A stretch of DNA of 48,957 nucleotides. Origin: Chlorobiaceae bacterium (GTDB taxonomy: Bacteria > Bacteroidota > Chlorobiia > Chlorobiales > Chlorobiaceae). Positions within the stretch are counted from its first letter, which is position 1, and the number at the start of each line of letters is the position of its first letter. The stretch spans positions 1 to 48,957 of the forward strand of contig JAAXXP010000007.1 of assembly GCA_013334435.1 (NCBI GenBank), given 5' to 3'. The notes beneath the pieces are model-generated. The model was not told where the DNA came from, ran no database searches, and was given only the letters and a program-made list of their open reading frames with translations. Position numbers and translations under genes: made by a program. Of this stretch, positions 1 through 48,957 are shown one piece after another.

Positions 1-110
1 ACCTCGTCATCGGCGGTGAGAAGATCGTACTTGCCGATCTCCTGCAGATAGCGGTCGAGCGAAAGGCTCTCCCTGTTGGTAATTTGCTTGCTGATTTTCA
101 ACTGCCTCAT
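1..110 (-). CDS. rpoD: RNA polymerase primary sigma factor RpoD/SigA, N-terminal fragment (runs off window)
   Basis: Minus-strand translation from the ATG at 110 reads [36 protein letters not shown], typical N-terminus of Chlorobi/Bacteroidetes primary sigma factors. The supplied ORF 7..234 is in another frame. Confidence 0.85.
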
Positions 111-288
111 TGTCTAATAAACTCCTTCTAGAACTCACAGGTATGTCTCCTGACCTTATGGTTCGGATTAACCTGAACCGGTAAAATATCATTTCAGGAC
201 AAAATGAAAAAATCCGTTTTAAATGCCGTAACATCCGGCGCTCTCCGGAAACCGGACGACCCGGTGCGTTCCCGGCGCCTGAAAAGCC

Positions 289-3003
289 TCAACCTGCAAG
301 CACATCGAGGTTTCCGGAAAGTTTTTCAAGGTTGCCCTGGGCTTCGGAAAGTTTCGAACGCTCTTTTTCGATAACATCTTCAGGCGCGTTTGCCACGAAT
401 CCCTCGTTGGAAAGCTTCTTTTTCAGCGAGGCCACATAGGATGAAATACTGCCTATCTCTTTCTGCAGGCGCGCCCGTTCTTTTTCGAAGGAAATCAAAC
501 CCTCGAGCTGCACAAAAAGTTCATTGCCTTCAACCACCGAGGAGGCGGCATGAGACGGACGGACAGCGTCCGGAGATACCGTTACGGAGCACCTGGTGGC
601 GGCGGCGATAATGTGCGTATTTTCCGAAAGCACCCTGCAGGCAGCCTCGCCGGCAGGTTTGAGGGTAAGGGGCGCCATACCGGAAGCGGGCACGGCGAAA
701 AGCGAGCGAAGGCTCCGCACCTCGGAGATGACCGCGCGGGGAAGCGCATGGATGGCCGCGTCCATGCCCGTCCAGTCAGCCGAGGCCTCGGGCATCGGAG
801 AGAGCGCGACGGTAAGGCCGTGAGGTCGCCTGACGATACAGTGCCATATCTCGTCGGTGATGAATGGCATGACCGGATGCAGCGCCTTGAGGGTGCCCTC
901 CAGCACATGCACGGAAAGCAGCACGGCCCTGCGGGCCGCATCGATGTCAGACGATGCGGAAAGGCTTGTCTTGAGGGCCTCGAGATACCAGTCGCAGTAA
1001 TCGCCCCAGAAAAAGTCGTAGAGATTCCTGACGATGTCGTTCACCCGGAACTGGCCGAATGCCGTGTGGTAGCGTTCGATCATGGCATGATATCTGGCCA
1101 TGAGCAGATGCTCTTCGGCAAAGGTGAAGTCGTTCCGGTCGGGAACGAACATGCTGTAGGCAGCCTCGAACTCCTCGGGGGATTCGAAATACTTTTCGCG
1201 CTGCATGAAAACCAGTCTGGAAGCGTTCCAGAGTTTGGTTGCGAAGTTCCTGCCAAGCTCGCACTTCTCTTCGCCGAACAGCACGTCCTGGCCGAGAGGC
1301 GCGATGTAGATGATGGTGAAACGCAGGGCGTCGGTACCGTAGGTGTCGATCACCTTGAGTGGATCGGGAGAATTGCCGAGCGACTTGGAAAGCTTGCGCC
1401 CTTTCATGTCCCTGATGATGCTGGTAAAGTAGACGTCGCGGAACGGCACCCCGCCCTTGAAGTAGAGGCCGGCCATGATCATGCGCGCCACCCAGAAAAA
1501 GATGATATCGGGGCCGGTAACCAGCGTATCGGTGGGATAGAATGCCCTGAGATCGTCGTTGTCGCTGTTCGGCCCTGTCCAGCCAAGCGTGGTGAGCGGC
1601 CACAGCCACGACGAGAACCAGGTATCGAGCACATCCTCGTCCTGGACCAGCTTGTCGGTTCCGGCAAGATGACAGGCCTCCTCGTACGACGAAGCGACCC
1701 ATACCCGACCCTCGGAATCGTACCATGCGGGAATGCGATGTCCCCACCAGAGCTGCCGCGAAATGCACCAGTCCTGGATGTTCTCCATCCAGTGGCGGTA
1801 CGTGTTGACCCAGTGCGGCGGATGGAAACGGATTTCGCTGTCGTTGACCACCTGCAGGGCCGGCCCGGCCAGCGGCTGCATGCGAACGAACCACTGTTCG
1901 GAAAGATAGGGCTCGACAACCACGTCGGCACGTTCGGAATAGCCGACATTGTGTTCGTACTCCTCTACCCGTTCGAGATTGCCAAGCTCCTCCAGATCGA
2001 GCAGAATTTTCTCGCGGGCGTCGAAACGGTCCATGCCTCCGTAACCGTATTCGTCGGTCATTTTCCCGTCGCGGCCGACAACGGAGATGACCGGAAGATT
2101 GTGGCGACGGGCAACCTCGTAGTCGTTTGGATCGTGTGCGGGAGTGATTTTCAGGGCGCCGGTTCCGAACTCGATATCGACATAGTCATCGGCGATAACC
2201 GGTATGTGGCGTCCTGCCACCGGAACCGCCGCAAGTTCCCCGACAAGATCGCGGTAGCGGGGATCGGCCGGATTGACGGCGATGGCCACGTCGGCAAGAA
2301 TGGTTTCGGGCCTGACCGTCGCGATGGTGATATACCGGCCCGGACGGTTGACCAGCGGGTAGCGGACGTAAACAAGTTTGTCGCGCCGGGGCTTCATGAT
2401 CACCTCTTCATCGGACAGGGCGGTCTGCGAAACCGGACACCAGTTGATGATACGCGTTCCACGGTAGATCAGTCCATCGCGGTAGAGGGCTATGAAGGCG
2501 TTGATGACTGCTTCCGAAGCCCGCTCGTCCATGGTGAAAAGATTCCGCCGCCAGTCGCAGGAGATACCGAGCCGGCGGAGCTGGCGGAGAATAAGCCCTC
2601 CGTACTCCTCGCGCCACTCCCACACCTGGTCGAGAAATGCCTTGCGCCCGAGATCATGGCGGGTCACTCCCTCTTTTTTCAGCTTCTTTTCAACGACCGT
2701 CTGGGTCGCGATGCCTGCATGATCGGTTCCGGGAAGCCAGAGAGCCTCCTTTCCCCGCATGCGGCTGTAGCGAATGAAAATATCCTGCAGGGTGTGGTTG
2801 AGTACATGGCCGAGCGTGAGGCTTCCGGTTACGTTCGGAGGCGGCATCAGCACGCTGTAGGGGATGCGGCCTTCCGAAAGCACACGGCCGCTTTCGGCAT
2901 GAAAACTGCCGAGAGCCTCCCAATGGGCGCTTCTCCAGCGGTCTTCGACCTCCTGATGATTATAGGTTTTTTCGAGATTGAACGGCGTTCTCTCTTCACT
3001 CAT
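289..3003 (-). CDS. valS: Valyl-tRNA synthetase
   Basis: Class I aaRS motifs: [21 protein letters not shown] (HIGH-like), [14 protein letters not shown] (KMSKS), [11 protein letters not shown]-terminal coiled coil. Start chosen at [20 protein letters not shown]. Confidence 0.97.
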
Positions 3004-3046
3004 GGCGACGTCGGTTACAACTGTGGGAATTACGGAATATGACTTC

Positions 3047-3724
3047 TCAATCGGCCTTTTCAGGTGCCGGACGCTTCTCGAAAACCTGGTCGATAATACC
3101 GTACTCAAGCGCTTCGGCTGCGTTCATCCAGCGATCTCGCTCGGAATCCTCCCTGATCTGCTGGACGTCCCGACCGGTATGTTTGGCCAGAAGCTCTTCA
3201 AGCAGCTTGCGAATCTTCTCTATCTCACGTGCCTGGATGATGATGTCGGTCTCCTGCCCCTGAGCGCCGCCGGAAGGCTGGTGGATCATGATGCGCGAAT
3301 GGGGAAGCGAGGCGCGTTTGCCTTTGGTGCCGCTGGCAAGGAGAAAAGCGCCCATGCTTGCCGCCATGCCTACACAGACCGTGGCGATATCGGGCCGGAT
3401 GTACTGCATGGTGTCGTAAATGCCAAGACCGGCTGAAACACTGCCGCCGGGCGAGTTGATGTAGATATAGATATCCCGTTCAGGATCTTCGGATTCAAGA
3501 AAGATCAGCTGGGCCATGACAAGGCCGGCCACATGTTCGTCTATGCCGCTGCCGAGAAAGATGATCCGCTCGCGCAGAAGGCGCGAAAAAATATCGAATG
3601 CACGCTCTCCCCTGCCGGAGGTTTCGATGACCATGGGAACAAGCGTATTCTGAATACCCTCTTCTATAGCGCCCGAGTAGAGTTTGCGGGCATGGTGGTC
3701 AAATCCGAAATTGATATTTGCCAT
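3047..3724 (-). CDS. clpP: ATP-dependent Clp protease proteolytic subunit
   Basis: ClpP signatures: [65 protein letters not shown]. Start assigned at [14 protein letters not shown]. Confidence 0.97.
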
Positions 3725-3905
3725 AACTGGATCGATGGGTTGAGTGGGTGTAAAAGAAACACGTAAAATACATAGAGCTAACAACAATGCAATCGTTCCG
3801 GTTCCAATAAGTAAAAAAGAAGACGATAAAACAAACCGCTCACTGCAGGATAAACCTCATCGTATGCTTATATTTCAGGCCTCTTGAACCAAACCACAGC
3901 TGACT

Positions 3906-4586
3906 ATGCAGGTCCGTCTCATTTCGGTAACCACTCCGTGTTTCGCCATTGAAGACCGTCCCCTCACCGCGGAAGGGCTCATGGCTTACTGCGCAAGGGT
4001 TTCGAGCCCCAATCAGGAAAACCTCGACTTCGGAAAACTGCTGGCTTACTGTATCGCCAACAGGCACTGGAGCATTTTCGAGATGGCGGACATGACCGTC
4101 GAAATCGTCACCTCCAGAGCCATCGCGCCACAGATCCTTCGCCACAGGAGTTTCCAGTTTCAGGAGTTCAGCCAGCGTTACGCCAGGGCGCAGTCCGTCG
4201 AGAAGTACCGGCCGCGCAGGCAGGACAGCAAAAACCGGCAGAACTCGCTGGACGACCTCGACGAGGGGATTGCGGTCTGGTTCGATGAGGCGCAGGAGAA
4301 CATTTCCCGCATATCGATGGAGATGTACAACGATGCCCTCGAAAAGGGCATCGCCAAGGAGTGCGCAAGAGTGCTGCTGCCGCTGGGCACCAGGACGAAA
4401 CTCTATATGAAGGGTTCGGTGCGAAGCTGGATCCACTACATCGAGGTGCGCACAGACATCAGCACGCAGAAAGAGCACCGGGATATCGCCGAAGAGATCC
4501 GGGCCATATTCTGCGCCCAGTTTCCCGTCACGGCCGGCGCACTGGGATGGACCGGGCCGGAGCCCTCAGCCGGAGAGCATGCCTGA
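3906..4586 (+). CDS. thyX: FAD-dependent thymidylate synthase
   Basis: ThyX motif [15 protein letters not shown] (RHRxxSxNxxSxR-like) and overall ThyX length. Confidence 0.95.
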
Positions 4587-5405
4587 AAGACGCACGATGT
4601 GATTTTTCAGCTCCTTGCGGTGAACTATGGCGTCGATGAAACCGTGTTCAAGAAGAAACTCCGCACGCTGAAAGCCTTCGGGCAGATCCCTTTTGATGGT
4701 GTCCCTGATGACCCTCGGTCCGGCAAAGCCGATCAGCGCCTTGGGCTCGCTCAGGTTGATATCGCCGAGCATGGCGAAGGATGCGGTAATGCCCCCCATG
4801 GTGGGGTCGGTCATCAGCGAAATATATGGCAGTTTTTTCTCTCCGAGCAGGGTGAGGCGCGCGGCGGTCTTGGCCATCTGCATGAGACTGAAGGCCCCCT
4901 CCATCATGCGGGCTCCTCCCGATTGTGAAATCACCAGAAGCGGCGCCTGCAGCTCGATTGCCCTGTCGACGGCGCGGGCGATCTTCTCGCCCACAACGGA
5001 GCCCATCGAACCGCCGATGAATCCGAAGTCCATGGCCGATACCACAAGAGGCTTTCCTCCTGAATCCCCCCAGGCGTTCCGGCACGCTTCGGTCTTGCCG
5101 GTCTTTTCAATGATGTCATGAACCCTGTCGGTATATTTCTTGGTATCGGCAAAACCAAGCGGATCGGCAGAGCGGAGGCTGTCGCCGAACTCCTGGTAAT
5201 TCTCGTTGTCGAACAGAATGGAAAAATAGCGATAGGGAGAAATCCTGAAATGGTAGCCGCATTCCGAACAGGTGTAGACGTGGTCTTCGAGCTGTTTTTT
5301 ATGAATCATCGCGCCGCAATCCTCGCACTTCCACCAGAGTCCCTCCGGCATGTCGAGTTTGTCGGTTGTGCGTATCGAAGGCTTTACCCGTTTGAACCAG
5401 ACCAT
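4566..5405 (-). CDS. accD: Acetyl-CoA carboxylase carboxyltransferase subunit beta
   Basis: N-terminal zinc ribbon [30 protein letters not shown] and carboxyltransferase motif [21 protein letters not shown]. Confidence 0.97.
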
Positions 5406-5448
5406 CTTTCTTAATTAGTACTAAAGGTTATACATTAGACCTTAAGAT

Positions 5449-8301
5449 ATGAAGTCACCGGCAGAACTCAAAAATAACCCGGAAAGAGTGACCGGAAACC
5501 GCGCAATGAACAGGAAGAACAGACCATCGCTATTCAGGGGAGCACGCAGGACGGCAGTGATGATGCTGGCGGGACTCATGCAGCTGATACTCCAGCATGC
5601 CCCGCTTGCGGCGGCTCCGGCCTCCGTAGTCTACCCTGACACGCTCTCCATGCCTTTCAGGCGCTACGCCGTCATGCCGTTCATGAGGCCGGCGCGCAAA
5701 ACCGTAGGCATAGCCTTTTCAGGCGGCGGGGCAAACGGCATAGCCCAGATCGGCATACTCAAGGCTCTCGACGAGGAGGGCGTTCCGGTCGATTACATTG
5801 CGGGAACCAGCATGGGAGCCATTATCGGAGGCCTCTACAGCTGCGGCTACAGCCCGGCAGAGCTCGAAGAGATTGCCTCCACCCTTCCCTGGCAGTCCAT
5901 TCTGGCCATCAGGGAAGAGTCGCCGCGCTCGGGATCCTTTCTTGAACAGCAAAGAATACGCGACCGGGCGACCATTGCGATCCGGTTCGAGAAGCTGAAA
6001 CTGCTGGTGCCGAAATCGCTGAGCTCCGCGCAGGCACTCACCGGAACGCTCGACCTGCTGGTGCTCAACGCGATCTATCACGGCTGGCAGGATTTCAGCA
6101 CCCTTCCCGTTCAGTTCAGGGCCGTCTCCACCGATCTGCTTTCGGGAAAACGCATTTCACTGGCCTCCGGGTCGCTTTCGGAAGCCATGAGGGCAAGCAG
6201 CACGGTACCGGTACTTTTCGAACCGGTTGAACGCGACGGATACAGGCTTGTGGACGGAGGGCTTGTTGCCAACCTGCCTGTCGATGAACTCGACTATTTC
6301 AACGCAGCGTATAAAATAGCCGTCGATACGCACGGCAGCATGTATTCCAAAAGCGGCGACCTTGATATGCCGTGGAAAGCCGCCGACCAGGCCATAACCA
6401 TTCTGACAGGACTGCAGTACCCGGCGCAACTCGAAAAGGCCGATATCGTCATCGCACCGGATCTGAGCCAGCACAGCGCCACCGATTTTTCCGATATCTC
6501 GGAACTTGTCCGAACCGGTTACGCCAAGGGAAAGGTGCTGGCCGGAACGATCCGCAGGGGAATCGAAACCGCTCCGAAACGGGATACCCGGATCGGCGGC
6601 TTCTCGAAATCGTTCAGGATCGACACCGGCAGGCCCATGAGTCCGGAGCACAGCGGAATCGTGGCAGGAATCGTCCGCAACGGACAGTCGCTGTCGAGAA
6701 CTCTCCGGGAACTGCTTGAAACCGACCTGTTCACCTCGGTATACGCCACCTTCGACTCCGCAGGAAAAACCGTGGTATTCCATCTTTCTCCGCTTCCCCG
6801 GATAGGAAGTGTGGTGGTGTCGGGCGGCCCTGAGGAACGGCTCCCTTCGGGAGAGATCGAAAGCTGCTTCAGACCGATCATCAACAGCCTGTATACCAAC
6901 AGCGCCGGAACGGCGGCCATTGAAGATCTGGTCCGCCTCTACCGAAGCCGGGGATACAGCCTGGTGGAACCGGAAAGCATCTCCGTTTCAGAAGGAACCC
7001 TCTTCATCGGCATGTCGTCGGGCAAGGTGAAAAACATCGAAATCGTCCAGAACAGGAATGTAACCGGCCTGACTCCGATCAGAAGGGAGATCAAGATTGA
7101 CACTGCAAAAGCCATACAGCTCGAAAAAGCGGAAGAATCAACAGGAAACCTCTATGAAACCGGCATTTTCAACCGGGTTTCGGTGGCTGCCGAAAAGTCT
7201 TCGTTTCTGGAGGACAGCCGTGAAAGAACCCTGACCTTCTCGCTTATGGAAAAACCCTCATCGGTGCTCAGGCTTGGGGTGCGTTACGACGAAACCAGCA
7301 ACGCCCAGTTCCTGCTCGACTTCCGGAACGAGAATCTCGGAGGAACCACCGGTTCGCTCGGAGGATGGTTCAAGGCCGGACAGAACAACACCGTGGCCAA
7401 CATCGAGTACACCATACCCCGGATCGGCTCGACACATTTCACCCTTTTCTCGAAACTCTTTTTCGACCAGCGTGAATTCGATACAAGGGAGCTGCACTTT
7501 TCAAAAGAGTTCAGCGGCTACTCCTACGAAAACGTCTCCACCTACGGCATTCAGCGATACGGCATAACGGGTGCATTCGGAACGAGAATCAGAAAAAACG
7601 GACGGCTGTCGCTGGACGCCACCCTGCAGAATGCGCAGTCGTACCACGAAACCGGGCCGGAACAGCCCGCGCTCGCCACCGATAACAGAAACCTCTTCTC
7701 GGTGGGAACGTCCCTGACCATCGACTCGCGCAACAGCGCACAGATCCCCACTTCGGGCCGCCATACCCATCTGAGCTACTCGGCGACTCCCGCGGTGCTG
7801 GACAACAACGCCCTGTTCTGGCAGGTTACCGGACTGCACGAGGAGAACATACCCCTCGGAAAACATACCACGCTGCAGCTCTCGGCCGCCGCAGGCATAA
7901 GCAGCAGCTACCTGCCCCTTTCCGAGCAGTTCTTTCTCGGCGGCCCTGGAAACAGCTACAGCCGAAGGTTCGTCGGCCTGAAAGAGAACGATCTTATCGG
8001 CAGCAATATGGCCGTGGCGGGTGTGCAGTTCAGCTACACGCCTCCATTCGAGGTGATCTTCCCCGCGTCGTTCCTGCTCTGCTACAATACCGGCAATGCC
8101 TGGCGGCAGCGAAGCGACATGTCGCTCGCACGGCTCATACACGGCATCGGCACCGGACTGGTATGGGATACTCCGGTCGGACCGGCCCGGCTGATCGTAT
8201 CGAAAGCGTTCGCGTTCCTCCACGAGGAGAAGGACACGGAGGCTTCCACGCTGAGATTTTCCGATACCGTCTGGTATTTCAGCCTCGGACATGATTTTTG
8301 A
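5449..8301 (+). CDS. Patatin-like phospholipase fused to a POTRA/BamA-like outer-membrane beta-barrel (PlpD/type Vd-like)
   Basis: Hydrophobic N-terminus, patatin motifs IAFSGGGANGIAQIGILKAL, GTSMGAIIGGLY and VDGGL, then surface-antigen/Omp85-like region ending in aromatic F (WYFSLGHDF). Confidence 0.9.
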   Translation: MKSPAELKNNPERVTGNRAMNRKNRPSLFRGARRTAVMMLAGLMQLILQHAPLAAAPASVVYPDTLSMPFRRYAVMPFMRPARKTVGIAFSGGGANGIAQIGILKALDEEGVPVDYIAGTSMGAIIGGLYSCGYSPAELEEIASTLPWQSILAIREESPRSGSFLEQQRIRDRATIAIRFEKLKLLVPKSLSSAQALTGTLDLLVLNAIYHGWQDFSTLPVQFRAVSTDLLSGKRISLASGSLSEAMRASSTVPVLFEPVERDGYRLVDGGLVANLPVDELDYFNAAYKIAVDTHGSMYSKSGDLDMPWKAADQAITILTGLQYPAQLEKADIVIAPDLSQHSATDFSDISELVRTGYAKGKVLAGTIRRGIETAPKRDTRIGGFSKSFRIDTGRPMSPEHSGIVAGIVRNGQSLSRTLRELLETDLFTSVYATFDSAGKTVVFHLSPLPRIGSVVVSGGPEERLPSGEIESCFRPIINSLYTNSAGTAAIEDLVRLYRSRGYSLVEPESISVSEGTLFIGMSSGKVKNIEIVQNRNVTGLTPIRREIKIDTAKAIQLEKAEESTGNLYETGIFNRVSVAAEKSSFLEDSRERTLTFSLMEKPSSVLRLGVRYDETSNAQFLLDFRNENLGGTTGSLGGWFKAGQNNTVANIEYTIPRIGSTHFTLFSKLFFDQREFDTRELHFSKEFSGYSYENVSTYGIQRYGITGAFGTRIRKNGRLSLDATLQNAQSYHETGPEQPALATDNRNLFSVGTSLTIDSRNSAQIPTSGRHTHLSYSATPAVLDNNALFWQVTGLHEENIPLGKHTTLQLSAAAGISSSYLPLSEQFFLGGPGNSYSRRFVGLKENDLIGSNMAVAGVQFSYTPPFEVIFPASFLLCYNTGNAWRQRSDMSLARLIHGIGTGLVWDTPVGPARLIVSKAFAFLHEEKDTEASTLRFSDTVWYFSLGHDF

Positions 8302-8342
8302 GATGAACTTTCTTAATTTTACGCCCGCCTGAGGGGAGTTTT

Positions 8343-9140
8343 GTGAACAAACCGAGCAGTTTTGTGACTGAGCTGAAAAAACCGCATATCCTGGTCTGCA
8401 ACGACGACGGCATCGAGGGTGAAGGCCTTCATGTGCTGGCGGCTTCGATGAAAAAAATCGGAAGGGTCACGGTCGTGGCCCCCGCCGAACCCCACAGTGG
8501 CAAAAGTCACGCCATGACTCTCGGTGTTCCGCTGCGGATAAAAAAGTACGCGAAAAACAACCGCTTTTTCGGTTATACGGTATCGGGAACCCCGGTTGAC
8601 TGCATCAAGGTGGCGCTCAGCCATATTCTCGACGGGAAACCCGATCTTATCGTTTCAGGCATAAACTATGGCAGCAACACGGCAACCAATACACTTTACT
8701 CGGGAACCGTTGCCGCCGCGCGAGAAGGTGCGATACAGGGCATCACCTCTCTGGCTTTTTCGCTGACCACCTACGAGAATGCCGATTTCACCTATGCGGG
8801 AAAATTCGCCCGGAAACTTGCCCGGAAAGTGCTGCAGGAGGGGCTTCCCGCAGATACCATTCTTTCGGTCAACATTCCCAACCTCCCCGAATCAGGGATA
8901 GCGGGAATTCTGGTCACCCGGCAGGGCAGCTCCCGCTGGGAGGAGGATGCCATAGAACGCAACGACATGTACGGCAACCCCTACTACTGGCTAAACGGAA
9001 CCCTGAAGTTGCTCGATACCTCCCTGCTCCACGACGAGTATGCCGTGCGGCGCAACTATGTATCGGTGACGCCGCTCTCCTGCGACCTTACCAACACGGC
9101 TTTTCTCGACAGCCTGAACCAATGGAACCTGCAAAAATAA
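8343..9140 (+). CDS. surE: 5'/3'-nucleotidase SurE (GTG start)
   Basis: [46 protein letters not shown]. Confidence 0.96.
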
Positions 9141-9144
9141 ACGG

Positions 9145-10836
9145 GTGAACACATTTCTACTTGACTACCGGACCATCCTGACCCCGAAAAAGGGTTTTCC
9201 TCCGCTCTTCAAAGACTATACCACCGAGGGCGAGGAGAGAAACCGCCTGATCTCCTCGTGCTTTCACCTCGACTATCTCAAAGAGGCCGATTATTACCGC
9301 CAGCTCCATACGCTTGAGTCGAGAAGCTTTGACAGGAGCCTCCTGGTGGAGATCCTTCGCCGCCAGAATATCCGGTATGGATGTTCCGATCTGCACCTGA
9401 AGGAGATCGAAAAACTGCGCTCTCCGCGGTGTATGGCCGTGGTTACGGGTCAGCAGCCCGGCCTGTTCACCGGACCGGCCTACACCGTCTACAAGGCCCT
9501 GACCGCCGTGGTGTTCGCCGAACAGCAGAAATCACTCTTTCCGGAGTACGACTTTGTACCGGTTTTCTGGATCGAAGGAGAGGATCACGATTACGACGAA
9601 TCCGCCCATGCGGCTACCTGGCAGCAGGGGGACGTGGGGCATTTCAGACCGGAACCCTTCAAACGGCTTCCGGACCAGATGGTGGCCGCATCGTGCTTCG
9701 GCGAGGATATCCGACAGATCGTCGAGAGCTTTCTGGACAGTCTGCCGGACTCTCCTTCAAAGCCGGCCATTGCCGACACTCTCCGGGAGAGCTGTTTTCC
9801 GGGCAACACGCTTGAAATGAGCTTTGCCCAGATCATGATGCGGCTTTTCAGGAACCAGCCGCTTCTGCTGCTCTCAAGCCAGGACCCGGATTTCAAGAGG
9901 CTCTCGCTGCCGGTGTTCCAGCGTGAGATCTCCACCTGTCCGGCATCGTCCTACAACGTTATCGCACAAAGCTCGACTCTGGAACATCTCGGCTACAGCG
10001 CGCAGTCGAAACCGAGATCGGTAAACCTTTTTCATATCAACCACCTTGGCCAGCGGCAGAAGATCGAGTATCCTGAAGAGAACATCTTCGTCATCACTCC
10101 CGACAACGTGCGGCTTTCGCGCCACCAGATGCTCGAGCTCACCGAAGACCATCCGGAGCGGTTCAGCCCGAATGTCGTGCTGCGCCCGATCGTACAGGAC
10201 AGCGTACTGCCGGCATTCGCATCGATCGCCGGACCGGGAGAGATCAGTTATCTGGCTCAGTTCCGCAGGAACTACGAGCACTTCGGCATAAGCATGCCGT
10301 TTATCATACCGAGAGGCAGTTTTACGCTGGTCGAACCCAAATTCAGCCGGATCATGGACAAGCTGCTGCGGGTTTCCGGACGACCGGGCTTTTCAAGAAA
10401 ACAGATCTACCACGCTGTCTTCAGCGATCTGCAGGCCCTGAAGCGAAATGCCGAAGGGGTGGGCGAGAATTCCGAACTCAACGGGCTGTTCGCCAGAAGC
10501 AGAACCGATATGCAGAAAGCGCTTCAGGATCTCGGCCCGGCTCTGGCGAAAATCGACCCGACACTTGAACCGGTGCTGGCCGCCTCGATCCAGCAGGCAG
10601 TGAAGATCGTTGAATCGATCGAGCAGAAAACCCGCAAGGCGGGACGGCGCAAAAACGAGGAGCTGATCGAACAGATACTGAAAACCGAAACCGCTTTCTT
10701 CCCGGAAGGGATGCCCCAGGAACGGCTGATCAACATTTTCTATTACCTTGACAAGTACGGCATGGAGCTGATCGACACCCTGAAGAACCTGCTTGCGGGA
10801 CATTCGACCGAAGCCCATCTCATCGTCGAGCTTTAG
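9145..10836 (+). CDS. bshC: Bacillithiol biosynthesis cysteine-adding enzyme BshC (GTG start)
   Basis: [36 protein letters not shown], coiled-coil C-terminus; BshC/YllA family. Confidence 0.9.
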
Positions 10837-10863
10837 GCTTCGCCGGGATTCGGGCAGCGGCAG

Positions 10864-11664
10864 CTAATTCGGCTGGTAGCTGTGCACGCTGTTCTGCGCC
10901 GAAGGAAGGTAGTTCACACCGAACCAGCAGACCAGCAGCACGAGAAACGAGAGGGCCAGATACCACTGCAGTCTGCCGGAGCCGGTCTTGTTGGCCGAAA
11001 GATGCAGATAGCCGAGATAGGCCAGCCACGATATGAAGGCCCAGGTCTCCTTCGGGTCCCAGGTCCAGTAGTGCCCCCATGCCTCCTTCGCCCAGAGCGC
11101 ACCGAACACGAGGCCGAAGGTGAGCAGGACAAAACCCAGCAGCGCAAGATAGTGCGACAGCGAAAAGTCCTGATGGTCGGTCTGAGAGCGGAGCCCGGTG
11201 AAAATGTTGTGCCATGCGGCGGCCGAGGAGGCCGCAAGCAGCACGTAGCCGATAAGGTAGACAACCACATGGGGAATGAACCAGACGCTCTGCAGGGCTG
11301 GCATGAGAGCCTTGTCGAACACATCCGGGGTAGAGAGGTTGATGACGAGAAAAAATGCGGCGAGCGACATGCAGTAGTATTTAAGCCAGCCGACCTTCCA
11401 GCGGTATTCCACAAGAAATCCCACAACGGGAATAAGCGCGGCATACCACAGCCTTGTCTCGCCAAGCGTTCTGAGCGGCGGACGTTCGAGGGCGACCCAG
11501 TAGGCGGCGATAAACCACCCGAGCAGCACGGTTCCGGCAACCATGACGAGATAGGATGGAATGCGCAGCGCCGGAAAGCGCCGCGAGGCAAAGCGAAGGA
11601 TCGAACCGGCAGCCCAGCAGACCATAGCGAGCGTGGCGATCAGTGGAAAATCGGCAAGTGTCAT
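10864..11664 (-). CDS. ccsA: Cytochrome c biogenesis protein CcsA/ResC-like
   Basis: Multi-TM protein with WWD-type motif GHYWTWDPKETWAFISWLAYLGYLH. Start set at MTLADFPLIAT, overlapping the resB stop. Confidence 0.92.
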   Translation of the reverse strand: MTLADFPLIATLAMVCWAAGSILRFASRRFPALRIPSYLVMVAGTVLLGWFIAAYWVALERPPLRTLGETRLWYAALIPVVGFLVEYRWKVGWLKYYCMSLAAFFLVINLSTPDVFDKALMPALQSVWFIPHVVVYLIGYVLLAASSAAAWHNIFTGLRSQTDHQDFSLSHYLALLGFVLLTFGLVFGALWAKEAWGHYWTWDPKETWAFISWLAYLGYLHLSANKTGSGRLQWYLALSFLVLLVCWFGVNYLPSAQNSVHSYQPN

Positions 11665-12893
11665 ACGCTCCCTCCCCGTTTCATTCCCTTCCAGAAAAAC
11701 ATGGCGTTGCCGGCCATGATCATGAAAAAACCGCAGTATACAGCGGGAAGCCAGGGGTCCCTGACTGCCTCGATCAGACTGAGCTGCGACCACCGCCCTG
11801 CCTTTTCGTCATACCCCATCTGGTACAGTTTCCATCCGTCGAACTCCACCGGCTTGTTCACCTCGAGTATCGCAGGTTTTCTGCCCCGACTGCCGCTGAG
11901 CACCACCCCGGAACGGAAGACTTTCGGCGTACCGGGAAACATGACCAGAAAATAGCGGCCGAGCTGCACCACTCCGGGACGTACAGAAGGACTTCCGGTG
12001 TTCAGCCATCGATCGACGCTTTTTCCGGCAGCACTGATCCTGACCCTGGCGTAGGGGATCCCGTTTTCCGGGTCCGCCGGACGGGGATTTCCGCTGCTGT
12101 CCGGAAGCGCATGCCCCAGATATTCGAGCACCTTCACCTCGAAGCCGGGCCATACCGCCCGGTATCCTTTGCCGACCTCGGCAACGCTGCCGGATTTTCC
12201 GGGTATTACCCGGTCGGACCCCGGATCGTAGAGCACCAGCTGAGGGCTGTACTCTTCAATGGAAAAATCGTCGAGATAGACGGAAAAAGGAAGCTGGACC
12301 ATGCGGTTCTCCTCCGGAATATACGCCCTGCTGTTCTGGCGTCCCTCATAGACCGGAATGATGAGACGCTGCAGGTCGGGTGCTCCTGCAAGCCCGGCGG
12401 CAAGGGCGATCCAGAAGCCGCCGTGAAAAAGCATGAACTGGAGGTTCGAAGGTCTGAACGGAATGGTCTTCCAGACAACCGAAAGGCCGAGATTGGAGAG
12501 AAACAGAAGCACCGTCAGCAGAAAAGGCCACCCGGAAAAAATACGGTTGAGGCCCAGGCGTGCGGGCAGCGAAGCGCCGGTCATCCCCCCCTGGGGAATG
12601 ACGCCCCCGAGGAGGGAAAGAAAGGCGATCCCGAAAATAAGCGAGAGACCGAGCGGAATGCCGCCCAGCCAGACAACAAAGGGTTTGTTCCTGAATGCGA
12701 CACCCAGCAAAACAAGCAAGGCGGCGAAAACGGCGAGAAACACGCCATTGAACGGCCAGGAGAGTACCGGCACGCCCACCCCGCCGGCAAGATACTGGAT
12801 TGCGAATCCGGTGCTCACAACCAGAAGCGTAACGATCGACGACAAACGGAAACTCCGGACATCTTCAAACCATCCACAGGAAACTTTACTCAT
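11661..12893 (-). CDS. resB: ResB-like cytochrome c biogenesis protein
   Basis: N-terminal TM segments and large periplasmic domain (GKSVDRWLNTGSPSVRPGVVQLGRYFLVMFPG); directly upstream of ccsA and 4-bp overlapping. Confidence 0.8.
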   Translation of the reverse strand: MSKVSCGWFEDVRSFRLSSIVTLLVVSTGFAIQYLAGGVGVPVLSWPFNGVFLAVFAALLVLLGVAFRNKPFVVWLGGIPLGLSLIFGIAFLSLLGGVIPQGGMTGASLPARLGLNRIFSGWPFLLTVLLFLSNLGLSVVWKTIPFRPSNLQFMLFHGGFWIALAAGLAGAPDLQRLIIPVYEGRQNSRAYIPEENRMVQLPFSVYLDDFSIEEYSPQLVLYDPGSDRVIPGKSGSVAEVGKGYRAVWPGFEVKVLEYLGHALPDSSGNPRPADPENGIPYARVRISAAGKSVDRWLNTGSPSVRPGVVQLGRYFLVMFPGTPKVFRSGVVLSGSRGRKPAILEVNKPVEFDGWKLYQMGYDEKAGRWSQLSLIEAVRDPWLPAVYCGFFMIMAGNAMFFWKGMKRGGSV

Positions 12894-12903
12894 AACTTCT
12901 TCT

Positions 12904-13236
12904 TTATGAACACTGACGTCCTTCTGCTGCCGTAGCGGTTTCACCCTCCTTTTTCAGAAGCTGGCAGCATTTGCAGACGATGAAATGAAGCTCCTCGACC
13001 GATGCCTCGTCGCATATTTTCTTGACCGCAGCCTTGATTTCCTGGCGATAAAGCTTGGTTCTGGGCAATTGCAGACCTCGCTTTTTATGAATATACTGCG
13101 ACACGGCAGCCGGAGTCACTCCGAGCCTTTTTGCCGCCTGGGACTGCGTCAAGCCGGTTTTGACCAGCTCGATGGCCAGATCTGCACGAATCTGCGGAAG
13201 ATAGTACCAAACTGCCTTTTCACAGGGAAATATCAC
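12904..13236 (-). CDS. Helix-turn-helix transcriptional regulator with N- and C-terminal cysteines (COG2522-like)
   Basis: MIFPCEKAVWYYLPQIRADLAIELVKTGLTQSQAAKRLGVTPAAVSQYIHKKRG (HTH) and C-terminal IVCKCCQLL. Confidence 0.8.
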   Translation of the reverse strand: MIFPCEKAVWYYLPQIRADLAIELVKTGLTQSQAAKRLGVTPAAVSQYIHKKRGLQLPRTKLYRQEIKAAVKKICDEASVEELHFIVCKCCQLLKKEGETATAAEGRQCS

Positions 13237-13296
13237 TATAGTTTCCGGTTAAACGTTTAAGATAAAAAAGGAAATTCCTGAAAATTCTTCTAATCG

Positions 13297-13785
13297 ATGT
13301 CTGCATATTCCTTCAAAAAAGCTGCAAGCAGGCTGGTGGTTGGCCTCATGATCGTCCAGTTCATTCCACTCGACCGGATCAATCCGCCGGAAACATCGCC
13401 GGTAAAAGCACCGGTCAAGATTACGGCGATTCTGGAAAAGTCCTGTTTCGACTGCCACTCCTTTCGTACAAAATGGAGCGCTCCGGCATATATCGCTCCG
13501 GCCTCATGGGCGGCTTCGGCAATGGTGTCCGGGGGACGCCGTGCGCTGAATTTTTCAGAGTGGGACAACGCCAACACGACGATTGCCGTGCACCGGATGC
13601 GAGCTGTCAGGAAAACCGTTCTTGAGGGCAGCGGTCATCAACCGCTCTACTATGGCCTGTACCCGCAATCAAGAATGAGTACAGAGGAACGCACTCTGCT
13701 GCTGAACTGGATCGACTCGTACGACAGGAAACAGCTCACGGGATTTAAAAATTCAGGGAGTACCCTTCGGGATAAAAGCTTCTGA
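13297..13785 (+). CDS. Heme-binding-domain protein (c-heme-like CxxCH motif)
   Basis: ILEKSCFDCHSFRTKWSAPAYIAPASWAA, ALNFSEWD, LYYGLYPQSRMSTEERTLLLNWID; resembles the haem_bd family. Confidence 0.8.
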   Translation: MSAYSFKKAASRLVVGLMIVQFIPLDRINPPETSPVKAPVKITAILEKSCFDCHSFRTKWSAPAYIAPASWAASAMVSGGRRALNFSEWDNANTTIAVHRMRAVRKTVLEGSGHQPLYYGLYPQSRMSTEERTLLLNWIDSYDRKQLTGFKNSGSTLRDKSF

Positions 13786-14482
13786 TTATCGGCACCACCC
13801 GGTCCAGATCGTCTTCAAGATAAATAAAATCCAGGTCGGATGTGTCGATATAACCATGGCTGCCGCACATGGTGTCCCGTACCCAGCCATAAAATCCGTC
13901 CCAGTAGGCCCTGCCGATGAGGATAACCGGAAACCGGGCGCTTTTTCCGGTCTGGATCAGGGTGATCGCCTCGGAAACCTCGTCGAGCGTACCGAAGCCG
14001 CCGGGAAGAGCGATGAATGCCTGAGAGTATTTCAGAAACATGACCTTACGGACAAAAAAATACTGGAAGGTGACCAGACGTCCGTTATCGATATACCGGT
14101 TGGGCCGCTGCTGGTTGGGAAGGCTGATATTGAACCCTATCGAAATACCTCCCGCTTCCTGGGCCCCCCTGTTGGCCGCCTCCATGGCCCCCGGACCGCC
14201 TCCGGTAATCACCGCAAACCCTTCGCGCGCCAGCAGCGCGCCGGCATTGCGGGCGAGAGCGTATCCGATGCTGCCGGGCGCTTCCCGCGTAGAACCAAAA
14301 ACCGTAACGGCCGGGCCGGTTTCGGACATGGTTTCGAAACCGCTGACGAATTCCGCCATGATTTTGAATACCCGCCATCCGTCGACCATGAAATCGGTAT
14401 CCCGGCCTGAAACCGGCTTAACCGGCAGCGCATCGGCGGGTGTTTTTTCGCACCTTTGGTCTGAAGAAAGCGGTTTGTTCAT
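13745..14482 (-). CDS. LOG family protein (TIGR00730-like, lysine decarboxylase-like fold)
   Basis: VFGSTREAPGSIGYALARNAGALLAREGFAVITGGGPGAMEAANRGAQEAGG and ALPGGFGTLDEVSEAITLIQTGK. Confidence 0.93.
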   Translation of the reverse strand: MNKPLSSDQRCEKTPADALPVKPVSGRDTDFMVDGWRVFKIMAEFVSGFETMSETGPAVTVFGSTREAPGSIGYALARNAGALLAREGFAVITGGGPGAMEAANRGAQEAGGISIGFNISLPNQQRPNRYIDNGRLVTFQYFFVRKVMFLKYSQAFIALPGGFGTLDEVSEAITLIQTGKSARFPVILIGRAYWDGFYGWVRDTMCGSHGYIDTSDLDFIYLEDDLDRVVPIIRSFYPEGYSLNF

Positions 14483-14506
14483 GGAAATCCGGAGGTCGGC
14501 TCCGCC

Positions 14507-15076
14507 TTAAGGCTGCAGTTCCAGAAAGTTTCTGATAATCTTCTTTCCCTCTCCCGTCATGATCGATTCAGGGTGGAACTGCACTCCGTAGAGACGCATT
14601 TCCACACAGTCCATGCCCATGATGGTGCCGTCTTCCGTCCAGGCTCTCACCTTCAGCGCAGGAGGAAGCGACTCCCGTTCGACGATGAGCGAGTGGTACC
14701 TTGTGGCGATGAACGGGTTCTGCACTCCCCTGAACAAGCCGGTGCCGTCGTGATGGACCATTGAGGTCTTGCCGTGCATGATCTGGCCGGCCCTGATGAC
14801 CCTGCCGCCCAGCGCCGCGCCAATTGACTGATGCCCCAGACAGACGCCGAGAAGAGGAATGCTGCCCTGAAGTTCCCTGATAAGCGGAACCGATACGCCT
14901 GCATCATCGGGAGTTCCCGGTCCGGGCGAAATGACGATTTTATCGGGAGCGCGCCGGATGATCTCTTCGACGCTTATCCCGTCGTTTCTGAAAACTTCGA
15001 CCGATGCGCCGGATTCCCCGATGTACTGGACAAGGTTATAGGTGAACGAATCATAATTATCTATAACGAGAATCAT
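14507..15076 (-). CDS. trpG: Anthranilate/aminodeoxychorismate synthase glutamine amidotransferase component
   Basis: MILVIDNYDSFTYNLVQYIGE, ISPGPGTPDDAG, LLGVCLGHQSIG, GVQFHPESIMTGEGKKIIRNFL. Confidence 0.95.
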   Translation of the reverse strand: MILVIDNYDSFTYNLVQYIGESGASVEVFRNDGISVEEIIRRAPDKIVISPGPGTPDDAGVSVPLIRELQGSIPLLGVCLGHQSIGAALGGRVIRAGQIMHGKTSMVHHDGTGLFRGVQNPFIATRYHSLIVERESLPPALKVRAWTEDGTIMGMDCVEMRLYGVQFHPESIMTGEGKKIIRNFLELQP

Positions 15077-15097
15077 GCGGAAACAAACATTATACGG

Positions 15098-16354
15098 TTA
15101 AAGAAAAAATTTACGGCCCTGTTCCCTGCCGGCGACAAAACGGAACATCTCTTCATAAGCGGCGCTCATGACGACCTGCCTTCGCTCCATGACCTTCCGG
15201 GCGGTTTCAACCGCCTTGTCGATCATATAGGGCCCGAATCCATCGGCAGCGCTCCCCCAGGTAAAGGGATATACCTCTCTGGGAGGAAATCCCCCGCCGA
15301 AAACATTCGCCGATGTGCCTACGATAGTGCCGGTATTGAACATCGAGTTGATCGAGCATTTCGCGTGATCACCCATCAGAAGACCGAGAAACTGCAGTCC
15401 GGTGGAAATCTCCATGCCCTCCATAAGCAGTTTGACGCTGCCGTAGTTGTTCTTCAGATCGGAGGTATTGGTGCCCGCACCGAGGTTGCACCATGACGAA
15501 ATATATGAATGACCCAGGAAGCCGTCATGCTGTTTGTTCGCAAACGGTTCGACAAGGGAATCTTCAACCTCACCGCCGACTTTCGAGGCTGTACCGACAA
15601 ACACATTGCTGTATACCCTGGCTGAGGCCTTGACCTTCGCCCAGGGAGCCAGAAAGACATTGTTCATAAGAAGAGCATGGGATTCGACCACCGCCCCACT
15701 CCCGATGCTGATGAAACCGTCCTCCGCATCGAGCACGGCTCCGGCTTTGACTACCGCTCCCGGTGCGACGTAAATATTCGAACGGTTCACGATGACCGCG
15801 GAAGGGTGAATGTCGCCGGCAAGCACGCCTGCCTCGATATATCTGCCGTCCAGCTCCATTTCGTCGGCATGAAAAGCTATGACATCCCAGAGATTGTCGA
15901 CAACCCGGAATCCTTCGACCTGCCGGACCGAAAGGCACTCCGCAAGCACGTCCGTATCGATCAGGCCCGCCGGACGACCACCTGAGAGTCCGGGAAACCG
16001 GGAACGAGGCATGCGGGCGAAGAGGAGATTGTCACCCTGCATAAGCGCGCAACCGGGATCGAGAGCGGCATGGATGATGATTTCGGCGGCAACGTCGTCA
16101 GAGACCAGCCTGCCGTTGATGAGGAAAAGCTCATCCCCGTCGATTCTGTTGAGAATTCTTTCCGGGTGCTGTTCGCCATAGAACGGTGCGAGGTACTCTC
16201 TCAGGTGCCATGTCAGCCGCACCGAGCCTGCCGTTGCATCCTCAAGTTTTTCGGCAAGGGAACGAAACCCGGTATAGAGACCATAAACGGGTTTGAAATT
16301 AACCAGCGGTTTCAGGCGCGAAACCTTCTCATCTTCAAAAACCAGATACTGCAT
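15098..16354 (-). CDS. GlmU-family putative sugar nucleotidyltransferase with left-handed beta-helix
   Basis: Hexapeptide-repeat region (VIVNRSNIYVAPGAVVKAGAVLDAEDGFISIGSGAVVESHALL...), N-terminal MQYLVFEDEKVSRLKPL. Confidence 0.85.
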   Translation of the reverse strand: MQYLVFEDEKVSRLKPLVNFKPVYGLYTGFRSLAEKLEDATAGSVRLTWHLREYLAPFYGEQHPERILNRIDGDELFLINGRLVSDDVAAEIIIHAALDPGCALMQGDNLLFARMPRSRFPGLSGGRPAGLIDTDVLAECLSVRQVEGFRVVDNLWDVIAFHADEMELDGRYIEAGVLAGDIHPSAVIVNRSNIYVAPGAVVKAGAVLDAEDGFISIGSGAVVESHALLMNNVFLAPWAKVKASARVYSNVFVGTASKVGGEVEDSLVEPFANKQHDGFLGHSYISSWCNLGAGTNTSDLKNNYGSVKLLMEGMEISTGLQFLGLLMGDHAKCSINSMFNTGTIVGTSANVFGGGFPPREVYPFTWGSAADGFGPYMIDKAVETARKVMERRQVVMSAAYEEMFRFVAGREQGRKFFL

Positions 16355-16384
16355 CGTTTTATCGGTGACTATCGGATTATTCGC

Positions 16385-17293
16385 TTAAGGGGAGACAACC
16401 GTAAGCGCGGCAGGAGCGACAGATATGATGATCCTCCCTGGCAGGCTCTCGAAAACCTCTCCGTCCATGTGCATGACATCAGGCTCCGCCATGATTATCT
16501 CTATGGAACTAGCCTTGCAGTAAACCACCTTCGGGTCCTGAATCTGGCTGCCGCGAAGATACTTCACAACATAGCTCAAAAATGCAAGTTTCGGTATGGA
16601 TTTCAGAATACAGACATCAAGCAGCCCGTCTGCCGGATCCGCATCGGGAGCGATACGGAACCTGCCTCCCTCGATTTTACCGTTCGAGACGGAAAACGCG
16701 AAAACAGGCTCATGCATTTCAAAAACGGCATCGGGAGCAGTGATTTTAATATGCATTTTTAGCGGCGCATAACCTACGAGGACACTGAAAAGTGCATGCG
16801 CGTAACTGAGTTCGCCCTTGAGCCAGGTCGTGCGCTTGACTGCTTCGGCAATTCTTCCGGTCAGCCCCATTCCGAGGGAGTTCACAAAAAAACGCCGTTC
16901 TTCGCCGTTGAAGGAAACATAGCCGAGATCGACCTTACGCCGTTGACCGGCAAGACAATCCTGCAGTGCGGCGCCGGCATCTCCGCTGCCCCCGAGCGTC
17001 TTGACGAAATCGTTTGCCGAACCGAGAGGAAGCACCCCGACGGCAATATCGCTGCCGGCAACGGCATTGACCACTTCATGCAGCGTTCCGTCACCTCCGC
17101 AGGCAACGAGACAGTCGCTCCTGACACTCGCATCGAGAGCGATTTCGCTGGCATGACCGGCGTAGGCGGTTGTCATGAGGGAGGCGCCGTCAAGACTGCA
17201 GACCCTGCCCCGAAGCCAGGGTTCAAGGCGCGCAGCCCTGCCTTTGTCAGCCTCGGGATTGAAAATAAAGGTAAAACGGCACCGTTCAGGCAT
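16385..17293 (-). CDS. Diacylglycerol kinase family lipid kinase
   Basis: FTFIFNPEADKGRA, VACGGDGTLHEVVNAVAGSDIAVGVLPLGSANDFVKTLG. Confidence 0.93.
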   Translation of the reverse strand: MPERCRFTFIFNPEADKGRAARLEPWLRGRVCSLDGASLMTTAYAGHASEIALDASVRSDCLVACGGDGTLHEVVNAVAGSDIAVGVLPLGSANDFVKTLGGSGDAGAALQDCLAGQRRKVDLGYVSFNGEERRFFVNSLGMGLTGRIAEAVKRTTWLKGELSYAHALFSVLVGYAPLKMHIKITAPDAVFEMHEPVFAFSVSNGKIEGGRFRIAPDADPADGLLDVCILKSIPKLAFLSYVVKYLRGSQIQDPKVVYCKASSIEIIMAEPDVMHMDGEVFESLPGRIIISVAPAALTVVSP

Positions 17294-17801
17294 CACCAAC
17301 CTCCGGAAAACGATGATGCTCCGCAAGAGAGCTGAGGATATGGGCGGAAGCCAGGAACAGATCGTCCATAACCCGCATGAAATCCTTTTCCGTTCCGTAG
17401 TAGGGATCCGCAATTTCCTCGTGATCGCGACCGGGCACGAACGACATGGCGAGCCGCAGCCTGGGCTTCCCGGCAAATCCCGTGATCCGGCCGATATCCT
17501 CGTAATTTTCGTGGTCCATCGCGAATATCCAGTCGTACCGGTCGAGATCGAGATCGTCGACACAGCGGGCTCTGATCTGCGCGATATCGATACCGAAACC
17601 CCAAGCCGCGGCTACAGCCCGCTCATCGGGAAATGAGCCTCGCTGATAGCCACAGGTGCCTGCGGAATCCACCATAACACGGTGACCGAGCCCTTCGGCG
17701 ATGGCATGCCGGCGAAACACGCCTTCCGCCATGGGAGAGCGGCAGATATTTTCATAACACACAAAAAGTATGTTCAGCGACAAATCGATCACGCTATTCA
17801 A
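17286..17801 (-). CDS. Low-molecular-weight protein tyrosine phosphatase
   Basis: ILFVCYENICRSPMAEGVFRRHA (CX4-5CRS P-loop variant), VDSAGTCGYQRGSFPDERAVAAA, FAMDHENYEDI. Confidence 0.92.
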   Translation of the reverse strand: MNSVIDLSLNILFVCYENICRSPMAEGVFRRHAIAEGLGHRVMVDSAGTCGYQRGSFPDERAVAAAWGFGIDIAQIRARCVDDLDLDRYDWIFAMDHENYEDIGRITGFAGKPRLRLAMSFVPGRDHEEIADPYYGTEKDFMRVMDDLFLASAHILSSLAEHHRFPEVGDA

Positions 17802-17992
17802 CTCCTCTGAAATTATTCACTGCATACTACTGCCTTTGCGTAAAAAAATAACTATTTTTACGGCTGACGGATTTTACTGCCGGACAGAACACCTCACAAT
17901 ACCCGCATTAATGCATCAGATAATACGGCGAATGCTGCATACATGAAAAATAAAGGATATATTTAATCCGGATAATTCAAATAAAAACCTTT

Positions 17993-19198
17993 ATGAAACG
18001 CTGTCCCGTATCGCGTCTGCCGATCAGGGAAAAGCCTGAATGGGTAGCGCCTCACGCCGAAAACGGTTACGACACCGTGTTCTGTCTGATTGGCGACGAC
18101 ATCATTCATTTTGTACACCGCTCCGCAAAACCGGAAATCTCGCTGGCAGGAATAGACTCCCGCCGGTTCCTGACAATCCTCAAAGATCTCAATCTTTCCG
18201 GAATTCCGCTCTACCTGATAGTCAATTTCGAAAAGGTAACGGACATCGAATACCTGTACAGCAAGAATTTCCTGAATTTCGTGTTCAACTGGGGGAGAAA
18301 CATCCGGGTGATCGTCCTGTACAACGTAAACAACGAAATACGAAACGATCTTGACCGCTTCTGCCTGATCGCTCCGGAAAACGTCTGCATGACCAGCACC
18401 GGAAGCTACCGGGAGGCTGTCGAAAAGATCCTGGACATGAAAAAGAGAAAAAGCTGGGTCACGGTGGAGGAGAACCCGTCATCCGGATCAACGGAACTGA
18501 AAAAGGAGCTGCTCGCTTCCATGACCCGGATATCCCTGCTCCATATTCTCAACCAGCAGATGCATCCCCCTGCCCCCGACCACGAGTTTTACCCCTATTT
18601 TCTTGCCGTCGAGGAGTTCCGCAAGGACATGATAGCGAAGGACGCAATCTACAGGAAAAAGAAAATAAAACTGCAGGAGGAATCAGAGCGGCGGCGCTGC
18701 GAAACGGTCAGCCGTCTGCAGCAGCAGATCTCCCTGCATACCGGATCGGCAAAAGAGCACGAAGGGCGGGTAACGGCGCTCAAGAAAGAAATACAGCGGC
18801 GCGACGAAGAACTGCAGCGGCTGAAAATCGTCGAAGAGAAAAAAAGCCTTTCCGCCGAAGAGATCTGCCGCCGGATATCGGCACTTGGCCGTGATGACCT
18901 TCTTGAAAACATTCGCCAGAGCCACTCCGGCAAAAAAAGCATCGGAGATATTGCGGATCTGAAGCTGAGTGATGAAGACTCGATCTTTATCGAAAAGCTG
19001 AAACGCCTGCACGCGAACCTCACCGAAAACGAACTGCACCTATGCCTGCTCGTCCGTAAAAAGCTCACCACAAAAGCGATTGCACAGATGTACGAAACCT
19101 CTACGAGAGGAATGGAAAGTATCCGGTACCGCCTGCACACGAAACTCGGCCTCGGCAAACACCTCTCGATCAAGGCATACCTCACCGGACTCCAATAA
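17993..19198 (+). CDS. Uncharacterised protein: N-terminal STAS-like domain (tentative), coiled coil, C-terminal LuxR-like HTH
   Basis: C-terminus LTENELHLCLLVRKKLTTKAIAQMYETSTRGMESIRYRLHTKLGLGKHLSIKAYLTGLQ; central Lys/Glu-rich coiled coil. Confidence 0.8.
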   Translation: MKRCPVSRLPIREKPEWVAPHAENGYDTVFCLIGDDIIHFVHRSAKPEISLAGIDSRRFLTILKDLNLSGIPLYLIVNFEKVTDIEYLYSKNFLNFVFNWGRNIRVIVLYNVNNEIRNDLDRFCLIAPENVCMTSTGSYREAVEKILDMKKRKSWVTVEENPSSGSTELKKELLASMTRISLLHILNQQMHPPAPDHEFYPYFLAVEEFRKDMIAKDAIYRKKKIKLQEESERRRCETVSRLQQQISLHTGSAKEHEGRVTALKKEIQRRDEELQRLKIVEEKKSLSAEEICRRISALGRDDLLENIRQSHSGKKSIGDIADLKLSDEDSIFIEKLKRLHANLTENELHLCLLVRKKLTTKAIAQMYETSTRGMESIRYRLHTKLGLGKHLSIKAYLTGLQ

Positions 19199-19307
19199 AA
19201 ATTACAAACGACAGTGTATTTTTTAAAAATAAGTGCGACAAAAAATTGAATACTTCAAAAAAATTCGCCATATTACTTTTGTTATCACGTCATAACACAC
19301 TTAAGCC

Positions 19308-20540
19308 GTGAATAAGTTACACTTTATGAGTAAAGAGATCGCAGCAGTTCTTCCGGATTCAGAGCAAAAACACTGGGAAACCGAACATTTACAGGCGGGG
19401 TTCACGAAACACATCAGGCTTCTTGGACGAAATATCCTTGAAAGCTCCGTAGAAGCACGTTACGATATTACGCTCGACGCCATGGATATCGACCTTTTCG
19501 ATACCGTGCTTCGCGAATGCGGCCTTACCGATGAACCGGTTTTCTGCCTGTGGGATTTCTCTCATGTAGCCGACGTATCGTATCCCTACAAAAAGTCCAT
19601 AACCAAACTCCTCTACAACCGGAATCCGCAATTCAAGCTGATCGTTTTTTACCATGTACAGCCGTCTGTGAGTATTCTTGTGGAGTCCTTTGCCGCCGTC
19701 GTTCCCGAGGGCCTTCGCGTACTTGTTACCGAAGACCGCCAGCAGGCTCTGGAAGCGATTATGGAGTTCGAAAAGGGCACTCTTCCGGAACCCCCTCCCG
19801 AAAGCCATGCTGAAATAATGAAAAGGAACTTTCTTGCCTATCTGGTAAGGATGTCCTGGTTCGATATGTTCGACGAGCATATTTCCGTACCGCCTTTCGA
19901 CGATAACTACTACACATTTTTTAAAGCAATTGAAGCAATGCAGACAGATCTGCGGGAAAAAGAAAAAGAAAAAGAAATGGAACTCGAACAACTGAAACAG
20001 GATTACGAGCAGAAAATAACCGATGCGGTTATAAAGCTTAACGCTCAGATTGAACTCAACAGGAAGCAGGCAAGGGAGAGCGAGAAAGAGATGGGCGAAC
20101 TGAAAGCGCGCATAGCCAACCAGGATATGGAACTTACGCGCGTATCAACGGCCATCGCCGAAAAAACAACCGCCCTGCGCAATCTTCTCGACCAGATTTA
20201 CGCCCTTGATATCGATCAGGACCAGAAACGGCAGATGACCGATTCCTGCCTGAGCCTTATCGAGACGGAAACCATCGAAAAAAGACTCAACATCGAACTG
20301 ACCGAATCGGATTCGGTTTTCCTTTCGAAGCTGCAGAAAAAGCACCCGCATCTCAACCAGCGGGAACTTCGCATCAGCCTTCTGGTAAAACTCAATTACG
20401 ATACCAGGGAGATTGCCCGTTCCGTAGGGATTTCGACCAGAGGCATGGAAAGCATCCGTTACCGCATGCATAAAAAGCTGGGACTCGGCAAGCACCAGTC
20501 GATCAAGACCTACCTTTCGGACCTGGCTGCCACTTTTTAA
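19308..20540 (+). CDS. Paralogue of the preceding gene: coiled coil plus LuxR-like HTH
   Basis: C-terminus LNQRELRISLLVKLNYDTREIARSVGISTRGMESIRYRMHKKLGLGKHQSIKTYLSDL closely matches the upstream protein. Confidence 0.8.
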   Translation: MNKLHFMSKEIAAVLPDSEQKHWETEHLQAGFTKHIRLLGRNILESSVEARYDITLDAMDIDLFDTVLRECGLTDEPVFCLWDFSHVADVSYPYKKSITKLLYNRNPQFKLIVFYHVQPSVSILVESFAAVVPEGLRVLVTEDRQQALEAIMEFEKGTLPEPPPESHAEIMKRNFLAYLVRMSWFDMFDEHISVPPFDDNYYTFFKAIEAMQTDLREKEKEKEMELEQLKQDYEQKITDAVIKLNAQIELNRKQARESEKEMGELKARIANQDMELTRVSTAIAEKTTALRNLLDQIYALDIDQDQKRQMTDSCLSLIETETIEKRLNIELTESDSVFLSKLQKKHPHLNQRELRISLLVKLNYDTREIARSVGISTRGMESIRYRMHKKLGLGKHQSIKTYLSDLAATF

Positions 20541-20605
20541 TACTGCAAACCCTGCCGGAAACATCCCTCCTGCCGGCAGGATAAAAGCATGGTCAGGCCT
20601 GTAAT

Positions 20606-21979
20606 TCAACCGAAATACAGGCTCCTGATATTGGCAAATTCCCTGATTCCATAGCTGGAAAGCTCACGACCGTAGCCGGAGTGCTTGACCCCCCCGAAGG
20701 GCAGGCGAGGATCGGACTTAACCATCGCGTTGATAAAGCAGTTTCCGGTTTCGAGCCTTGAGGCTACCGCAAGGGCGCGGCCATGGTCCGCCGAGAACAC
20801 CGCCGAACCGAGACCATACTCGCTGTCGTTGGCTATGGCGACGGCTTCATCGTCGTTTGCTGCTTCAATAACCGTCGCTACCGGTCCGAAAGTCTCTTCC
20901 CCGTAAGCCGCCATACCTTTTGTTACGTCGCTGAGAATGGTGGGCGGATAAAAATATCCTTTCCCTTCCGGCAGAGTGCCGCCACAGAGCAGCGTGGCTC
21001 CCTGCGTGACGCTCCGGGAGACCTGACGGTGGAGCTCCATGCGGAGATCGGCTCTTGCAATGGGTCCCACTTCGGTTGCGGGATCGAAGGGGTCCCCGGT
21101 TATGGCGCCGAGCATCCTCACAAGAAGAAGCTCCTCGAACCGTCTCCTGACCGAACGGTGCACGATAAAGCGCTTTGCGGCAATGCAGCTCTGGCCGCTG
21201 TTGAGCAGACGGGCGGCGGCACAGACCGCAACGGCCTTTTCAAGATCGGCGTCGTCAAGCACGATGTAGGGATCGTTGCCTCCAAGCTCCATCACGCTGC
21301 GCTTCAGCGCCCGGCCGGCCCTTGTGGCCACGGCCCGGCCAGCGGCGGTGCTTCCCGTTACCGAAACCGCCTGTACACACGGGTGAGCGATAACGGCTCC
21401 GGTCAGCGTGTCCACATCCTGCAGCTCGATGTGCAGAGTACGGTATATGTTTTCGGGAAACCCGGCGTCACGGAAAACGCTCTCGATGGCGATTGCGCAA
21501 CCGGTGACATTCGGAGAGTGCTTGACGATGGCTCCGTTGCCGGCCATAAGGGCGGGTACGGCAAACCGGAATACCTGCCAGAAGGGAAAATTCCAGGGCA
21601 TGACCCCCAGCACCAGGCCAAGAGGCTCGAACACCACCATACCCTTTGCCCCGTCCATATCGATCTCTTCGGGCTGCAGATACCCTTCTGCATTCGCGGC
21701 GTAAAAGTCGCATACCCATGCGGATTTCTCGATTTCCGCCACCGCCTGTGCCAGCGGCTTTCCCATTTCCCGGGCAACAAGAACGCCATACTCCGCCTTC
21801 CGTTCGCGCAGCAGGGCGGCGGCACGCAGCATGAAGCGCGAGCGGTCGAGCATTGGAGAGCGGCGCCAGTCGGCGAAATCGCGGTATGCCGCGTCGAGAA
21901 TTCGTTCAATGTCACTCTGCGACATCGAGGGATATTCGGCAAGCACCTCTTCGGTTGCCGGATTGATGGTTGCAATCAT
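20606..21979 (-). CDS. NAD(P)-dependent aldehyde dehydrogenase (succinate-semialdehyde dehydrogenase-like)
   Basis: VMPWNFPFWQVFRFAVPALMAGN, VMELGGNDPYIVLDDADLEKA, NSGQSCIAAKRFIVH, EETFGPVATV. Confidence 0.94.
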   Translation of the reverse strand: MIATINPATEEVLAEYPSMSQSDIERILDAAYRDFADWRRSPMLDRSRFMLRAAALLRERKAEYGVLVAREMGKPLAQAVAEIEKSAWVCDFYAANAEGYLQPEEIDMDGAKGMVVFEPLGLVLGVMPWNFPFWQVFRFAVPALMAGNGAIVKHSPNVTGCAIAIESVFRDAGFPENIYRTLHIELQDVDTLTGAVIAHPCVQAVSVTGSTAAGRAVATRAGRALKRSVMELGGNDPYIVLDDADLEKAVAVCAAARLLNSGQSCIAAKRFIVHRSVRRRFEELLLVRMLGAITGDPFDPATEVGPIARADLRMELHRQVSRSVTQGATLLCGGTLPEGKGYFYPPTILSDVTKGMAAYGEETFGPVATVIEAANDDEAVAIANDSEYGLGSAVFSADHGRALAVASRLETGNCFINAMVKSDPRLPFGGVKHSGYGRELSSYGIREFANIRSLYFG

Positions 21980-22025
21980 GAATTACTGTAACGTAGTTTT
22001 GTGATACGGTAAAAAAACCCGGTGC

Positions 22026-22982
22026 TCAGATTCCATCGTCAAAGGCATCGAAAAGTGCAAGGTAGCTTTCATACCTTCCGGCATCGATCGAGCCCTTCCC
22101 GACTGCGCTCCTGACCGCACAGCCCGGCTCAACGGTGTGGGTACACGACGAAAACGCGCACTCCGGCATAACATCAAGAAACTCCCTGAAGTAAAACCTG
22201 AGATTCTCTTTCGTAATATCGGCCAAGCTGAACTCCCTGATACCGGGAGTGTCGATGACATAGCCTCCTCCCGGGAGCGGAAGCATCGTCGCATTGCTCG
22301 TAGTATGAACGCCCTTGCCGCTCTTCCAGCTGGTTCTGGAAGTTTTCAGCCGGACCCCGGTCAGCAGGTTGATAATGGTTGATTTGCCGACACCCGAATG
22401 GCCGCTGAAAGCCGAAATCCTGCCTTCGAGGGCATCGACAAGCTCCCCGATACCGGTATTGCCGTAAACGCTGACGTAGCAGACAGGGTAGCCGAGTTCG
22501 TGATAAACCTCCATCATCCTGCGTACTCCGGCGTCCCTGTCGAGATCCATTTTGTTGACGACCAGCAGCACGGGAAGCTGTTCGGATTCGGCAAACACCA
22601 GATAGCGGTCGATAAGACGGGTCGTAAGCGGCGGTTCGTAGGCCGAAACGACCGGCACCAGCAGTTCGATATTGGCCGCGATCACCTGCTGTTTTTCACG
22701 GCTCCGGTTGCGGCGGGGGTCTCTTCTGCGGATGAGGGCGCTCTTTCTCGGCTGTACCTGCATGATGATGCCCTCGAGGGCTTCGGTTCCGCTCAGGGTA
22801 AGCTGAACTTCCACCTCATCGCCGACGGCGGCCAGCGAGGAGTCGGGGTTGGCGCCCTGCGTTCCCGGAAAGGTCCTGCAGCGCAATACCCTGGCGTCCG
22901 GGGTCGTCACCATATATGCCGCACCGGACGTTCCGGTTATGCGGCCTGTGCAATATAACTCATTTGTTTTTTTTTCTCTCAT
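22026..22982 (-). CDS. rsgA: Ribosome small subunit-dependent GTPase A
   Basis: Circularly permuted GTPase: NKMDLD, FSGHSGVGKSTIINLL, DTPGIREF, zinc site CAFSSCTHTVEPGCAV. Confidence 0.96.
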   Translation of the reverse strand: MREKKTNELYCTGRITGTSGAAYMVTTPDARVLRCRTFPGTQGANPDSSLAAVGDEVEVQLTLSGTEALEGIIMQVQPRKSALIRRRDPRRNRSREKQQVIAANIELLVPVVSAYEPPLTTRLIDRYLVFAESEQLPVLLVVNKMDLDRDAGVRRMMEVYHELGYPVCYVSVYGNTGIGELVDALEGRISAFSGHSGVGKSTIINLLTGVRLKTSRTSWKSGKGVHTTSNATMLPLPGGGYVIDTPGIREFSLADITKENLRFYFREFLDVMPECAFSSCTHTVEPGCAVRSAVGKGSIDAGRYESYLALFDAFDDGI

Positions 22983-23018
22983 GACTGAATACCGTGTTAA
23001 CCCTCCCTGAACCGCCGC

Positions 23019-25139
23019 TCACCCGATATCGGCAAGCGAGGAACGGTCATGATAATGACGCAAATAACAGCTTCTGATCATAGCGTGTTCCCGCTTTTCC
23101 AGTCCGGGGTCTTCGGAGGCAAGCGCGAAAGCCGCCTTGCGGGCCGACTGCATGAGCGGAGCGTCAAGAAGCGGATCGGCGATCTTCAATCCGCTCACCA
23201 TGCCGGCCTGCTCCCTGCCGAGTACGTTGCCGGCGCCCCTTATTTCCGCGTCGATTTCCGAAATCCGGAACCCGTCGGGAGTCGAGGCCATGGCCCGCAG
23301 CCGTTCGGCAGCTTCACCGGAAAGCTGCGCATGGACCAGAAAACAGCTCGATGCATGCCTGCCGCGTCCGACCCGCCCCCGGAGCTGATGAAGCTGCGCA
23401 AGACCGAACCGTTCGGCGTGCTCGATCACCATCACCGTGGCGTTGGGCACATCGACACCTACCTCGATCACCGTTGTGCCGACCAGCACGTCGAGATCGC
23501 CGATTCTGAACCGGTCCATAACCGACTCTTTAAGCTCGGGGGTCATCTGGCCGTGAATGAGGCCAAGACGAAGACCTTCGAGTACTGTGGCCGAGAGTTC
23601 CTGAAAACTTTCAACGGCCGAGCGCAAGTCGATTTTTTCCGACTCCTCTACAAGCGGATAGACAATATAGGCCTGCCGTCCCGACTCCACTTCGCGCCGA
23701 AGCGCTTCGTAGACACGGTTTTTGGCATTTTCAGGTACAAGTGCGGTTTTTACGGGCACTCGTCCCTCCGGCATAGCATCGATAACGGAGACATCGAGAT
23801 CGCCGAACCCTGCCATGGTAAGGGTTCTGGGAATCGGAGTGGCCGTCATGAGCAGCACATGCGGACTCGCTGCCTTCTCCTGCAGGGCTTTCCGCTGCAG
23901 AACGCCGAACCGATGCTGTTCGTCGATGATCACCAGCCCGAGGCGTGAAAACGAAACTCCTTTCTCGATCATGGCATGCGTACCCACCGCGACCGTCACC
24001 GAACCGCGTTCAAGACCGGCCAGCACGTTCTCCCTTGCTTTCTTCGGCTGACGTCCGGCAAGCAGGGCGACATCGATACCGAGCGGAGAGAGCCAGCGCT
24101 TCAGTGAAAGATAGTGCTGAACGGCAAGTATTTCCGTCGGCGCCATGAAGGCCGACTGCAGGCCGTTATCGGCGGCCAGCGCCATGGAAAACATGGCCAC
24201 CAGCGTTTTTCCCGACCCCACATCGCCCTGCAGCAGGCGGTTCATGGGACGACAGCTTCTCAGATCCCGATAGATATCCCTGATTACCGCCTTCTGGGCC
24301 TCGGTCAGGGTAAAGGGCAGTCCGGCGTAAAACAGCCGGGTAATCTCGCCCGAATGGGTAAGAGCCGGGGCGCTCCGGTTCTTTTCAAGCTCTTGGTGAC
24401 GAAGTGCGAAAAGCAGCTGGGTGTAGAACAGTTCGGTCCATTTCATGCGCGTCCGTGCGGCCTCGAGCCGCTCATGAGACGAAGGAAAATGCATTTCACG
24501 ATAGGCTTCGGCAAGCGGCAGAAGGGCATGCATGCCGACGATCTCCGGCGGGAGATTCTCCTCACTGCCCGGAGCGAAGCGCTCGAAAGCTCCGGCAACG
24601 ATGGTGCGCAGCTGGCGCGAGTTCAGGCCACCCTGCTTCATGGCCGCGCTGGTGGAATAGAGGGGTATGATCCTTCCTGTATGAAACAGCTCATAATCGG
24701 AATGTCCCTGGTGCAGACCTTCGGCGGCCGATGCGCCGAGATGCTCGAAATCAGGATGCTGCATCTGCCGCCGGCCTCCGAAAGATCCCGCTTTCCCGTG
24801 TACGGCAAGCGCATCGCCCGGCGCAATACCCGAAGCGAAATACCGAACTCCCCTGAACCAGGTGAGTTCCACGGAACCGGTCCCGTCGCTGAGTACAGCC
24901 TTGAACCGGCTCCGTCCCGGCCCGGATCCTTCAAGACGCGCCTGCAGAACCGTACCGGCCACCGTCACCGATTCGCCGTCGCGAAGTTCGCCGATGTTTC
25001 TGATGGTGCTGCGGTCAAGATAGCGGCGGGGAAAATAGTCGAACAGGTCCTCGGGCGTTGCAATGCCTTCCGCTTCGAGGATTGCCGCCCGCTTCGGTCC
25101 AACCCCCTTCAGACTGGTTAATGGTGAGAAGACGGCCAT
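23019..25139 (-). CDS. recG: ATP-dependent DNA helicase RecG
   Basis: LTSLKGVGPKRAAIL, LLQGDVGSGKTLVA, IIDEQHRFGV, LLMTATPIPRTL, QLRGRVGRGRHASSCFL. Start at MAVFSPLTSLKGVG. Confidence 0.97.
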   Translation of the reverse strand: MAVFSPLTSLKGVGPKRAAILEAEGIATPEDLFDYFPRRYLDRSTIRNIGELRDGESVTVAGTVLQARLEGSGPGRSRFKAVLSDGTGSVELTWFRGVRYFASGIAPGDALAVHGKAGSFGGRRQMQHPDFEHLGASAAEGLHQGHSDYELFHTGRIIPLYSTSAAMKQGGLNSRQLRTIVAGAFERFAPGSEENLPPEIVGMHALLPLAEAYREMHFPSSHERLEAARTRMKWTELFYTQLLFALRHQELEKNRSAPALTHSGEITRLFYAGLPFTLTEAQKAVIRDIYRDLRSCRPMNRLLQGDVGSGKTLVAMFSMALAADNGLQSAFMAPTEILAVQHYLSLKRWLSPLGIDVALLAGRQPKKARENVLAGLERGSVTVAVGTHAMIEKGVSFSRLGLVIIDEQHRFGVLQRKALQEKAASPHVLLMTATPIPRTLTMAGFGDLDVSVIDAMPEGRVPVKTALVPENAKNRVYEALRREVESGRQAYIVYPLVEESEKIDLRSAVESFQELSATVLEGLRLGLIHGQMTPELKESVMDRFRIGDLDVLVGTTVIEVGVDVPNATVMVIEHAERFGLAQLHQLRGRVGRGRHASSCFLVHAQLSGEAAERLRAMASTPDGFRISEIDAEIRGAGNVLGREQAGMVSGLKIADPLLDAPLMQSARKAAFALASEDPGLEKREHAMIRSCYLRHYHDRSSLADIG

Positions 25140-25243
25140 AGGAAAGCTGTTGTATCTCGATAGTATTTCTTGTATATTAGCAGCCTTATTATTTTTTATC
25201 GCAGGCCAAATCAATTTTCTGCACGAGAAAGCACAGAAATCAC

Positions 25244-25471
25244 ATGAAAAAGGATATTCACCCAAAGTATACGAAAGTTACAGCCAACTGCGCCAACTGC
25301 GGCAACGCTTTTGAAACCCGCTCAACCCGTAATACCATAAAGGTTGACATCTGCAACAACTGCCATCCGTTCTACACCGGCAAGCAGATGCTCGTTGATA
25401 CGGCCGGCCGCGTCGAGCGCTTCAACAAACGGTTCGCGAAATCGACGGCAGCACAGACCAAGGCCCAATAA
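25244..25471 (+). CDS. rpmE: 50S ribosomal protein L31 (zinc-type)
   Basis: [28 protein letters not shown]...[27 protein letters not shown]. Confidence 0.97.
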
Positions 25472-25519
25472 GCGTACAAGCGCTCCCGGGCAATCTGTAT
25501 CAACCTATCAGAAACCGCT

Positions 25520-26080
25520 ATGAACGTAAAAGAGGTCGCACAGAAGATTGAGCCGAAAATGAAGAAAACCATCGAGGCGTTTCAGCATGAAATCGCTTCG
25601 ATCCGTACAGGAAAAGCCACGACAGCCCTGCTCGACAGGGTAAAGGTTGAAGCCTACGGCCAGCTGATGCCGCTCAAGCAGGTCGGAAACATCGGCGTCA
25701 TGGATGTGCATACCCTTACCGTTCAGGTCTGGGACAAGTCGATGGTATCGGCCACCGAGCGGGCTATCCGCGACGCCAACCTCGGCCTGAATCCTTCGGC
25801 CGACGGCCAGAACATCAGGGTATCCATTCCCCCGCTTACCGAAGAGAGAAGAAAGGAGTTCGTGAAGCTGACCAAGAAATTCGGAGAGGATTCGAAGGTG
25901 TCGCTCCGCAACCTGCGCCGCGACATGATTCACGACATCGAGAAACTGGAAAAAGACAAGGCCATCAGCGAAGACGACAAAAACCGCGGCAAGAAAGAGG
26001 CAGACGACCTCCTGCACAAATTCGAAAAACAGCTCTCCGACCTGATTGCACAGAAAGAGAAAGAGATCATGGAGGTCTGA
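25520..26080 (+). CDS. frr: Ribosome recycling factor
   Basis: IRTGKATTALLDRVKVEAYG, IPPLTEERRKEFVKLTKK, VSLRNLRRDM. Confidence 0.97.
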   Translation: MNVKEVAQKIEPKMKKTIEAFQHEIASIRTGKATTALLDRVKVEAYGQLMPLKQVGNIGVMDVHTLTVQVWDKSMVSATERAIRDANLGLNPSADGQNIRVSIPPLTEERRKEFVKLTKKFGEDSKVSLRNLRRDMIHDIEKLEKDKAISEDDKNRGKKEADDLLHKFEKQLSDLIAQKEKEIMEV

Positions 26081-26101
26081 AAAGAACCCTCCCTCGCATT
26101 A

Positions 26102-26134
26102 CCAGAAAAAGCCGGAACCCCCGGCTTTTTCTGG
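26102..26134. terminator. Bidirectional hairpin terminator after frr
   Basis: CCAGAAAAAGCCGG-aaccc-CCGGCTTTTTCTGG, perfect 14-bp stem with A/T tracts on both sides of the GC core. Confidence 0.9.
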
Positions 26135-26381
26135 TTTACGCCATCCAGGCGCATCTGTGATAGGTTTGCACATTTCACGAAAAATGCATATATATCTTTC
26201 AAGCTATATATCGTTATAGCGATTCTCTCCACAAACCTTTTCGTTCTGCAGCCCCGCAGAACCGTGTTCACAAGAAGTTCACGACCGTAGTTCCGTCGTT
26301 TCCGATCAAGGTTTTTTCTTCATTCAGGTCAATACCGGGCAACCGGCTATTTAACAGTTGTTATCCTTCAAAGGAGGCACA

Positions 26382-26873
26382 ATGAAGCTTCTTTCCAGAA
26401 GAAAGTTTCTGCAATCGTCAACGGCGACCGCCCTGCTTTTTATGGCCGGCTGTAAAAAGCAGACCCGGCCCGGATCGAAAGCTGACTACCCGTCGCTGAA
26501 AATCGGCAACAGCAAAACCCTCAAGCCGAACCAGCCGCTCACCTTCAACTTTCCCGACAGGCAGTCGCCATGCGTGCTGGTGAAAACCGGCAGCGAGGCA
26601 ATCGACGGCATCGGTTCGCAGAAGGATATCGTGGCGTTCTCCTCCCTCTGTACGCACATGGGGTGCCCCGTCACCTACAGCAAGGGCCGCCTGATCTGCA
26701 AGTGCCACTACTCGATGTTCGACGTGAACCGCAACGGGCAGACCTTCCAGGGGCTCGCCTCGCAGTGGATTCCGCAGATCGTGCTGCGCGAGGACCCGGC
26801 CTCCGGCGATATCTTCGCGGAAGGCGTTCAGGGCCTCATTTACGGCAGAATCGGCAACCTAAAAGTAAGTTAA
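26382..26873 (+). CDS. aioB: Arsenite oxidase small subunit, Rieske [2Fe-2S], Tat signal
   Basis: SRRKFLQSSTATALLFMAGC (twin-Arg plus lipobox-like), Rieske CTHMGC...CKCHYSMFD; followed by aioA; AAAGGAGG RBS upstream. Confidence 0.92.
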   Translation: MKLLSRRKFLQSSTATALLFMAGCKKQTRPGSKADYPSLKIGNSKTLKPNQPLTFNFPDRQSPCVLVKTGSEAIDGIGSQKDIVAFSSLCTHMGCPVTYSKGRLICKCHYSMFDVNRNGQTFQGLASQWIPQIVLREDPASGDIFAEGVQGLIYGRIGNLKVS

Positions 26874-26885
26874 GGAGCACTCGAC

Positions 26886-29450
26886 ATGGCACTTTTCAAG
26901 AGAAAGGATGAGCTTCCGATTCCGCCAGGCGATGCGGAAAAGTACACCACGGTCTGCCAGTACTGCAGCGCAGGCTGCGGCTATAACGTCTATGTCTGGC
27001 CGGAGGACAAAAACGGCTCGGCAACCGCCAACGCATTCGGGGTCGATCTGTCGAAACAGGGCAAGCTCATGTCGGGCTTCTCCTACACCGAGACCATGCA
27101 CAACGTCATCACCCGCAAGAACGGCAAACAGTACAATCTCGCCGTCATACCGGCAAAGGAGTCGAGAATCAACAAGGGCGACTACTCCATCCGTGGCGGA
27201 ACCAACGCGCTGACGGCTTACAACCCGGACGGCTACACGAAAAAACGGCTGAAAGATCCCCTGATACGCAGGGAGAACGGTTTCGTGCCCATTTCGTGGG
27301 ATGACGCCGTGGAAATCATCGCAACCCTTACGAAAAGCTCCATCGACAAGTACGGCGCAGACAGCATCGCCATGAAGTTTTACGACCACGGCAGTTCGGG
27401 ACTGGGTTTCGAGGACAACTGGGCGGCGGGAAAATTCTTCCTCAGCGGCGTAAAAACCAGCTACCTTTCGATCCACAACCGCCCGGCTTACAACTCGGAA
27501 ACATGGGGCACGCGTGAACGGGGCATGCACGAGCTGAATTACGACGTCGATGACGCCCGGCTTGCCGACACCGTAGTGCTGTGGGGAGCGAATGCCTACG
27601 AATCGGCAACCATTCTCTACACCGAGCACATCATGCCGAACCTGCAGGGAGGTTCCGTTGCGGATAAAAAGAAAGCGTTCGATCCCGGTGAACCGGCGGC
27701 TGAGGGCCATATCGTCATCATCGACCCCCGAAAAAATGCGACGGTGGCGGTAAGCCAGGACATTGCCGCCGACCGGGTACTGCACATCCGGCCCAACCTC
27801 GGCACCGACTGGATTCTGGCCAACGCCATAGCTCGCATCATCTGGGAGAACCGCTGGTACGACCAGGAGTTCCTCGACAAGCGCACCGACATGAAAACCT
27901 TCGGGGAGTACAAGCAGAAGTCGCTGCAGTCCGGAAAGCCTCTGGCCACGTTGCTTGCCGATGCCGAACGGATCACCGGCGTCCCTAAAACACAGATGCA
28001 GCAGGCTGCGGAGTGGATGGCCAAACCAAAGGAGGGCGGTTTCAAACGCCGCACCCTGACCCTCTTCGAGAAAGGCATCATCTGGAACATGAAAAACTAC
28101 GACCAGGTCGCCGCAATAGCCCAGCTCAACGTCCTTGGGCACAATGTGGGAAGAGTCGGCACCGGATGCGGCAGGCTCGGCGGCCATCAGGAAGGGTACG
28201 TCAGGCCGCCGGCTCCCACTCCGGGCTCTATCCATGCCGGAGGGCCGCCGAAAAACGTCGACAAGTACATCACCGGAGGCGGCGGAAAGATCTACTGGGT
28301 AGGAGCTACCGATCCCTACCTCTCGACGCCGAACAGCCAGTTCTTCAGAAAGTCCGTCAAGAAACGCGCCGACGCACTGCTCGACTATCTCGACAACGGC
28401 GGCGTACCGACGGAAGTGAAAGCGTATGCGGATAAAGTACTCGAGGCGTTCGAAAAAACCGGCGGGCTCTTCATGATCGTGCAGGATATGTACATGACCC
28501 ATACCGCTGCCGACGCCATGATGATCCTGCCCGCCGCCGGATGGGGCGAGGCGGTCGATACCTCGATTAACTGCCACAGCCGCCTCCTGCGCATCTACGA
28601 CAAGTTCATGGATGCACCCGGAGAAGCCCTGCCCGACTGGCAGATTCTTGCCCGGATCGGAAACCGCATCAAAGCCCTCTACGAAACCGACGGCAACAAG
28701 CAGATGGCCGAAAGGTTCGGCGGCATGGAGTGGAAAAGTGATGCGGAGGTGTTCGAGGCAGGTTCGAAAGAGTTCGGCGACAACAAGGTAGCAGAAACCG
28801 AAGAGGCGAAACTGTCGCCGGAATGCTACGTCGGTGTGACCCACGACATGCTGCGCAAACTCGGCAACGAAGGCATCCAGACGCCTGTGCGCCGCGATCC
28901 TGCTACAGGCAGGCTCAGCGGCACGAAGCGCCGCTACACGCACAGCTTCGCCTCGAAGGATGGCCTCTTCAAATGGTACGGCACCGACCCCTGGACCGGC
29001 TATCCGGCGGAAGTGGCAAAATACCAGCACAACGCGACATACCCGTTCTGGTTCACCACCGGCCGCTCGCAACACGTGTGGCAGACCATGTATCATGACC
29101 GGAAGATTCCCGAGAAGTACTTCACGCTTCCCCTGCCCTACGTTGAAATCCATCCGGAAGACGCAGGAAAACTCGGCATGAAAAGCGGAGACATGGTGGA
29201 TGTGTTCAACGAGGAGGGATCGAGCACGGCGCTCGTGTACGTGAACGACTCCACGAAACCCGGCCTGATCTTCGGCATCATGTACCATGCAAAGGGATCG
29301 ATGAACCACCTGATCTCGTCGTATACCGATCCGAAAACCACCATCCCGTGGTACAAGGGAACCAAAGTGGGAATCCGGAAGTACACCGGCAAACCGGACG
29401 AGGCCATCAAAACCGCAAGCCTCCTGGCCAACAATGACGTCAGCCTCTAA
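26886..29450 (+). CDS. aioA: Arsenite oxidase large subunit, molybdopterin-bis-MGD family
   Basis: CQYCSAGCGYNVYVW ([3Fe-4S] ligands CX2CX3C), SWDDAVEIIATLTKSS, GRVGTGCGRLGGHQEGYVRPP, TTGRSQHVWQTMYHDRKIPE; matches the AioA family. Confidence 0.94.
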   Translation: MALFKRKDELPIPPGDAEKYTTVCQYCSAGCGYNVYVWPEDKNGSATANAFGVDLSKQGKLMSGFSYTETMHNVITRKNGKQYNLAVIPAKESRINKGDYSIRGGTNALTAYNPDGYTKKRLKDPLIRRENGFVPISWDDAVEIIATLTKSSIDKYGADSIAMKFYDHGSSGLGFEDNWAAGKFFLSGVKTSYLSIHNRPAYNSETWGTRERGMHELNYDVDDARLADTVVLWGANAYESATILYTEHIMPNLQGGSVADKKKAFDPGEPAAEGHIVIIDPRKNATVAVSQDIAADRVLHIRPNLGTDWILANAIARIIWENRWYDQEFLDKRTDMKTFGEYKQKSLQSGKPLATLLADAERITGVPKTQMQQAAEWMAKPKEGGFKRRTLTLFEKGIIWNMKNYDQVAAIAQLNVLGHNVGRVGTGCGRLGGHQEGYVRPPAPTPGSIHAGGPPKNVDKYITGGGGKIYWVGATDPYLSTPNSQFFRKSVKKRADALLDYLDNGGVPTEVKAYADKVLEAFEKTGGLFMIVQDMYMTHTAADAMMILPAAGWGEAVDTSINCHSRLLRIYDKFMDAPGEALPDWQILARIGNRIKALYETDGNKQMAERFGGMEWKSDAEVFEAGSKEFGDNKVAETEEAKLSPECYVGVTHDMLRKLGNEGIQTPVRRDPATGRLSGTKRRYTHSFASKDGLFKWYGTDPWTGYPAEVAKYQHNATYPFWFTTGRSQHVWQTMYHDRKIPEKYFTLPLPYVEIHPEDAGKLGMKSGDMVDVFNEEGSSTALVYVNDSTKPGLIFGIMYHAKGSMNHLISSYTDPKTTIPWYKGTKVGIRKYTGKPDEAIKTASLLANNDVSL

Positions 29451-29480
29451 AAAAGAGGTTCTGCCCGCATCTTCAGCCGA

Positions 29481-29521
29481 AAACGGCGCAGTCCTCAATT
29501 GCAACAAGGTCTGCGCCGTTT
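29481..29521 (+). terminator. Hairpin terminator after aioA
   Basis: AAACGGCGCAG...CTGCGCCGTTT, 11-bp perfect stem between convergent aioA and arsC, followed by T-rich sequence. Confidence 0.75.
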
Positions 29522-29555
29522 CTGTTTTTGCAATGTCCGTGGAGTTATTGCCGTG

Positions 29556-29996
29556 CTATACCCTCAGCCCGTTCACCCACTCGCCGATTTTCTGCTGCAG
29601 CTCGTCGCGCACTTGACGGAACAGGGCTCGCTGTTCGTCAACACCGCCTGTTGCCGCCGCTGGATCGTCGAGCGGCCAGTAATACCGGTTGCCGTCCATC
29701 AGGCCGGGCCAGATACGGGGGCATGTCGCCTGGGCCCTGTTGCATACGACGACGAGGAAGTGCACGGGCACCCTGCCGAGATAGGCGTCAACAGCTTTTG
29801 GTTTCTGACCGCCGATATCGATGCCGATTTCCCGCATGACCTCCACGGCGAGCGGATGCACCTCGTCTTTGGGCTCGAGTCCGGCGCTCATCGCCTCGAA
29901 GCGGTTGCCGGCGATATGGCGGAGCAATCCTTCAGCCATCTGGCTGCGGGCCGAATTGCCGGTGCAGAGAAAGAGCACGTTTTTTTTCTTTTCCAT
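29556..29996 (-). CDS. arsC: Arsenate reductase, LMW-PTP (thioredoxin-type ArsC) family
   Basis: MEKKKNVLFLCTGNSARSQMAEGLLRHIAGNRFEAMSAGLEPKDEVHPLAVEVMREIGID; CNRAQATCP. Confidence 0.93.
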   Translation of the reverse strand: MEKKKNVLFLCTGNSARSQMAEGLLRHIAGNRFEAMSAGLEPKDEVHPLAVEVMREIGIDIGGQKPKAVDAYLGRVPVHFLVVVCNRAQATCPRIWPGLMDGNRYYWPLDDPAAATGGVDEQRALFRQVRDELQQKIGEWVNGLRV

Positions 29997-30042
29997 AGAT
30001 GGCAATAATGATTTGGATGACACCTGGCCGGAAGGGCGCGGT

Positions 30043-30729
30043 TTAATTCCTGAGCGAATCGATCAGCTTTTCATAGGAGTTGTCCTTCTGACGCGCACTC
30101 TCTCCCGTTACCAGATAAACAACCTCGCGGGCTATTTTTACGGCGTGATCGGCTATGCGCTCCAGATAACGGGATAAGCTCAGAACGGCGATAAGCTGAT
30201 CGATATCCGCAGCGGGCTCCTTCATCGATGCCATTGCTTTTTTGAAAATCACCCGGTGCATGAGGTCGATCTCTGCTTCAAACATATCGATCTGCCTGGC
30301 CAGCCCGTCGTCCCTGAACGCAAATGCGTCGACAGCCTTTTTCAGCATCTCGCCGACCTTCATGCCCATGGATCCGAAATCGTATGCACGCTGCAATCCG
30401 GAACCGATTTCCGGAAGACGCTCAACGACATGGACCGACAGATCGCCGATGCGTTCGAGATAGTCGTTGATTTTCATGATGGCCACAATGGTTCTGAGGT
30501 CTTTGGCCACCGGTTGCTGCAAGGCAAGAAACGAGAGGCACTGCGATTCAAGAAGAATTTCGGCATCGTCGATCTGTCGATCGGCATCCTTCACCTCTCG
30601 CGCCCTGTCCGTGTCGAGCGACTGCAGCACATCGATGGCAAGCAGAAAATTCCGGAGTACGGTTCCGGATAACGCCACCAGTGAATCAGACAGCTCCCTG
30701 ATGTGTTCGTGAACAGGCCGTTCAGCCAT
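30043..30729 (-). CDS. phoU: Phosphate transport system regulatory protein PhoU
   Basis: Two PhoU repeats: AREVKDADRQIDDAEILLESQCLSFLALQQPVAKDLRTIVAIMKINDYLERIGD and LSRYLERIADHAVKIAREVVYLVTGE. Confidence 0.95.
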   Translation of the reverse strand: MAERPVHEHIRELSDSLVALSGTVLRNFLLAIDVLQSLDTDRAREVKDADRQIDDAEILLESQCLSFLALQQPVAKDLRTIVAIMKINDYLERIGDLSVHVVERLPEIGSGLQRAYDFGSMGMKVGEMLKKAVDAFAFRDDGLARQIDMFEAEIDLMHRVIFKKAMASMKEPAADIDQLIAVLSLSRYLERIADHAVKIAREVVYLVTGESARQKDNSYEKLIDSLRN

Positions 30730-31034
30730 GGTTGCGGACATTAAAAAATGGTTGTTGAAAACGAAAAGGGCGCACTTCCCGGAAAAATGTTCCGAAGCGA
30801 CCGGTCATACTCGCATCCGTCTGTATACGCCATGCCGACGGAGAACCTGTCACTGCATAATCATGCATGCCTTGCAAGATAGACACTGGCGTGTTGAGGA
30901 ATTGTTACAGGCAGGTTACGGAACAGTTAAATAAGGCAGGCAGGATGCCATCCGGCAAAAGACAACAGGCCAGAGCGAGCCGGGAGGAACTTGACAGGTC
31001 GGGCTGGCGGGCGTTTCCGCATTCAATGCCTTTT

Positions 31035-31058
31035 CGCTATATTCTCTTATGCATAACG
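31035..31058. promoter_or_regulatory. ModE-like operator J (upstream of mod operon)
   Basis: CGCTATAT-TCTCTTAT-GCATAACG; 8-8-8 spacing, each half 7/8 to CGTTATAT / AYATAACG. Confidence 0.65.
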
Positions 31059-31342
31059 GGAAAGACCGTCATCAGACTCCCCCGCAGATAACGAGATCAA
31101 CATCATTTCAACGAAAATGTAAGAAACAGCCAACTTCATAAGCCAACAAATCTTAATTTATTAGGCGTAATGGTTGATTCAGCTAAAAAAACACTATATT
31201 ATACCCACCAACAGCAGAATTAAGTCAACCAGAGACAAAAAGCAAACCGATAGCGAAATCAGAGAACATCCCGTATGGCGTCAGAAGTAAAAAGCGTAAT
31301 CTTTCGCCTTCCGACAAGAAAACCCTCTCTTTTTTTGCTGAT

Positions 31343-31366
31343 CGGAATAGAGTCGATGCTATAACG
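31343..31366. promoter_or_regulatory. ModE-like operator H (immediately upstream of modD)
   Basis: CGGAATAG-AGTCGATG-CTATAACG; 8-8-8 spacing, 6/8 dyad, ends 14 nt before the modD ATG. Confidence 0.5.
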
Positions 31367-31380
31367 AATACAGAAAACCA

Positions 31381-32228
31381 TGCTACTGCACCAGCTGCCG
31401 GATTCGGATATCGAGCGATTTCTCGAGGAGGACGTACCGTACGGCGACCTCACCACATCACTGCTCGGCATCGGCGAGCAACAGGGAACCATTACATTCA
31501 CGAGCCGGCACCATACCGTAATTTCGTGCACCGAAGAGGCCGGCCGGGTACTGGAGAAGTGCGGAGCCACGGTAATCTCCCGCCTGCCGAGTGGCACGGA
31601 GGTGGAGGCCGGTGCAGCTTTTCTGGCAGCGTCCGGAAGCGCGGCAAGCCTGCATGCGGGGTGGAAGGTCGCCATGAACCTGCTGGAATACGCTTCGGGC
31701 ATCGCCACGAGAACTGCCAAAGTGGTTCGAACCGCACGCTCGGCCAATCCCGGAATTTCGATCGTCACCACCCGGAAATCATTTCCGGGAACGAAAAAGG
31801 TTGCCATCAAGGCCATCATGGCCGGAGGTGCGCTGCCCCACAGGCTTGGCCTTTCGGAAACCATCCTCGTGTTCCGTCAGCATACTGCTTTCCTCGGAGG
31901 AGTGGAGCGTTTTCTCGATCAGCTTGCTCCCCTGAAAGCGCGTGCACCGGAAAACAAGGTCATCGTCGAGGCCGATACCGCCGATGAGGCGCTGATAATA
32001 GCCGCTGCGGGAGCCGACGTGGTCCAGGTGGACAAGATGGCGGTCGGGGAGCTCGCCATACTGGCCGACGAAATACACCGGAAGTTCCCCGGCGTGAAGC
32101 TTTCGGCCGCGGGCGGCATCAATGCCGAAAACGCCGCGGCTTACGCGGGTACCGGCGTGGATATTCTCGTGCTCTCGGCGGTCTATTTCGGAAAACCTGC
32201 AGACATCAGTGTCGTCATACAACCCTGA
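31381..32228 (+). CDS. modD: ModD protein, NadC-like phosphoribosyltransferase associated with molybdate transport
   Basis: FLEEDVPYGDLTTSLLGI, EYASGIATRTAKVV, TTRKSFPGTKKVAIKAIMAGGALPHRLGLSETILVFRQH; adjacent to modABC. Confidence 0.92.
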
Positions 32229-32248
32229 AAAACAAAAACCTTACTGCC

Positions 32249-32998
32249 ATGCTACAATCCATAAGACGTTCCGCAATCCTCCTGCTCCTGTTCCTGCTCA
32301 CTTCAGCTCCCGCAATGGCGGGTGAACTGAACCTTTCGGTAGCCGCCAGTATGAAAGAGGTGATCAACGAGCTGACCGGGAACTATGAAAAAACTCATCC
32401 CGGCATCACCTTCGTGAAAAATTTCGGTGCTTCGGGCGCCCTGGCCGGCCAGATAGAAAACGGTGCTCCTGCCGATCTCTTCATAGCCGCAAACAGCGAG
32501 TGGATGGATTACCTGAAAGGGAAAAACCTTGTCGACAGGAAAAGCCAGAAAACCTTCGCCTACAACACCCTGGTCTTTGCCGGATCGACCGGCAAAAAAG
32601 TCACATCGATGCGCGACCTTGTCAAACTTGACAAGATTGCCATCGGCAGCCCGAAAAGCGTACCTGCCGGAGAATATGCCACAACGGCCATCAGGAATGC
32701 CGGCCTGGAACAGCAGGTTCAGGGCAAGCTGGTCATGGCAAAGGATGTACGGGAGTGTCTGATGTACGCCGAACTCGGCGAGGTTGACGGTTCATTCGTC
32801 TACCGTACCGATGCCTTGCAGGGCAAAAAGGCTAAACTGCTCTTTACCGTACCGCAGAAACTCTATCCCAGAGTGGTTTACCCGATGGCCCTGACCGTAA
32901 AAGCCGCGACAAACAGGGAGGCACAGAGCTTCCATGCCTACCTGCAGGGCAGCGAAGCCAAATCGGTGCTGAAAAAGTACGGGTTTGTACTGAAATGA
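32249..32998 (+). CDS. modA: Molybdate ABC transporter substrate-binding protein
   Basis: Signal peptide, LNLSVAASMKEVINELTGNYEKTHPGITFVKNFGASGALAGQIENGAPADLFIAA. Confidence 0.95.
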   Translation: MLQSIRRSAILLLLFLLTSAPAMAGELNLSVAASMKEVINELTGNYEKTHPGITFVKNFGASGALAGQIENGAPADLFIAANSEWMDYLKGKNLVDRKSQKTFAYNTLVFAGSTGKKVTSMRDLVKLDKIAIGSPKSVPAGEYATTAIRNAGLEQQVQGKLVMAKDVRECLMYAELGEVDGSFVYRTDALQGKKAKLLFTVPQKLYPRVVYPMALTVKAATNREAQSFHAYLQGSEAKSVLKKYGFVLK

Positions 32999-33031
32999 GA
33001 GTCCGGAAAAAAATGAGCGGATTGTAACGGT

Positions 33032-33721
33032 ATGCTGTCATTGACTGCTGAAGATATCCAGGCCATCCTGCTTTCCCTGAAAGTGGCCCTCACGGCAACC
33101 CTGTTGGCGTTGCCGCTGGGATTTGCAACGGCATGGCTGATGGTGTTCCGCTCGTTCCGGGGGAAGGTGCTGCTGGAAGTGCTCGTTAATCTTCCGCTCA
33201 CCCTCCCTCCGGTAGTTATCGGCTATTTCCTGCTGCTGCTGCTCGGCAAGAACGGTTGGGCTGGCAGGTTTCTCGATGCATGGGGCATCCATTTTATCTT
33301 TACCTGGAAAGCCGCCGTGATCGCCTCGGCAACCGTGGGGTTTCCCCTGCTCGTGCGTTCCGTCAGGCTCGGCATGGAATCGATCGACCGCCAGCTCATC
33401 GAGACATCACGCAGCCTCGGCGCCCGCTGGTTCGATACGCTCATAACGGTTGTGCTGCCGCTCTCGATACGGGGTATTCTTGCCGGATCTTCACTGATGT
33501 TCGCCCGAAGCCTCGGCGAATTCGGTGCAACAATCATCGTTGCCGGCAATATTCCCGGCATCACGCAGACCATTCCTCTGGCCATCTACGACTATGCAAG
33601 CTCACCGTCGAGCACCATGATGGCGCTCTCGCTCTGCCTGGTTGCCGTAGTTATTTCGGTACTGGTGCTCTTTGTACATGAAGTGCTCAGCCGCAACATC
33701 GAAAAGCAGGAGGCTGCGTGA
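33032..33721 (+). CDS. modB: Molybdate ABC transporter permease
   Basis: LSLKVALTATLLALPLGFATAWLM, ETSRSLGARWFDTLITVVLPLSIRGILAGSSLMFARSLGEFGATIIVAGNIPG (EAA loop). Confidence 0.95.
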   Translation: MLSLTAEDIQAILLSLKVALTATLLALPLGFATAWLMVFRSFRGKVLLEVLVNLPLTLPPVVIGYFLLLLLGKNGWAGRFLDAWGIHFIFTWKAAVIASATVGFPLLVRSVRLGMESIDRQLIETSRSLGARWFDTLITVVLPLSIRGILAGSSLMFARSLGEFGATIIVAGNIPGITQTIPLAIYDYASSPSSTMMALSLCLVAVVISVLVLFVHEVLSRNIEKQEAA

Positions 33722-34773
33722 GGCTGCAGATCGATGTCGCAAAAACCCAGGGGCACTTTACACTGCAGGCGGCAGCTGCAGTTGAAGGCCAGCGCACCGG
33801 CATTTTCGGCCAGTCCGGTTGCGGCAAATCCACGCTGGTACACCTGATTTCCGGCCTCCTGCAGCCGGACAGGGGGGAAATCGCAATTGACGGGCTCACC
33901 CTGTTCAGCAGCGAAAAAAAGATATCACTTCCCCCGGAACAGCGCCGCATAGCCATCGTATTCCAGCAGGCCATGCTCTTTCCGCATCTCGGAGTGAAGG
34001 CAAACCTCCTGTACGGCTATAAACGGTGCAGCAAGGCAAACCGTCGCATCGACCCGCAAGCGATCATCGATGTCCTGCAGCTCGAACCGCTGCTGAGTCG
34101 GGGTGTAAACCGCCTTTCCGGCGGTGAAAAACAGCGCGTGGCGCTGGGTCGGTCCGTACTCTCCAACCCTCGTCTGCTCCTGATGGACGAACCGCTCTCG
34201 GCACTCGACGACACCCTGCGATTCCAGATCATTCCCTATCTGAAAAGCGTGAGCGCGGAGTTCGGCATACCCTACCTCTTCATTTCGCATTCCGTACTTG
34301 AAATGCAGCTGATGACCGACCGGATTCTCGTCATGAAAGAGGGAAAAATCATCGAAGAGACCAGCCCTGACCAGCTGGCCCGGAACCGGATGGCTACAAG
34401 CCAGACCGGGTATCTCAACCTGCTCCATCTGGAGGAGCCGTCTGTGGAAAACGGCCTCTATTCCTATCCATGGGGCTCCGGTCGCCTGCTCGTTTCCGAC
34501 GGACAGGAAGGGAAAACATCGCTCTTCGAACTCTCGTCACGCGATATCATCCTCTTCAAGCAGCACCCGAAAGCCATCAGCGCACGCAATCTGCTTGCAT
34601 GCACGGTCACGGAACTGTTTCGCTCAGATGGGAGGCTCGGCGTCGTGCTCTCCTCCTGCGGCAAAAAACTCATTGCAGAGATCGTGCGTTCCGCTGCAGA
34701 GGAGCTCGACATCACCGAAGGGTCAACCATCTTTGCGGCCATCAAGGCATCGTCTTTCAGAAGGCTCGATTGA
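33718..34773 (+). CDS. modC: Molybdate ABC transporter ATP-binding protein, with C-terminal TOBE region
   Basis: Walker A GQSGCGKST, signature LSGGEKQRVALGRS, Walker B LLLMDEPLSAL, C-terminal TOBE-like segment; 4-bp overlap with modB. Confidence 0.93.
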   Translation: MRLQIDVAKTQGHFTLQAAAAVEGQRTGIFGQSGCGKSTLVHLISGLLQPDRGEIAIDGLTLFSSEKKISLPPEQRRIAIVFQQAMLFPHLGVKANLLYGYKRCSKANRRIDPQAIIDVLQLEPLLSRGVNRLSGGEKQRVALGRSVLSNPRLLLMDEPLSALDDTLRFQIIPYLKSVSAEFGIPYLFISHSVLEMQLMTDRILVMKEGKIIEETSPDQLARNRMATSQTGYLNLLHLEEPSVENGLYSYPWGSGRLLVSDGQEGKTSLFELSSRDIILFKQHPKAISARNLLACTVTELFRSDGRLGVVLSSCGKKLIAEIVRSAAEELDITEGSTIFAAIKASSFRRLD

Positions 34774-34776
34774 ACC

Positions 34777-35205
34777 ATGAACAGTTTCTCGGCTCTCATT
34801 ACCGGCATTGAAAACGATGAATCCGGCTCGCTTTTTCTGGTTGAACTCGATGCATCCGGCTTACAGCTCTCCATGCTGCTTTTCGATCTCAAACCGGCCT
34901 TTGCCATAGGTTCCCCGGTAAACGTGCTTTTCAAGGAAACCGGAACGGCTCTCGCAAGAAATCTCAGCGGAGAAATCAGCCTCAGCAACCGGTTTCCCGC
35001 TACAGTTACCGCCATTCGATCAGGAGACGTCCTTGCCGATATCTCACTCGATTCCGCTGCAGGAGAGTGCACGGCCATCGTCACACTCCGGAGTCTGCAG
35101 CGCATGAAACTCGACATCGGCGACTCCGTAACCGTACTGCTTCAGGCGAGCCAGATATCTCTGGTAACCCGCGACAATATTCCGGAAAACCGCATCCACG
35201 AATGA
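34777..35205 (+). CDS. Di-TOBE (ModG/molbindin-like) molybdate-binding protein
   Basis: 142 aa, second half NRFPATVTAIRSGDVLADISLDSAAGECTAIVTLRSLQRMKLDIGDSVTVLLQASQISL is a typical TOBE/mop repeat; lies between two ATPase genes. Confidence 0.75.
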   Translation: MNSFSALITGIENDESGSLFLVELDASGLQLSMLLFDLKPAFAIGSPVNVLFKETGTALARNLSGEISLSNRFPATVTAIRSGDVLADISLDSAAGECTAIVTLRSLQRMKLDIGDSVTVLLQASQISLVTRDNIPENRIHE

Positions 35206-36083
35206 TCAGCATTACCGTCGAGAAAACCCTTTCGGGTGCTGATGGGCCGTTCACGCTTGCGGTGGACCTGGAAATGCAACCGCATTCGCTCCTGACACTC
35301 TACGGAAAATCCGGCAGCGGCAAAACCACGCTGCTGCGCATGCTCGCCGGCCTTACGAAACCCGACAGCGGCCGTATCGAGGTAAACGGCGAAATCTGGT
35401 TCGACAGCCACAAAGGAGTATGTCTGGCGCCGCAGAAACGGAAAGTCGGTCTGGTATTTCAGAACTATGCGCTCTTCCCCACCATGACGGTTCAGGATAA
35501 CCTGCTGTTCGCTCAGGAGAAAAAAGATCCGGTAAAAGTTGACGAAATGCTCGAACTTGCCGGGCTTCTCGCGCTCCGGAAACGGTATCCGGAAACGCTT
35601 TCAGGCGGACAACAGCAGCGGGTGGCTCTTGCGCGGGCCATTCTGCGCCGGCCGAAAATCCTGCTGCTTGACGAGCCGCTTTCGGCGCTCGACCAGAAGA
35701 CCAGAGGAGTTCTGCAGGACGAGATCATCAAGGTTCACCAGCACTTCGGGCTCTCAACCATGCTGGTTTCGCACGACAAGCAGGAGGTATTCAAACTGTC
35801 GGACAGCGTAGCCGTCATCAGGCATGGTCGCATAACGAAAACAGGTACGCCCCACGATGTATTTCTCGACCGGATCACCTCGAACAAGTTCTCCTTCGTC
35901 AGCACGATCCTCTCGATCCGCAAGGTGGACTGCATCTATCTTGCCGTTATCGGCACCGGCAATGAACTGGTGGAAGTGGTGCTGAGCGAAAAGGACGTGG
36001 CGACCATGAAACCGGGAGACGAGGTGCTGGTGGCCTCCAAAGCCTTCAACCCAGTCATCGTCAAACTCCACAGACCGGAATAA
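35202..36083 (+). CDS. Second ModC-like ABC transporter ATP-binding protein
   Basis: LYGKSGSGKTTLLRMLAGL, LSGGQQQRVALARAIL, LLLDEPLSALD; ATGA overlap with preceding gene; ATG at 35202. Confidence 0.9.
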   Translation: MISITVEKTLSGADGPFTLAVDLEMQPHSLLTLYGKSGSGKTTLLRMLAGLTKPDSGRIEVNGEIWFDSHKGVCLAPQKRKVGLVFQNYALFPTMTVQDNLLFAQEKKDPVKVDEMLELAGLLALRKRYPETLSGGQQQRVALARAILRRPKILLLDEPLSALDQKTRGVLQDEIIKVHQHFGLSTMLVSHDKQEVFKLSDSVAVIRHGRITKTGTPHDVFLDRITSNKFSFVSTILSIRKVDCIYLAVIGTGNELVEVVLSEKDVATMKPGDEVLVASKAFNPVIVKLHRPE

Positions 36084-36108
36084 TACTTCGCAGCCGCCAG
36101 GTTCCCGT

Positions 36109-36495
36109 TCATTTGCACGTAAAGGCTGGATCGTACTGGTCCCACATCCATCCGGCTACCCGACGAAGCTCTTCGGTGCCCATCGACATGGCGGGCATCA
36201 GCCCGAACCGGGCGACAGCCTGACTGCCGAGTATCGATGCGTCCTCTTTCGGCTGCTGCATGAACTTCACCATATGCGCCACAGCCTCATCCCTGCCGGA
36301 AAAAGCTTTCCGGTAGTGCGAGGCGATACCCAGCACAGGAGGCGCCGTTTTCGGCGGAGGCTGCATCGAATGGCAAACGCTGCAGTTGCTCCTGAAAAGC
36401 GCTTCTCCTCCGGTTGTTACCGGCGAAGCATGGCCTGAGGACGGCATACCGTAAACAAGGAAGAGGGCGACGATAACGCCGATGATTTTTTTCAT
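36109..36495 (-). CDS. Small periplasmic c-type cytochrome (single heme)
   Basis: Signal peptide MKKIIGVIVALFLVYGMPSSGHA, heme motif CSVCH, distal Met in LMPAMSMG. Confidence 0.88.
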   Translation of the reverse strand: MKKIIGVIVALFLVYGMPSSGHASPVTTGGEALFRSNCSVCHSMQPPPKTAPPVLGIASHYRKAFSGRDEAVAHMVKFMQQPKEDASILGSQAVARFGLMPAMSMGTEELRRVAGWMWDQYDPAFTCK

Positions 36496-36515
36496 GTCAA
36501 TAATACTGTTTTGAT

Positions 36516-36794
36516 TTATCCGGTTGTACAACACCGCTGTTTATCTGGCGCTTCGATCATACCCGCCTCGACACGAGCCATCCGCTTCACGTGGCGGAGA
36601 CCGCCAATAAGCCTGTCGCTCGCGGAAAATACCAAGAACCGGCCGTCTTCGGCAACAGGCTGTCCGTTTTCTTCGGACACGATCCGGGTACTGTTGCCGG
36701 TGAAGAGAACATAACAACCGCCAGTCGAGCAGGCCTGTTCACGAGTTCCCTTCCGACGGGGATTGCCCAAAGCCACCTCGTCTGCATTCAGCAT
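36516..36794 (-). CDS. Small hypothetical Cys-containing protein
   Basis: MLNADEVALGNPRRKGTREQACSTGGCYVLFTGNSTRIVSEENGQPVAEDGRFLVFSASDRLIGGLRHVKRMARVEAGMIEAP; protein-like composition, same strand between TonB receptor and cytochrome. Confidence 0.55.
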   Translation of the reverse strand: MLNADEVALGNPRRKGTREQACSTGGCYVLFTGNSTRIVSEENGQPVAEDGRFLVFSASDRLIGGLRHVKRMARVEAGMIEAPDKQRCCTTG

Positions 36795-36838
36795 CACGGG
36801 ACAGAGCGCACCCGAACAGTGAAGTTTCTTTTTTTCTA

Positions 36839-36882
36839 TGCCGGATGAAGTCGATGGTTCGCACCATCGACTTCATCCGGCA
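36839..36882. repeat. 20-bp perfect inverted repeat (hairpin) 3' of TonB receptor gene
   Basis: TGCCGGATGAAGTCGATGGT-TCGC-ACCATCGACTTCATCCGGCA; no U-tract downstream on the minus strand. Confidence 0.9.
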
Positions 36883-36890
36883 CAGACTGA

Positions 36891-38810
36891 TTAAATATTG
36901 AAGGCGACACCTCCATAGAAGCAGGTGCCTGTAGCACCTGAACCGCCGATATTGCCATAAACGTCAGGTTCCACGTCGAAGATGTTGTCAACACCGATGA
37001 ACAGGTTCGCAACATCGCTGACCTGCCTGGACAGGTAAGCGTGCACCAGTGTATAGCCGTCGGCACGCTCGTACCCTTCGACCCACTGCCTGCCGGCGCT
37101 CACAACCCGGATGTTTCCCCTGAGTCCTCCCTGACTGTCGCTGTAGGCAAGCTTGAGGGTATTGGTCACTCCCGGCACGTAGAGCAGGTTCTCTCCGTTG
37201 CTGCCGTCTTCGGTATCGATGAAACTCAATTCGTCGGAAACCGTAAATCCGTAAGGAAGCCGGAGAGCTGCCGTCAGTTCGATACCTCTGGTCATGGCTT
37301 CGGAAATATTCCGCAGTTCATACGAGGGAATGCTGTTCTTTCCCTCTCTGACATAGCCGACGAACACTTCATGGATCATGTCCCGCATATCGTTGCGGAA
37401 AGCCGTCAGACCGAAAGAAAAGTCTTTCCACGAAAGATCGGCGCCCACTTCATAGGAACGGGAGCGTTCGGCATCGAGATCGGCATTGGCGTAGACGATC
37501 TTCTTTTTCGTATAGGTAGACCCGGTATAAAGCTCATAGAGGGACGGGGCGCGGAATCCTTCGCCGTAGGATGCCCGAAGGCGGAGAAGATCGCTGACGC
37601 GATACCAGAGCGCGGCCTTCGGGCTCGCGGCCGATCCGAAATCCGAATGGGTGTCGTACCGTGCCCCGATCACGAGGCCGGCCCTGTCGCCGAACAGCAT
37701 TTCATCCTGGAGGAAGGCCCCGAAATTGTCGGAATCATGGTCGAGCTCACCGTCGGTACGATCTTCGTTACGGTATTCCACCCCGGTGGTGATGCGATGG
37801 TTTCCTGCGATCGGCCCTGTCCAGCGGGCCTCCGCCTGCCGGCTCGTCTGTTCGAGCGTCGTGGTGGTCGTGGCGCCCCCGACCACAGCGGTCATATCCG
37901 AAGTCCAGTCATACGAAGACTGCCACGCCCGGACATGCAGCGAAGACTCCGCTCCCGTGGCCAGTTCGACACCGGCATAGGCTGAAATCCTTTCGGCATC
38001 GACGGTGCGTTCAAAATCGCCGCTTGTCTGGGTACGATACCCTTCAAGTTCCGTATCGGCATAATTGAACCCGAAAGAAAGCGTTGCCGATGGGGACAGA
38101 TCATAGGTCAGTGAAGTCTGCGCCGAGCCAAGAATCCGGTCGTCGCCGTCGGTCATCAGGTCGGATTCGTCGCGGTCATACCTGTCCTTGTTGCTGTATC
38201 CCCCTGAAACCACATAACCGAATTTCCCCGTTCTGCCGCTCAGCCAACCCTCCGTCAGGACAGTAGCCGCATCACCGTGACGGCTTTCGCCCCCGCGCAA
38301 TGTCAGACCCGCATGAAACGTGTCCGAAGGTTTTCTGGTAATGATATTGACGACGCCGGCTACCGCATCGCTGCCGTACAGGGCCGATCCTGAGCCGCGA
38401 ACCACTTCTATCCGGTCGATCATACCGGCTGGGATTTCGGAGAGATCGACATAATCCTGAAAACCGGAGGTCAGCCGCATGCCGTCAATGAGTACCAGCA
38501 CATGCCTGCCGTCGAGCCCCCTGAGCCGCGCAACACTCTGACGCCCGCTTGCAGGTTCGAGACTGACGCTCTGCGCCTCGGTCAGCAGGTCGGCGACGGT
38601 TTTCGCCCCGCTTTCGACAATCTCTTCCCTGCCGATTACTTCAACTGCCGCCGGAATCTGTGAAACCGGCGTTCGGTTGAGCGTAGCCGTCACCACGACC
38701 TCTCCTGTCTCATAGTATTTCGCGGACTCTGCCGCCCCGGCAGCTTCAGGGTTCAGCAGGAATTGCAGACATCCTGCAAGCATAAGTAATTGAAGGGATT
38801 GTTTCTTCAT
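36891..38810 (-). CDS. TonB-dependent outer-membrane receptor (BtuB/CirA-like)
   Basis: Signal peptide, TonB box-like GEVVVTAT, plug ARLRGLDGRHVLVLIDGMRL...VVRGSGSALYGSDAVAGVVNIIT, C-terminal aromatic GGVAFNI. Start at MKKQSLQLLML. Confidence 0.93.
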   Translation of the reverse strand: MKKQSLQLLMLAGCLQFLLNPEAAGAAESAKYYETGEVVVTATLNRTPVSQIPAAVEVIGREEIVESGAKTVADLLTEAQSVSLEPASGRQSVARLRGLDGRHVLVLIDGMRLTSGFQDYVDLSEIPAGMIDRIEVVRGSGSALYGSDAVAGVVNIITRKPSDTFHAGLTLRGGESRHGDAATVLTEGWLSGRTGKFGYVVSGGYSNKDRYDRDESDLMTDGDDRILGSAQTSLTYDLSPSATLSFGFNYADTELEGYRTQTSGDFERTVDAERISAYAGVELATGAESSLHVRAWQSSYDWTSDMTAVVGGATTTTTLEQTSRQAEARWTGPIAGNHRITTGVEYRNEDRTDGELDHDSDNFGAFLQDEMLFGDRAGLVIGARYDTHSDFGSAASPKAALWYRVSDLLRLRASYGEGFRAPSLYELYTGSTYTKKKIVYANADLDAERSRSYEVGADLSWKDFSFGLTAFRNDMRDMIHEVFVGYVREGKNSIPSYELRNISEAMTRGIELTAALRLPYGFTVSDELSFIDTEDGSNGENLLYVPGVTNTLKLAYSDSQGGLRGNIRVVSAGRQWVEGYERADGYTLVHAYLSRQVSDVANLFIGVDNIFDVEPDVYGNIGGSGATGTCFYGGVAFNI

Positions 38811-38822
38811 ATCGCGGTCAGG

Positions 38823-38846
38823 CATTATAGATTTATTTACATAACG
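38823..38846. promoter_or_regulatory. ModE-like operator G, just upstream of the TonB receptor start
   Basis: CATTATAG-ATTTATTT-ACATAACG; 8-8-8 spacing, begins 12 nt upstream of the start codon. Confidence 0.5.
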
Positions 38847-38875
38847 ATTAATAAAAAAAGCAACGTATCCTTTCA

Positions 38876-38912
38876 GATCTTCTCGACCATCTCCCTGCCG
38901 GCCGAGAAGACC
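38876..38912 (-). promoter_or_regulatory. Stable RNA hairpin in the TonB receptor leader
   Basis: Minus-strand RNA GGUCUUCUCGGCC...GGUCGAGAAGAUC: 13 pairs including 2 G-U; a U7 run follows about 16 nt later. Confidence 0.55.
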
Positions 38913-38949
38913 TTTGATCCCGCTCATGCCTCTTGCTCCAACGCTTCCA

Positions 38950-38969
38950 CTGCCGGATCTATCCGGCAG
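38950..38969. repeat. 9-bp perfect inverted repeat in the TonB receptor leader
   Basis: CTGCCGGAT-CT-ATCCGGCAG. Confidence 0.75.
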
Positions 38970-39023
38970 GAAAGCGCAAAACCAAAAGCGGAAAACAGTT
39001 TTTTCATCTATGAATCACCACAT

Positions 39024-39047
39024 CGCTATAACATTAAAAACATAACG
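39024..39047. promoter_or_regulatory. ModE-like operator F, upstream of TonB receptor / downstream of cobA
   Basis: CGCTATAA-CATTAAAA-ACATAACG; flanked by AT...AT, 8-8-8 spacing. Confidence 0.6.
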
Positions 39048-39062
39048 ATAGGCAAAAAAAAC

Positions 39063-39878
39063 TTACCGGATGAAACCGTTCGAAACAAGTACGCCCGGGG
39101 GCAACACGCCCTCAGGGCTGTTTCTCACCCCGAGATGCCTGCCGATGAAATAAACGACCGGCTCCCTGAGCTTTCCGGAGGCCAGCAACCCCGCGATATC
39201 TCCCATTGTCGCAAGCCCGCACGCCTCATCGGGCCACCCCGATCGTGCAACCGCAACGACCGGCACACAGGAAGGCACCCCCTCTTCGGCAAACACCCTG
39301 AAAATACCGGAAAGATTCCGTGTCGCCATGTAGAGCACAATGGTTGATCCGTGCCTGATCAACTTCGCCGCATCACGCACCAGCGCAAAATCATCGGTTA
39401 TCTCGTTGGCGATGAGGCTGGTCACCGAATCGCTCTGATATTTTTCACTGACCGGCATTGCATAGCCTGCCGCCGCCGCGGCTCCGGCACTTAATCCCGG
39501 TACGACCTCGAACGGAATGTGCATGCTGCCGAGAGCAAGGCACTCATCCTCCGGAGAGCCAAACAGTAAAGGATCGCCGGCTCTGAGACGAACCACCCGG
39601 AGCCCTTCGTAAAAGAATTCACGCATAAGCCGGAGCATGCGCGAACTCCCTGCCTGACCGGAAGGCCCATCATGCCTTACCCGTTCGATAAACCGTACAG
39701 TGGCCGAGGGCGATGCGATGCAAAGAGCCGGTTCGACGGTAGGACAATCGTAGAGAATAACCTCGGCATTCCCTATGATCCGTGCCGCCCTGACGGTCAA
39801 CAGGTCCGGATCGCCAGGCCCGGTCCCTACTATGGAAACCGGATGGTGGACTGGTTCACCATTCATTGTTCTTTCCAT
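39063..39878 (-). CDS. cobA: Uroporphyrinogen-III C-methyltransferase (SUMT)
   Basis: VSIVGTGPGDPDLLTVRAARIIGNAEVILYD, VRLRAGDPLLFG, EVVPGLSAGAAAAAGYAMPV. Confidence 0.92.
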   Translation of the reverse strand: MERTMNGEPVHHPVSIVGTGPGDPDLLTVRAARIIGNAEVILYDCPTVEPALCIASPSATVRFIERVRHDGPSGQAGSSRMLRLMREFFYEGLRVVRLRAGDPLLFGSPEDECLALGSMHIPFEVVPGLSAGAAAAAGYAMPVSEKYQSDSVTSLIANEITDDFALVRDAAKLIRHGSTIVLYMATRNLSGIFRVFAEEGVPSCVPVVAVARSGWPDEACGLATMGDIAGLLASGKLREPVVYFIGRHLGVRNSPEGVLPPGVLVSNGFIR

Positions 39879-39892
39879 ACCATTTATTTGTT

Positions 39893-39916
39893 CGTTATAT
39901 AATAAAAGATATAACG
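39893..39916. promoter_or_regulatory. ModE-like operator A, perfect palindrome in the cobA / lysR divergent promoter
   Basis: CGTTATAT-AATAAAAG-ATATAACG; perfect 8-bp dyad, 8-nt spacer, starts 15 nt upstream of the cobA ORF start. Confidence 0.75.
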
Positions 39917-40035
39917 TTTCGCAAAGGGAAGCCTTTATATCGACATCAAAACCGCGCCATAAGCTGAATCAATAAGGAGAAACCGAAAGAAGGCCGAAAA
40001 ACAGTGCGACTTATACGCAATAAACCTGAAATACC

Positions 40036-40947
40036 ATGTTTGACTATCGTCTGAAAGTATTTGATACCGTGGCACGGCGGTTGAATTTCACCAAAGCCGC
40101 AGAGGAGCTCTGCATCACCCAGCCCGCCGTCACGAAGCATGTCAAGGAGCTTGAAAAACATTTCGGACTGCAACTCTTCGAACGCAAGGGGAACAGGGTA
40201 GCCCTGACCGAAGGCGGCCTTCTGATACTGAAGCATACCGGATTGCTACGGGAGATAACCCGGCAACTCGAGTATGAGATGCACCGGCTCCATGATTCCC
40301 ATCAGGGCCTGCTGAAACTGGGAGCAAGCACGACAGTTGCCCAATACGCCCTGCCTCCGCTGCTTGCGAAATTCCACCGCGTATACCATGACGTGAACCT
40401 GCAGATGCTTACCGCCAATACCGAGCAGGTAGAACAGGCGCTGATCCGCAAGGAAATTGGACTGGGTATCATCGAAGGAGATACGAAGCGAAAGGATATG
40501 ATGTATACCCCGCTTGCCGATGATGACATCATACTGGTAAGCGGCGCGAAAAATCCCTTCGCAAAAAAAGAGGAAATCAGGGTCGAAGATCTCCTCACCA
40601 TTCCCCTGCTGTTAAGGGAACCGGGATCCGGAACGCTTGAGGTCGTCACTCACGCCCTCAAGAACTCGAACATACGGATTTCCGATCTTGCCGTAGAAAT
40701 GTATCTCGGAAGTTCGGAAGCGATAAAATCCTATCTGGTGCATTCGCAGTGCATGGCCTTCATTTCTCGACATGCCGTCATGCATGAGGTTGCAAACGGA
40801 TTGCTGAAAATGGTCAGGATCAAAAAATTCTCGATCCGACGGAGGTTCTTCTTCATCACTCCCGAGGGCCAGGTCGGAGGGCTGCCTGAAGTGTTCATGC
40901 GATTTGCCTCCGATCATTACAGCGACCTGCTCCCCGCTCAATACTGA
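40036..40947 (+). CDS. LysR-family transcriptional regulator (CysB/YeiE-like)
   Basis: FDTVARRLNFTKAAEELCITQPAVTKHVKELEKHFGLQLFERKGNRVALTEGG; LysR effector domain follows. Confidence 0.94.
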   Translation: MFDYRLKVFDTVARRLNFTKAAEELCITQPAVTKHVKELEKHFGLQLFERKGNRVALTEGGLLILKHTGLLREITRQLEYEMHRLHDSHQGLLKLGASTTVAQYALPPLLAKFHRVYHDVNLQMLTANTEQVEQALIRKEIGLGIIEGDTKRKDMMYTPLADDDIILVSGAKNPFAKKEEIRVEDLLTIPLLLREPGSGTLEVVTHALKNSNIRISDLAVEMYLGSSEAIKSYLVHSQCMAFISRHAVMHEVANGLLKMVRIKKFSIRRRFFFITPEGQVGGLPEVFMRFASDHYSDLLPAQY

Positions 40948-41183
40948 AGCAGTTCATGCAACAGTAAGCGCTTCCGATAACCTGCTGTTATGCCGGATCA
41001 CTTTTTACCATTGGCATGGCAACTGGTTTTTCGGCAATCTTGAACCGCGACCTGCAGTAATACAACACCTCTACAGGGGCCCCCTGAAAACATGGTATGA
41101 GCGTATCGGATCCAGCCCGGGCAGAGACAATTCATGCAATGCGTTTCCCATGGCGCCCGTAAAAGACATCAACAAGGAGAGTG

Positions 41184-42302
41184 ATGAATACCAACACAAA
41201 CAAAGAAAACATGCCGACTGACAACGCGTCCAATCGTGTAGAAAAGGAATTGCCAACCGGGGAACTGATCCGTGAAGCTGAACGACGCGGATTCCGGTGC
41301 CGGGCAAAAACAGCGAAACACAAGATTGACAGCTTGTTTCCGGGGGTTCTGGCATCCGTTACCGTAGCGGCCGCAGCAACATTCCTTTCCGACCATTACG
41401 GTGCTCCGACGATGCTGTTCGCGCTCCTGATCGGCATGGCGTTCCGCTTCCTTTCCGAGGATGAGGGAAAGGCGTTTCCCGGCATCCAGTTCGCATCCAG
41501 AACCATGCTCCGCATCGGCGTGGCGCTTCTCGGAATGCGCATTACGGTCAATCAGATTCAGTCGCTTGGCATAAAGGCGGTATCCATCGTCATATGTTCG
41601 GTTCTGCTGACCATACTGTTCGGTCTTTTTCTGTCAAAATCAATGGGTCGCGGCAAGCGGTTCGGCATCCTGACAGGAGGCAGTGTCGCGATCTGCGGAG
41701 CCTCGGCTGCGCTTGCCGTTGCGGCCATACTTCCCAAAGACGAATACAGCGAACGCAACACCATAGTCACGGTCATCAGTGTCACCGCCCTGAGCACCCT
41801 GGCGATGATCCTGTACCCGATCATTGCCGTTCAACTCGGACTGGATCCGCAGGCTGCCGGAGTTTTCCTCGGTGGCACCATTCATGATGTGGCCCAGGTT
41901 GTCGGGGCTGGATATTCCATGTCGGACAAGACCGGCGATACCGCTACGGTTATCAAGCTGCTCAGGGTTTCCATGCTCGTACCCGCGGTCTTTTCCCTTT
42001 CACTGATTTTCCATAGCAGAAGAGCAATGGAAGGGAGTGATACAAAGAGTTTTCTCTTGCCGCCGTTCATCATCTTTTTCGTCCTGCTGGTGGGCATCAA
42101 CAGCACAGGAATCGTATCCGAACAGCTCCGAACCGTTGTCGGAGATATCTCTCGCTGGTGCCTTGTTGCGGCCATCGGTGCTCTTGGCATGAAAACATCC
42201 CTGAAATCGCTTTTCGAGGCAGGCTGGCAGCCAGTTTCGATTATCGTTGCCGAAACGATTTTTCTTGCGGTGCTTGTCCTTGCCGCAATACACTGGGTGT
42301 AA
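41184..42302 (+). CDS. YeiH/YadS-type putative sulfate exporter family transporter (UPF0324)
   Basis: Multi-TM: LIGMAFRFLSEDEGKAFPGIQFASRTMLRIGVALLGMRITVNQI, VAICGASAALAVAAILP, GTIHDVAQVVGAGYSMSD. Confidence 0.9.
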   Translation: MNTNTNKENMPTDNASNRVEKELPTGELIREAERRGFRCRAKTAKHKIDSLFPGVLASVTVAAAATFLSDHYGAPTMLFALLIGMAFRFLSEDEGKAFPGIQFASRTMLRIGVALLGMRITVNQIQSLGIKAVSIVICSVLLTILFGLFLSKSMGRGKRFGILTGGSVAICGASAALAVAAILPKDEYSERNTIVTVISVTALSTLAMILYPIIAVQLGLDPQAAGVFLGGTIHDVAQVVGAGYSMSDKTGDTATVIKLLRVSMLVPAVFSLSLIFHSRRAMEGSDTKSFLLPPFIIFFVLLVGINSTGIVSEQLRTVVGDISRWCLVAAIGALGMKTSLKSLFEAGWQPVSIIVAETIFLAVLVLAAIHWV

Positions 42303-42418
42303 TACCTGTTAAAAACATACCGCATGAGAAATCTTCGATCCATCATCATGGTTTATTCCATAGCCCTCAGGAGGTTCCCATAAGGCTGCTGCATGCCAAG
42401 ACATGCTTATTATGGCCC

Positions 42419-44014
42419 TCACCGGTATTTTTTATAATTGATACCGAGCTTCTGCATCTTCAGACTCAAGGTTCTTCTGGTGAGCCCAAGAGTTTCTGCT
42501 GCAGCTGAAATATTGCCCTTATGATCGCACAAGGCCTCGATGATCATCTCGTACTCTACGGAATTGACTTTTGCTCCAAGCCCCTGCTGTGTGCTGCTGC
42601 CCGATACGGCTGTTTTCTGAAGGGATAGCGGAAGGTCATAACCATGAATGACATCACCTTCGGCGATAATGAGCGCTCTCTCGATAACATTTTCAAGCTC
42701 CCTGACATTTCCCGGCCAGGGATACGAAAGCAGCATCTCCTGCACAGGAATCGATATGCCGTTTATCGACTTGCTGAATTTCTTCGAAAAACGGGAAACG
42801 AAAAATTCCGCAAGGGCAATGATGTCACTGTTTCTTTCGCGCAGGGGAGGGATGACGATAGGAAACACGTTAAGCCTGTAGTACAGATCTTCCCGAAAAC
42901 GCCCCTCTTTGACCATCTGCTGCAGATCGCGATTCGTTGCGGTTATGATTCTTATATTGACTTTTATGGTCTGATTCCCGCCTACACGCTCGATCGTCCT
43001 TTCCTGCAGCACCCGAAGGAGTTTTGCCTGGACAGGCAGCGACAACTCTCCGATTTCATCGAGAAAGACAGTCCCTCCGTCGGCCTCCTCGAACCGGCCC
43101 TTTCTGGCCCTTTCCGCACCGGTATAAGCGCCTTTCTCATGACCGAACAGCTCACTCTCTATGACGCTTTCAGGCAGTGCGGCACAATTGAAGGTAACGA
43201 AGGCCTTATCGGCATCCACGCTGTTGTAATGTATCGCACTGGCGACAAGCTCCTTGCCGACGCCGCTTTCTCCAAGAATCAGTACCGTGGACCTTGTTCT
43301 GACGATTTTATTGATCAGGGAATAAACCTCAAGCATAGGCTTCGAATTGCCTATGATATTCGAAGGGTGAAATCTCTCTTTGAGCGCATTCTGAAGGCGC
43401 TCGTTTTCCATGCGCAAAAAGTGTTTGTCCTCATTCTCGAGCAGATAGAGCTCAACCGCCTGGGCAATCATGGCGGCAACGATACCGAGCAGTTCAACGT
43501 CGAAGGCAAGCAGCTCGTGATCTTCGCAGACCCGTTCGACGCTTATGGCCCCCAATACCTTCTTGCCCCGCAAAATAGGTATGCAGACAAAAGAAAGCTC
43601 CCTGTCTTCCTGAGAGAGAAGGCTTTTCGTCCGGTTCAGAAAATTCGGCTCCTTGCCGATTACGGGCACGATTATTTTCCTGCCCGTTTCTACCACTTTT
43701 CCCGTAATCCCTTCGCCGATGGAATAGACTCCACGGGTTTCCTCTTCCCTGGAGAGCCCTATGCTGTCATGGATGAAGATTTTCCCGGTTCTGCTGTTCA
43801 GCAGGTTGACCATGCCCCTGATAACCCCCATATCCTCTTTCATGATCTTCAGCAGCACCGCAAGCGTATCCGAAAGACTCGAGGATTCGACAACCACCTT
43901 GCTTATGCGGAACAGGGAGGACAATATGTTCGCACGACAGATCGAGCAGTCGTTCTGCAGGGATTTTTCACACGCCCTGGTTGCGCAGAAGTGTAGCCGT
44001 TTTTTTGCGCTCAT
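42419..44014 (-). CDS. anfA: Sigma-54-dependent activator of NifA/AnfA family (GAF-AAA-Fis HTH)
   Basis: GAF domain, [34 protein letters not shown] (GAFTGA-type), C-terminal Fis [30 protein letters not shown]-terminal Cys cluster [17 protein letters not shown]. AnfA assignment rests on neighbouring anf genes. Confidence 0.85.
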
Positions 44015-44414
44015 GGTTCATTTTCTTTTCGCGTGATACAATTAACAATTCACCCGGCAGAGCTTCGAGGCGTTGCCCCCCTGCAAAAGCCATGTTTCCC
44101 AGGAATGACGTCAAGGGTCCCGTAACTGAGCACGAAATGACCGCCCCTTCCCGAAACGGGGCCTGTTCCGCCGGACCGGCAGGAACTGGTTGCATTTGTC
44201 AGGGAGATACGTTGCTGAGGCATTCCGACCCGGGCATCACCAAACAGTTCCGAATACATAGACACCTTGATCACACCATGTCATGATAAATACGGATACA
44301 TAACGATATCCCGGCCGCCCGATCCGCAGCAGAGCCGATGTCCATCGCCTCCCATACGCTCCGCATTGCGCCCTGTTTTTGGACACAGTGAATCGGAGGT
44401 TCCATAACAGGAAC

Positions 44415-44460
44415 ATCGCATCGCTGTAACGACGGAATATCCGCGTTGAAGCGATGCGAT
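44415..44460. repeat. 10-bp inverted repeat in the anfA upstream region
   Basis: ATCGCATCGC...GCGATGCGAT with 26-nt spacer. Confidence 0.6.
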
Positions 44461-44494
44461 CGCCATTGACGGCGGGCTGCGCCGCACAGTCAAT

Positions 44495-44518
44495 CGTTAT
44501 GTAATAAAAAACATAACG
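44495..44518. promoter_or_regulatory. ModE-like operator B, perfect palindrome between nifB and anfA
   Basis: CGTTATGT-AATAAAAA-ACATAACG; perfect 8-bp dyad, 8-nt spacer. Confidence 0.75.
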
Positions 44519-44565
44519 TGGTACAAAAAAAACATCCTCTTCGAGGGAGTACAGGCGCCTCGTCT

Positions 44566-45840
44566 TCAGGCGCAGCCGCCGCCGGTTCCGCCGCAGCTGG
44601 TTCCGCAGGCGTGTATCGGATTGCTTTTCATAAAAGCGGTCAAATCCTTTCCCGTAAAAAGTCCGAAAACGGCATCCTCGATAATGCCGTCCATAAGCAT
44701 GACCTCTATGCCCTTCTCCCTGAGCACGCTGATCGGCGAATCACCTGCGGCGCTTACCAGAAGCGCCCTGCAGTCTTTCAGAATACCCGACAGTATCTCC
44801 CACCTTTTCCGGCCACCGCCTGGAAGAGGTGCGACTCTTGAATCCAGAAGAACACACCTGTCGCCCTCGGGAGCCATGGCATAAACGAGAAAGCGGTCCG
44901 CTTCTCCCAGATGCTGACCGATCCGTACGCCATCCAGACTGCTGACGGCTATACAGGGTCGGGGCCCTTCCTGATTTTCCGGCATCAGTGCTGCGGTTGC
45001 CAGTTCCCGCATCATGCCGTCACTGTTGGCTTCTCCGATAATGCCGACCGCATCGGCCCGGCAACGGGCGCAATGCTTCATTTGCGGCAGATATTCGGCT
45101 GTCGCATCCTGTATTTCGAGAACCACTTCCGGTAATGGCTCCGGAATGTTTTCGAACACGGTTCCGGGATTACTGTAGTAGGGCATACAGTTGAGAATAT
45201 CCGCGCCAAGGCCGGCAACTGTTCGTGATACCTCGACAATATGGGCATCGTTTATGCCGGGAATGATGATGGAGTTCACCTTGGCGGTGACACCCGCCTC
45301 CTTCAGCTTTTCAAGAGCATGAAGCTGTCTTTTTATAAGGAGTTTAGCGGCATCGACATCCCTGTAGAGTTTCTTTTTATGACGTACCCATGTATAGATC
45401 TCCGATCCGATTTCCGGATCGACAGCGTTGATGGTAATGGTGACGTGACTGACCTCCAGCTCGGCAAGCTCATCGATATAAGGCAACAGATCGAGACCGT
45501 TGGTTGCAATACAAAGCAGCATTTCGGGATATTTTGCCCTTACCAGCCGCAGCGTTTCCATGGTCTCCGATGGATTGGCGAACGGGTCTCCCGGTCCGGC
45601 AATGCCCACCACGGAAATGTTCGGAGACATCGCCATTGCCCGATCCAGATAGTGTATGGCCTGCGCCGGCGTAAGGAGTTTGCTTGTGACGCCCGGACGG
45701 TTTTCGTTCATGCAGTCGAACTTCCTGTTGCAGTAATTGCACTGGATATTGCATTTCGGCGCGACAGGGAGGTGGATTCGCCCGAACCTGTGACGCGACT
45801 CATCGTTGAAGCAGGGGTGGTTTTCTGTTTTCAGTGGCAT
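44566..45840 (-). CDS. nifB: Nitrogenase cofactor biosynthesis protein NifB with C-terminal NifX-like domain
   Basis: Radical SAM CNIQCNYCNRKFDCMNENRPGV, VGIAGPGDPFANP, C-terminal IAVSSLDGVRIGQHLGEADRFLVYA; terminal CGTSCGGTGGGCA tail. Confidence 0.94.
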   Translation of the reverse strand: MPLKTENHPCFNDESRHRFGRIHLPVAPKCNIQCNYCNRKFDCMNENRPGVTSKLLTPAQAIHYLDRAMAMSPNISVVGIAGPGDPFANPSETMETLRLVRAKYPEMLLCIATNGLDLLPYIDELAELEVSHVTITINAVDPEIGSEIYTWVRHKKKLYRDVDAAKLLIKRQLHALEKLKEAGVTAKVNSIIIPGINDAHIVEVSRTVAGLGADILNCMPYYSNPGTVFENIPEPLPEVVLEIQDATAEYLPQMKHCARCRADAVGIIGEANSDGMMRELATAALMPENQEGPRPCIAVSSLDGVRIGQHLGEADRFLVYAMAPEGDRCVLLDSRVAPLPGGGRKRWEILSGILKDCRALLVSAAGDSPISVLREKGIEVMLMDGIIEDAVFGLFTGKDLTAFMKSNPIHACGTSCGGTGGGCA

Positions 45841-45913
45841 GGATTCCTCCCTTCATAAATCAGAATGGTGACAAAATGCTCGAAAGCCTGTTGGATGATG
45901 ATTCTCCGGAACA

Positions 45914-46594
45914 TTACCCGCATGATGAACATCCCGATCGATGCCCATTGCGGCGAGCATCCGAACGGACGGATATGAGCCATCGGCCATCTTCAAGTGG
46001 CGTGGTAGAGAAATTCAGCTTCATGGCGCCAAGTTCACCCGGGAACCATTTCGGAACATGGTCGCAGACAATATCAAGCCTGGTGAAAGGGGTCGATTGC
46101 AAAAAGGGAAGCAGGATATCTTTTGAGTTATGACCTGTTCCGCTGCCCTGCACCTGACTGATATCGATCGTGTAGATCCCCGCGCAGCTGCCGCCCAGAA
46201 ATGCCGGTACCGCCATATCCGAAGCAGATGCCCGGTTTGCCGCAACAGCCGCTGCTGCCGCTTCGGCAGCCTGAGCAGTCAGCTGCATGACGTTGTCAAG
46301 CTGGTCCGCAGGATCCCCAGCGACGGACCAGAGCGTAAATCCAAGCTCGATCAGCATCGTACGGGGAAAACCCCGGACATCCCGGAGAAGCATGATACGG
46401 CAGTCGCCAAGTTTCGCCGCAAGCGTCTGGATTGCGTCTTTGAGGGAGGCCAGCCCGGGGTGGCCTCCGGGTTCGAAAGCAAAGGCGTCGCCAGCTTTCC
46501 ATCGATCTCCCGCCAGGGTGTAGATGATCACCGTTCCCGGCTCACCAAAAGGTATGGCATGGCCATTGCCGTCGACTATCGCTGCTATATGCAT
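45914..46594 (-). CDS. anfO: Iron-only nitrogenase accessory protein AnfO
   Basis: MHIAAIVDGNGHAIPFGEPGTVIIY...LGDCRIMLLRDVRGFPRTMLIELGFTLW; AnfO-like and located downstream of anfK. Confidence 0.82.
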   Translation of the reverse strand: MHIAAIVDGNGHAIPFGEPGTVIIYTLAGDRWKAGDAFAFEPGGHPGLASLKDAIQTLAAKLGDCRIMLLRDVRGFPRTMLIELGFTLWSVAGDPADQLDNVMQLTAQAAEAAAAAVAANRASASDMAVPAFLGGSCAGIYTIDISQVQGSGTGHNSKDILLPFLQSTPFTRLDIVCDHVPKWFPGELGAMKLNFSTTPLEDGRWLISVRSDARRNGHRSGCSSCG

Positions 46595-46661
46595 GGTAAC
46601 TCCGTTTTCATGTTCACACCAGGGATCCGCTAAAAGCGGATGCATTATGGTAAAGGACCCA

Positions 46662-47153
46662 TCAGAATCCGTGTTTCTTGCCCTTGATCGATTCGATTTC
46701 GATGCGGACAACCGCTGTGTTATCGAGGCTTCCCTGCGGGTAGGAAAACTTCCTGTCGGTGAAACGTGCGACGATCATGTCAAGCACTCTCACTTTTTCA
46801 GAAATGTCTTCAATGATGCCTGCCTTGCCGAAACCGATCACCGTACGATGGCGCGCCTCGAAATCGCAGGCCATATCGTTCTCGATCACGCCCTGATCCA
46901 CCGAGACCTCGAAACAGAGCCGGTCGTTCCGGCTGAGAATCTCCATTTTGGTGCCCTTGCTGGATGAATGGAAATAGAGCGCCGCTCCATCATAGGCGTA
47001 AAAAACCGGCACGAGAAACGGAACGTTGTTGTCGCTGAAGGCAAGGTTCATCACGGTCGATAAGCCGAGAATGGCGTCGATCTCATCCCGACTGGTGATC
47101 TCCCGTTCCTTGCGGCGCATGGCTCCGAAGGGAGGAATGGTACTGTTGCTCAT
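46662..47153 (-). CDS. Pyridoxamine 5'-phosphate oxidase-like FMN-binding protein (anf cluster)
   Basis: FGAMRRKEREITSRDEIDAILGLSTVMNLAFSDNNVPFLVPVFYAYDGAALYFHSSSKGTKMEILSRNDRLCFEV. Confidence 0.85.
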   Translation of the reverse strand: MSNSTIPPFGAMRRKEREITSRDEIDAILGLSTVMNLAFSDNNVPFLVPVFYAYDGAALYFHSSSKGTKMEILSRNDRLCFEVSVDQGVIENDMACDFEARHRTVIGFGKAGIIEDISEKVRVLDMIVARFTDRKFSYPQGSLDNTAVVRIEIESIKGKKHGF

Positions 47154-47204
47154 GTTGTACTGTTGTTGTGTGTCCTGTTGCTGCTTCTGTTTATCTTCTC
47201 CTGT

Positions 47205-47250
47205 ATCGGCATGGTGCCGGATTCCCGAAAAAATCCGGCACCATGCCGAT
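47205..47250. repeat. 18-bp perfect inverted repeat 3' of anfK
   Basis: ATCGGCATGGTGCCGGAT-TCCCGAAAAA-ATCCGGCACCATGCCGAT, starts 3 nt after the anfK stop (minus strand). Confidence 0.9.
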
Positions 47251-47252
47251 GT

Positions 47253-48641
47253 TCACCACATATTGAGAATCCATTCTCTGCTTTTCTTGTACTCCATGTC
47301 GGCGAAAAGCGTGTTTGCCATCTGTTCGGCAAGCCATGTCGCACCGGCATATCCGACAACCGGATAACGGTAAAGGCCGGCTCGGTCGTAGGTCGGAAAG
47401 CCTACCCGGACCATGGGAATGTTGTGATCGATTGCCACAAACCGGCCTTTCGAATGGCCGAGTATCAGGTCGAGTTCGAGCCCTTCGTTGATGATCCTGT
47501 TCTCAAGATCCCAAAGGTCGGCATTCATGACGATTTCCATGTCGTAATCGACGTTTTCCTGCAGCGCCCTGATACGGGGGTCTTCCGCATAGGCGGTGTT
47601 GTCGTCGCCGAGAAGAAGCAACTTCGGCTTCATTTCCAGATCGAGGCAAAACTCGGCAAGACCGATGACCAGATCGGGGTTACCGTAAATGGCGACCTTC
47701 TTGTCGGCAAGAAACATATGGGTAAGATCCGTAAGCGCATCGATCGCCCTGCCCCGTTCAAGAACAAGAGACTCCGGAACAGGCTTGCCCGTCATCCTGC
47801 TAAGATTCTTCAGGAAGGTGTCCGTATTGCGGATGCCGACCGGAGTTGGCCCTATGATGGAAGGAATCCCGAACTCCTTTTCGAGATATTTCGCCGCTTT
47901 GGTTCCTTCGTACCGGTTCAGGGCAATCGTTCCATAGGCATTTGCCGTATCTTTCAAATCGGCAATGGTCGTATTCCCATGCGAAACATGGTTGCCGTCC
48001 GGCATAAGCGGCGAATCGAAACTCTCGATTTCGAAAAGCACGGTCGCATCGATCTGCATTTCCGAGAGCAGGTGCTTCAGGGCTGTCACGTCACCGGGGT
48101 TGACCCAGCCGGTTATAAGATTGATCCTGCCGTTCGGTTCGCCTTTCTCGGCGAAGTACCTGACGAAATCCCTCACCGCCGTATCGTACCCGCTGATCAT
48201 GCTGCCGACGAAGCTCGGACAGTGGATCGGGATGAGGTGTACCTCGCGGCCGGCATACTTGGTGTCGAGCAGCTCCTCCTGCAGCTTGATGACGACACCA
48301 TCCACGTCGTCGCCGATCACCTCCGTCGAGCAGGTGGTGATGATCGGAATGACCTTGACGTCGGGATAGCGCATCAGCAGAACGTCGACGGCCTGCTCCA
48401 CACGGTCGAGCGCACCGAACACGGCGCCATCCTCGTGCACGGATGAAGATGCGATTTCGAAGCTTTCCTTGAAGTGCTGGGAAATCAGCAGCCTGACGAA
48501 CATGACGCAACCCTGACCGCCGTGCACGATGCCGATGCACTCCTTGATGCCGATGCTGGCAAACTGGGCGCCGGCGGGCTGACAGGTGAAGATCGGGTTG
48601 ATAACGCCGGTCCGTTCCTTGGTTTTAAGTTCACAGTTCAT
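47253..48641 (-). CDS. anfK: Iron-only nitrogenase (FeFe) beta subunit AnfK
   Basis: INPIFTCQPAGAQFASIGIKECIGIVHGGQGCVMFVRLLISQHFKESFEIASSSVHEDGAVFGA, TTCSTEVIGDDVDGV, FEIESFDSPLMPDG, SHGNTTI, LNRYEGTKAAKYL; recalled AnfK sequences fit better than VnfK or NifK. Confidence 0.9.
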   Translation of the reverse strand: MNCELKTKERTGVINPIFTCQPAGAQFASIGIKECIGIVHGGQGCVMFVRLLISQHFKESFEIASSSVHEDGAVFGALDRVEQAVDVLLMRYPDVKVIPIITTCSTEVIGDDVDGVVIKLQEELLDTKYAGREVHLIPIHCPSFVGSMISGYDTAVRDFVRYFAEKGEPNGRINLITGWVNPGDVTALKHLLSEMQIDATVLFEIESFDSPLMPDGNHVSHGNTTIADLKDTANAYGTIALNRYEGTKAAKYLEKEFGIPSIIGPTPVGIRNTDTFLKNLSRMTGKPVPESLVLERGRAIDALTDLTHMFLADKKVAIYGNPDLVIGLAEFCLDLEMKPKLLLLGDDNTAYAEDPRIRALQENVDYDMEIVMNADLWDLENRIINEGLELDLILGHSKGRFVAIDHNIPMVRVGFPTYDRAGLYRYPVVGYAGATWLAEQMANTLFADMEYKKSREWILNMW

Positions 48642-48697
48642 AAGTAGTCGGTTAAATAATTATCCATATTTTCCATGTTGTTGCGATTCGTCACCCC

Positions 48698-48957
48698 CTA
48701 ATAGCGGGGATCGGTGAGTTCTTCGTTGAGAGAGCCGTCTACCAGGACGTAATCCAGACGCTCCCTCAGGGCCAGAAAGAGTTCCCTGATCTCGTCCTTG
48801 CTCATCGAAGCCAGCCAGTCGAATCTCTCTCTGTACGAATCGGCAAGGTAGACGGCATCTACCCAGTAACACCGGTCTGCAGGGTCTTCCGTATTGACGG
48901 TTTCTCCGCAGAGCAGTTCAGCCGTCATCCTCAGAATGTTCTCGTTCTGGTTCTTTC
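48698..48957 (-). CDS. anfG: Iron-only nitrogenase delta subunit AnfG (5' end outside window)
   Basis: ...NQNENILRMTAELLCGETVNTEDPADRCYWVDAVYLADSYRERFDWLASMSKDEIRELFLALRERLDYVLVDGSLNEELTDPRY; adjacent to anfK; open at window edge. Confidence 0.85.
   Translation of the reverse strand, partial: KNQNENILRMTAELLCGETVNTEDPADRCYWVDAVYLADSYRERFDWLASMSKDEIRELFLALRERLDYVLVDGSLNEELTDPRY

Follow-up and report, generated by a model that had tools for sequence, protein, structure and literature searches.

A TonB-dependent receptor of a green sulfur bacterium, here called REC, probably serves as an outer-membrane transporter that stands under the direct control of the regulator ModE and imports a molybdenum (Mo)-containing ligand when Mo is scarce. 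Its gene lies in the window, that is, the whole stretch of 48,957 nucleotides that was analysed, which is contig C84 of a 2.02 Mb genome (G000; 139 contigs, 99.6% complete). Regulation of REC by ModE is well supported at the sequence level, and a Mo-containing ligand would be the simplest cargo to fit both the regulator and the neighbouring genes.

The receptor

REC (36891..38810, minus strand) encodes a protein of 639 amino acids with a signal peptide, a plug and a barrel. The longest open reading frame runs from 38927 to 36891; we preferred the start at 38810 because it yields the signal peptide and aligns with the orthologues. Both the plug (PF07715, 92.7 bits) and the beta-barrel (PF00593, 172.6 bits) score above their Pfam cut-offs, and these profiles identify REC as a member of the TonB-dependent receptors. 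The top NCBIfam model is TonB-B12/BtuB (TIGR01779), with 217.5 bits, far below the cut-off of 599.7; REC also stays below the cut-offs of the heme receptor model TIGR01785 (212 bits, cut-off 316.85) and of the siderophore receptor model TIGR01783 (163.8 bits, cut-off 223.5). Since all three scores are below cut-off, the family names no ligand. The predicted structure (pTM 0.79, pLDDT 75.7) is closest in fold to Cir and PfeA, with BtuB next, and the sequence profile ranks them alike; an earlier note on this DNA had described REC as a BtuB/CirA-like receptor. Cir reaches 256.7 bits and PfeA/FepA about 181-187 bits, with a TM-score of ~0.77, but the identity of these receptors to REC is ~20%, and it is REC that has ModE boxes ahead of it. 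Heme receptors are also found among the matches, besides Cir, PfeA and BtuB, and the fold therefore leaves the ligand unnamed as well. ZnuD and OprC are present among the fold matches. Among named relatives, those closest to REC belong to two MAGs, one of Pelodictyon luteolum and one of Chlorobiaceae, which marks the host as a green sulfur bacterium.

ModE and its boxes

Molybdate-loaded ModE binds DNA and represses modA-type promoters, and in Rhodobacter the regulator controls anfA. The ModE gene of G000 scores 103.8 bits with TIGR00637, above cut-off. Its product aligns with E. coli ModE (1b9m) over residues 19-268, nearly the full length, and retains the DNA-contact region, with the GISYK-AW helix and the TGGKGGGG wing; the predicted protein is a full-length ModE that has both the DNA-binding and the molybdate-binding domain.

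The published E. coli ModE consensus is ATCGNTATATA-N6-TATATANCGAT (PMC545781). Boxes were sought with its inner part, the core pattern CGTTAT-N12-ATAACG (12 positions), and the full score was counted over 20 positions of this E. coli consensus. The earlier note had placed sites at 38823 and 39024 before the receptor gene, and both were confirmed, each with 11/12 core positions; box coordinates are given without strand. The proximal box (CATTATAGATTTATTTACATAACG, 38823-38846; 15/20, 28-mer at 38821) lies 36 nt ahead of the REC start codon and contains a TATAAT-like hexamer. The distal box is CGCTATAACATTAAAAACATAACG (39024-39047; 16/20, 28-mer at 39022), and G027 has a 12/12 box at the matching place. 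That the two sites flank the leader of the receptor gene holds as far as their positions go, but the distal one adjoins the upstream SUMT-like gene, 16 nt past its stop, and a further site, a perfect 12/12 box at 39893-39916, precedes that gene, between it and a divergent LysR gene. Other boxes of the window are found upstream of the AnfA-type activator gene (a perfect 12/12 at 44495-44518 and a weaker 10/12 at 44282-44305) and upstream of modD (11/12 at 31035-31058 and a second, weaker 10/12 at 31343-31366).

Such an accumulation of sites is far above expectation, with 7 sites of at least 15/20 on the E. coli consensus in the window against a mean of 0.025 in Markov-shuffled windows. Genome-wide, core sites with 0-1 mismatch number 8, and the window holds 5 of them (39893, 44495, 31035, 38823 and 39024); of the remaining 3, 2 precede a TonB receptor-modA-modB-modE operon (C46) and 1 a radical-SAM gene (C60). 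When 2 mismatches were allowed, the genome gave 41 core sites against 43 for a reversed-pattern control, and therefore only sites with 0-1 mismatch were used as evidence. A simple sigma-70 consensus scan at the REC sites gave no match, so the overlap of box and promoter rests on the one TATAAT-like hexamer and on position.

An Rfam search at the receptor returned no RNA element. In the leader between the REC boxes (38815-39010) there are two short hairpins and an ORF of 27 codons, which ends in a stop overlapping the ATG at 38927 and which G027 does not retain. A small ORF after the distal site (MKKLFSAFGFALSCRIDPAVEALEQEA) was weighed as a possible leader peptide and then discarded, because the next relative, G027, does not have it.

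Conservation of the boxes

REC was sought in 86 genomes of the family, which yielded 17 boxed orthologues, that of the window included; 1 more was found in another family. Spanning two families and three genera, 18/18 orthologues carry a box of at least 11/12 no farther than 300 nt from the start; 5/5 close out-paralogues, which have ~47% identity and form a separate clade with full support, have none. The earlier note had named as refuting a receptor that responds only to B12 or iron and whose two sites are missing ahead of its orthologues; the sites are kept in every orthologue. When each receptor of the family was given its own shuffle control, 0/300 shuffles reached the box score for 16/17 receptors and 2/300 for the remaining one. 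G086, the genome from the other family, holds an orthologue of 54% identity, whose perfect 12/12 box lies 47 nt ahead of the start; this genome carries its own ModE (109.1 bits). Because the ModE box has been kept in all 18 orthologues, the channel probably imports a Mo complex under Mo scarcity, a condition that can arise in sulfide-rich water.

Conservation is concentrated in the core: over the 18 orthologues, 10/12 positions are conserved at 94-100% and two positions at 67%, and the flanking columns are mostly at 28-61%, the exceptions being a T-run 7-13 nt upstream and the A at -2. The box begins 26-39 nt before the gene start in 13/18 orthologues, at 47 nt in G086 and at 118-283 nt in four, and REC of the window has both the near-start and the far kind. 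In the tree the boxed receptors are not firmly one clade, a weak resolution due to the long branch of G025. The distribution of the boxed receptor is patchy, with 17/86 family genomes against 77/86 in which ModE was found. Among the residues fixed in the family's boxed receptors and differing in the out-paralogues are R213, R268, R339, M306 and H358; from the order of strands in the model, some of them may be placed near the outer rim.

Genes around the receptor

Genes for molybdate transport are frequent companions of REC: mod genes, as modDABC, modA-modB or nif-modABE, adjoin the orthologue in 11/17 family genomes. In the window, a modD-modA-modB-modC operon (31380..34773, plus strand) is found together with genes for a TOBE-domain protein (34777-35205, plus) and a ModC-like ABC ATPase (35067-36083, plus), and modDABC adjoins the receptor in G000, G027, G011, G007 and G012. 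In G040, G044, G076, G042 and G045, the second receptor is followed in turn by modA, modB, a site, the receptor and cytochrome c, and the modA of G040 scores above the TIGR01256 cut-off. G025 has nif, a site, REC, two sites, the second receptor, modA, modB and modE, with four boxes in total. The earlier note's candidate route by which Mo, or a complex linked to it, would cross the outer membrane is supported by the mod neighbours together with the boxes, present in all orthologues and in none of the out-paralogues. The anf genes, which it had also named as possible neighbours, show a partial tie, most orthologue genomes having no detected anfK.

The second receptor adds to this picture. In G000 it is a TonB receptor of 742 amino acids, unrelated to REC, directly upstream of modA-modB-modE and with two boxes. 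It is present in 31/86 family genomes; among the 30 listed, 21 lie on the strand of modE and no more than 3 kb upstream of it, and in 20 a box of at least 11/12 stands at a distance of up to 400 nt. As two receptors unrelated to each other share this Mo regulator, their control is unlikely to be accidental. At L097:1257-6198, G040 carries a third TonB receptor, of 608 amino acids, which has two perfect ModE boxes ahead and is followed by a sulfite-oxidase-fold protein, modA and modE.

Directly downstream of REC lies the gene of a small periplasmic c-type cytochrome (36109..36534, minus strand; motif CSVCH), whose Pfam score is below cut-off (23.7 vs 27); its homologue in L070 scores above it. 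Cytochrome c is a conserved neighbour of the receptor, also beside the out-paralogues that have no ModE site, and is therefore a marker of the receptor family, not of Mo. In the Chlorobaculum-like genomes, the gene after the receptor encodes a PF00174 protein in several cases and a small cytochrome c in others. The former is a secreted single-domain protein of the sulfite-oxidase/YedY fold (39.9 bits; L082:8752-9306), with homologues in L080, L083, L079, L085, L084, L078, L086, L092, L097 and L094; in G040 it has modA and a ModE box as neighbours. Its role in the periplasm might be to bind Mo or a Mo cofactor. On the other side of the receptor, the genes immediately upstream in several Chlorobaculum-like genomes are BtuF/FecCD-like, not mod. 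The conserved cluster that precedes the receptor there (L080:9026-13205, L078:15-7395) encodes a BtuF/FepB-type binding protein, an HypB/CobW-like GTPase, an SBP_bac_6 protein that looks cytosolic, with no evident signal peptide, and an unusual ABC ATPase, which bears an additional domain at its N-terminus; G011 adds a FecCD permease.

Alternative functions

REC might instead import an iron chelate, ModE control then serving the greater iron need of the Fe-only nitrogenase in the absence of Mo. We consider this unlikely. The window does contain a Fe-only nitrogenase segment (44566..48641, minus strand), with anfK (47253-48641, minus), anfO (45914-46711, minus) and a nifB paralogue (44566-45840, minus), and a NifA/AnfA-type sigma-54 activator (42419..44014, minus) that has its own ModE box; the Cir/PfeA-like fold of REC is ferric-catecholate-like, and a cytochrome c neighbour would suit the reductive release of iron. 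However, anfK, which is above cut-off in 9/86 family genomes, is so in 5/17 of those with a boxed receptor (G000, G045, G040, G004 and G011), and four anf genomes (G037, G059, G006 and G075) are without the receptor. A sixth anf genome with the receptor may be G008, in which one contig ends in an anfA-like gene. Moreover, where the receptor adjoins mod, in the 11/17 genomes mentioned above, it does not adjoin iron genes. As anfK was not detected in 12/17 boxed-receptor family genomes, a role in serving the Fe-only nitrogenase alone is unlikely, and an exclusive coupling of REC to this enzyme was rejected on the phyletic pattern.

A receptor for a corrinoid or another tetrapyrrole, BtuB-like and tied to the ModE-controlled SUMT-like gene, is in our opinion very improbable. 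The SUMT-like tetrapyrrole methyltransferase (39063..39878, minus strand) is a divergent member of its family (TIGR01469, 148.9-149 bits, below the cut-off of 185) and the sole SUMT match in the genome. ModE boxes precede not only the gene of the window but also the homologous genes of G027, G005 and G013, each of which lies near the receptor. REC has a barrel similar to that of BtuB and the TonB-B12 model as its top NCBIfam match, and a BtuC-like FecCD permease and a CobW-like GTPase are encoded upstream in Chlorobaculum-like genomes. Nevertheless, the TonB-B12 score is far from the cut-off, the corrin-pathway marker CbiH is absent from the genome, and the cobalamin riboswitches point elsewhere: of 5 in the genome, 3 precede other TonB receptors (26-29% alike), with none within the window, the region 38780-39080 included. 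This element being missing at REC and present at three other receptors, a B12 cargo is unlikely. Beyond the SUMT-like gene, the window continues with the divergent LysR-family regulator (40036..40947, plus) and a YeiH-like putative transporter (41181..42302, plus).

That the sites are genuine ModE sites working mainly for the neighbours (the SUMT-like gene, anfA or mod), with incidental control of the receptor, is hardly credible: although several window genes have boxes and the SUMT-like gene lies near 39024, a box stands within 300 nt of the receptor start in every orthologue despite differing neighbours, and for one orthologue no mod/anf gene was found nearby.

Model for Mo uptake

For REC as a ModE-controlled importer of a Mo-containing ligand, we propose the following scenario. 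With plentiful molybdate (or tungstate), ModE-Mo would occupy the palindromes over the promoter and the leader, and REC would be off. Such a negative sign of the control is suggested by the position of the proximal box, 26-47 nt before the start in 14/18 orthologues, with the TATAAT-like hexamer inside. When Mo becomes scarce, the repressor would leave and REC would be made along with the periplasmic cytochrome c. The receptor could then import a Mo ligand that porins would not admit in sufficient amounts because of its size or rarity; a thiomolybdate, a scavenged Mo-metallophore or a Mo-organic chelate would be examples. The Mo would be freed in the periplasm, possibly with the participation of the cytochrome c, and passed to ModABC, presumably by a hand-over to ModA. 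The second TonB receptor, in the nif-mod operon, would probably answer the same need.

Green sulfur bacteria inhabit sulfidic water and fix nitrogen. Mo becomes particle-reactive thiomolybdate in such water. According to a Mo-limitation review, the bioavailability of Mo is hardly understood, and microbes may have undiscovered routes of access (PMC3440940). The high-affinity molybdate ABC transporters of green sulfur bacteria probably reflect adaptation to low Mo, as an excerpt of another article notes (PMC8346585), and within this excerpt no outer-membrane step is named and TonB has 0 occurrences. The two ModE-marked receptors would provide a gene for the missing outer-membrane step. They are probably present in cultured strains too, so the outer-membrane Mo step is directly testable. 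We speculate, more tentatively, that green sulfur bacteria possess an uptake system of the outer membrane, powered through TonB and dedicated to sulfidic Mo (thiomolybdates, Mo-S-organic complexes). In it, two unrelated ModE-repressed receptors would each cooperate with a periplasmic partner that has a redox or Mo-binding role, either a small cytochrome c or a secreted single-domain protein of the sulfite-oxidase fold, and the partner would strip off the Mo and deliver it to ModA; this wider scheme is possible but doubtful.

The regulatory part of the model resembles the known ModE regulon (modABC in E. coli, anfA in Rhodobacter) in the full ModE, in the palindrome and its spacing, and in the sites at mod genes and at the anfA-type activator; it differs in that two outer-membrane TonB receptors are the putative targets here. 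To our knowledge, the ModE targets that can be named in other organisms belong to transport across the inner membrane or to the cytoplasm. The nearest folds to REC, Cir and PfeA, are catecholate-siderophore receptors, which speaks for the model, as catechol-type compounds are the class of chelators reported for Mo uptake in Azotobacter. This system would share with ours a chelate-based Mo route, but the chelator is known there and only the receptor here. The siderophore-aided character of this uptake in the diazotroph is reported in the review passages (Bellenger 2008, cited in PMC3440940). ZnuD (Zn), OprC (Cu) and CntO (metal-pseudopaline) are likewise TonB receptors for non-iron metals, but they respond to other metals than Mo. 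REC may be seen as a metal-regulated TonB receptor for a non-iron metal, and, if this is true, Mo would become one more of the few metals besides iron that have such a receptor. Our literature search found no Mo-regulated TonB receptor and no paper linking ModE with a TonB receptor. ModE elements of green sulfur bacteria were reportedly analysed by Studholme and Pau in 2003, who may have listed such a gene.

Two further loci of G000 deserve mention. In C60 (4001-11812, L113), a perfect ModE box lies 24 nt before a radical-SAM fusion gene, whose product has two parts, a radical-SAM domain (AmmeMemoRadiSam-like) and one that resembles periplasmic binding proteins; farther along are two SPASM radical-SAM genes, a B12-radical-SAM gene and a lysine-2,3-aminomutase-like gene. 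This operon was considered as a metallophore pathway and rejected: its first gene occurs in just one other family genome, as a two-piece match, and is therefore not a fixed partner. In the window, upstream of the mod operon, lies an arsenite-oxidase-type aioBA (26358-29450), a Mo enzyme. Just before aioB, the segment 26184-26230 (ATATATATCTTTCAAGCTATATATCGTTATAGCGAT) is AT-rich and self-similar, and in one register it matches 15/20 of the ModE consensus with a misfit in the core.

Follow-up and report, generated by a model that had tools for sequence, protein, structure and literature searches.

A predicted ModE operator in the probable promoter region of anfA, the activator gene of the Fe-only nitrogenase, in green sulfur bacteria

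The way in which molybdenum controls alternative nitrogenases has been established in Proteobacteria. The locus described here raises the question of whether a perfect palindrome in a long intergenic spacer places the activator gene of the Fe-only nitrogenase under the same kind of control in a green sulfur bacterium. The window we analysed spans contig C84 (48,957 bp) from end to end and belongs to a draft genome of 2.02 Mb in 139 contigs. Its minus strand carries, in this order, anfG (truncated by the end of the contig), anfK, a gene for a pyridoxamine-oxidase-like protein, anfO and nifB; after a spacer of 551 bp comes the gene for a NifA-family activator. The nifB-anfA spacer, put at about 550 bp in a first-pass annotation of the sequence, covers 44015-44565, and both genes flanking it lie on the minus strand. 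The genes of the locus are:

48701-48955, minus strand: anfG, truncated at the contig end (tblastn)
47253-48641, minus strand: anfK (TIGR02931 above cut-off)
46662-47153, minus strand: gene for a pyridoxamine-oxidase-like flavoprotein, kept in anf clusters
45914-46711, minus strand: anfO (TIGR02940 above cut-off)
44566-45840, minus strand: nifB, at the 3' end of the anf gene set (TIGR01290 above cut-off)
42419-44014, minus strand: anfA, sigma-54 activator of the Fe-only nitrogenase, with GAF domain, AAA+ domain with GAYTGA, Fis-type HTH and N-terminal cysteines

The contig stops inside anfG, and part of the anf operon is therefore absent from the assembly. No match to anfD above the cut-off was found in the assembly, though it contains anfK, anfO and a portion of anfG. 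The activator was 72-79% identical to its anf-linked orthologues and about 52% identical to a second NifA-type paralogue of the relatives, which is without the N-terminal cysteines seen in the AnfA of the window. These identity values, together with the linkage to anfK, anfO and nifB, identify the gene downstream of the palindrome as anfA and not as a Mo-type nifA. RpoN is present in the genome. In three genomes, the distant G005 among them, a gene for a LysR-type regulator was seen close to the anf genes (40036-40947 in the window, L025:12556-13440 and L040:2965-3852).

In E. coli the modA-type ModE operator has the sequence CGTTATRT-N8-AYATAACG and overlaps the promoter for molybdate transport. 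The same inverted repeat, by which a ModE operator (Mo-box) is recognised, was found in the spacer:

44495-44518, minus strand: predicted ModE operator, perfect palindrome CGTTATGT-N8-ACATAACG (sequence, matrix score, conservation at anfA loci)

The palindrome, which reads CGTTATGT-AATAAAAA-ACATAACG in full and is as perfect as first annotated, lies 48 bp past the nifB stop and about 480 bp ahead of the anfA ATG, thus not near anfA. Its exact pattern occurred once in the 49-kb window, with none expected from shuffles of the window. When up to three mismatches were allowed there were five sites in the window against 0.09 expected, and each of these precedes a molybdate-transport, receptor, methylase or anf gene or lies where such a gene starts. 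We also scored the spacer with a position matrix whose training set comprised 16 non-anf sites from several genomes, four of them from the window, and in which the central 8 bases were left unscored. With this matrix, which holds no site from any anf gene set, the palindrome reached 26.1 of 27.4 bits, and a score of at least 20 bits was obtained in 0 of 20,000 simulated spacers (order-1 Markov, with the composition and length of the spacer). The match is not due to chance, and on every sequence feature used for assignment the palindrome is predicted to be a ModE operator.

The genome encodes one ModE match, a protein of 270 aa on contig C46 with an N-terminal LysR-type HTH and two TOBE/Mop domains (TIGR00637 above cut-off), similar over its full length to the E. 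coli ModE structures 1b9m and 1o7l. The gene belongs to a receptor-modA-modB-modE set that lies behind nifK-nifE-nifN-nifB-fdx, and two ModE boxes were located between fdx and the receptor gene (C46:10182 and 10268). The receptor-like protein encoded before modA-modB-modE (L016:6300-8528) gave no Pfam match, although relatives have it in the same position, at about 67-70% identity. Further boxes were found in the window by pattern and matrix:

31035-31058, plus strand: ModE box upstream of modD-modABC
39893-39916, minus strand: ModE box, 15 bp ahead of the gene for a tetrapyrrole methylase (39063-39878)
39024-39047, minus strand: ModE box upstream of a TonB-dependent receptor gene, with a T8 tract in register
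38823-38846, minus strand: second ModE box of this receptor gene, directly ahead of its probable start

The genes for the methylase, which is of the uroporphyrinogen-III type, and for the TonB-dependent receptor (window 36891-40947) share the three boxes at 39893, 39024 and 38823, and the pair is a candidate Mo-regulated uptake system. On contig C60 a strong ModE box was found 24 bp before a radical-SAM gene. The protein it encodes (L015:4001-5853, G000) had a weak periplasmic-binding-protein-like match at the C terminus, and its gene is followed by two more radical-SAM-like genes. The best sites of the genome were those at the two molybdate-transport gene sets, the TonB/outer-membrane receptor genes, the tetrapyrrole methylase gene, the radical-SAM gene and the nifB-anfA spacer. 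The genome-wide counts come from pattern searches. With up to three mismatches these gave 13 matches against 10 for a reversed-pattern control, so that matches at this level are mostly background, whereas with a tighter pattern the counts were 13 and 1.

The flanks of 12 anfA boxes were then aligned on the box and compared with those of the mod and receptor boxes. All of the anfA boxes carried a T-tract at -14 to -7 from the box, with a mean of 7.4 T of 8 as compared to 2.0 at the mirrored position. Positions -11 to -7 were T in 12 of 12, and position -6 was G in 9 of 12. The tract was looser in the mod and receptor boxes (5.7 of 8 versus 2.9 on the other side), and its occurrence there indicates that it belongs to the box and not to nifB. 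A TT(G) at -8 to -6 was followed at a spacing of 17 bp by a hexamer at +15 of the box that reads TAYATA or nearly so. This likely represents a promoter of the form TTG(NNN)-17-TAYATA, in which the right half-site supplies the -10 hexamer. In the window the elements are:

44525-44532, minus strand: T8 tract at -14 to -7 from the box, AT-rich promoter element in fixed register
44521-44526, minus strand: predicted -35 hexamer TTGTAC, 8 bp before the box (sequence; TT in 12/12, G in 9/12)
44498-44503, minus strand: predicted -10 hexamer TACATA, within the right half-site and 17 bp from the -35 (sequence and aligned boxes of relatives)
44490-44492, minus strand: predicted anfA transcription start, approximate, placed from the -10 position only and giving a leader of about 476 nt

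The asymmetry of the T-tract points to a promoter directed towards anfA, and a -10 hexamer within the right half-site of the operator would imply repression by promoter occlusion. The predicted architecture is that of the E. coli modA type, with the difference that it is found here at the activator gene of an alternative nitrogenase and with the T-tract in a fixed register. The register of the T-tract and the promoter derived from it are new in the present analysis; the literature searched gave no promoter consensus for Chlorobiota. No sigma-54 site was detected in the spacer of the window or in the other Chlorobiota anfA spacers examined, and a sigma-54 promoter for anfA was rejected on this ground. 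Sites of the NifA type (TGT-N10-ACA) and of the AnfA type (TAC-N6-GTA) were likewise absent from the box and the spacer.

The distance of about 480 bp between the box and the anfA ATG implies a long, unconserved leader. Two further elements had been annotated in this part of the spacer, an isolated half-site and a 10-bp inverted repeat, and both were found:

44282-44305, minus strand: weak possible second ModE site that holds the half-site (16.0 bits, P about 0.001 per spacer)
44415-44460, strand not assigned: imperfect hairpin (arms of 17 nt) that would lie in the leader of anfA, present once and not conserved

The half-site repeats ACATAACG at 44298-44305 and is part of a repeated 11-mer (44297-44307), which has an 11-bp identity with 44493-44503 (TACATAACGAT / ATCGTTATGTA). 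The site around it is without a T-tract and is not conserved; it could be an auxiliary operator. The inverted repeat has its core at 44415-44424 / 44451-44460 and is longer than originally described, with arms of 17 nt (44415-44431 and 44444-44460) that are 88% complementary. It was also considered as a member of a repeat family. This was rejected, as the hairpin is present in a single copy and its second match was the inverted repeat matching itself. An Rfam scan of the leader gave no family, with one sub-threshold match (18.9 of 35.7 bits, E 0.47), and the folding of the leader was not unusual (z -1.4); on both counts a structured RNA or riboswitch was rejected. A small protein encoded in the spacer was rejected as well, the ORFs being short and overlapping and the leader sequence unconserved.

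Among 98 genomes of the order, anfK was found in 11, and all 11 of these encode ModE. The upstream region could be read for 10 anfA loci in 9 genomes, and a box was present upstream of anfA in all 10, in four gene contexts:

Between nifB and anfA: G000, G167, G122 and G110, box present
Between a second nifB and anfA: G071 and G194, box present
anfA elsewhere, near modA: G181, the second copy of G194 and G138, box present
Between anfO and nifB-anfA, the box preceding nifB and anfA together: G005, which belongs to another family (single contig, 3.29 Mb), box present

The conserved block of the spacer consisted of the half-sites and the T-tract, while the central N8 and the leader were variable. 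In G138 the box nearest to anfA was weak (16.6 bits); a box of 20.5 bits is located farther upstream and may have modA as its target. G138 and G181 also have a box with T-tract behind a second nifB with no adjoining anfA, which we tentatively read as a remnant. These two boxes (L026:10590 and L042:4233) lie between two convergent nifB genes, the second nifB of G138 being inferred since the contig ends there. Upstream of anfA, a subgroup of the genomes carries a second nifB and, with it, a nifH/anfH-like gene with about 67% identity to AnfH (L027:11990-14065 and L041:13733-15783). The literature searched held nothing on point about ModE and anf in Chlorobi.

We consider it very probable that the palindrome is a ModE operator built into the anfA promoter, and that Mo-bound ModE represses anfA through it. 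The full-length ModE, the box at the molybdate-transport genes and the box at every readable anfA support this reading, which the first-pass annotation had already proposed. From the sequence we infer ModE binding, the promoter, repression rather than activation, and the dependence on Mo. When molybdate is available, a ModE dimer with molybdate in its Mop domains would bind 44495-44518 and cover the -10 region, and RNA polymerase could then not start anfA. Without AnfA, the sigma-54 RNA polymerase would not be activated at anfH and no Fe-only nitrogenase would be made. Once Mo is exhausted, ModE would leave, anfA would be transcribed from the housekeeping-sigma promoter (TTGTAC-17-TACATA behind T8), and the AnfA made would activate the anf genes. 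The backup Fe-only nitrogenase is thus probably off in the presence of Mo.

It is also conceivable that ModE binds the site and acts on something besides or other than anfA, for example through the leader RNA of 480 nt or by activation with Mo. The long leader would suit such a role, and the similar boxes of G138 and G181 imply that a box can be kept even with no anfA immediately after it. The E. coli ModE also activates at some promoters, which counts against a reading of repression only. However, a box over the predicted -10 is in the classic position of a repressor, the leader is unconserved in length and sequence and has neither an Rfam family nor unusual folding, and an anfA that has moved elsewhere again has boxes upstream. 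We therefore regard an action of this kind as unlikely.

Two readings leave ModE out altogether. Palindromes close to nif genes are often activator sites, and the box might be bound by NifA, AnfA or another palindrome-binding regulator. With both activator motifs missing, and with the box motif common to molybdate-transport genes, a NifA/AnfA site was rejected, and this reading as a whole appears very improbable. The position just past the nifB stop and beside the T8 tract would also fit a transcription terminator of the anf-nifB transcript, but on the coding strand the T-tract precedes the stem and does not follow it, the stem is AT-rich, and the terminator scan reported none at the palindrome. 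The T-tract and box are, moreover, also found ahead of the mod and receptor genes. Given the T-tract on the wrong side and the negative scan, the sequence nearly excludes a terminator.

A second box was seen at anfH in some relatives. In G167, G122, G110, G114 and G171 a ModE box of 15.8-24.1 bits lies within a few bases after a -24/-12-like element (TGGCAY-N5-TTG), which ends 75-81 bp before anfH. G005, G071, G194 and G138 have a -24/-12 element at anfH, which is canonical in the last three; within 400 bp their anfH promoters carry no box of this kind. The boxes adjoining the sigma-54 promoter in the five relatives suggest a double lock. We lean towards a two-tier Mo lock on the Fe-only nitrogenase of green sulfur bacteria, with ModE acting at the anfA promoter-operator and, in part of the group, just downstream of the -24/-12 element of anfH. 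No description of a second operator at anfH was found in the literature searched.

Repression of anfA by the Mo-dependent regulators MopA and MopB through a Mo-box is known in Rhodobacter capsulatus (PMC6925177). The first-pass annotation had named this precedent correctly but too narrowly, as A. vinelandii is also known (PMC6925177, PMC9542535), where ModE1 and ModE2 act at vnfA1 and anfA (PMC9542535). The system predicted here would resemble that of R. capsulatus in its ModE-type regulator, Mo-dependent repression of anfA, housekeeping-sigma anfA promoter and need of AnfA for anfHDGK, whereas R. capsulatus has two redundant regulators and activation of anfA by NtrC (PMC6925177) and the genome of the window one ModE match. 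It would share with A. vinelandii the ModE sites in promoters of alternative-nitrogenase activators, and one anfA start of A. vinelandii is inside a putative ModE site (PMC9542535), similar to the overlap predicted here. The anfA of A. vinelandii has in addition a sigma-54 autoactivated promoter and control by V, in contrast to the Chlorobiota anfA spacers examined, which are without a sigma-54 site; a modE1 modE2 double mutant of A. vinelandii retains some of the Mo repression of anfA (PMC9542535). The ModE-anfA wiring would thus be a known kind of regulation, now in another phylum.

This reading yields a specific prediction that rests on a single site, the palindrome. If the second tier holds true, a Mo repressor directly blocks an enhancer-activated promoter, that of anfH. 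The predicted ModE regulon, with its receptors, tetrapyrrole methylase and radical-SAM gene, bears on Mo scavenging in sulfidic, Mo-poor water. The ModE-anfA wiring across the anf-bearing Chlorobiota, a distant family of the order included, suggests that the Mo-before-Fe-only hierarchy uses the same repressor outside Proteobacteria.
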